Below, one piece after another: positions 1-35,949 of a stretch of 35,949 nt of DNA. The stretch comes from Deltaproteobacteria bacterium (GTDB taxonomy: Bacteria; Desulfobacterota; Binatia; DP-6): assembly GCA_005879795.1 (NCBI GenBank), contig VBKJ01000141.1:1-35949 (forward strand). Direction: 5' to 3'. The notes below the pieces were generated by a model. The model was not told where the DNA came from. It saw only the letters and a list, made by a program, of their open reading frames with translations, and did no database searches. A program made the position numbers and the translations under genes. Numbering within the stretch: position 1 is the first letter of the stretch; every line of letters starts with the position of its first letter.

Positions 1-171
1 GGGCGGAACGGTGCTACTGTTTTGTCCGATGTTCTTGTCCAGTTCGAAGAAATTCGAAACCATTGGACTGCATGTACTAGCCCGCCCGACGCCCCCCAGA
101 GAGAGCGCCAGGAGGGGCGAGGCGATCATGACCACCAGCGTGTACCCGCGCTTCTGTATCCTGATTTGCAT
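1..171 (-). CDS. Secreted protein, N-terminal fragment (runs off left edge)
   Basis: Reading the minus strand from the ATG at 171 gives 57 uninterrupted codons to the window edge. The ATG is preceded by a strong ribosome-binding site, AAGGGGGAG, three bases upstream, which fixes the start. The protein begins MQIRIQKRGYTLVVMIAS, followed by a hydrophobic run ending near VGRA: a classical signal peptide with a positively charged n-region. After the likely cleavage point it reads SPMVSNFFELDKNIGQNSS. The FFELD(K/G)N start resembles the mature N-terminus of large secreted or surface proteins of environmental bacteria that begin FELDGNA; this resemblance is from memory and is the only family hint. 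Function is unknown. Codon use is less GC-biased than in the rest of the window. Confidence 0.65.
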   Translation of the reverse strand, partial: MQIRIQKRGYTLVVMIASPLLALSLGGVGRASTCSPMVSNFFELDKNIGQNSSTVPP

Positions 172-255
172 TACTCCCCCTTTGTTATGAGCTCAAAGTC
201 GTCTTTTAGTCTTGATAGACCGCCAAAGTCAGATCTCCATCGGATCTGTACTCGG

Positions 256-285
256 TCGTCTACGCCATGCGCGTCGCTGGCGTCA
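256..285 (-). promoter_or_regulatory. Possible sigma70-type promoter for the secreted-protein gene
   Basis: On the minus strand a TTGACG hexamer is followed, after about 18 bases, by TAGACG, roughly 85 bases upstream of the ATG at 171. The -35 matches the TTGACA consensus at five of six positions and the -10 is a poor match. The surrounding DNA is the AT-richest part of this end of the window, as expected of a promoter. This is a weak, sequence-only call. Confidence 0.2.
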
Positions 286-304
286 AGACCTAAATCGTTA
301 AATA

Positions 305-376
305 CCGCCTCTTACTGGCGGGCCTTGGCTAGGTTCCTTGCGTATCGCAAGTGCAATAGTGCAAGTTCGCAAGTTC
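305..376 (-). repeat. Structured leader: two hairpins and a tandem 8-bp repeat
   Basis: On the plus strand CCGCC (305-309) pairs with GGCGG (317-321) over a 7-base loop. CTTGCG (337-342) pairs with CGCAAG (346-351) over a 3-base loop. GCAAGTTC is then repeated head to tail at 361-368 and 369-376, and GCAAGT occurs once more at 347-352. The elements lie 135-205 bases upstream of the minus-strand start at 171, so they could be in its 5' leader or be protein-binding sites. I could not match them to a named riboswitch class. Confidence 0.35.
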
Positions 377-787
377 AGACGCGTCCCGCGAACAGGTTAG
401 TGGCCGCGGGGAGCGCGGGGGACGGAAGCAAGCGAGCCGGACCAGGGGCGGATCGGCCACCGCCACGCTGCCGGGGCCGGGAACCCGCTCCCGGTGTCGC
501 CCGGCAGACTGTCAGAGCCTTTCCCGGTGGGTGCCTTGCGCAGCGCGTCAGCGTTTTTTCGACCAGCTCCCTCCCGCCGCCCCCTCACGAGGAGGCTGGT
601 CCGGGAACTGAGACAAGGAGCGACGGAGCGGGGAGCCCGAGGGCGCCGAGCCGTATGGTGATCCTCCGCTGCCCGCCCCCCCCCAGCGTCGTTGCGACAG
701 GGGCAGGGCAACGCTGGGCCAGTCCGCGCGGCGCTTCCCGTTGGTGCCGACCCGTGGTGCGGCGTCGTGAGGGGGAGCCCGCCTCCT

Positions 788-1573
788 TCAGCGCGCGAGG
801 CGATGCAGCGCGATCCCCGAGGCGGTGGCGACGTTCAGCGAATGGCCCCGGCCCGCCATCCGGATCGCGACCGCGACGTCGGCGGCGGCGCGTGCGGCAG
901 GGCTCACACCCTCGCCCTCGGCGCCGAGCAGCAGGGCGACCCGCTCCGGGACGGGCCGGCTGGTGCCGAGGTCGGCGACGTCGACGTCGCCGTCGGGCGT
1001 GAGCGCGACGATCGTGAACCCGTGCTCCTGGAGCCGCACGAGCGCGCCGGGCCACGGCGCCGCGCGCGCGAACGGCACGACCAGCGTCCCGCCCATCGAG
1101 ACGCGGATCGCCTTGCGGTAGAGGGGGTCGGAGCAGCCGGGCGCCAGGAGCACGCCGCCGGCAGCGAACGCCATGGCGTTCCGGAAGACGCCGCCCACGT
1201 TGTCGGGGTTCGTGACCCCCTCGAGCACGACGAGGAGGCGCGTGTCGAGCAACGCATCGAGCGGGAGCTCCGCGCCGCGCTCCCCCACCGCCAGGCAGCC
1301 GCGGTGGAAGTTGAAGCCGACCACGCGCCCGAGCGTCTCCTCGGGCGCCACGTAGACGGGGAGCCCGTCGGCGAGGACGTCGCGCAGGTCCTCCGCCGCC
1401 GCCTCGGTCGCCAGCACCGAGCGGGCGCGGAAGCGCGAGCCGAGGAGCCGGCGCACCACCTGCCGGCTCTCGGCGACGAACGTCCCCGCGCGGCGGCGCC
1501 GCTCCCCGTCCCTCAGCTCGCGATAGTCCGCGAGGCGCGGATCATCGGCGTCGCGGACGCGCTCGACTCCCAT
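788..1573 (-). CDS. SpoU/TrmH family RNA 2'-O-methyltransferase
   Basis: This 261-aa protein is a SPOUT-class enzyme that methylates ribose 2'-OH groups of rRNA or tRNA with SAM in the cytoplasm. All three family motifs are present: NPDNVGGVFRNA (about residue 121, motif 1), LLLGAEGEGVS (motif 2) and the C-terminal knot with SLNVATASGIALH (motif 3). An N-terminal substrate-binding segment with the typical FVAE...VVRRLL pattern precedes the catalytic domain, as in RlmB/TsnR-like members. The specific target nucleotide cannot be told from sequence. The ATG directly abuts the TGA of the aldehyde dehydrogenase gene upstream, so the two are probably translationally coupled, though no functional link between them is obvious. 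Confidence 0.88.
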   Translation of the reverse strand: MGVERVRDADDPRLADYRELRDGERRRRAGTFVAESRQVVRRLLGSRFRARSVLATEAAAEDLRDVLADGLPVYVAPEETLGRVVGFNFHRGCLAVGERGAELPLDALLDTRLLVVLEGVTNPDNVGGVFRNAMAFAAGGVLLAPGCSDPLYRKAIRVSMGGTLVVPFARAAPWPGALVRLQEHGFTIVALTPDGDVDVADLGTSRPVPERVALLLGAEGEGVSPAARAAADVAVAIRMAGRGHSLNVATASGIALHRLAR

Positions 1574-3067
1574 TCATATCTGCAGCCACACGCTCTTCAC
1601 CTGGGTGTAGAGGTCGAGCGCGTAGCGGCCCAGCTCGCGCCCGTAGCCGCTCTGCTTGTAACCGCCGAAGGGCGAGACCGGGTCGAACACGTTGTAGCAG
1701 TTGACCCACACCGTGCCCGCGCGGATGGCGCGCGCCACCCGGTGCGCCTTGCTCACGTCGCGGGTCCAGACGCCGGCGGCGAGGCCGTAGGTGGTGTCGT
1801 TGCCCTGGAGCACGGCGTCGTCCTCGTCCTTGAACGGGATCACGGAGACGACCGGGCCGAAGATCTCCTCGCGCGCGATCTTCATGTCGTTGCGCACGCC
1901 GGTGAAGACCGTGGGCTTCACGTAGTAGCCCTTCTCGAGCCCCTTCGCCGTGTTGCGCTCGCCGCCGATGAGCGGCTTCGCGCCCTCCTTCTTGCCCGCC
2001 TCGAGATAGCCCGTCACCCGATCGAGCTGCTCCTCGCTGACCAGCGGGCCGATGCGCGTCTCGGGGTCGAGGCCGGGGCCCTGCTTCATGCCCGCGGCCG
2101 TCTTGGCGAGCTTGTCGGCGAACTCGTCGTGCATCTTCTGCTCGACGAAGAGGCGCGTGCCGGCGCAGCACACCTGCCCGGCGCAGAAGAAGACGCCGAG
2201 CAGCGCGCCCTGCACGGCGGCGTCCGTGTCCGCGTCGCTGAACACGATGTTGGGCGACTTGCCGCCCAGCTCGAGCGACACGCGCTTGAGCGTCGACGCG
2301 GTCTCGCGGTGGATCTCCTTCCCCACCTCGGTCGAGCCCGTGAAGGCGATCTTGTCGACCATGGGATGGCGGACGAGGGCGCCGCCGGCGGTCGGCCCGA
2401 AGCCGGGCACGATGTTGACGACGCCGGCGGGCACACCGGCCTCGAGCAGCAGCTCGCCCAGGCGGAGCGCCGTGAGCGGGGTCTGCTCGGCCGGCTTGAG
2501 GACGCAGGTGTTGCCGCACGCGAGCGCCGGCGCGAGCTTCCAGGCGCACATGAGGAGCGGGAAGTTCCACGGGATGATCTGCCCGCACACGCCCACCGGC
2601 TCGCGCAGCGTGAAGTTGAAGAAGGCCGCGTCGGAGGGGTTGGTCTCGCCGTAGATCTTGTTCACCCAGCCGGCGTAGTAGCGGAAGGTCTCGGCGCTGG
2701 CCGGGATGTCGACGTGGCGGCTCTCCGTGAAGGGCTTCCCGTTGTCGAGCGTCTCGAGCTGCGCCAGCTCGTCGCCGTTCGCCTCGATCAGGTCGGCGAT
2801 CCTGAGCAGGAGGCGCTGGCGCTCGCTCGGGTTCGTGCGCGCCCATCTCCCATCGTCGAAGGTCCGGCGCGCGGCGCGCGCGGCGCGGTCGATGTCCTCC
2901 TTGTCGCCCTCCGCGACCCGCGCGAGCACCTGGCCCGTGGCGGGGTTGATGGTCTCGAACGTCTTCCCCGACGCCGCCTCGACCCACTTGCCGTCGATCA
3001 GCATCTTGCGGACCGGCGCGGCGACGAAGCGCTCCACTGCCGACTGGAGCTGAACCGCTGCACCCAT
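1574..3067 (-). CDS. NAD(P)-dependent aldehyde dehydrogenase (ALDH1/2-like)
   Basis: This enzyme oxidises aldehydes to carboxylic acids in the cytoplasm. The 497-aa length fits the family. Visible landmarks are PWNFP (about 166-170, catalytic Asn167), the cofactor-site segment FTGSTEVGKEI (about 242-252), the general base in SLELGGKSP (Glu266), and GQVCCAGTR, where Cys300 aligns with the nucleophile. The C-terminus has the usual PFGGYKQSGYGRELG. The double cysteine and C-terminus resemble the ALDH1/ALDH2 group; the natural substrate is not predictable. The ATG at 3067 was chosen because AAGGAGGG lies four bases upstream. An open frame continues 21 codons further (to 3130) but without conserved sequence. 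The gene precedes the SpoU methyltransferase without a gap. Confidence 0.93.
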   Translation of the reverse strand: MGAAVQLQSAVERFVAAPVRKMLIDGKWVEAASGKTFETINPATGQVLARVAEGDKEDIDRAARAARRTFDDGRWARTNPSERQRLLLRIADLIEANGDELAQLETLDNGKPFTESRHVDIPASAETFRYYAGWVNKIYGETNPSDAAFFNFTLREPVGVCGQIIPWNFPLLMCAWKLAPALACGNTCVLKPAEQTPLTALRLGELLLEAGVPAGVVNIVPGFGPTAGGALVRHPMVDKIAFTGSTEVGKEIHRETASTLKRVSLELGGKSPNIVFSDADTDAAVQGALLGVFFCAGQVCCAGTRLFVEQKMHDEFADKLAKTAAGMKQGPGLDPETRIGPLVSEEQLDRVTGYLEAGKKEGAKPLIGGERNTAKGLEKGYYVKPTVFTGVRNDMKIAREEIFGPVVSVIPFKDEDDAVLQGNDTTYGLAAGVWTRDVSKAHRVARAIRAGTVWVNCYNVFDPVSPFGGYKQSGYGRELGRYALDLYTQVKSVWLQI

Positions 3068-3120
3068 GGCGCCCTCCTTGCGGGTTGGTGTTCGGGAGGC
3101 ATCGTAGGCCCGGGGGCGCT

Positions 3121-3149
3121 GAGCGGTCAACCGACTCTCTGCACCGCTC
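3121..3149. repeat. Inverted repeat between aldehyde dehydrogenase and toxin-antitoxin genes
   Basis: GAGCGGT (3121-3127) and ACCGCTC (3143-3149) form a 7-bp inverted repeat with a 15-base loop in the 224-bp divergent intergenic region. It sits about 55 bases upstream of the aldehyde dehydrogenase start and could be a regulator site or leader hairpin. No T-run follows, so it is not an intrinsic terminator. Confidence 0.25.
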
Positions 3150-3270
3150 GAGGCCAGCCGGTCGGTGCGCCGCTCGGCCCGATCCCGCCTGTGCGGTCTC
3201 TCGGCGCTTCGGAGGTGACGGACAGTGAGCAGTTCGAGCCAGGCACCCCGTTGGCTTGGCTCTCTCTGTG

Positions 3271-3280
3271 AAACATGTTA
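3271..3280. promoter_or_regulatory. Palindrome upstream of antitoxin, possible operator
   Basis: AACATGTT (3272-3279) is a perfect 8-bp palindrome 12 bases before the antitoxin ATG. Phd/YefM antitoxins repress their own operons by binding short palindromes near the promoter, so this is a natural candidate. One short palindrome can occur by chance. Confidence 0.3.
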
Positions 3281-3291
3281 ATCCAGCGGCC

Positions 3292-3546
3292 ATGACGCGC
3301 ATGTCCGTCCGTGACATCCGCCAGCGGTGGCCAGAGGCGGAGCGCGTCCTGGCGACGACGGGCGAGATCATCGTTACCCGGGACTCGAAGCCGGTGGCGC
3401 GCATCCTTCCCTATCGTCACCCCCGCCGCCCCAGCCGGGCTCGCTTCGATCCCGCCGCACATAGCCGCTGGCTCCGAGGCTTCTGGAAGAAGCGCGCGGC
3501 GGGTGTCTCCACGGACGAGCTCTTGAAGCGCGATCGCTCCGAGTAG
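3292..3546 (+). CDS. Phd/YefM-family antitoxin
   Basis: The 84-aa product MTRMSVRDIRQRW...EIIVTRDSKPVARILPY matches the Phd/YefM pattern: an N-terminal DNA-binding fold (VRDIRQRWPEAERVLATTG), a strand with typical 'I.VTR..KPVA.I.P' wording, and a charged C-terminal tail that would wrap the toxin. It should neutralise the PIN-domain RNase encoded 25 bp downstream and autorepress the operon. The ATG at 3292 or 3301 is preferred; an upstream TTG at 3256 would add residues with no family similarity. G+C here is about 63% by my count of one stretch, lower than the neighbours, in keeping with a mobile addiction module. Confidence 0.8.
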   Translation: MTRMSVRDIRQRWPEAERVLATTGEIIVTRDSKPVARILPYRHPRRPSRARFDPAAHSRWLRGFWKKRAAGVSTDELLKRDRSE

Positions 3547-3571
3547 TGGCGCCCGTCGGCTGACGGTCGTC

Positions 3572-4009
3572 ATGGCGGGTCTCTACCTCGATACGAGCTG
3601 CTTCCTGAAGCTCTTCTTCCCCGAGCCGGAGACTTCGAGGGTCCTCGAGCTGGCCGGCAGAGAGGAGCAGATCGTCGTCTCGACGCTCGCCCGGCTCGAG
3701 GCGCTGGTGCAGGTCCAGGCGCGGGTGGCGACGCGGCTCCTCTCCGCGCGGGCGGCGACCGCGCTCATCGCCCGCATGGATGGCCTGCTTCGCCGCGAGC
3801 CCTATGAACTCGTCGCATGCCCCCCGGGCATCATCGAGATCGCGGAGTCGCAGATCCGGCCCGTGGCGAAGTCCACTTACTGCCGAACCCTGGATCGGCT
3901 CCACCTGGCGACCATGCAGGGCCTCGGGCTGCGCCGCCTGCTGACGAACGATGATGCTCAGGCGCGCGCGGCGCGCGTGCTCCGCTTCGAGGTCGGGTCG
4001 CCCCGCTGA
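3572..4009 (+). CDS. VapC-like PIN-domain ribonuclease toxin
   Basis: This 145-aa protein has the full set of PIN-domain acidic residues: Asp7 in LYLDTSCFLKL, Glu43 in LARLEAL, Asp108 in TLDRLHLAT, and Asp127/128 in LLTNDDAQARAA. These coordinate Mg2+/Mn2+ for RNA cleavage; VapC toxins usually cut tRNA or rRNA. It follows the antitoxin gene by 25 bp in the same direction, forming a standard type II module with a Phd-type antitoxin. The C-terminus (RAARVLRFEV) has the usual family ending. The gene converges on the methyltransferase at 4031 with a 21-bp gap and no visible terminator. Confidence 0.85.
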   Translation: MAGLYLDTSCFLKLFFPEPETSRVLELAGREEQIVVSTLARLEALVQVQARVATRLLSARAATALIARMDGLLRREPYELVACPPGIIEIAESQIRPVAKSTYCRTLDRLHLATMQGLGLRRLLTNDDAQARAARVLRFEVGSPR

Positions 4010-4030
4010 CCACGTAGGCGGACCCGGGAC

Positions 4031-4966
4031 TCAGGACGCGCGTGCGAGCTTGCGCCGTTCGGCCGGCGCCGCTGCCGAGTAGATCCCCTCCCGCGTGGTC
4101 GGCACCGCGCCGCGCACCGCCGGATCGGGGCGCGAGGCGACCACCTGGTAGAGGCCGGTCGAGCCCTGCGTGAAGGCGACCGACGACGCGGCCAGGTAGG
4201 CGATCCACGTGCGGTAGATGCGCTCGCCGACCAGCGCCCGCGCCCGCTCTGCATTCGCCTGCAGGCGCTCGACCCACTGCCGCGTGGTGCGCGCGTAGTG
4301 CTCGCGCAGGCTCTCCACGTCGCGGATATCGAAGCGCGCGCGCTCGAGCACGTCGAGGATGTGGCTCACGTTGTCCATCTCGCCGTTCGGGAAGACGTGG
4401 CGCTCGAGGAACGCGGTCTCGGAGGTGCGCCGCCAGTGCTTCTCGTGCGTGATGCCGTGGTTCAGGAAGAGGCCGCCCGGCGCGAGGAGCTGGTGCACGC
4501 GCGCGAAGTAGGCCGGGTAGTTCCTGATCCCGATGTGCTCGATGACGCCGACGGCGGCGATCTTGTCGAAACGGAGGTCGCCGGGCAGGTCGCGGTAGTC
4601 CAGGTGGTCGACGCGGGCGCGCTCCTGGAGGCCCAGGCGGCGGATCCATGCCTGCCCGTACTCGGCCTGGGCGCGCGAGAGGGTCACGCCGCGGACGTCC
4701 GCGCCGTAGCGCTCGGCCGCCCACACGACCAGGCTGCCCCACCCGCAGCCGATGTCGAGGAGCCGCTCGCCCGCCTCGAGCCGCAGCTTCCGGCACACGA
4801 GGTCGAGCTTGTCCTCCTGCGCCTGGTCGAGGTCGCCGTCGGGGCGGCGGTAGTAGGCGCAGGTGTAGACCATGCGCCGGTCGAGGAAGAGGGCGTAGAA
4901 CTCGTTCGACGCGTCGTAGTGGTACGCGATCGCCCTGGCATCGAATCGCTTCGTGCGGAGCCTCAT
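4031..4966 (-). CDS. Cyclopropane-fatty-acid synthase-type methyltransferase, catalytic domain only
   Basis: This 311-aa SAM-dependent enzyme transfers methyl or methylene to unsaturated phospholipid acyl chains at the inner membrane. Motif I LLDIGCGWGSL (about 69-79) binds SAM. Residues aligning with catalytic positions of E. coli Cfa are kept: Cys36 (YTCAYY), Glu143 (VIEHIG), His170 (LNHGIT) and Tyr224 (EHYARTT); FPNGEM is also typical. E. coli Cfa (382 aa) has an extra N-terminal domain of about 100 residues. Here that domain is absent and is found instead as a separate gene at 6059-6406, with a flavoprotein gene between. The ATG lies 4 bp after the flavoprotein stop, so the three genes form one operon. 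The product could be a cyclopropane, a methyl-branched chain or a methylene intermediate. Confidence 0.88.
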   Translation of the reverse strand: MRLRTKRFDARAIAYHYDASNEFYALFLDRRMVYTCAYYRRPDGDLDQAQEDKLDLVCRKLRLEAGERLLDIGCGWGSLVVWAAERYGADVRGVTLSRAQAEYGQAWIRRLGLQERARVDHLDYRDLPGDLRFDKIAAVGVIEHIGIRNYPAYFARVHQLLAPGGLFLNHGITHEKHWRRTSETAFLERHVFPNGEMDNVSHILDVLERARFDIRDVESLREHYARTTRQWVERLQANAERARALVGERIYRTWIAYLAASSVAFTQGSTGLYQVVASRPDPAVRGAVPTTREGIYSAAAPAERRKLARAS

Positions 4967-4970
4967 GGCA

Positions 4971-6062
4971 TCACCCGATCCCGAACGCGCCCTCGAGGAC
5001 GAGGCGCCGGCGCAGCCCGGGGCGCGTGCAGGCGAGCCGTGCGGCGAGAACGATGAGAAGGTCCGGAGCGTGGCGCGCGAGGCGGGCGAGCGCGCCGGCC
5101 GGGCGACCGAAGGCCTCCGCGATCCGCGCGGGGTAGGTGGCCGGCCCGCCGTCGAGGATTGTCTCGGCGGCGAGGCAGGCGCTCCGCACCGCCGGGCCGA
5201 TGCCCTCGCCCGAGATGTCGCGCGCGAGCCCGGCCGCGTTACCGACCAGCGCGAAGCGCTCGCCGCCGAGCCGCCGCGGCTGGCCGCGCCGGATCGCGTA
5301 CGCGTGCCCGCGAAAGGGCATGAGCGCGAGGTCGTCGGGCAGCCGCCCGCTGGCGCGGAGGCGACCCAGCAGCCGGTCGAGCCGGCGGCGGATCGGCTCG
5401 CCGCCGAGCGCGCCCACGCCGACGTTCAGGAAGTCGCCCTTCGTGAAGTACCAGCCGTAGCCCTTGAAGTCGGGCTCGGCGATCAGCTCGGGCCAGCCGT
5501 GGCGGGGCGTGAGCGCGCGCAGGCGCTCCGCGCCGACGCTCGTCTCGCTCTCCTGCGTCACGACCACGTGCTCCTCGCCGCGCGCGCGCCCGAGCCCACG
5601 CGCGACCGGGCAGCCGTGCCCGCCCGCGCCGACCACGATCCCGGCGTGGACGGTGCCGGCGTCGCTCGCGACCTCGACGCCGCCCGGGAACGCGCGCACC
5701 TCGCGCACCCGCGCGCCCTCGTGCACCCGGGCTCCGGCCGCCGCCGCGCGGCGGAGGAGGAACGTGTCGAACTCCGCGCGCACGATGCCGTAGCTCGCCG
5801 TGCGGTCCCAGTGTGTCTCGTGCTCGTGGTCGCCGACCGCGACCGAGACGGCAGAGAAGGGCTGGATGGTGTACGGGTAGGCCGACGGGTCGAGCTCCAG
5901 GTCGGCGAGCGCCGCGTGCGTAACCCAGCCGGCGCAGAGCTTGACGCGGGGGAAAGTCGCGGCGTCGAAGAGGGTGACGCGCGCCCCCGCACGGGCGAGC
6001 CGCCACGCCACCGTGCTGCCCGCGGGCCCGCCGCCCACCACGAGGACGTCGGGCGCCGTCAT
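4971..6062 (-). CDS. Geranylgeranyl-reductase-like FAD-dependent oxidoreductase
   Basis: This 363-aa flavoprotein belongs to the geranylgeranyl reductase/UbiH-like superfamily. Seen are the Rossmann FAD motif VVGGGPAGSTVAWRLA at the N-terminus, FPRVKLCAGWVT (the FPR.K.CG-type segment about residue 38), WYFTKGDFLNVGVG in the middle, and FALVGNAAGLARDISGEGIG, the second FAD motif near residue 270. Known relatives saturate isoprenoid double bonds or act as lipid reductases or hydroxylases. Its start overlaps the stop of the CFA N-domain gene by 4 bp (ATGA) and its stop lies 4 bp before the CFA catalytic gene. I infer that it acts on the same lipid as the methyltransferase, for example reducing a methylene intermediate; this is untested. 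Confidence 0.85.
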   Translation of the reverse strand: MTAPDVLVVGGGPAGSTVAWRLARAGARVTLFDAATFPRVKLCAGWVTHAALADLELDPSAYPYTIQPFSAVSVAVGDHEHETHWDRTASYGIVRAEFDTFLLRRAAAAGARVHEGARVREVRAFPGGVEVASDAGTVHAGIVVGAGGHGCPVARGLGRARGEEHVVVTQESETSVGAERLRALTPRHGWPELIAEPDFKGYGWYFTKGDFLNVGVGALGGEPIRRRLDRLLGRLRASGRLPDDLALMPFRGHAYAIRRGQPRRLGGERFALVGNAAGLARDISGEGIGPAVRSACLAAETILDGGPATYPARIAEAFGRPAGALARLARHAPDLLIVLAARLACTRPGLRRRLVLEGAFGIG

Positions 6063-6406
6063 ACGCGGAGCAGTCCTGCCAGCACCGCGAGCCGGCTCCC
6101 GAGCGGCACGCGCAGCCGCTCGATCGCGTTGGCCGTGCGCATGGCGGCGAAGATGTCCCCCTCGATGTCGAGGTCACCGTGGATGTATGCCTCGCCGAAG
6201 CGGAGCGGCGTGGGACGCTGGACGATGCGCCGGAACGCGCCGCGCGAGCGGAACACGACCGCGAAGTCGCTCTCGCCCGGCCCGCCCACGCGCGCCGTGG
6301 TCCCGTCCCACAGGCGGAAGGTGAGCGGTGCCTCGAGGGAGGCGAAGACGCGCCGGAGGAGCCCGGCCGCCGCCGCCGCGCGCCGATCCGGGGGCGCCGA
6401 GGGCAT
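6059..6406 (-). CDS. Stand-alone N-terminal domain of cyclopropane-fatty-acid synthase
   Basis: This 115-aa protein contains LTFRLWDGTTARVGG, then PLRFGEAYIHGDLDIEGD and IFAAM, which correspond to the N-terminal domain of full-length Cfa (the region before YTCAYY in E. coli). In the classical enzyme this domain contributes to dimerisation and membrane/lipid contact and has no SAM-binding site; none is seen here. The ATG at 6406 is preceded by a purine-rich AGAGGG. The open frame extends upstream to 6751, but that part is antisense to hemQ and unlike any protein. The gene is first in the minus-strand operon, overlapping the flavoprotein by 4 bp. The split appears genuine rather than a frameshift, because a whole 1.1-kb gene lies between the halves. 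Confidence 0.8.
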   Translation of the reverse strand: MPSAPPDRRAAAAAGLLRRVFASLEAPLTFRLWDGTTARVGGPGESDFAVVFRSRGAFRRIVQRPTPLRFGEAYIHGDLDIEGDIFAAMRTANAIERLRVPLGSRLAVLAGLLRV

Positions 6407-6485
6407 GCCCGCCCTCTCTAGCGCACTGGCCGCGTCCTGAGAAGTGCCTTTCACAGGCCCCCGGGCGCGCGCTATCGTGGACCCG

Positions 6486-7289
6486 GTGAGCGCCGCTCCC
6501 GTGACCCTGGAGGGCTGGTACGTCCTCCACGAGATGTACGCGGTCGACTGGCCGCGCTGGAACGGGCTCGGCGGCGCGGACCGGGACGCGGTCGTCGCCG
6601 AGGCGACGGCGCTCCTCGAACGGCAGGCGGCGCCGCGAGACGGCCACAGCGGCTCCTGGACGCTCCTCACGCACAAAGGTGACCTCTGCCTCATGCACTG
6701 GCGCCGCGACCTGGAGGCGCTGCGCGCCGAGGAGGTGGCCCTGGCGCGCACCCGCCTGCGCGCGTTCCTGGTCCCCGCCTATTCCTATCTGTCCGTGATC
6801 GAGCTCGGCACCTACGACCTCGCCGGGCACGCCGAGGCGCGGCTCAAGACGCGGGGCGTGGCGCCGGAGGGGGCGCAGCTCGAGGAGGAGATGCGACAGA
6901 TGGCCGCGCCGCGTCTCTTCCCGAAGATCCCGCCGCGCCGCTACCTCTGCTTCTACCCGATGTCGAAGCGGCGCGGCGAGCAGGTGAACTGGTACGACCT
7001 GCCCCCCGCGGCGCGCGCCGAGCTGATGCGCGGCCACGGCGAGATCGGGCGCAGGTACGCCGGCCGCGTGACGCAGGTGATCGCGGGCTCGGTCGGCCTC
7101 GACGACTGGGAATGGGGCGTCACGCTCTTCGCCGACGACCCGCTCGTCTTCAAGAAGCTCGTGCACGAGATGCGCTTCGACCCGGCGAGCTCGCGCTACG
7201 CGCTCTTCGGGCCGTTCTACGTCGGCATCCGGTTCGCGGCGGCGAAGCTCGGCGAGGTCCTGCGCACGGGAGTCGCCGGCGCCGACTGA
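6486..7289 (+). CDS. hemQ: Coproheme decarboxylase (chlorite dismutase family)
   Basis: HemQ performs the last step of the coproporphyrin-dependent heme pathway, decarboxylating Fe-coproporphyrin III to heme b. From the GTG at 6486 the protein has 267 aa, close to the family norm. The signature CFYPMSKRRGEQVNWY holds the catalytic Tyr157 and Lys161, RGHGEIGR holds the probable proximal heme ligand His184, and the downstream GLDDWEWGVTLF, HEMRFD and ARYALFGPFY-like segments also match HemQ rather than true chlorite dismutase. The start is uncertain: GTG codons at 6444, 6477 and 6486 are all in frame. I prefer 6477/6486 because family similarity begins at TLEGWYVLHEM. The gene is divergent from the lipid operon. 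Confidence 0.88.
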   Translation: MSAAPVTLEGWYVLHEMYAVDWPRWNGLGGADRDAVVAEATALLERQAAPRDGHSGSWTLLTHKGDLCLMHWRRDLEALRAEEVALARTRLRAFLVPAYSYLSVIELGTYDLAGHAEARLKTRGVAPEGAQLEEEMRQMAAPRLFPKIPPRRYLCFYPMSKRRGEQVNWYDLPPAARAELMRGHGEIGRRYAGRVTQVIAGSVGLDDWEWGVTLFADDPLVFKKLVHEMRFDPASSRYALFGPFYVGIRFAAAKLGEVLRTGVAGAD

Positions 7290-7335
7290 TCCGGGCCAGC
7301 TCGCGGCGCTCGCCGCCCTCGTCCTCGCGGCGGCG

Positions 7336-8022
7336 GTGCTCTACTCCTCGGTCGGCCACGGCGGGGCGTCCGCGTACCTGGCCGCGATGGGGCTCTTCGG
7401 CGTCGCCCCCGCCGCCATGCGGCCGGCCGCGCTCGCGATGAACATCGTGGTGGCGGCGGTGGGGACGTGGCGCTTCGCGTCCGCGGGCGCCGTCCCGGGG
7501 GGGCTCCTGCTGCCGCTCTGCGCCGCGTCGGTGCCGGCGGCGTTCGTCGGCGGCGCGATCAGGCTGCCCGCCAGCGTCTACGCGCCGCTCCTCGCGCTGA
7601 CGCTCCTCGTCGGGGCCTGGCGTCTCTGGTCGCGGCTGGAGCGCGGCGACCTCCGCCCGGCGCCGCCGGCACGCACGCTGCTCGTGATCGGCGCTGGCTT
7701 CGGCCTCCTCGCCGGGCTGACCGGTATCGGCGGGGGCATCTTCCTCTCGCCGACGCTCATCCTGGCCGGCTGGGAGACGCCGCGACGCACGGCGGGCGCG
7801 TCGGTCGTGTTCATCCTGGTGAACTCGATCGCCGGCATCCTCGGGCACCTGTCGACCGCCGGCCAGGTGCCACCCGGGACGGCGCTCCTCGCCGCGGTCG
7901 CCCTCGCCGGCGGGCTCTATGGCTCGTGGCTCGGCGCGCGGCGGCTACCACCGCTCGCGCTCCGGCGGCTGCTCGCGGCGGTGCTCGTGATCGCGGGGAC
8001 GAAGCTCCTGCTCTCGGGATAG
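7336..8022 (+). CDS. TauE/SafE-family membrane permease
   Basis: A polytopic inner-membrane protein of the TauE/SafE (DUF81) family, whose members export sulfite, sulfoacetate or other organic anions. The two half-repeats are visible: SSVGHGGASAYLAAMGLFG near the N-terminus and LAGLTGIGGGIFLSPTLIL in the middle, both with the glycine-rich pattern typical of the family, and about seven hydrophobic helices. The GTG at 7336 is the first usual start codon, but the hydrophobic reading frame continues upstream (QLAALAALVLAAAVLYSS) to just beyond the hemQ stop at 7289 and contains no ATG, GTG or TTG there. The true start may therefore be non-canonical at about 7290-7300. The substrate is unknown. 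Confidence 0.82.
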   Translation: MLYSSVGHGGASAYLAAMGLFGVAPAAMRPAALAMNIVVAAVGTWRFASAGAVPGGLLLPLCAASVPAAFVGGAIRLPASVYAPLLALTLLVGAWRLWSRLERGDLRPAPPARTLLVIGAGFGLLAGLTGIGGGIFLSPTLILAGWETPRRTAGASVVFILVNSIAGILGHLSTAGQVPPGTALLAAVALAGGLYGSWLGARRLPPLALRRLLAAVLVIAGTKLLLSG

Positions 8023-8139
8023 CCCGCCCTCGGCACCCTCGCCTCGGGGGTGCGATCGCGCTAGGGAGGGACCATCCGCAGGCGTCTCGTCACCGTCCCC
8101 GACCTGGTCCGTACCCTGCCCAACCTGGCGGGAGCGGCG

Positions 8140-9612
8140 ATGGTCTACTTCTACTTCAACTACGTCGACCCCTGGGGGCCTCCACGGCGCCCGCTGCTGG
8201 ACCTCGGGGTGTTCGTGGTCGTCACCGCGACGATCGTGGTCGCCACCTTCATCTTCGGCATCCGTATATTCGGCCCGCTCCAGGCGTGGCGCGCGCGCCT
8301 GCTGCACGGGGCCGATCCAGCGGCAGTGCCCGGCTACATCCGTCGCCGGGCCCTGAACCGCCCCCTCGCCGTCGCCACCTTCAGCATGGCGGGCTGGACG
8401 CTGGCCGGCCTCTTCTACTTTCCCTACCAGCTCTGGGTGGTCGGCACCGACCCGGAGCAGGCCGCGCGCGTCCTCTCCGGCATCCTGTTCGTCGGCGGGC
8501 CGGTGGCCTCGGCGCTCGCCTTCCTGGTCGCCGAGTACTACTCCCGCCGCGACATCCCGCTCTTCTTCCCCGAGGGACGGCTCGAGCGCAGCGGCGTCCT
8601 CCGGGTCCCCATCCTGATGCGCCTGGGCGCCACCTTCTTCGTCACCTCGGTGCTGCCGCCCCTGCTCATGCTGATGGTGAGCGTGAGCCTGGTGCGCCGC
8701 TTCGGCGGCGAGCTGCCGGAGGAGATGCGGCCGCTCTGGGTCCAGCTCCTGCGCACGCAGGCGTACATCGTGGTGGCGACCGGCGGGGCGTCGTTCGTGA
8801 TGGCGCTCCTGGTCGCGCGCTTCATCAACCGGCCGGTGCAGGCGCTCCGCTCCGCGATGGCGCGGGTCGCCGCCGGCGACCTCGACGTGCGCGTGCCCGT
8901 GCGGTCGACGGACGAGCTCGGCGAGCTGAACGAGCGTTTCAACGCGATGGTCGAGGAGCTCAGGCGCGCGGCGCGCATGCGCGAGCTCTTCGGGCGCTAC
9001 GTGAGCCGCGCGGTGGCCGAGCAGGCGCTCGAGCGCGGCGTCGCGCTCGGCGGCGAGCTCACGCAGGCGACGGCGATGTTCGTCGACCTGCGCGGCTTCA
9101 CCGCGATGACCCAGCGCACGCCGCCGGCGCGCGTGGTCGAGCTCCTGAACGAGTACTACGCCGTCGTCGCGCGGGTGGTCGAGCGCGAGGGCGGCCTCAT
9201 CACGCAGTTCCTCGGCGACGGCGTGGTGGCGGTCTTCGGAGGACCGCTCCGCCCGCTCCCCGACCACGCCCGCCACGCGGTGAGGGCGGCCATCGCCGTC
9301 GAGCGCGAGCTCGTCGAGCGCAACGCCGCGGGCGGCGAGCGCCTGCTGGCGGGCATCGGCATCTGCACCGGCGACATGATCGCCGGCAACGTCGGCGCCG
9401 GCGGCCGCGTCACCTACACCATCGTGGGCGACGCCGTGAACCAGGCGGCGCGCCTGCAGGTGAAGACGCGCGACCTGGGCACCTCGATCCTGGTGACCGA
9501 GTCGACGCGCGCGGCCCTCGGCGAGCCGAACGGCCTGGTCCTCCGCCCGGTTGGCGCGGTCCCGCTCAAAGGCATCGCGGCGCCGGTCGAGGTGTACGCG
9601 GTCGAGGGCTAG
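8140..9612 (+). CDS. Membrane-bound class III adenylate/guanylate cyclase with HAMP domain
   Basis: This 490-aa enzyme would make cAMP or cGMP from NTP. The N-terminal half has about six hydrophobic segments (residues roughly 20-240). A HAMP linker follows (FINRPVQALRSAMARVAAGD, then STDELGELNERFNAMVEEL). The C-terminal catalytic domain shows metal-binding Asp in AMFVDLRGFTAM, GDGVVAVFGGP, and the GRVTYTIVGDAVNQAARLQ segment that carries the second half of the active site. The ATG at 8140 has GGGAG six bases upstream. The frame stays open upstream to a stop at 8062 and encodes a plausible extension starting at an ATC (8074) behind GGAGGG, so the true N-terminus may be longer. Confidence 0.9.
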   Translation: MVYFYFNYVDPWGPPRRPLLDLGVFVVVTATIVVATFIFGIRIFGPLQAWRARLLHGADPAAVPGYIRRRALNRPLAVATFSMAGWTLAGLFYFPYQLWVVGTDPEQAARVLSGILFVGGPVASALAFLVAEYYSRRDIPLFFPEGRLERSGVLRVPILMRLGATFFVTSVLPPLLMLMVSVSLVRRFGGELPEEMRPLWVQLLRTQAYIVVATGGASFVMALLVARFINRPVQALRSAMARVAAGDLDVRVPVRSTDELGELNERFNAMVEELRRAARMRELFGRYVSRAVAEQALERGVALGGELTQATAMFVDLRGFTAMTQRTPPARVVELLNEYYAVVARVVEREGGLITQFLGDGVVAVFGGPLRPLPDHARHAVRAAIAVERELVERNAAGGERLLAGIGICTGDMIAGNVGAGGRVTYTIVGDAVNQAARLQVKTRDLGTSILVTESTRAALGEPNGLVLRPVGAVPLKGIAAPVEVYAVEG

Positions 9613-9629
9613 GAGTCCGGACGGTCCCC

Positions 9630-9719
9630 TTGGCGAGCGCGATCGTCGTCTCGATCGCCGGGCTCCTGATCGTCGCCCAGGCCCTGGTGCAGATCGGCGT
9701 GCTGCGCGCCGGGACATAG
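9630..9719 (+). CDS. Possible 29-aa hydrophobic peptide
   Basis: Between the cyclase stop and the metal-permease start, a TTG at 9630 opens a 29-codon frame reading MASAIVVSIAGLLIVAQALV and then QIGVLRAGT before a TAG. It would form one transmembrane helix with a short basic tail. The only Shine-Dalgarno-like sequence (AGGAG, 9611-9615) is too far away, so expression is doubtful. Small single-helix proteins next to permeases are known, but nothing here proves function. Confidence 0.22.
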   Translation: MASAIVVSIAGLLIVAQALVQIGVLRAGT

Positions 9720-9727
9720 GCGCCGAC

Positions 9728-10429
9728 GTGCCCCACAGCGCCCTCGGCCTGCTCGCCTTCGGGTTCGTCCTCGGCCTCCGCCACGCCCTCGACGTCGATC
9801 ACCTGGCGGCCGTGTCCACCATCGTGACGTCGCGGCGCAGCCTGTGGGCATCGTCGATCGTCGGCGCCGTCTGGGGTCTCGGGCACACCGCCGCGCTCCT
9901 CGCCGTCGCGCTCGTGGTCGTGGGCCTGCACGCCCAGATCCCGCCCCGGCTGGGCGCCGGTCTCGAGCTCGCGGTCGCGGCCATGCTCGTCGGGCTCGGC
10001 CTGAACCTCCTCGGGACCCTCTGGCGCGGCGGGCGGCTCCACTTCCACGGGCACGCGCACGACGGCCGCGAGCACCTACACCCGCACGTCCACCCGCGGA
10101 CGCAGCGGGACGCCACGCAGCACCACCCCGTGCGCGCCGCCCGCCGGCCCTTCGTCGTCGGCCTGGTCCACGGCCTTGCCGGGAGCGCCGCGCTCATGCT
10201 CGGCGTGCTCGCGACCATCCCCTCGCCACGGCTCGCGCTCGCTTACGTGGCGACCTTCGGCGGCGGCTCGATCGGCGGCATGATCGCCATGAGCACGCTC
10301 CTCGGCATGCCGCTCGCGCTCGCGGCCGAGCGGTTCGCGCGGGCCGAGCTCGTGCTGCGGGCCTGCGCCGCGGTCGGCAGCGTGGCGGTCGGGGTGCTGC
10401 TGGCGCTGGCGACCGGCCTGCCGCGGTAG
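9728..10429 (+). CDS. NiCoT/NicO-like nickel-cobalt or other metal permease
   Basis: A 233-aa inner-membrane protein with about six helices. LRHALDVDHLAAVST near the N-terminus closely resembles the RH.xDxDH metal signature of NiCoT nickel/cobalt transporters (HX4DH). A histidine-rich loop follows (HFHGHAHDGREHLHPHVHP, residues about 103-121), and a second conserved stretch FVVGLVHGLAGSAALMLG comes after it. Related short proteins of the UreH/HupE-like superfamily also transport Ni2+ or Co2+, so the metal is probably one of these. The GTG at 9728 is the only start that leaves a full first helix. Orientation and spacing suggest cotranscription with the cyclase. Confidence 0.78.
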   Translation: MPHSALGLLAFGFVLGLRHALDVDHLAAVSTIVTSRRSLWASSIVGAVWGLGHTAALLAVALVVVGLHAQIPPRLGAGLELAVAAMLVGLGLNLLGTLWRGGRLHFHGHAHDGREHLHPHVHPRTQRDATQHHPVRAARRPFVVGLVHGLAGSAALMLGVLATIPSPRLALAYVATFGGGSIGGMIAMSTLLGMPLALAAERFARAELVLRACAAVGSVAVGVLLALATGLPR

Positions 10430-10521
10430 CCCCGACATCCAATGTCTCCTCGAGGCGTGCGCAGACGCGCCCTCGCCGCGGTCTGAGGGCCGGGGCCGAT
10501 CCGCGCGTCCCCGCCGGCTGG

Positions 10522-10550
10522 TTGACACTCGCGCGCGCGCCCTCTCTACT
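10522..10550 (+). promoter_or_regulatory. Sigma70-type promoter for the large membrane-anchored protein
   Basis: A perfect -35 TTGACA (10522-10527) and a -10-like TCTACT (10545-10550, four of six consensus positions) are separated by exactly 17 bases. Transcription would start near 10557, giving a leader of about 27 bases before the GTG at 10584. In DNA this GC-rich a consensus TTGACA with ideal spacing is unlikely by chance. Confidence 0.55.
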
Positions 10551-10583
10551 CGAAGGGGCCGCCCTCCGGCGGCGCCGAGCGGG

Positions 10584-13500
10584 GTGGTGGAGGCTTCGGA
10601 TGGAGACCGTGCGTCGGCCGGGGGGGAGCTCGGTAGGCTCCTCATCCTGCTGGCGCTCCTCGGGACGGCGGGCTACCTCTGGTGGGCCCAGGACGTCCCC
10701 CCGGTGTCGCCCGCGCCGGCGCCCGTGCCGGCTGCCGCCCCCGCGGCCACGCGCCCCGCCTCGCCGCTGCTCGCGCTGCCGCCGGAGCAGATGCGCGAAG
10801 GGCTCCACGCGGCGTACCGGCTCCAGCCCGACCGGCGCTGCCTCGCGGCCTTCACCGAGGTGCAGGCGTGGTTCGGCGGGCACGATCCCCTCCCCGTGTC
10901 GGCCACCTTCGAGCGGGGCGCGTGGCGGATCGAGATCGCCGGCGGGGGCGTCGGGACGCTGCCCGAGCTGCCCGACTTCGGCGACTGCATGAAGGCGCTC
11001 GAGAGGTGGGCGGTGGTGGTCGGGAAGGGGAAGGGAGCGGCGCCCGGCGGGGGGGACGCCCCCGCGCCGGGCCCGGAGCGCCTGAACCCCGCCGACCTGC
11101 TCGCCGACCTGCGCGCCGCCGACGGCAAGGCGTCGCACACCGCGGACTCGCGCGAGCTGGCACGCATCGGCCGCGACCTCGTCTACCTGACCCTCCAGTC
11201 GCTCGACCTCCTCGAGATGACGGACCGCCTGCGCGCCAAGGCGTGGGCGTTCCTCGCCATGTCGGCCGCGCTCACCGGCGCCGACCTCCGGCGGGAGACG
11301 GCGCTCCTCGCCTACCTGCTCGACTACTCCGAGAGCGCGCGCCGGCTCGCGGAGGCGCTTCCAGCCGCCGACCCGGTGCGCGCCTTCGTCCTGCGCGACG
11401 AGCGCGCGCTCGCGGCGCTGGCGGAGGCGTCGGGCGACGAGCTGAGCGCGCTGCTCGTACTCGTGCGCCGGGCCGAGGACCACGACTACCCGGGCTGGCT
11501 CGCGTGGGTGCAGGCGCACTTCATCGAGCGCCCCTTCTCGCTCCCGGTCCTCAAGTCGGCGCTCGAGCTGAACGCCTTCCTCCCCAACCGGATCTTCCCC
11601 GAGGTGATGCCGTACCTCGTCCTCGCCCACCTCTTCCGCGACACCGCCGACACGAGCTGGACGCGCAAGGTCCGCCAGCTCGACCTCTACACGGGCAGCG
11701 ACGACACCGTGGGCGTCATCGCCGCGCTCATCGGCCGGGCACTACGCGTGCAGGCCGGCGACCTGGTGCTGCGCTTCGAGGGTGAGCTCGACCTGGCCGG
11801 CGGGCACTACCCGGGACCGGTGCTCGACGCCGACACGTACGCCGCGTTCTACGCCGGCTACCTCTACTCCGCGCTGTGGGCCAGCGCAGAGTTCCGGCTC
11901 GACCAGCTCGCCTCGCTGCCCGCGGCCGAGGAGTTCGCGCGCGCGCTCCCCGACGCCGACATGCCGCGCCCCGCCGCCTTCGCGCGCTGGTACCGGGACC
12001 GGATCGACGCGCGCGCGGGCAAGGCGGACCTCTCGCTCCTCCTGGCGGACCTCTCCCTTCCCGCCCCCTTCGGGGCGCGGCCGCGCTTCCGCACCTTCGA
12101 CGCCCTCGATCCCTACATCGGCGCCTGGAGGCCGGAGCGCTTCGAGGCCGTGCGCCGGATGGCGGGCGCGATGGACTCGCGCCCGGTCCACGTCGCGTGG
12201 CTGGCGCGCACGGCCGAGCGCCACCTCGACGACCTGAACCTCGCCGAGCGCCTCTACCGCCACCTCCTGCGCGTCGCCGAGCGGCGCCTGCCGGGCGACG
12301 CGGTCTGGTCGGCCTATCTCTTCGGCGACACGGCCCGCCTCGAGCGCTACGTCGCCGACCCGACCCTGTCGCTCGACAGCCGGCGGCGGGCGCTCGGCTA
12401 CGTCGCGTCACTGCGCGGGCGGAAGGACGCGTCCGTCGAGGGGCTCTATCGCGGCCTGCTGCGCGACTTCCCGGACAGCTGGCCGCTCACGGAGGACCTG
12501 GTCGGGTATCTCGAGTGGCGCGAGCAGTACGCGCGGGCGCGTGCGGCCGCCGAGGCGTGGCTCGCACGCGACGTCCCGCAGGCCGGCCTGGAGGGGGTCT
12601 CCGCCGAGACCGCGATCGCCCGCGCCTACTACGAGGAAGGCAGGTACGCCGAGGCGTGGGAGGCCATCAAGCCGGCGCTCCCGAGCTGGCAGAGCGGCGC
12701 GCTCGTGCGCGCCGCGCTCATCCGCGATCGCCTGGGTGACCCCCGGCACGCGGAGGCCCTCTTCCTCCTCGACATGGACCGCTACCCGGACCTGCTCTGG
12801 ACGCGGACGCTGTACGTGCGGTTCCTGTGGGAGCACGGGCGCTACAAGGACGCGGCCGACACGTTGCGCGCCTTCAAGGGCCCGCTCGAGCCGCAGGCCT
12901 GGCTCGACGACATCCGCGTGCGCTTCCACGAGGCCTTCGAGAAGGCCCCCGACGAGGAGGCCCTGCAGGCGTTCGAGGCGCTCGTGAAGGGCGGGCTCCC
13001 GAGGCGCGGCCTCGGCTACCTCTGGGATCCCTTCGAGCTCCAGGGACGCCGCGAGCTCGCCTTCCGCATGAGCTCGAGCCTGACCGAGCGCAGCGTGATG
13101 GGCGTCGAGTTCCAGACCGCGAGCTATCAGATCCTGAAGCGGTGGAAGGGCGAGGCGGAGGCGCTCGCCTGGCTCCGCGCCCGCCTGCCCAGGGGGCTCC
13201 AGAACCAGGCCAGCATGGTGTTCTTCGATCGCGGCGAGGACGGCCTCCTCTGGGACGCGATCGAGCGCCCCGAGGACGGCGAGGGACCCGAGTGGGTGTG
13301 GCTGGTGCGCGCGCTCGCCGCGCTGCGCCGCGGCCCGACCGACCGCGCCCGCCGCGAGGCCCTCACCCGCTACTTCGGCACGCCGCGGCCCGACGGGGCC
13401 GACGTGCTCGGCAACTTCCTGCTCGGGAAGGCATCGGAGCGGGACGTCTGGCAGCGCGCCACCGACGCCCGCACGCGCGCCCAGGGCGCGTACGCGGTCG

Positions 13501-13736
13501 GGCTGAGACGCCTCTGCGAGGGGCGCTACCGCGAGGCCTCGGACTGGTTCCGCGTCACACAGGAGCTGGGGCCCGAGCAGGTGGGCGAGTACCGCTGGGC
13601 GACGAGCCAGCTGCGCGGGTGGCGCGCGCAGCAGAAGAGCCTCGACCGCATCGCGCCCCGCTGCGGCACGCCGCCGCGCGTCGGCGGAGGACGGACGCCG
13701 CGCGCTCGCCTTGCGGTCGGGGCGCGAGTCTCCTAG
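10584..13736 (+). CDS. Large membrane-anchored periplasmic protein of unknown function, helical-repeat type
   Basis: I do not recognise this 1050-aa protein. Residues about 18-35 (RLLILLALLGTAGYLWWA) form one membrane anchor. A proline/alanine linker follows (about 39-60), so the remaining roughly 980 residues should be periplasmic. They are strongly alpha-helical and rich in paired-helix patterns such as AIARAYYEEGRYAEAWEAIK, ERLYRHLLRVAERRLPGD and RHAEALFLLDMDRYPDLLW, which suggest degenerate TPR/Sel1-like solenoid repeats, usually scaffolds or glycan/protein-binding modules. No catalytic motif was found. The GTG start is supported by the promoter at 10522-10550 but lacks a good Shine-Dalgarno. 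The stop lies 11 bp before the oxidoreductase ATG, so cotranscription is possible. Confidence 0.75.
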   Translation: MVEASDGDRASAGGELGRLLILLALLGTAGYLWWAQDVPPVSPAPAPVPAAAPAATRPASPLLALPPEQMREGLHAAYRLQPDRRCLAAFTEVQAWFGGHDPLPVSATFERGAWRIEIAGGGVGTLPELPDFGDCMKALERWAVVVGKGKGAAPGGGDAPAPGPERLNPADLLADLRAADGKASHTADSRELARIGRDLVYLTLQSLDLLEMTDRLRAKAWAFLAMSAALTGADLRRETALLAYLLDYSESARRLAEALPAADPVRAFVLRDERALAALAEASGDELSALLVLVRRAEDHDYPGWLAWVQAHFIERPFSLPVLKSALELNAFLPNRIFPEVMPYLVLAHLFRDTADTSWTRKVRQLDLYTGSDDTVGVIAALIGRALRVQAGDLVLRFEGELDLAGGHYPGPVLDADTYAAFYAGYLYSALWASAEFRLDQLASLPAAEEFARALPDADMPRPAAFARWYRDRIDARAGKADLSLLLADLSLPAPFGARPRFRTFDALDPYIGAWRPERFEAVRRMAGAMDSRPVHVAWLARTAERHLDDLNLAERLYRHLLRVAERRLPGDAVWSAYLFGDTARLERYVADPTLSLDSRRRALGYVASLRGRKDASVEGLYRGLLRDFPDSWPLTEDLVGYLEWREQYARARAAAEAWLARDVPQAGLEGVSAETAIARAYYEEGRYAEAWEAIKPALPSWQSGALVRAALIRDRLGDPRHAEALFLLDMDRYPDLLWTRTLYVRFLWEHGRYKDAADTLRAFKGPLEPQAWLDDIRVRFHEAFEKAPDEEALQAFEALVKGGLPRRGLGYLWDPFELQGRRELAFRMSSSLTERSVMGVEFQTASYQILKRWKGEAEALAWLRARLPRGLQNQASMVFFDRGEDGLLWDAIERPEDGEGPEWVWLVRALAALRRGPTDRARREALTRYFGTPRPDGADVLGNFLLGKASERDVWQRATDARTRAQGAYAVGLRRLCEGRYREASDWFRVTQELGPEQVGEYRWATSQLRGWRAQQKSLDRIAPRCGTPPRVGGGRTPRARLAVGARVS

Positions 13737-13747
13737 CCTCCGGCGCG

Positions 13748-15952
13748 ATGGCGCGTCCGCGGGTCCGTGGGGGCGGCGGTCTCGCCGCCGTCGCCTACGT
13801 GCTGCGCAAGGGCCGCGAGGCGGGTGGCCTCGTCCGCCTCTACCGCCGGCTCCGCTCGCGCAACGCCTGCAAGACGTGCGCGCTCGGCATGGGCGGGCAG
13901 CAGGGCGGGATGGTGAACGAGGCGGGCCACTTCCCCGAGGTGTGCAAGAAGGCGGTGCAGGCGCAGGCGGGCGACATGGCCGCGCCGATCGCCGAGCAGT
14001 ACTTCCGCTCGACGCCCATCGCGGCCGTGGAGCGGCTCACGTCGGCCGAGCTCGAGCGCCTCGGGCGTCTCGCCTTCCCGCTCGTCGCCACCGACGGCGA
14101 CCCGCGCTTCCGCCGCATCTCGTGGGCAGAGGCGCTCGACCGGGCCGGCGCGGCGCTCCGCGGGGCGCCTCCCGACCAGGTCTTCTTCTACTCCTCGGGG
14201 CGCGCGAGCAACGAGGCGGCGTTCCTGATGCAGCTCGTGGCGCGCGCCTACGGCACGGCCAACATCCACAACTGCTCCTTCTACTGCCACAGCGCGTCCA
14301 GCGTCGCGCTCGCCCAGGTCTACGGCTCGGGCACGGCGTCGATCACGCTCGAGGACCTGACGCAGGCCGACCTGGTGCTCGTCGCCGGCGCCAACCCGGC
14401 GAGCAACCACCCGCGTCTCGTGAGCCAGCTGGTCCAGCTCCGCCGCCGCGGCGGGAAGGTGATCGTCGTGAACCCGCTGCGCGAGCTGGGGCTCGTCCGC
14501 TTCCGCGTGCCCTCCGACTGGCGCAGCATGCTCTTCGGCTCGACGGTCTCGGACCTCTACCTCCAGCCGCACGTGGGCGCCGACGTGGCGCTCTTCAAGG
14601 CCCTGCTCAAGGGCGTGGTCGAGGTGGGCGCCGCCGACCGCGCGTTCATCGCCGAGCACACGAGCGGCTGGGAGGCGGTCGCGGCAGACCTGGCGGCGTC
14701 GTCGTGGGACGAGCTCGCCCGGCGCTCGGGCGTGGCGCGCGCGGAGATCGACCGGGCGGTCGCGTTGCTCGCCGCCGCCCGGCGCGGCGTGTTCTGCTGG
14801 GCGATGGGGCTCACGCACCACGCGCACGGCGTCGACAACGTCCTCGCGCTCGCCAACCTCGCGCTGGCGCGCGGCTGGCTCGGGCGGCCGGGGTGCGGGC
14901 TGCTGCCCATCCGCGGGCACTCGAACGTGCAGGGGGTGGGGTCGTGCGGCATGACGCCGAGCCTGAAGCAGGCGTTCGCGGCCCGGCTGGAGGAGCTGTA
15001 CGGCATCCGGGTGGTGCCCGGCGCCGGCCAGGACACGTACTCCTCGATGGTCGCCGCCGCCGAGGGGCGCATCCAGGCCTGCGTGCTCCTTGGCGGGAAC
15101 CTCTTCGCGAGCAACCCCGACCGCGCCTGGACCGCCGCAGCGCTGCGCAGGGTCCCGACCAGCATCGCGATCACCACCAAGCTGAACGAGTGCCACGTCC
15201 ACGGCCGCGGCCGGACCGCGATCATCCTGCCCGTCCTCGCGCGCGACGAGGAGGCGCAGGCGACGACGCAGGAGTCGATGTTCAACTTCGTGCGCCTCTC
15301 CGAGGGCGGCACGCCCGCCGTCGCGGGCGAGATGCGCTCCGAGGTCGAGGTGATCGCGTCCCTCGCCGAGCTGATCCTCCCTTCCGGCCGCTTCGACTGG
15401 TCGGCGCTTCGCAGCCATCGACGGCTCCGGGAGGAGATGGCGAAGGTCGTGCCCGGCTTCGGCGCCCTCGCCCGCATCGACGAGACGCGGCGCGAGTTCA
15501 CGATCGCCGGCCGGACCTTCCACGAGGCGCGCTTCGCGACGCCGGACGGGCGAGCCCGCTTCCACCCCACGCCGCTCCCCGACTTCGTCCCGGCGGCCGG
15601 CGAGTTCCGCCTGACGACGCTGCGCTCCGAGGGCCAGTTCAACACCGTCGTCTACGAGGAGGAGGACGTCTATCGCGGCAACCGCCGGCGCGACGTGGTC
15701 ATGATGGCGGCGGCGGACGCGGCGCGGCTCGGGGTGACGGAGGGCGACCGCGTCGTCGTCGTGACGGACGTCGGGCAGCTCGAGGCGGCGGTGGCCCTGG
15801 TCGACATCCGCCCCGGCAACCTGGCGATGTACTACCCCGAGGCGAATGCGCTCGTGCCCCGCCGCCTGGACGGCCGCTCGAAGACGCCCGCCTTCAAATC
15901 GGTCGCGGCACGCCTGCGGCGCGCGGTCGCGTCGGTGGCGCTCGCATCGTAG
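13748..15952 (+). CDS. FdhF/YdeP-family molybdopterin oxidoreductase
   Basis: A 734-aa member of the DMSO-reductase superfamily resembling E. coli YdeP and formate dehydrogenase H-like alpha subunits. The family-typical N-terminus CKTCALGMGGQQGGMVNE and FPEVCKKAVQAQAGDM (about 42-75) is present; it has CxxC plus a third Cys rather than the classical four-Cys cluster motif. NCSFYCHSASS places Cys180-His181 where FdhF has its Mo-ligating selenocysteine-His. GLTHHAHGVDNVLALANLAL, PIRGHSNVQGVGSCG and the C-terminal dinucleotide-binding domain (VTEGDRVVVVTD) also fit. No FdhD, iron-sulfur or cytochrome partner is adjacent, so its electron acceptor and substrate are unknown; YdeP relatives are linked to acid resistance. 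Start ATG at 13748. Confidence 0.88.
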   Translation: MARPRVRGGGGLAAVAYVLRKGREAGGLVRLYRRLRSRNACKTCALGMGGQQGGMVNEAGHFPEVCKKAVQAQAGDMAAPIAEQYFRSTPIAAVERLTSAELERLGRLAFPLVATDGDPRFRRISWAEALDRAGAALRGAPPDQVFFYSSGRASNEAAFLMQLVARAYGTANIHNCSFYCHSASSVALAQVYGSGTASITLEDLTQADLVLVAGANPASNHPRLVSQLVQLRRRGGKVIVVNPLRELGLVRFRVPSDWRSMLFGSTVSDLYLQPHVGADVALFKALLKGVVEVGAADRAFIAEHTSGWEAVAADLAASSWDELARRSGVARAEIDRAVALLAAARRGVFCWAMGLTHHAHGVDNVLALANLALARGWLGRPGCGLLPIRGHSNVQGVGSCGMTPSLKQAFAARLEELYGIRVVPGAGQDTYSSMVAAAEGRIQACVLLGGNLFASNPDRAWTAAALRRVPTSIAITTKLNECHVHGRGRTAIILPVLARDEEAQATTQESMFNFVRLSEGGTPAVAGEMRSEVEVIASLAELILPSGRFDWSALRSHRRLREEMAKVVPGFGALARIDETRREFTIAGRTFHEARFATPDGRARFHPTPLPDFVPAAGEFRLTTLRSEGQFNTVVYEEEDVYRGNRRRDVVMMAAADAARLGVTEGDRVVVVTDVGQLEAAVALVDIRPGNLAMYYPEANALVPRRLDGRSKTPAFKSVAARLRRAVASVALAS

Positions 15953-15979
15953 CGTCGTCTCCGGCGATCGGCCGCGTGA

Positions 15980-17644
15980 CTACTGCGCTTGCAGGAGCAC
16001 GCGGCTTCCGGCGCGAGCCACCAGCGCGTGCGGAGCGGGAGCGAGCTTCCCCTCCGCCCCGGGCGGCGCCACGTCGTCGCTCACCCAGAAGGCTGCGCCC
16101 TCGCGCCAGATCCGCCCGACCTCCGCCGGAGACGTGAACAGCCGCTCCGCGCGCCCGGCGAGGAACGTCGGAGGCACCCACCCCGGGGGGGCGAGAAGAT
16201 CGAGCGGCTGCCGGAGGTAGTACTCGAGCCCTCCGCACAGCTGGTACTCGTCCGATGCGCGGAAGAAGACGCGAGCTCCATTCGGAGCGCGATCGTGGAT
16301 CATCTGGGCGAAGGGACGCCACGAGAAGAGCGCCTCGACGCGTTCGTGGGCGACCTGGACCACGACGAGAAGCACCGCCGTCCCGGCGATGCCGATCCCC
16401 ATCGCGAGGCGGGCTCGCTGCGTGGCGAGGAGGAGCGCCATGCCGCTCAGCACCGCGGCGAGCAGGAGCCCGGTCGGCCGGACGAGCGCGTCGAGGCCGA
16501 GGCCCGTGAACGTCGGCTCGATCCAGGCGATGAGCCGACCGGGTGGGAGGAGCAGCACACCGAGGGCGAGCGCCGCCCCCGCTCCCAGCGGACCGACCAG
16601 CCAGCCGAGGCTCACGCGGGAGCGAGCGTCGACGAGCAGGGCTCCGACGAGGAGCGCCGTCGCGGGGAGTGCGGGCAGCGAGTAGTGCTCGAGCCGCGAG
16701 GGCGCCAGAGCGAAGAAGCCCACCACCACCGTCACCCAGGCCGCGAGCAGGCCGACGGCGGGTGCGCGCGCGGGATCGTCGCGGGCCGTGCGGTAGGTCC
16801 ACACGCCCGCCGCCGGGAGCAGGAGGCTCCAGGGGAGGCCCCGCGCCGGGAACATGGCCAGGAAGAAGCCGAGCGAGTCCGGGAGCGAATCGCGCGGCAG
16901 CTTCTGGTCGAAGAAGAAGAGCACGTGCTGGTTCACCACGTAGTCCCAGAGGAAGCCCGGGTTGCGGAGCGCCGCCAGCGCGTGCCAGGGGCCGGCGAGG
17001 ACGGTCAGCACGGCGATCCCGACCGGCGCGTGGAGCGCTCGCAGGCGAGCGATCAGGGTGCGTGGACGGAGGACGCCTTCCCCGGCCTCGGTCGCGGCGA
17101 TGATTCCCGCGGGAAGTACGACGGCAAGGAGCCCCTTGTCGAGCATCCCCAGTCCGATCGTCGCCCACAAGGCGACGGCCGTGAGGACCCCGCCGCCGCG
17201 TCGCAGCCGGACGTACCAGTAGAGCGCGAGCGTGATGGCGAGCACGAGCACCATGTCCGCGCGCAGCAGCCGCGACTCGACGAAGAAGCCGACGCTGGTG
17301 GCGAGGAGCAGCGCCGCCGCCACGCCCGCGCCCTCGCCGAACAGCAGCGCGCCGAGGGCACCGGTCACCGCGACCGTGCCGAGCCCGGCAAGCGCCGGCC
17401 AGAGGCGAGCGTGCTCCGTCGGTCCGGTGAGGGTGAACAGCGCCGCAGAGAGCCAGTACATGAGCGGCGGCTTGGTGAGGAACGGCTCATCGTTCATGCG
17501 AGGCGTCACCCAGTCGCCGCTGGCCAGCATCTCGCGCGCCGGCTCGGCGAACATCCCTTCCGTGTCCGAGAACCCCGGCCGCCCGAGTCGCCAGAAGAAG
17601 AGCGGAGCGACGACGACCAGGACGGCGACGAGCCGCCGGCTCAT
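15980..17644 (-). CDS. ArnT/PMT-like lipid-linked sugar glycosyltransferase
   Basis: A 554-aa polytopic enzyme of the GT83/PMT_2 type, which moves a sugar from a polyprenyl-phosphate donor onto an acceptor at the periplasmic face. The first periplasmic loop has the characteristic acidic-rich FSDTEGMFAEPAREML, followed by FLTKPPLMYWLSA and many transmembrane helices. The C-terminal 120 residues are soluble, as in ArnT. The ATG overlaps the stop of the amidotransferase gene upstream by 4 bp (ATGA), indicating translational coupling. Donor and acceptor cannot be read from the sequence. Family candidates include lipid A, teichoic-like polymers, proteins or hopanoid-like lipids. Confidence 0.88.
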   Translation of the reverse strand: MSRRLVAVLVVVAPLFFWRLGRPGFSDTEGMFAEPAREMLASGDWVTPRMNDEPFLTKPPLMYWLSAALFTLTGPTEHARLWPALAGLGTVAVTGALGALLFGEGAGVAAALLLATSVGFFVESRLLRADMVLVLAITLALYWYVRLRRGGGVLTAVALWATIGLGMLDKGLLAVVLPAGIIAATEAGEGVLRPRTLIARLRALHAPVGIAVLTVLAGPWHALAALRNPGFLWDYVVNQHVLFFFDQKLPRDSLPDSLGFFLAMFPARGLPWSLLLPAAGVWTYRTARDDPARAPAVGLLAAWVTVVVGFFALAPSRLEHYSLPALPATALLVGALLVDARSRVSLGWLVGPLGAGAALALGVLLLPPGRLIAWIEPTFTGLGLDALVRPTGLLLAAVLSGMALLLATQRARLAMGIGIAGTAVLLVVVQVAHERVEALFSWRPFAQMIHDRAPNGARVFFRASDEYQLCGGLEYYLRQPLDLLAPPGWVPPTFLAGRAERLFTSPAEVGRIWREGAAFWVSDDVAPPGAEGKLAPAPHALVARAGSRVLLQAQ

Positions 17645-19530
17645 GCGCCGCAGTACGTGGCCGCCCAGAGCTGGAACATGAGCAGCGTCCAGAGCTCCTT
17701 GCGATGGTTGGCCGTGCCGCAGAGGTGCCGGTCGAGCAGCGCGGACACGTAGCGGGCATCGAATATGCCCTGGCGGCGCAAGCGGCCGGGGGCGAGCATG
17801 TCGGTCAGCGGGTCGCGCAGCTCCCCCCGCAGCCAGGCTCCGGTCGGCACACCGAACCCGTGCTTGCGACGCCGCGTCACGCGCGCCGGCAGGACGGCGC
17901 GGGCCGCCCGCCGGAGGAGCGGCTTCGTGCGCCACAGACCGGCGCGGAGGTCTACGGGAAGGCCGAGAACGTACTCGGCGAGGCGGCGGTCGAGAAAGGG
18001 TGCACGCACCTCGAGCGCGGTCGACATCGACGAACGATCAGCCTGCACGAGATTGTCTTCGGAGAGGTAGAAGATCAAGTCCAGCGCAGTCGCGATCTCT
18101 CGGGCGGACCGCGGTCGGAGCGGCGCGATCCCGTCGTACGCCTCCTCGTAGGGCTCCGGGTCCCGGATCTCGCGGTGAACGTCCGGGACGAGCAGGCGGC
18201 CGAGCGTCTCGGGCGCGAAGCTCCCCATCCAGCGCAGGTGTCGCTCGAGCGCAGGCCGTCTCGCCTCGCGCAAGAAGCGGCGCAGGGCGAAATCGAAGCT
18301 CAGGTAGCGGTGCGAGGTCGGCAGACGCCCGGCGGCGGCGACGAGCGCGCGATGTAGCACGGGCGGAACACGCGCGTACAGATCGGCGGCTCCATGGGCG
18401 GTCTGGGTGGGATAGCCGCAGAACAGCTCGTCGCCGCCATCTCCCGAGAGCGTGACGGTGACGTGCTGCCGCGCCAGCCGGGCGAGGAGCACGGCGGGCA
18501 GCGCGGTGGCGTCGGCGAAGGGCTCGTCGAAGAAGCGTGCCACGTCGGGCAGGAGCTCGCGCGCCCCGCTCGGCGTCAGGACGACCTCGTGATGCTCGGT
18601 GCCGAGCCTCGCGGCGACGTCCGCGGCCGCTGCCCGCTCGTCATAGGTCGACTCGCCGAAGCCGATGGCGAACGTCTTGACGGGGCGCGGCGACTCGGCG
18701 GCGGCCAGGGCCGTGACGAGGCTCGAGTCGAGTCCGCCCGAGAGAAAAACCCCCCAGGGCACGTCGCAGACCACGCGGCGGCGTACGGACCGGCGCAGGA
18801 GGTCGAGGACGCCCTCGGCGGCCTCCCGCATCGTCGGCCGGATGGCCCGCGGCGCCGGGGGTGTCCAGTAGCGGCCGCCGGTCTCCGAGCCGTCCGCGCT
18901 CACGGCCATCCAGTGAGACGGCGGCAGCTTGCGCAGCGCACGGAAGATCGCACGCGGAGCGGGCACGTAGTCGTGGGTCAGGTAGCGAGCGAGCGCCTGC
19001 CAGTCGAGCTCGCGCGAGACGCCGGGGTGCATCAAGAGCGCCTTCGGCTCGGAGGCGAACAGCAACGTCCGTGGCAGGCGCGCATAGTAGAGCGGCTTCT
19101 CCCCGAAGCGATCGCGGGCGAGAACGAGACGCTGCAGGCGCCCGTCCCACAATGCAAAGGCGAACATGCCCTCGAGGCGCTCGAGGCACGCCGGCCCCGC
19201 GTCCTCGTACGCGTGCACGATCACCTCGGTGTCCGTGCGCGTCGTGAAGAGGTGTCCCTTCCCCCGCAGGTCGTCCCGCAGCTCCCGGGCGTTGTAGATC
19301 TCCCCGTTCGCCACCAGCCGGATGGATCCGTCCTCGTTCACCAGGGGCTGCTGGCCCGTCACCAGATCGACGACGCGGAGACGCCGTGCCGCGAGCCCGA
19401 CGCAGCCGTCGGTCCAGATGCCGCGCTCGTCCGGCCCCCGGTGCGCGATGGCGGTGGCCATCGACTCGAGGACGTGCCGCGACGGCGACGTGCTCCCGTC
19501 GAGCTCGAGGACTCCGACAATGCCGCACAT
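17641..19530 (-). CDS. asnB: Asparagine-synthetase-like glutamine amidotransferase (AsnB family), copy 1
   Basis: A 629-aa class II glutamine amidotransferase. Cys2 in MCGIVGVLE is the nucleophile once Met is removed, and RGPDERG, NGEIYN and the SGGLDSS PP-loop (about 258) of the ATP-pyrophosphatase domain are intact. True AsnB makes asparagine, but many EPS/LPS-associated homologues transfer ammonia to sugars or lipids instead. Here the gene is translationally coupled to an ArnT-like glycosyltransferase, which argues for a role in glycan or lipid modification; this is inference. The C-terminal part (EVRAPFLDRRLAEYVLGLP) follows the usual family layout. Its promoter region is shared with the divergent response regulator at 19653. 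Confidence 0.88.
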   Translation of the reverse strand: MCGIVGVLELDGSTSPSRHVLESMATAIAHRGPDERGIWTDGCVGLAARRLRVVDLVTGQQPLVNEDGSIRLVANGEIYNARELRDDLRGKGHLFTTRTDTEVIVHAYEDAGPACLERLEGMFAFALWDGRLQRLVLARDRFGEKPLYYARLPRTLLFASEPKALLMHPGVSRELDWQALARYLTHDYVPAPRAIFRALRKLPPSHWMAVSADGSETGGRYWTPPAPRAIRPTMREAAEGVLDLLRRSVRRRVVCDVPWGVFLSGGLDSSLVTALAAAESPRPVKTFAIGFGESTYDERAAAADVAARLGTEHHEVVLTPSGARELLPDVARFFDEPFADATALPAVLLARLARQHVTVTLSGDGGDELFCGYPTQTAHGAADLYARVPPVLHRALVAAAGRLPTSHRYLSFDFALRRFLREARRPALERHLRWMGSFAPETLGRLLVPDVHREIRDPEPYEEAYDGIAPLRPRSAREIATALDLIFYLSEDNLVQADRSSMSTALEVRAPFLDRRLAEYVLGLPVDLRAGLWRTKPLLRRAARAVLPARVTRRRKHGFGVPTGAWLRGELRDPLTDMLAPGRLRRQGIFDARYVSALLDRHLCGTANHRKELWTLLMFQLWAATYCGA

Positions 19531-19561
19531 GGCTGCCGCCGTAAGGCTAGCGCCGCTTCCA

Positions 19562-19577
19562 TGAAGACATCATGAAG
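19562..19577 (+). promoter_or_regulatory. Predicted response-regulator box, direct repeat TGAAG-N6-TGAAG
   Basis: TGAAG occurs at 19562-19566 and again at 19573-19577, an 11-bp period matching one helical turn, the layout bound by dimers of OmpR/PhoB-family regulators. It lies between the divergent amidotransferase and regulator genes. The same pair of half-sites, in the opposite orientation, lies in front of the efflux operon (21730-21745). Confidence 0.5.
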
Positions 19578-19652
19578 CCGCCGGCCCTCGGGCGGTCCCC
19601 GCTTTCCGGCGGGTGTGCCGCTCGGCTATAGGAGGTGCTCCCCGCCAGGGCG

Positions 19653-20330
19653 ATGAGACTGCTCGTGATCGAAGACGACCGCGCCCTCCTCGCGGCATTG
19701 GGCGACGGGTTGACCGCGCGCGGCTTCGCGGTGGACCGCGCGCCGAGCGCCGAGACCGCCCTCGACCTGCTGCACGTGAACCCCTATGACCTCGTCGTGC
19801 TCGACGTCGGGCTCCCGGGCATGGACGGCCTCTCCCTGCTCCGGGCCCTGCGCGGCAGGGAGAACGCGGTGCCCGTCCTCATCCTCACCGCGCGTGGCGA
19901 GGTCGCCGACCGTGTCGCCGGGCTGGATGCGGGCGCGGACGACTACGTCGTCAAGCCGTTCGCGTTTCCCGAGCTCGTGGCGCGCGTGCACGCGTTGCGC
20001 CGGCGCCATACGCCGGCCGTCGCGCTGGTGCTGCGCGTGGGCGACCTCGAGCTCGACCCCCGCCGCTTCCACGTCCGACGCGGTGGCGTCCCGGTGTCGC
20101 TCACCGCGAAGGAGTTCGCCATCCTCGAGTACTTCATGCGTCACGCCGGCGAGCTCGTCACGCGCACCATGCTCCTCGAGAACTGCTGGGACGAGAACTA
20201 CGATGGGCTCTCCAACCTGGTCGACGTCCACGTGAGCCGGCTCCGCCGGAAGATCGACGGGGCCGGCGCCGCGTCGCTGCTGCACACCATCCGGGGCGCG
20301 GGATTCGTGCTCGACGAGCGTGCGCGGTGA
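19653..20330 (+). CDS. OmpR/PhoB-family response regulator
   Basis: A 225-aa two-component regulator. The receiver domain (residues 1-115) has the acidic pair in VIEDDR, phospho-acceptor Asp51 in VVLDVGLPGMDG, the Thr79 switch in LILTARG, and Lys101 in VVKPFAFP. The C-terminal winged-helix domain (about 125-225) has the typical LTAKEFAILEYFMRH and SNLVDVHVSRLRRKID, ending TIRGAGFVLDE. It should control the adjacent efflux operon in response to the kinase encoded immediately downstream, whose GTG overlaps its stop by 4 bp. The ATG at 19653 begins the conserved RLLVIEDD; an in-frame GTG at 19635 would overlap the ribosome-binding site. Confidence 0.92.
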   Translation: MRLLVIEDDRALLAALGDGLTARGFAVDRAPSAETALDLLHVNPYDLVVLDVGLPGMDGLSLLRALRGRENAVPVLILTARGEVADRVAGLDAGADDYVVKPFAFPELVARVHALRRRHTPAVALVLRVGDLELDPRRFHVRRGGVPVSLTAKEFAILEYFMRHAGELVTRTMLLENCWDENYDGLSNLVDVHVSRLRRKIDGAGAASLLHTIRGAGFVLDERAR

Positions 20331-21700
20331 GGCGGCCGCGGAGCCTCCGCTGGCGACTGACGCTCGCGTTCGCGAGCCTGGCGGGGACCGCCGTGCTGGC
20401 CGCGTCGGTCGGCACCGTCATCCTGGTCGAGCACGCGGTGTGGGGCCCCATCGATGCGGCGCTCGAGGAGGAGGCGGAGACGCTCGCCGAGCTCGGCGAT
20501 GCGGCCCGCGCCGGGGACTTCTCCCGGGCCGTCGCTCGAGTCGCCGACGAGCGAGGCTTTGGCGCCTGGAAGTGCGACGGGAAGTTCGTCCGGATGCGGG
20601 CCGTCGACGGCCGTGTGCTCGCCGCATCGGGAACGATCCCCGCCGCGCTCGCGGAGGAGGCGGCCCCCGCTGTGCGCGCGACCCGGTACGCCACGATCGG
20701 GCAGGGCAGGACCGCGTACCGGATCGTCTGGTACGCCGCGCCCGGCGTCGGGTGGAGCGAGATCGGCGTTCGCGTGGGACGGGAGCTGCGCACGGTGCGC
20801 CGGGCGCGGCTCGCGATCGGGGCGTCGGCCGCGTTGCTCCTCGGCGCGCTCGCCTTCCTCGCGTGGGCCATGACGACCCGCGCCACGGCCGAGATCGGCC
20901 AGCTCGCGGCTCAGCTCGAGACCCTCGAGGCGTCCTCGCTCGACCGCCGCCTGGCTTCCGGCCGCACCACCGAGGTGGACCGGCTCGTCGCCGTGCTGAA
21001 CCGGCTGCTCGGCCGTCTGGAGACGGCGGTCGGCCACCTGCGCCGATTCACCGCGGACGCGGCCCACGAGCTACGCACGCCGATCGCGGCGCTGAGGGCA
21101 CACCTCGAGGTCGCCCTTGGCCGTGGCGGCTCCCCGGACGGCTATCGCAACGGCCTCCTCGACGCGCTCGAGCAGACCGAGAGGCTCGGACGGCTGGCGG
21201 CGGACCTGCTCACCCTGAGCGCCGTCGAGGCCGGTGTGGGCGGCACCGGGGTCGTTCGCCTCGACGCCGTGGCGCGCGAGGTGGCGGACTTCCTCGAGCC
21301 CGTGGCACAGGAGCAGGGCCGGCGCTTCGCGTGCGAGAACGAGCAGCCGGTGGCGGTGTGCGGTGCCCCGGACCTGTTGAAGCGCCTCGTGCTCAACCTC
21401 GTGGACAACGCCTTCCGCCACACGCCGCCCTCCGCCGCCGTGCGCCTCGCGGTGCGCTCGGACGCCGGCAGAGCGACGATCGAGGTGCATGACGACGGTC
21501 CGGGCATCCCGGCGGCGGATCTCCCGCAGGTCTTCGGGCGCTTCCGTCGGGGTCGGGGCGCGACGACGGGCACCGGGCTCGGCCTCGCACTGTGCCAGGA
21601 AATCGCGACACGCCACCAGGGGCGCATCGCGCTCGAGAGCGCGGCCGGGGTCGGGACGCGAGTCATCGTGACCCTGCCCCTCGCCGACGCGCGCTCCTGA
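20327..21700 (+). CDS. Sensor histidine kinase (CusS/QseC-like)
   Basis: A 457-aa inner-membrane kinase. TM1 is about residues 10-33 and TM2 about 165-185, with a periplasmic sensor domain of about 130 residues between them, including a WKCDGKF stretch that has one cysteine. A short HAMP follows, then the H-box FTADAAHELRTPIAALRAHLE with phospho-accepting His247. The ATP-binding domain has N (LVLNLVDNAFRHTPP), G1 (DDGPGIP), F (FGRFRRG) and G2 (GTGLGLALCQ) boxes. It begins with GTG overlapping the regulator's stop. Domain architecture is like heavy-metal or drug sensors, but no known metal ligand pattern is evident. It presumably activates the regulator that controls the TolC/RND operon. Confidence 0.92.
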   Translation: MRRPRSLRWRLTLAFASLAGTAVLAASVGTVILVEHAVWGPIDAALEEEAETLAELGDAARAGDFSRAVARVADERGFGAWKCDGKFVRMRAVDGRVLAASGTIPAALAEEAAPAVRATRYATIGQGRTAYRIVWYAAPGVGWSEIGVRVGRELRTVRRARLAIGASAALLLGALAFLAWAMTTRATAEIGQLAAQLETLEASSLDRRLASGRTTEVDRLVAVLNRLLGRLETAVGHLRRFTADAAHELRTPIAALRAHLEVALGRGGSPDGYRNGLLDALEQTERLGRLAADLLTLSAVEAGVGGTGVVRLDAVAREVADFLEPVAQEQGRRFACENEQPVAVCGAPDLLKRLVLNLVDNAFRHTPPSAAVRLAVRSDAGRATIEVHDDGPGIPAADLPQVFGRFRRGRGATTGTGLGLALCQEIATRHQGRIALESAAGVGTRVIVTLPLADARS

Positions 21701-21729
21701 AGGCGCTGGCCGTTTCAGCTGGGGCGCAT

Positions 21730-21763
21730 CTTCACGCTCGCTTCATCGATGGACGGCTACACT
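21730..21763 (+). promoter_or_regulatory. Predicted efflux-operon promoter with response-regulator box
   Basis: CTTCA at 21730-21734 and 21741-21745 (TGAAG-N6-TGAAG on the minus strand) repeats with an 11-bp period. A -10-like TACACT lies at 21758-21763, 12 bases after the repeat, and no good -35 is present. That is the geometry of PhoB/OmpR-activated promoters, where the regulator box replaces the -35 region. The same half-sites occur upstream of the regulator gene. Confidence 0.5.
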
Positions 21764-21771
21764 GTCAATGC

Positions 21772-21793
21772 GCGTGCCTCACGGCCGGCACGC
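21772..21793. repeat. 7-bp hairpin in efflux-operon leader
   Basis: GCGTGCC (21772-21778) pairs with GGCACGC (21787-21793) across an 8-base loop, about 45 bases before the TolC-like ATG and directly after the putative -10. A short TTCCGTTTT follows, too weak for a confident intrinsic terminator. It might be an attenuator, an RNA-stabilising leader structure or a second protein-binding site. Confidence 0.35.
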
Positions 21794-21836
21794 ATTCCGT
21801 TTTGCTGACCTTCGTGACGTGCTACGTGGAAGCGTG

Positions 21837-23078
21837 ATGGCGAGAAGAGCTGCGCGAGGGGCACTCGTCGCAGTCCTCTTGAGCACCGCGCCGGGCGGGT
21901 CTGCAGCCGCCACACCGCTCGCGCTCGACGAAGTGCTCGCGCGCGCGCGGGCAGCGAGCCCGGCGCTCCGCGCCGCGGCGGCCGAGCTCGACGCGGCGCG
22001 CGGACGCCTCCGCCAGGCGCGCCTCGTGCAGACGAACCCCGTCCTATCGGCCGACCTCGCGCGCCACACCGAGCCGGGCCTCAGGGACGCCAAGGACCGC
22101 GGCGTGCAGCTCGAGCAGGAGATCGAGGTGGGCGGGCAACGCGGGCTTCGCATCGCGGCCGCGGAGCACGACGTGACCCATGCGGAACACCTCCTCGCCG
22201 ACCGCCGCCGCACGGTCGAGGGCGAGGTACGGCGGGCGTTCTTCGCGCTCGCCGCCGCCGAGCGCCGGCAGAAGCTCGCCGCCGAGCGGCTCGCGCTCGC
22301 CTCCCGCCTCGCCGAGGCCGCCCGCCGACGCACCCGCGCGGGCGAGACGGGCGCGCTCGACGCCCGCCTGGCCGAGGTCGAGACGGCGCGCGCGGCGCAG
22401 GAGAAGACCGCCGCCGAGGCCGAGCACGCGCGCGCCGAGGGCCGCCTCGCGCTCGCGATGGGCGCCGAGCCCGGCGAGCCGCTCTCCGTGTCGGTGGAGG
22501 ATCTGGCGCTCGCCCCATCGCCGGCCGAGGACGAGCTCGTGGCCCGCGCGCTCGAAGCCCGTCCCGACCTGGCCGCCGCACGCGAGGAGCGCGCGCGCCT
22601 CGAGGGCGAGGCGCGCCTCACGGCGCGGCGCGGCCGCATCCCGAACCCCATCCTGCGAGGCTTCTACCGCGAGGAGCGGCTCCAAGAGCACGTCGCGGGC
22701 GGCGGCCTGTCGGTGCCGCTGCCGCTCTTCAACCGCGAGCAGGGCACCGAGGCGTCGCTCCTCGCCCAGGCCCGCGGCGCCGCCGCCGAGGAGGCGCGCC
22801 TGCGGGCGCAGATCCCGCGCGACGTCCACCTGGCGCTCGCCCACCGCCGCACCGCCGAGGAGGCCTGGCGCCGCTACGAGCGCGAGGCACTGCCCGCCGC
22901 CACCCAGGCCCGCGACCTCCTCGAGCGCGGCTTCGACGCGGGCTATCTCGCCCTCCCCGATCTCCTCCTCCAGCAGGACCGGCTCCTGCAGGTGCGCGCG
23001 GGGGCGATCGACGCCTGGCTCGATCTCCACGTCGCCGAGGCGGATCTGGTCGAGGCGATGGGCGGCGTCGCGCCATGA
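21837..23078 (+). CDS. TolC/CusC-family outer-membrane efflux channel protein
   Basis: A 413-aa outer-membrane factor with an N-terminal signal peptide (MARRAARGALVAVLLSTAPG then GSAAA) and the alpha-helical barrel repeats of OEP proteins: LDEVLARARAASPALRAAAAEL near residue 30, a second matching repeat after residue 230 (ELVARALEARPDLAAAREE), and conserved GGGLSVPLPLFNREQG before it re-enters the beta-barrel region. The family forms trimeric channels that accept substrates from RND pumps via an adaptor. The ATG at 21837 begins a good signal peptide; the frame extends upstream without family similarity. The stop overlaps the next ATG by 4 bp (ATGA), so the three efflux genes are coupled. It lacks a lipobox. 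Confidence 0.88.
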   Translation: MARRAARGALVAVLLSTAPGGSAAATPLALDEVLARARAASPALRAAAAELDAARGRLRQARLVQTNPVLSADLARHTEPGLRDAKDRGVQLEQEIEVGGQRGLRIAAAEHDVTHAEHLLADRRRTVEGEVRRAFFALAAAERRQKLAAERLALASRLAEAARRRTRAGETGALDARLAEVETARAAQEKTAAEAEHARAEGRLALAMGAEPGEPLSVSVEDLALAPSPAEDELVARALEARPDLAAAREERARLEGEARLTARRGRIPNPILRGFYREERLQEHVAGGGLSVPLPLFNREQGTEASLLAQARGAAAEEARLRAQIPRDVHLALAHRRTAEEAWRRYEREALPAATQARDLLERGFDAGYLALPDLLLQQDRLLQVRAGAIDAWLDLHVAEADLVEAMGGVAP

Positions 23079-23956
23079 GGTGGCGGCGCCTGGTCGCCGT
23101 CACGGCGCTCGTGCTCGCGTGCGGGCGGCCTGCGGACGAGGCGCACGAGGAGAGCGCGCCGCGGGAGCCCGAGGTCCCCGGGATCGAGACGGGGCTCGCG
23201 ACGACCGCCGCGATACGCGACGTCGTGCGCGCCTTCGGCACGGTGCTCGCCGAGGGCGAGCCGCCCGAGGTGCGTGACGCGCGGACCGCGCTCGCGGAGG
23301 CGGAGGCCCGTCGCACGCTCGCCGCGCAGCAGGTCCGCAGGCTCGAGTCGCTCGCCGGCGGTGTGGCCCCGCGCAAGGAGCTGGACGCGGCGCGGGCCGA
23401 GGCGGTGAGCGCCGCCGCCGCCGCCGACCGGGCCCGCAAGGTGCTCGCCGCCTTCGGCGGCGACGTCGCGCGGGCGGCGCTCGGCCCGCACGAGTTCTGG
23501 GTGATCGCACGCGTCATGCAGATAGACGTGCCGCGCGTCGACCCGAGGGCCGAGGCGAGCTTCGTGGCGGACGCCTTCCCGGGGGAGCGCTTCGCCGGCA
23601 GCGTCGACACCGGCCCGAGCTACGTCGATCCCGCCACGCAAACGGCGCCGGTCCGCGTCCGTGTCCACGATCACGACGGGCGCTTGCGTCCGGGCATGAC
23701 TGGCGCCGTGGCGCTGGAGGTGGGAACCCCGCGCGAGGCGGTGGTCGTACCGACGGGTGCCGTCGTCTACGACGACGCGCAGCCGCTCGTCTTCGTCGCG
23801 GAGGCGGGCCGCTACGTGCGGCGCCCGGTCGGGCTCGGGATCGCCCGCGACGGGCGGGTCGAGATCACCTCCGGCGTCGAGGCGGGAGCACGGATCGTCG
23901 TCACCGGCGCGGCGAGCCTGCTCTCGGCGTCCCGTCTGCCGGCGGGCGAGGACTAG
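23075..23956 (+). CDS. Short lipoprotein periplasmic adaptor (membrane fusion protein) of an RND pump
   Basis: This 293-aa protein has an N-terminal lipobox ALVLAC (Cys16), so it is anchored by lipid. The remaining sequence follows the CusB/CzcB adaptor order: a beta strand (VVRAFGTVLAEGE), an alpha-helical hairpin (about 65-125, DARTALAEAEARR...ELDAARAEAV), then a beta-barrel (FWVIARVMQIDVPRVDPRAE, TQTAPVRVRVHDHDGRLRPG) and a C-terminal membrane-proximal part. Most adaptors are 350-400 aa and have two lipoyl half-motifs flanking the hairpin. Here both junctions (VLAEGEPPEVRDAR and FGGDVARAALGPHEFWV) skip them, so the lipoyl domain seems absent. The start overlaps the channel gene stop, and the RND gene begins 11 bp after its stop. 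Confidence 0.85.
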   Translation: MRWRRLVAVTALVLACGRPADEAHEESAPREPEVPGIETGLATTAAIRDVVRAFGTVLAEGEPPEVRDARTALAEAEARRTLAAQQVRRLESLAGGVAPRKELDAARAEAVSAAAAADRARKVLAAFGGDVARAALGPHEFWVIARVMQIDVPRVDPRAEASFVADAFPGERFAGSVDTGPSYVDPATQTAPVRVRVHDHDGRLRPGMTGAVALEVGTPREAVVVPTGAVVYDDAQPLVFVAEAGRYVRRPVGLGIARDGRVEITSGVEAGARIVVTGAASLLSASRLPAGED

Positions 23957-23967
23957 GAGGCCTAGCG

Positions 23968-26900
23968 ATGGTCGCGCGCCTGATCCGGGCGGCGCTCACG
24001 CACCCGCCCGTCGTCTTCGTGCTGGCGGCGGCGCTCGTCGCCGCCGGCGTGTGGAGCGCGCATCGGGCGCCGCTCGATGTCTTCCCGGAGTTCGCGCCGC
24101 CGATCGTCGAGGTCCAGACCGAAGCGCCGGGGTTCGCCGCCGAGGACGTCGAGGCGCTGGTCACGACCCCGCTCGAGCGCGCCCTCGGCGGGATGCCGGG
24201 GGTCGCGAAGCTACGCTCGTCCTCGGCGCTCGGGCTGAGCGTCGTGAGCGCGGTCTTCGACTACGGGACGGACCCGTATCGCGCGCGCCAGCTCGTGATC
24301 GAGGCCGTCGCGCTCGCCGGGGGGCAGCTGCCGCGCGGCATCACCCCGGCGGTGGCCCCGCTCTCCTCCGTGCTCTCCTGGGTGCTCGCCATCGGGCTGC
24401 GCGGCGACCCGGACGTCTCGCCGCTCGTGCTGCGCGACCTGGCGGAGTGGACGATTCGGCCCCGTCTCCTTTCGGTTCCCGGCGTCGCCAACGTGGTCAT
24501 CTACGGCGGCGGCGTGCGGCAGATCCAGGTGACGACGACCCCGGAGCGTCTGCTCGCGGCGGGTGCGACGCTCGACGACCTGGCCGCGGCCGTCGGCACC
24601 GCCGATGCCGCCGCCGGCTCGGGCTTCCTCGATCGCCCGGGGCAGCGGCTGCTCACCTGGTTCGACGGGCGCGTGCATGGCGCGGATGACGTCGCGCGCG
24701 CCCTGCTCCCGGGCCGCGACGGCGGGCCGGTTCCGGTGGCGGCCGTCGCCGATGTGGCCGACGGCCCCGCGGTGCCCATCGGGGACGCGATCGTGAACGG
24801 CGATCGCGGCGTGCTGCTCATGGTCTCGAAGCAGCCCCAGGTGAACGTGGTGGCGATCACGGAGGGCGTCGAGGCGGCGCTGCGCGCCATCGTCCGTATC
24901 CTCCCGCCGGGCGTGCGTGTCGACGAGGCGCTCTTCCGCCAAGCGAGCTTCGTCGAGCACGCGCTCGGCAACCTGCGCCGCGCGCTCCTCGCCGGCGCGG
25001 TGCTCGTCATGATCGTGCTGCTGCTCTTCCTCGGCCACCTGCGCGCGGCGCTGGTGAGCGTCGTCGCCATGCCGCTCTCGCTCCTCGCTGCCGTGGTGGT
25101 GCTGGGCGGCGTCGGTGCGACGCTCAACGTGATGGTGCTCGGCGGCCTCGCGATCGCGGTCGGCGAGGTGGTGGACGATGCGATCATCGACGTCGAGAAC
25201 GCCTGGCGCCGCCTGCGCGCCGCCCCACCCGGCGCGCGGGCGCTGGACGTGATCCTCGCCGCCTCGGTCGAGGTGCGCAGCGCCGTCGTCTACGCGACCG
25301 TCATGGTGGCGCTCGTGTTCCTTCCCGTCTTTCTGCTGGGCGGGCTCGAGGGCGCGCTCTTCCGGCCGCTAGCGCTCGCCTACGTTCTCGCGACGCTCGC
25401 CTCGCTCGTGGTGGCGCTCACGGTGACGCCGGCCCTCTGCCTCGTGCTCCTGCCCGGCGCCGTCGCCCGGCACCAGGAGCCGCCGCGGCGCGTGCTCGCG
25501 CTGCGCGCGCGCTACGAGCGCGCGCTCGGCCGTGCGCTCGACCGGCCACGAAGGGTCCTGCTGGGGAGCGTCCTCGCCCTGATCGCGGGCGTCGCGCTCG
25601 TTCCCCTGCTGCGGCTCGAGTTCCTGCCCGAGTTCCACGAGACCAACTTCGTCATGCACATGACCGGCGCGCCGGGCGTCGGCCTCGGCGAGTCGACGCG
25701 CGTCGGCGCGGCGGCCGAGCGGGCGCTCCTCGGCGTGCCCGGCATCCAGTCGGTGGCGCAGTTCATCGGGCGTGCGACTCTCGCCGAGGACCACGGCTTC
25801 GGCGCCGAGCGCAGCGAGCTGCTCGTCCGCCTGCGCCCGGACGCGGACGCGGCGGAGGTCACCGAGGCGCTCCGGGAGCGCGCGGCCACCATCGGCGGCT
25901 TCACCTTCGACGTGAAGCAGTTCCTGAACGAGCGCATCGAGGAGACCCTGGAAGGGGCGGGCGCCGCGCTGATCGTCCGGCTGCGCGGGCCGGACCTGGT
26001 CGCGCTCGAGCAGGCGGCCACGGCGGTGAGCCAGCGCCTCTCCGGGGTGCCGGGCGCGGTCGACGTGCATGCAGAGGGCGCGCTCGCCGCGCCCGGCATC
26101 CGGGTGCGACCCAGGCGGGACGACCTCCTTCGCCTCGGTCTGTCCGCTGCCGCGGTCGAGCGTGCGATCCGGAGCGCGCTCGGCGGCCTGCCCGTCGGGC
26201 GTGTGGTCGAGGCCGGGCGCCAGGCGGACGTGGTGCTGTACGTCGCTGCCGCCGACGACCCCGCTCGCCTCGCCCGGCTCCCGATCACCGCCGCCGGCAG
26301 CCGCGTCGTCGCCCTCGGCTCGGTCGCCGACATCGACCTGGGCCCGCTGCGCGCCGACATCGCGCACGAGGACGGGGTGCGGACGGTCGCGGTGCGGCTC
26401 AACGTGCGAGGTCGGTCGCTCGAGGCCGTCGCGCACGACGTGGCGCGCGCGGTGGCCGCGGCGCCGCTCCCAGCGGGGATCTACGCCGAGGTGGGGGGCG
26501 AGTACGCGGCGGCCGCCGCGGCTCGCACGCGTCTCCTCGGCCTCGGGGCGCTCGCCCTGCTCGGCATTTTCGTCCTGCTGGTGGTCGACTTCGGCTCGGC
26601 GCGGCTCGCCGGCCTCACCATGGTGAACGTGCCGCTCGCCTTCGTGGGCGGGCTCGCCGCCGTCCTCCTCGGCGCCGGCGGCCGGCTCTCCCTGGGTGCG
26701 ATCGTCGGCTTCGTCACCGTCTTCGGGATCACGATCCGCAACGGCATCGTCCTGGTCGCGCACTTCCTCCACCTCGAGCGGGAGCGCGGCGGCGCGCTCG
26801 ACCGGCCGGCGTTGGTGGCCGGCGCCGCGGACCGGCTCGCGCCCATCCTCATGACCGCGCTCACCACCGGCATCGCGCTCGTCCCGCTCCTCTTGCTGGG

Positions 26901-27027
26901 CGGGCGCGCCGGCGGCGAGATCGAGCAGCCGATGGCCCTCGTCATCGTGGGCGGGCTCGTCAGCTCGACCTGGCTCAACCTGTTCGTCGTGCCGCTGTGG
27001 TACGCGCGGCGCGCGCGGAGCGGGTGA
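23968..27027 (+). CDS. HME-type RND efflux pump (CusA/CzcA family)
   Basis: A 1019-aa inner-membrane proton-driven transporter with the RND double-repeat: TM1 (about 12-30), a large periplasmic domain to about 330, TM2-6 (about 330-480), TM7 (about 530-550), a second periplasmic domain, and TM8-12 (about 855-1010). FPEFAPPIVEVQTEAPGFA near residue 36 and the C-terminal GRAGGEIEQPMALVIVGGLV are characteristic of the CusA/CzcA group. In TM4 the motif reads AIAVGEVVDDAIIDVEN. Relative to the CzcA acidic triad, the first Asp is replaced and a Glu (residue 400) appears three residues later, while Asp403 and Glu410 are kept. Start: AGGAGG seven bases before the ATG. Substrate (metal ion or drug) is not determinable. 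Confidence 0.92.
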   Translation: MVARLIRAALTHPPVVFVLAAALVAAGVWSAHRAPLDVFPEFAPPIVEVQTEAPGFAAEDVEALVTTPLERALGGMPGVAKLRSSSALGLSVVSAVFDYGTDPYRARQLVIEAVALAGGQLPRGITPAVAPLSSVLSWVLAIGLRGDPDVSPLVLRDLAEWTIRPRLLSVPGVANVVIYGGGVRQIQVTTTPERLLAAGATLDDLAAAVGTADAAAGSGFLDRPGQRLLTWFDGRVHGADDVARALLPGRDGGPVPVAAVADVADGPAVPIGDAIVNGDRGVLLMVSKQPQVNVVAITEGVEAALRAIVRILPPGVRVDEALFRQASFVEHALGNLRRALLAGAVLVMIVLLLFLGHLRAALVSVVAMPLSLLAAVVVLGGVGATLNVMVLGGLAIAVGEVVDDAIIDVENAWRRLRAAPPGARALDVILAASVEVRSAVVYATVMVALVFLPVFLLGGLEGALFRPLALAYVLATLASLVVALTVTPALCLVLLPGAVARHQEPPRRVLALRARYERALGRALDRPRRVLLGSVLALIAGVALVPLLRLEFLPEFHETNFVMHMTGAPGVGLGESTRVGAAAERALLGVPGIQSVAQFIGRATLAEDHGFGAERSELLVRLRPDADAAEVTEALRERAATIGGFTFDVKQFLNERIEETLEGAGAALIVRLRGPDLVALEQAATAVSQRLSGVPGAVDVHAEGALAAPGIRVRPRRDDLLRLGLSAAAVERAIRSALGGLPVGRVVEAGRQADVVLYVAAADDPARLARLPITAAGSRVVALGSVADIDLGPLRADIAHEDGVRTVAVRLNVRGRSLEAVAHDVARAVAAAPLPAGIYAEVGGEYAAAAAARTRLLGLGALALLGIFVLLVVDFGSARLAGLTMVNVPLAFVGGLAAVLLGAGGRLSLGAIVGFVTVFGITIRNGIVLVAHFLHLERERGGALDRPALVAGAADRLAPILMTALTTGIALVPLLLLGGRAGGEIEQPMALVIVGGLVSSTWLNLFVVPLWYARRARSG

Positions 27028-27028
27028 G

Positions 27029-28381
27029 GTGGAGCGGCAGGCGCCTCGCCTCGGGGCGGGTGTCGCGCTCGCCCTGCTCGCGGCCGCGCTGCTCGGGGGC
27101 CGCCTCGGGGAAGGCGACCTGATCGGCGACCCGGTCATCTATGCCGCGGTCGCCAAGTCGATGCTCGTGCGCGGCGACTGGGCGACGCAGTACCTGGCCG
27201 GGCAGCCGTTCTTCGACAAGCCGCCGCTCGTCGTCTGGCTCGCGGCGGTCGCGTTCAAGGTCTTCGGTGTCTCCACCTGGAGCGCGCGGCTCCCGAGCGT
27301 GGGGCTCGGCATCGCCGCCTGCCTCGTCCTCTGGCGGCTCGGCGCGTTCCTGTTCGACGACCGGGTCGGGCTCGCTGCCGGCGCGTTCCTCGCGCTCACG
27401 CCGGGCTTCGTCCGCTTCGGGAGCACGCTCCTCCTCGACACGGCGCTCGTGCTGGGCGCGCTCGCCGGGCTCCTCGCCGCGGCACACGCCTTCGCGCGCG
27501 GCGGCCGCGGGCTCTGGTGGGCGGGGGTCTGGTTCGGCGTCGCCTTCCTCGGTAAGGGGGGGCTCGCGCTCGGGGCGCCGGCGGTGCTCGCGGTGCTCTG
27601 GGTCGCCACACCCGCGGCCCGCCGTCCGCCGTGGCGCACGGTCGCCGCCGCCGCGCTGGCGTTCCTCGTGGTCGTGCTGCCCTGGTACCTCCACGAGACC
27701 CGGTTGTGGGGCTGGCGCTTCGTGCACGGCTCCGTCAACGACGTGAGCAACAAGATGGGCGGGTATCCGGGCGCCGCCGTCTATCTGCGCGCGCTGGTGA
27801 CCACGCTGCCGTGGCTGCCGGTGGCGGCGCTGGGTGCGTGGCGGAGCTGGCGCGGCGCGGAGCGCGGCGACGGCCTCCGCCTCCTCACCGTGTGGACGCT
27901 CGTCGCGTACGGCTTCCTGTTCGCCGCGGCCAAGCACTCACCGCGCTACCTCATGCTGCTCCACCCGGCGCTCGGGCTGTGGGCGGCGCTGGCGCTCCGC
28001 CCCCTCCTGCCCGCGCCCCGCGCACTCGGGCTCTGGATCGCCGCCGGCGCCGGGCTCGCCTGGACGGTCATGCTGACCTGGCCGCTCCCGCTCCATCCCG
28101 GCGGCACGGGCGCCGCGGTCGTGGCGCTCGCCCCCGTGCTCGGCCCGCGCGACGCGCCGCTCGCCGGCTTCCGCCTGCGGCACCAGGGCACGCGCGCGCG
28201 CTTCGCCTTCTACGCCGACCGCGAGGACGTACGCACCTACGACGATCCCGACGCGCTGGCGCGCCTCGGCGCCGGCACGCCGATCGTGACCGCGCGCCGC
28301 GACGCGCCGGCGCTCGCCGCCGCCGGCCGCTTCGAGGAGGTCCGCCGGTCGCGCGACTTCGTCGCGTTCCGGGTGCGGTAG
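27029..28381 (+). CDS. ArnT/PMT-like glycosyltransferase
   Basis: A 450-aa multi-helix membrane enzyme of the GT83/PMT_2 type. The first periplasmic loop carries LIGDPVIYAAVAKSMLVRGD, with Asp at the position of the catalytic acidic residue of the family, then FFDKPPLVVWLAAVAF and about ten transmembrane helices. The soluble C-terminus is short (about 70 residues). It starts with GTG one base after the pump's TGA, so it may be cotranscribed with the efflux genes; this could be simple read-through rather than functional coupling. Its stop lies 7 bp from the end of the convergent glycosyltransferase gene at 28389. It is the smallest of the four ArnT-like genes here. Confidence 0.86.
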   Translation: MERQAPRLGAGVALALLAAALLGGRLGEGDLIGDPVIYAAVAKSMLVRGDWATQYLAGQPFFDKPPLVVWLAAVAFKVFGVSTWSARLPSVGLGIAACLVLWRLGAFLFDDRVGLAAGAFLALTPGFVRFGSTLLLDTALVLGALAGLLAAAHAFARGGRGLWWAGVWFGVAFLGKGGLALGAPAVLAVLWVATPAARRPPWRTVAAAALAFLVVVLPWYLHETRLWGWRFVHGSVNDVSNKMGGYPGAAVYLRALVTTLPWLPVAALGAWRSWRGAERGDGLRLLTVWTLVAYGFLFAAAKHSPRYLMLLHPALGLWAALALRPLLPAPRALGLWIAAGAGLAWTVMLTWPLPLHPGGTGAAVVALAPVLGPRDAPLAGFRLRHQGTRARFAFYADREDVRTYDDPDALARLGAGTPIVTARRDAPALAAAGRFEEVRRSRDFVAFRVR

Positions 28382-28388
28382 CAACCAC

Positions 28389-30041
28389 TCATCGCCGCCG
28401 CACGAGCACCAGGTCGTGGCGGTGTATGGAGAAGAGGTGCGGGCTCGCGAGCACCTCCTCCCATCCCGCGGGAGACTTCCAGCTCCGCCAGCGCGCCCGG
28501 TCGAGGACGTAGTAGCCGGCGGGCACGTCGGGGGGGTGCGCGCCCGCCGGGGCCAGCACCGGCACGTTGCGGCCCACGTGGAAGATGAAGGGGATCTCCT
28601 CCTCGCTCGCCAACAGCGCCAGCGGGTCCCCGGGGCGCAGGCGGTCGCGGACGGCGTGCGCGAACGGCTTGACCGCCTTCTGCGCCGCACGCGCCGGGAC
28701 GAAGAGGCCGTAGACGAAGACGGCCGTGCACGCCACGCTGGCGGCCGTGGCGAGCGCCGCGCCGCGCCAGCGCGCGCCGCCGAGCGCGTGCGTGGCGAGG
28801 GCGGCGGCCGCCGCGCCGGCGAGGCCGAGGGCGGCGATCGCCGCCCAGGCCGCCGCGGCGACGCGGAGATACGCCGCCACGTCGACCTCGCGGCGCGCAC
28901 CGGCCTCGATGAGGCTCGCGCTCGGCACGCACCCCCAGTGGACGGCCGCCGCGGCCGCGGCGAGCCCGAGCCCGCCCGCGGCGGCCGCGAGCGCGAGCCC
29001 GCGCGCCGCGACGACGAGACGGCCGGGCGCGCGCTCCTCCTCGGCCACCTCGGCGAGCCACCAGCCGATCACCAGCGCGAGCGCGGGGCGGAGCGGGAGG
29101 AGGTACGCCGCGCGCTTGAGCGGCGCCAGCGAGAAGAAGAGGAACACCACCCCGGCCCAGGCGACCGCGTGACGCCGCGGCAGCTCCCCGCTCCGCCACC
29201 CGCGTGCGAGCGCCCACGGGAGCACGAGGGTCCACGGGAGCCCGCCCACGACGAGCGGCCCCAGGTAGTAGAGCGGCGAGCGGTACGGGAAGCGCGAGCC
29301 CCCGAGCAGCGCCTCCCCGTTCTCGGAGATGATCTGCTTGGCGACGAAGTCCATGCCGCGGTGCAGGTACGCGAGGCCGTACCAGCCGCCGGCGACGGCG
29401 AGGAAGATGAGCACGGGGAGCGGCCGCACGAGGCGGAGGGCAGCGCCCAGTCGCCGATTCGTCAGCGCGGAGACGAGCACCGTGAGCCCGACCAGCCCCG
29501 GCCCGACCGGCCCCTTGGCGAGCATGGCGAGCGCGAGGCAGAGGGCGAGGACGAGCCGCGTTGGCCCCCCGCCCCCGCGCAGGGCGTCCACGAAGGCGAG
29601 CTGGGCGCCCGTGACCGCCGTCGTGAGCGCCATGTCGACCCGCCCGTCGCCCCCCTCGTTCAGGAACTGCGGCGTGGTGGCGAGCACGAGCGCGGCCATG
29701 AAGCCGACCTGCTCCCCGCCCCAGGCGCGGCCGGCGAGGAAGACGAGGAGCACGACCAGCCCCGCCAGCGCGATCGACGGCGCGCGCAGCGTGTGCTCGG
29801 TCACGCCCGCGCCCGTGAGCGCGGCCGCGGCCGCCGCGAGCCAGTGGAAGAGCGGCGGCTTCGAGGGCATGACGCTCCCGTTCCAGAGGGGCAGGATCCA
29901 GTCTCCGGTGCGGAGCATCTCGCGCACGACGAGCCCCTCGCGCGCCTCGCCGCCCTGGTAGAGATCGGAGCCGATGGGGAGGGCCGCGAGCACGACGGCG
30001 AGCGCGACGAGCGCGGTGGCGGCGAGGACGTGGCGGCGCAT
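28389..30041 (-). CDS. ArnT/PMT-like glycosyltransferase
   Basis: A 550-aa membrane glycosyltransferase of the GT83/PMT_2 group. N-terminal TM1 is followed by YQGGEAREGLVVREMLRTGD and GSVMPSKPPLFHWLAAAAA, the family's first-loop signature, then about ten more helices. A soluble C-terminal domain with FIFHVGRNVPVLAPAG and YYVLDRARWRSW closes the protein. The ATG shares one base with the metallophosphoesterase stop (TGATG), which in turn overlaps the amidotransferase. Thus amidotransferase, phosphoesterase and glycosyltransferase form one translationally coupled operon. The donor is expected to be a polyprenyl-phosphate sugar and the acceptor is unknown. Confidence 0.87.
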   Translation of the reverse strand: MRRHVLAATALVALAVVLAALPIGSDLYQGGEAREGLVVREMLRTGDWILPLWNGSVMPSKPPLFHWLAAAAAALTGAGVTEHTLRAPSIALAGLVVLLVFLAGRAWGGEQVGFMAALVLATTPQFLNEGGDGRVDMALTTAVTGAQLAFVDALRGGGGPTRLVLALCLALAMLAKGPVGPGLVGLTVLVSALTNRRLGAALRLVRPLPVLIFLAVAGGWYGLAYLHRGMDFVAKQIISENGEALLGGSRFPYRSPLYYLGPLVVGGLPWTLVLPWALARGWRSGELPRRHAVAWAGVVFLFFSLAPLKRAAYLLPLRPALALVIGWWLAEVAEEERAPGRLVVAARGLALAAAAGGLGLAAAAAAVHWGCVPSASLIEAGARREVDVAAYLRVAAAAWAAIAALGLAGAAAAALATHALGGARWRGAALATAASVACTAVFVYGLFVPARAAQKAVKPFAHAVRDRLRPGDPLALLASEEEIPFIFHVGRNVPVLAPAGAHPPDVPAGYYVLDRARWRSWKSPAGWEEVLASPHLFSIHRHDLVLVRRR

Positions 30042-31195
30042 CAGCGGTCCCTCGGCGCCGGCCAGCCTTCGGCGCGGCAGGCGGGCGACTCACCCCGCCG
30101 CCGGCGTGCGTGGTCGAGCACGTGGCCGGAGAGGGCCACGGCACGCACGTCGATCGCCTCGGGCGCGACGCGCACACGGAGGTAGTGGGTCGCGGCGAGC
30201 CCGCGCGGGAAGTTCGGGTGGGGGGCCGGCGCGGGGTCGAGGTTCGCGCCGCCGCCCCCGCTCACGACCTCGAGCACGCGCGCGCCGGGCACGACGGTGC
30301 ATGCCGGCTCGGCGCGCTCGTAGAGGTGCGAATGGCCGGCGAGGAGGAGATCCACGTGGCCGGCCTCGAGCACCGGCTCGAGATGCCTGCGGAGCCCGGG
30401 CACGATCCGCTTCACCCCGGCGGTGAACGGCGGCTCGTGCAGGAAGACGATGCGCCACGGGCGCGCGGCCGCGCGCGCGAGATCCCCCGCCAGCCACTCG
30501 GGGTCACCGCCCTCGGCGCCCGAGAACTCGGACGACGACACCGACACGAGATGCGCGGCACCCCACTGGAAGGCGTAGTGCGGGCCCCCCGGCGGCTCGC
30601 CGCCGGCGATGGGCGCGAAGAGGTCGCCGTAGGCACTCCGCCCGCCGAGGTCGTGGTTGCCGGGCGTGGGGAAGAGGGGCACGCGGGCGAGCACGCGGCG
30701 GTAGGGGCGGAAGAAGCGCGCGTCGAGGGTGGGCGCGCGGGACGACGGGTAGGCCATGTCGCCCAGATGGACCAGGAAGGCCGGGCGTCCGGCCAGGATG
30801 CGCCGCGCCAGCGCGGCCGCCTCGCGGCTGCCGTCGCCCGTGTCGCCGACGGCGGCGAAGGTGAAGGGCTCGTCGGCTGCCGGTGCGGTGCGGAAGCGGA
30901 CCGTCCCCGCGGCCGCCCCGAGGCGGCAGACGTAGCGCGTGGAAGGCGCGAGCCCCTCCAGGCGCATCACCTGGAGGCCGCGGCCGCGCCGCGTGGCGGA
31001 CCCGTCCAGCGTCGCGCCGCCGGGGCCGCGGCAGCTCGCCCGCCCCCCGTCCGCACCCGTCCACACGACCGTCGCCGCGTCGCTGCTCACGCCCGACACG
31101 TACGCCCAGCCCGACGGGAAGCGCCCGTCGCAGCCCCCGAGCCCGATCGTCACCGCGAACGCTGCGAGGGCGCCCCTCCACCTCGCCCCGCTCAC
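30041..31195 (-). CDS. Lipoprotein metallophosphoesterase (purple acid phosphatase-like)
   Basis: A 384-aa secreted phosphoesterase. Starting at the GTG at 31195 the protein begins MSGARWRGALAAFAVTIGLG and has a lipobox GLGGC with Cys22, so it is a lipoprotein. An N-terminal fibronectin-like domain (SDAATVVWTG...TRYVCRLG) precedes the calcineurin-like domain with all metal-binding motifs: AVGDTGDG, LVHLGDMAYPS, PTPGNHD, FLHEPPF and AGHSHLYER. This layout matches purple-acid-phosphatase-like enzymes. The start overlaps the amidotransferase stop by 4 bp (GTGA), which fixes it; the frame extends further upstream only as antisense sequence. In an operon with a lipid-sugar transferase it might remove phosphate from a lipid or glycan intermediate, which is inference. 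Confidence 0.87.
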   Translation of the reverse strand: MSGARWRGALAAFAVTIGLGGCDGRFPSGWAYVSGVSSDAATVVWTGADGGRASCRGPGGATLDGSATRRGRGLQVMRLEGLAPSTRYVCRLGAAAGTVRFRTAPAADEPFTFAAVGDTGDGSREAAALARRILAGRPAFLVHLGDMAYPSSRAPTLDARFFRPYRRVLARVPLFPTPGNHDLGGRSAYGDLFAPIAGGEPPGGPHYAFQWGAAHLVSVSSSEFSGAEGGDPEWLAGDLARAAARPWRIVFLHEPPFTAGVKRIVPGLRRHLEPVLEAGHVDLLLAGHSHLYERAEPACTVVPGARVLEVVSGGGGANLDPAPAPHPNFPRGLAATHYLRVRVAPEAIDVRAVALSGHVLDHARRRRGESPACRAEGWPAPRDR

Positions 31196-33033
31196 GCGAC
31201 GCCGGCGCCCTCGCGCCAGAGCTGGAGGATGATGAGCGCCCACAGCTCGCGGCGGTTGTCGCGGCGGCACGCCACGTGCTCGTCGAGGAGCGTGCGCACC
31301 GCCTCGGGCCGGATGACACGGGGATCGAGCCGCTCGAGCGTGGCGCGCGCGAAGGGAAGGAGCGGGCCGGCGAGCCAGGCGGCGAGCGGCACGGTGAGCC
31401 CGCGCTTCACGCGCCGACGGATGGGGGGTGGCACCAGGTCGGCGACTGCTCTCCGCAGCACGCGTTTGGTCGCGAGGCCACGCACCTTGTGCTCGACCGG
31501 GAGGCGGCAGGCGAACTCGACCAGCCGGTGGTCCAGGTACGGCGCGCGCCCCTCGAGCGAGGCGGCCATGCTGGCCCGGTCGAGCTTGGGCAGCAGGTCA
31601 TCGGTCAGGTAGCCGGTCAGGTCGAGGGCGAGGAGGGCGTCGATCGCGCTCCGGGCCGGCAGCGGCTCGGGCTCGGGCGGGGCGGCGAGCGGCCCGCCCG
31701 GCGTGGCGAGCGCCGCCAGGCGCGCAGCGTCCACGCACCCGGTCCACGCCCGGTGGCGCGCCGCCGCCGGCCGATCGGCCTCCTCGAGGAAGCGACGGAG
31801 GAGGTAGCGCACGGTGGTGTTGCCCTGCGGCGCGCCCAGCGCGGGCGCGGCGGCCGCGACGGCCCGCCGCACGGCGGCGGGGAGGCGCGCGTAGCGGGCC
31901 GCGAGCGCCCCGCCCGGATAGGTCGGGTAGCCGGCGAAGAGCTCGTCCGCCCCCTCGCCGACCAGCACCGTCTTCACGTGCGAGCGCGCGAAGCGGGAGA
32001 GGAGAAAGGTCGGCACCCACGCCGGGTCGGCGAGCGGCTCGTCGATGAGCGGGGCGAGATCCCGCACCCCCTCCAGGAAGAGCGACGGGGTGATGGTGAG
32101 CGTGTGATGGCGCGTGCCGAGCGCGCGCGCGGCGCGGGCCGCGTGGTCGCGCTCGTCGAAGCCGCGCCGCTCGAAGCCGAGGGCGAAGGTGTTCAGCTCG
32201 CCGCCGACGGAGCGGGTGACGGCCGTGATGGCGGTCGAGTCGAGCCCGCCCGAGAGGAAGACGCCGAGCGGCACGTCGCTCACCAGCGCGGCGCGCACCG
32301 CGCGCACGAGGTGCGCGCGCAGCTCGGTCGCCGCGTCGTCGAGGCCGAGCGGCAGCGGCGGTGCGGCGAGGAAGGGCGCCACCTCCCAGTAGCGGTCGGC
32401 GCGCGCGGCCTCGCCCTCGAGCACGAAGCGGCCGCCGGGCGGGAGCTTCTGGATGGCCGCGAAGGCGCTCGCCGGGTTGGGTACGTAGCCGGTGCGGAGG
32501 TAGGCGGCGAGCGCGGCCCAATCCGGCTCGCGCCCGACGTGGCCCGAGGCGAGGAGGGCCTTCGGCTCCGAGGCGAAGAGGAAGCCCGCGGGGGTGGTGG
32601 CGTGGTAGAGGGGCTTCTCACCCATCCGGTCGCGCGCGAGCACGAGGCGGCGGTGGCGCGCGTCCCACAGCGCCAGCCCGAACATCCCGTCGAGCGCGTG
32701 CAGGAAGTCGAGTCCCTCGTCCTCGTAGAGGTGCGGCAGCACCTCCGCATCACTGCGGGTGCGAAAGCGGTGACCCCGGGATTGGAGCGCGGAGCGTAGC
32801 GCGGCGCTGTTGTAAATCTCCCCGTTGCATACGGCGATCACGTCGCCCGTCTCGTTGGCGAGCGGCTGCGCGCCGCCCGCGACGTCGATGATCGCGAGCC
32901 GCCGGCAGCCGACGCCGCCCGGGCCGCGCATCGCCCAGCCGTCGCCGTCCGGGCCGCGGTGCACGAGCGCCGCGCTCATGCGCGGAAGGGCCGCCTCCGC
33001 GCCGGCCCCCACCATCCCGTAGATGCCGCACAT
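31192..33033 (-). CDS. asnB: Asparagine-synthetase-like glutamine amidotransferase (AsnB family), copy 2
   Basis: A 613-aa AsnB-family protein. It begins MCGIYGMVG with the catalytic Cys2, has RGPDGDG, NGEIYN and the SGGLDST ATP-pyrophosphatase loop, and ends with the family's usual C-terminal helices (PYLDHRLVEFACRLP). It is a distant paralogue of copy 1 at 17641: the domain order is the same but the sequences differ throughout, so it is not a recent duplication. It is first in a three-gene operon with the phosphoesterase and an ArnT-like glycosyltransferase, mirroring the AsnB-glycosyltransferase pair of copy 1. The start ATG lies 62 bp from a degraded insert upstream. An amidation role in envelope glycan synthesis is inferred, not shown. 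Confidence 0.88.
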   Translation of the reverse strand: MCGIYGMVGAGAEAALPRMSAALVHRGPDGDGWAMRGPGGVGCRRLAIIDVAGGAQPLANETGDVIAVCNGEIYNSAALRSALQSRGHRFRTRSDAEVLPHLYEDEGLDFLHALDGMFGLALWDARHRRLVLARDRMGEKPLYHATTPAGFLFASEPKALLASGHVGREPDWAALAAYLRTGYVPNPASAFAAIQKLPPGGRFVLEGEAARADRYWEVAPFLAAPPLPLGLDDAATELRAHLVRAVRAALVSDVPLGVFLSGGLDSTAITAVTRSVGGELNTFALGFERRGFDERDHAARAARALGTRHHTLTITPSLFLEGVRDLAPLIDEPLADPAWVPTFLLSRFARSHVKTVLVGEGADELFAGYPTYPGGALAARYARLPAAVRRAVAAAAPALGAPQGNTTVRYLLRRFLEEADRPAAARHRAWTGCVDAARLAALATPGGPLAAPPEPEPLPARSAIDALLALDLTGYLTDDLLPKLDRASMAASLEGRAPYLDHRLVEFACRLPVEHKVRGLATKRVLRRAVADLVPPPIRRRVKRGLTVPLAAWLAGPLLPFARATLERLDPRVIRPEAVRTLLDEHVACRRDNRRELWALIILQLWREGAGVA

Positions 33034-33095
33034 CCTTCCGACTTACCCCGCTTTTTTCCGCCGGTTGAGCGCGTCCTGATACCACTTCCGCCGCT

Positions 33096-33347
33096 CTAGA
33101 CACCACTGCGCTCCGGATTACCCCGGGCGGCGATCAACCGCTCGACCCGCCCGCGAATCGGCTCACGGATGGCACGCACGCGCTCGGGAGCTGGTCCTCC
33201 GAGTCGGAGAGGGAGGTCCCAATCCTCGCGCTTGCGGCCAGGCACGAAGGGGAGGCTTCGGCCGCGGCCCATCGTCACCAGGAGCGTTGCCCGGGAGGCA
33301 AGCTCGGGGCGTCAGGCGACGCGGTGGGCGGCGCTGAGGCCGCTGGT
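33096..33347 (-). pseudogene. Remnant of an arsenate-reductase/LMW-phosphatase gene, frameshifted
   Basis: The open frame 33278-33096 encodes MGRGRSLPFVPGRKREDWDL and ends AIREPIRGRVERLIAARG. This matches the C-terminal half of thioredoxin-type ArsC/LMW-phosphatase proteins, where the wording is VTMGCGDECPFVPG.xREDW.LPDP...VRAIRDEI. Upstream on the minus strand, ELASRATLLVT continues the match in frame, then breaks at a run of four G (33306-33309, plus strand); dropping one base restores RLTPELAS, also typical of the family. The catalytic N-terminal P-loop is missing altogether, and the usual Cys of MGCG is Arg. It is therefore a dead fragment. The family identification is from memory. Confidence 0.6.
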
Positions 33348-33365
33348 TGGACGGCCAGCGGCCTC

Positions 33366-33539
33366 CTACACCGTCCCCTTCTTTGACCTCCCTCTCCGCC
33401 CGAGCCTCTCCTCAATCGCCTCGATCACGAAGCGCATGACGGCGATGTCTTGCGTCACGCAGTGCAGCTTGACGCGACGGTGAAGCTCCTTCGGGATGCG
33501 CGTAGCCAACTGGGTCCACGCTTCGTTGTCCTTCGCCAT
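33366..33539 (-). CDS. Small ribbon-helix-helix (Arc-like) DNA-binding protein
   Basis: A 57-aa protein, MAKDNEAWTQLATRIPKELH then RRVKLHCVTQDIAVMRFVIE and AIEERLGRRGRSKKGTV. The pattern of a short strand (ATRIP) and two helices (KELHRRVKLHCVTQ, AVMRFVIEAIEERL) is that of Arc/MetJ/ParG-type regulators, often plasmid partition factors or antitoxins; no partner gene is seen. The chosen ATG at 33539 has AAGGCGG upstream; another ATG at 33557 would add six residues. By my count about 62% G+C, lower than the neighbouring genes, consistent with foreign DNA inserted between the glycosyltransferase and the amidotransferase. Confidence 0.6.
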   Translation of the reverse strand: MAKDNEAWTQLATRIPKELHRRVKLHCVTQDIAVMRFVIEAIEERLGRRGRSKKGTV

Positions 33540-33715
33540 CTGTGCCGCCTTGTGCATCGAGCCTGAGCAAGCGCCGTGCCTTCTGGCCAAGCGCCTGAGA
33601 TCAAGGGGATGAGGCGCGGGCCGCAAGGCCTCCCCAGGAACCGCAGTCCCTAAGGTGACGGGGCCTAGGTCCCACGGTTCATGGTCGAGCGGTCAGTCGA
33701 TGCCGCACACGGCGC

Positions 33716-35949
33716 TCAGCCTCGGGGGCGGAAGAGGATGCTCCGCCGGTCGCTGTGAACCGCCACCAGCGGGCGCGGGGTCATGCGCGCGAGCCGCCCG
33801 GCATTCCAGCGGCTGGCGACGACGTAGGGCCGGGAGCCATGGTCGAGCAGCATGTCGAGCGAGGCCTCCGGGACGAGGTGGTCGCCCGCGCCGAGCTGGC
33901 GGCGCTCCGCGAGCACGTAGTTGCTGCCGAGAGCACGGGCGCTGTTGCTCAGAAGCACGACGGACCGGCCGAGATAGAAGGGCAGGGCCTCGCGGAAGGT
34001 CCCGAAGCAGATGACCGGCACGCCGGGCTCGATGTAGGTGGCGAGGTCCCGAGATGACCGCGTCTCGGCCCACTCGCCGAGCGGGCGGAGGAGGACGAAG
34101 CCCAGGCCCGGCGCGAAGAGCGCGCAGGCGACGAGCGCCGCCGCCGGCCGCCGCCCCCGGGCTGCGGCGGCGCCCCAGGCGAGGAGGAAGGCCCCGGCCG
34201 GCGCGAGCATCCGGGGCGTGAGCACGTCGAAGTTGCCCCCGTGTCCCTCGAAGCCCGCGAGCGCGACCACGAGCGCGGACGCCCCCACGAGCGCCGTCCA
34301 GCGGCCGATGGCGCGCACTACCCCCAGCGCGCGCTCGGGCTCGGCTGCGATGCCGAGCGCGGCCAGGAGAGCGAGTGGCACGAGCGCGGGCAGGATGTAG
34401 TGCGGCCGCTTCGACGCCGAGCAGGTGAAGAAGACGACCAGCACGCCCGCGGCGCGGACGGCGAAGGCGACGAGCGCGGCGTCGGGGCCGCCGGCGCGCC
34501 AGCGCCGCACGAGCGCCGGAGCGAGCGCCCCGAGGAGGACACCCCACATGCCGAAGGCCCAGGCGAGCGTCTCGAGGTAGAAGTAGACGTGGCCGCCGCG
34601 GTGGAAGCGGGCGGTCGAGGAGAGGCGAAGGAGTGTCTCGTCGAGGAGCGCGTAGCGGAGGAAGTCGGGCTGCTGGCGCATGACGACGGCGAGCCACGGC
34701 ACGACCACCAGAGCCGCCACCGCGACGCCGGCGAGGATCGGCCCGGCGCCGCTCCGCCGCGCCGGCCGGGGCAGGGCGCCGCGCGCTGCGAGCCAGGCGA
34801 GGAGGGGTACCGCGATGCCGACCGGTCCCTTGGTGAGCGTGGCGAACCCCATGGCGAGGCCGGCGAGCGGGAGCCAGCGCCAGGCGTTGCCCTCCGTCCG
34901 CGCCCGCACCAGGCAGTCGAGCGCGGCCGTGACCAGCGCGGTGAGCGGCATGTCGAAGATGACGAGGCGCGCGTAGGCGAGCACCATCGGCGCGGTGGCG
35001 AGGACGGCGGCGGCGAGGAGCGCACGCCGGCGGCCGGCGAGCACGCGGACCAGGTCGTAGGTGAGCAGCACGGTCGCGAGCGCGCCCACCACCGAGGGCA
35101 GGCGCGCCGCCAGCTCGCTCACGCCGAGGGCGCGGAACGCGCCCGCGATCATCCAGAAGAGGAGCACGGGCTTGTCGAGGTACGGAAGCCCGTTGTAGTG
35201 CGGCACGCTCCACTGGCCGAGCGCCAGCATTTCGCGCGCGACCTCGGCGTTCCGTCCCTCGTCGGGCTCGATGAGCGGCCAGGCGCCGAGCGCATATACG
35301 AGGGGAAGCGCCGCGAGCGCGAGGAGGGCGAGGCCGAGGACGGCGCGCCGGGCAGGCGAGCGCCGGGCCGTCAGCGCGAGCAGGCGGAGCAGCTCGCACG
35401 CGATCGGCCCGACGCGCCCGCGCGTGGTGTACTTGGACTCCCCGGCGGTGCGCGGGTGGTGGGTCACGGCCCGCTGCACGACGCGCTGACCGGCGAGCGT
35501 GAAGAGCGCCGGCAGCCAGCGGTGCGCGCCCTCGAAGAGCGGGGTCGCTTCCTCGACCCGCGCCAGCGCCTCGGCGCGAAAGACGCGCAGCGGGCAGGCG
35601 AGGTCGCGCACGCGCGGGGCCAAGAGGAGCCGCCGCCCGAGGTTCGCTAGCGCCGAGGCGAGGCGGCGCGAGGGTGGATCGTTGCGGTGGGTGCGAACGC
35701 CGCAGGCGAGGTCCCCCTGCTCCAGCGCGACGATGAGCGTCGGCAGCTCGGCGGGCGCGCACTGGAGGTCGGCGTCGAGGGTCGCGATCAGGCGGCCGCG
35801 CGCGGCCCGGAAGCCGGCCGCCAGCGCGGCGGTCTGCCCGCTCCGCCGAGCGAGCCGGAGGGGGCGGAGGTGATGGTCCGCCTCGGCGAGCCGGGCGAGG
35901 AGCGCGGGCGTCTCGTCGCCGCTGCCGTCGTCGACGACGATCACTTCCC
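33716..35949 (-). CDS. Fused GT2 (DPM/ArnC-like) and ArnT-like glycosyltransferase, 5' end cut by window edge
   Basis: At least 743 aa, incomplete at the N-terminus because the frame enters from the right edge in EVIVVDDGSGDETPALL, the second strand of a GT2 fold. Residues to about 190 form a GT2 domain with LDADLQCAPAELP and AGESKYTTRGR, as in dolichyl/polyprenyl-phosphate sugar synthases. The rest is a GT83/PMT_2 membrane glycosyltransferase with IEPDEGRNAEVAREML and YLDKPVLLFWMIAGAF, about eleven helices and a soluble tail. In most genomes these two functions are separate proteins. The fusion suggests that the donor sugar-lipid is made and used by one polypeptide. The stop is followed by a decayed insert before amidotransferase copy 2. 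Confidence 0.87.
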   Translation of the reverse strand, partial: EVIVVDDGSGDETPALLARLAEADHHLRPLRLARRSGQTAALAAGFRAARGRLIATLDADLQCAPAELPTLIVALEQGDLACGVRTHRNDPPSRRLASALANLGRRLLLAPRVRDLACPLRVFRAEALARVEEATPLFEGAHRWLPALFTLAGQRVVQRAVTHHPRTAGESKYTTRGRVGPIACELLRLLALTARRSPARRAVLGLALLALAALPLVYALGAWPLIEPDEGRNAEVAREMLALGQWSVPHYNGLPYLDKPVLLFWMIAGAFRALGVSELAARLPSVVGALATVLLTYDLVRVLAGRRRALLAAAVLATAPMVLAYARLVIFDMPLTALVTAALDCLVRARTEGNAWRWLPLAGLAMGFATLTKGPVGIAVPLLAWLAARGALPRPARRSGAGPILAGVAVAALVVVPWLAVVMRQQPDFLRYALLDETLLRLSSTARFHRGGHVYFYLETLAWAFGMWGVLLGALAPALVRRWRAGGPDAALVAFAVRAAGVLVVFFTCSASKRPHYILPALVPLALLAALGIAAEPERALGVVRAIGRWTALVGASALVVALAGFEGHGGNFDVLTPRMLAPAGAFLLAWGAAAARGRRPAAALVACALFAPGLGFVLLRPLGEWAETRSSRDLATYIEPGVPVICFGTFREALPFYLGRSVVLLSNSARALGSNYVLAERRQLGAGDHLVPEASLDMLLDHGSRPYVVASRWNAGRLARMTPRPLVAVHSDRRSILFRPRG

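Follow-up and report, generated by a model that had tools for sequence, protein, structure and literature searches.

The 35,949-nt stretch of DNA analysed here (the window) carries the genes of an OmpR/PhoB-family response regulator and a sensor histidine kinase, bracketed by two short tandem repeats that we call sites A and B. Beyond site A lies a divergent AsnB-PMT operon, and beyond site B a run of TolC, adaptor, RND permease and glycosyltransferase genes (Table 1). The receiver domain (PF00072) and the Trans_reg_C winged helix (PF00486) of the regulator both score above cut-off, and its closest solved structures are PrrA, mycobacterial PhoP and PmrA/BasR. Its best NCBIfam match, the CztR/SilR/CopR model TIGR01387, falls short of the cut-off, as does the PmrA equivalog NF007928 (197.9 bits, cut-off 330). 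Regulator and kinase score best on the CztR/CztS heavy-metal models and the permease on the CusA/CzcA heavy-metal RND model, all below the curated cut-offs, and a heavy-metal label for these proteins would be tentative. The open reading frame of the TolC-type gene opens with an ATG just 4 nt past the -10-like hexamer of site B, and the in-frame ATG at 21837 is therefore the more likely start.

Table 1. Features of the locus, in order along the window
Feature	Position	Strand	Evidence and remarks
PMT-family glycosyltransferase, same operon as AsnB	15980..17644	-	PF02366/PF13231; 4-bp overlap with the end of AsnB
AsnB-type amidotransferase, downstream of site A	17641..19530	-	TIGR01536 456 bits, above cut-off 267; TIGR03108 below cut-off
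Site A composite, CTTCAT-gatgt-CTTCAT-N11-TAGCCT, towards AsnB	19544..19577	-	Exact match; 25.1 bits; includes the 19562-19577 box
TATAGG, candidate -10 of the regulator gene	19627..19632	+	Sequence; 49 nt from the edge of site A
OmpR/PhoB-family response regulator	19653..20330	+	Response_reg + Trans_reg_C; TIGR01387 222.9 bits, below cut-off 279.2
Sensor histidine kinase	20327..21700	+	HAMP/HisKA/HATPase_c; 4-bp overlap with the regulator
Site B composite, CTTCAC-gctcg-CTTCAT-N11-TACACT, towards TolC-adaptor-RND	21730..21763	+	Exact match; 29.9 bits, best in the window
TolC-type outer membrane efflux protein	21837..23078	+	OEP PF02321; ORF opens 21768
RND periplasmic adaptor	23075..23956	+	TIGR01730 above cut-off
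RND permease, CusA/CzcA-like	23968..27027	+	ACR_tran PF00873; TIGR00914 618 bits, below cut-off 701
PMT_2 glycosyltransferase (ArnT-like fold), next gene after the RND permease	27029..28381	+	PF13231

Two tandem repeats bracket the regulator and kinase genes

The original prediction placed two TGAAG-N6-TGAAG repeats in the intergenic regions on either side of the regulator and kinase genes, and both are there, 2.2 kb apart: one at 19562-19577 on the plus strand (TGAAGACATCATGAAG), the other at 21730-21745 on the minus strand (TGAAGCGAGCGTGAAG). A search of the whole window for further copies returned these two exact matches alone; with up to two mismatches allowed, the 8 matches obtained are at background level (6.7 expected), so that exact matches alone are informative. 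The 4,106,821 bases of the genome (G000) contain five exact copies, and the reversed-pattern control gives two. The three copies outside the window were rejected as regulon members. Two are coding, one in an RHS-repeat gene and one (L002, contig C78) in a dnaB gene apparently with an intein; the third (C5:2178), which is intergenic, partly coincides with a hairpin and lacks a TA at the N11 position of the composite element described below. This last copy (L001, 1500-1530) lies between a globin gene and a c-type cytochrome-like gene, the hairpin being GCGTGAAGAGATCTTCACGC, and a related regulator (46%) is encoded upstream of it.

Because the pattern had been picked after it was seen, the shuffle test left the choice of pattern free. 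Any 5-mer direct repeat shared by the two intergenic regions at a 10- or 11-bp period arose in 1 of 5000 dinucleotide-preserving shuffles of both regions, and at any equal spacing from 0 to 12 in 21 of 5000, so the pair of repeats is beyond chance. The predicted -10-like TACACT is indeed found at 21758-21763, 12 nt past the last TTCA, and the promoter scan detected no sigma-70-type promoter in the gap of either site. Each site consists of two direct half-sites at a 10-11 bp period before its predicted target genes, as in a tandem operator and not as in the palindromic operators of CztR/SilR/CopR; a CusR-type palindrome at the boxes was rejected on the same ground. When read in the TTCA direction all sites take the form STTCAY-N5-STTCAY, a pattern which occurs in the genome five times, in the same five places as TGAAG-N6-TGAAG.

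The boxes recur in relatives that encode the kinase

Orthologs of the kinase (50-62% identity) were found in three genomes of the same family (G004, G003 and G001) and, in two copies, in one genome of another family of the same class (G050). At E<=1e-80 the 148 class genomes held none beyond these four, a phylum scan of 395 genomes yielded no further orthologs, and the genome-contig scan gave kinase relatives at 27-44% only. As a counterpoint to our main reading, a clear ortholog is therefore present in five genomes only, G000 included. Gene models in the relatives, obtained with a simple codon-score predictor, are approximate.

Conservation before orthologous operons, which the original prediction had called for, is observed. 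G003 has an exact box (CCGTGAAGCCACGGTGAAGCC) before its regulator, with a PEMT/ICMT-like methyltransferase as the divergent gene, and G004 has GTTCATGGTGAGTTCATGG in its kinase-TolC gap (C301), a counterpart of site B with a spacing one shorter. G001 has no exact site, though its regulator is 68% identical, and carries weaker composites before TolC (GTTCACCTTCTCGTCACGAGGAGCGAGCTACCGC, one mismatch, in the kinase-TolC gap) and before PMT-GT2 (CTTCACGGAAGCGTCAGACCTCGACTGATAGCGG). The 7.8 Mb of G050 contain 10 boxes; six are concentrated on C641, a 29-kb contig that also carries the regulator/kinase ortholog. The C641 boxes precede an AsnB gene (35% to that of the window), two secreted proteins, an ArnT-regulator-kinase operon, an SDR (ArnA/UDP-xylose synthase-like)-TolC-adaptor-RND operon and the divergent genes of a fatty-acid desaturase, an FrmR-like repressor and a heavy-metal ATPase. 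The second regulator/kinase copy of G050 (L126, C549) has no TTCA box and no efflux genes nearby.

Some features of the relatives count against our main reading: the lack of an exact site in G001, the shorter spacing on C301 and the boxless second copy of G050, together with certain sites of G004. Those on contigs C35 and C50 of G004 have long leaders, and on C120 of the same genome (L164, 3989-4029) a triple half-site repeat forming a perfect composite sits in an arn-like cluster (ArnT, DegT aminotransferase, GT2) and faces the ArnT-like gene at its 3' end. The start codon follows the -10 by 7-8 nt at the ArnT and SDR genes of G050 (L125, 3873-3915; L158, 5867-5910) and at the methyltransferase gene of G003 (L123, 15069-15111), which suggests that these mRNAs are leaderless or nearly so.

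A composite element with a fixed distance to a -10-like hexamer

Comparison with the relatives defined the composite STTCAY-N5-STTCAY-N11-TA, in which an 11-bp tandem repeat is followed, 12 nt past the last TTCA, by a -10-like hexamer with no -35. A TA at this position (11 nt past the last Y, 12 nt past TTCA) is present in 12 of the 28 boxes of the five genomes, while the other offsets average 0.41 (binomial p ~2e-15). Six of these exact composites are the C641 boxes of G050, three lie in G004, two in G000 (both in the window), one in G003 and none in G001, and their hexamers read TAGCCT, TACACT, TAAACC, TAGTCC, TAGTGG, TAGGTG, TAGCCT, TAGGGG, TAGCTT, TAGCGG, TAGCGC and TACGAA.

The 143 class genomes without a kinase ortholog (638 Mb) contain 19 exact composites, from which 0.79 would be expected in the five ortholog genomes where 12 are seen (Poisson 6e-11). 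This comparison reuses part of the data that had led to the composite, although the sites on C35, C50 and C120 of G004 and those of G001 were found after its definition. Two or more exact composites occur in 3 of the 5 genomes with the ortholog and in 1 of the 143 without it. Coding or intergenic calls on the 19 background composites were left out of use, since the codon model had been trained on GC-rich genes. A leave-window-out matrix, trained on ten sites of G003, G004 and G050, is free of this overlap as far as the window is concerned. Among all window positions it ranks site B first and site A second (Table 1), the next position scoring 13.5 bits, and over 1.44 million background positions its maximum is 22.8 bits, none reaching 25. 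With the five exact genome copies, two of them coding, and the background-level scan at two mismatches in its favour, the idea of chance repeats in GC-rich DNA deserves next to no credit, contradicted as it is by the shuffle, offset, co-occurrence and leave-out matrix tests. The second AsnB gene (31192-33033) and a GT2-PMT_2 fusion gene (33716-35944), both on the minus strand, have no convincing box; a match near 33469-33485, tried for the second AsnB, was rejected, having no correctly placed -10 and only 5.4 bits.

Geometry at sites B and A

In the architecture I promoters of Salmonella PhoP, which are class II promoters with the box over the -35, a direct tandem box of 17 bp that lies 12 nt upstream of the -10 is active in place of a -35 and loses its function when flipped in place. 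PhoP boxes in reverse orientation work at distances of 37 and 48 nt, and natural examples range from 30 to 58 nt, with some at 47-49 nt (PMC3335776). Both window sites share the architecture I-like arrangement, in that the box is direct, lies about 12 nt upstream of the -10 and is not accompanied by a -35. With this geometry and no sigma-70-type promoter, site B thus fits activation of the TolC-adaptor-RND operon. OmpR-family regulators can also repress, and the boxes might mark repression by this regulator or by another transcription factor; this is very unlikely, however, for no -35 or sigma-70-type promoter was found that could be blocked, and the constant 12 nt between box and -10 is as in activated promoters.

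At site A the 12-nt spacing is found on the minus strand too, where TAGCCT (19549-19544) faces AsnB and ends 13 nt upstream of its ATG, an arrangement that fits activation of AsnB-PMT. The proposal that the amidotransferase/glycosyltransferase pair may belong to the regulon is strengthened by this activating spacing, and by the AsnB gene of the other family, which has its own composite. Relative to the regulator gene the orientation of site A is reverse. Since the site faces AsnB and not the regulator, autoregulation there is at best plausible, and a strand-swapped site A as a plain regulator promoter was rejected, the spacing not fitting. Bidirectional use, on AsnB and on the promoter of the regulator, is possible by analogy with PhoP, whose reverse boxes work at 37 and 48 nt, site A being 49 nt from TATAGG. 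In G003 a similar GCTATAGA stands before the regulator at 31 nt from the box, a reverse position that was inactive for PhoP in the reporter series, and the case for reverse-side activation of the regulator is therefore weak.

A related alternative is that site A is primarily an autoregulatory operator of the regulator gene and that the AsnB geometry is incidental. We consider this quite unlikely. The distance to TATAGG lies within the natural range of reverse PhoP boxes, and G003 retains a box at the place of site A though its divergent gene encodes a methyltransferase and not AsnB; but at site A and at the G003 box alike the divergent side offers a -10-like TA at the 12-nt distance, and the distance in G003 (to TATAGA) is again the inactive one. 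A clear case of autoregulation, to judge by its arrangement, would be the G050 box that drives the ArnT-regulator-kinase operon directly, and this direct orientation is found in G050 only. Upstream of the regulator, in the window (19602-19632) and in G003 (L123), CTTTC precedes TATAG by about 19-20 nt, which could represent a box-independent promoter.

TTCA repeats and residue 195 in other phyla

In 79 sequences upstream of regulator genes in other phyla, TTCA repeats are most frequent at exactly the 11-bp period, with 12 matches in 7 loci against about 1 (0-4) at other spacings, and this operator type is therefore not limited to the class of the host. The repeats, TTCA-N7-TTCA, precede related regulators at L053, L076, L079, L094, L049, L073 and L051 (among L036-L115), in Rokubacteria, Verrucomicrobia and Phycisphaerales. 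Some of these sites are triple repeats with TA at the offset of the composite, and at L076 and L079 the box lies between the regulator gene and a divergent SBP_bac_5 gene.

His195 of PmrA contacts bases (PMC4660055). The aligned residue is Ser in the window regulator and Ser, Gly or Cys in its orthologs; across class relatives and other phyla (L011-L115) it is non-His in 8 of 8 loci with a TTCA box, while 4 of the 5 loci with a TTAA box have His. Residue 195 may thus decide between TTAA and TTCA boxes in PmrA-like regulators, a pattern that we take as just a lead because the loci are few and the counts take no account of kinship.

The occurrence of TTCA-type repeats before other regulators of the subfamily in other phyla also bears on who binds the boxes. 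They could be real class II operators that serve chiefly a paralogous OmpR-family regulator encoded in this genome, or several such regulators together, in the way that CusR, CopR and CzcR share a single site in Pseudomonas (PMC11195947); related kinases are many in this genome (e.g., C112 at 38%). Such a division of labour is rather unlikely, though, given that exact composites are found mainly in genomes with the ortholog and, in G050, are clustered on its contig.

Discussion

The boxes, their spacing, their conservation and their co-occurrence with the regulator and kinase can be read in the sequence itself, and from them we infer binding by the encoded regulator, its phosphorylation, activation rather than repression, and a signal. 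In our judgement the OmpR/PhoB-family regulator whose gene lies between the two boxes probably uses them as its operators, each forming part of an activator-dependent promoter. A dimer of the phosphorylated regulator would bind two tandem STTCAY half-sites 11 bp apart, stand in for the missing -35 and recruit RNA polymerase to the -10 (TAGxxT-like) 12 nt past the last TTCA. Site B would turn on the TolC-adaptor-RND-PMT genes and site A the divergent AsnB-PMT genes, and site A may also act on the promoter of the regulator from the reverse side, so that the predicted regulon would join an efflux pump to envelope sugar and amide modification. The original prediction had called the repeats the operator of the efflux regulator. 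Its core stands, with an OmpR/PhoB-type operator tied to the regulator and kinase by co-occurrence and synteny and, before TolC, in an activation geometry, but "efflux" is too narrow, for the sites mark a mixed regulon of envelope modification and efflux, as far as the genes beside them indicate.

More tentatively, the system may represent an undescribed regulon of an uncultured lineage, PmrAB/PhoPQ-like and with a TTCA code of its own, in which a single regulator switches on an RND pump together with AsnB amidation, sugar transfer of the ArnT kind and further envelope enzymes via compact, sometimes leaderless class II promoters, and in which the switch from TTAA to TTCA tracks the loss of His195 across phyla. 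An isolated repeat thereby becomes an operator code that can be tested in an uncultured lineage, one that predicts regulon members, the places of transcription starts (about 7 nt past TAGCCT and TACACT) and residue 195 as a possible specificity setter. It would also link efflux with envelope sugar and amide modification under one regulator, a pairing that elsewhere accompanies intrinsic cationic-peptide resistance.

Among known systems, the heavy-metal regulators CusR, CopR, CzcR and AgrR belong to the best-scoring NCBIfam subfamily for regulator and kinase, and the window also has an adjacent CusA/CzcA-like RND pump; however, these regulators bind inverted repeats (PMC11195947, PMC7380067), whereas the repeat here is direct and the heavy-metal models score below cut-off. 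The PHO box of Streptomyces PhoP has GTTCACC units, nearly the same half-site, and shares the 11-bp unit (PMC4415409), but its regulon is that of phosphate in actinobacteria, and no phosphate genes were found among the targets predicted here. Salmonella PhoP shares the direct orientation, the 12-nt distance from box to -10 and the absence of a -35, and differs in its half-site ((T/G)GTTTA), regulon and host. The PmrA box of the enterobacterial PmrAB-arn lipid A regulon consists of two 6-bp half-sites in head-to-tail order, separated by 5 bp (PMC3973317). The sites described here have this tandem 6-5-6 layout, spacer and orientation included, with an OmpR/PhoB regulator and ArnT-type glycosyltransferases in the predicted regulon; they differ from it in the half-site (STTCAY here, CTTAAG/T or XTTAAT for PmrA), in the low PmrA score of the regulator, in the Ser at the position of His195 and in a regulon that includes an RND pump and AsnB. 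The proposed class II mechanism of activation is that known for the OmpR/PhoB family, and what is this lineage's own is the half-site and the predicted regulon.
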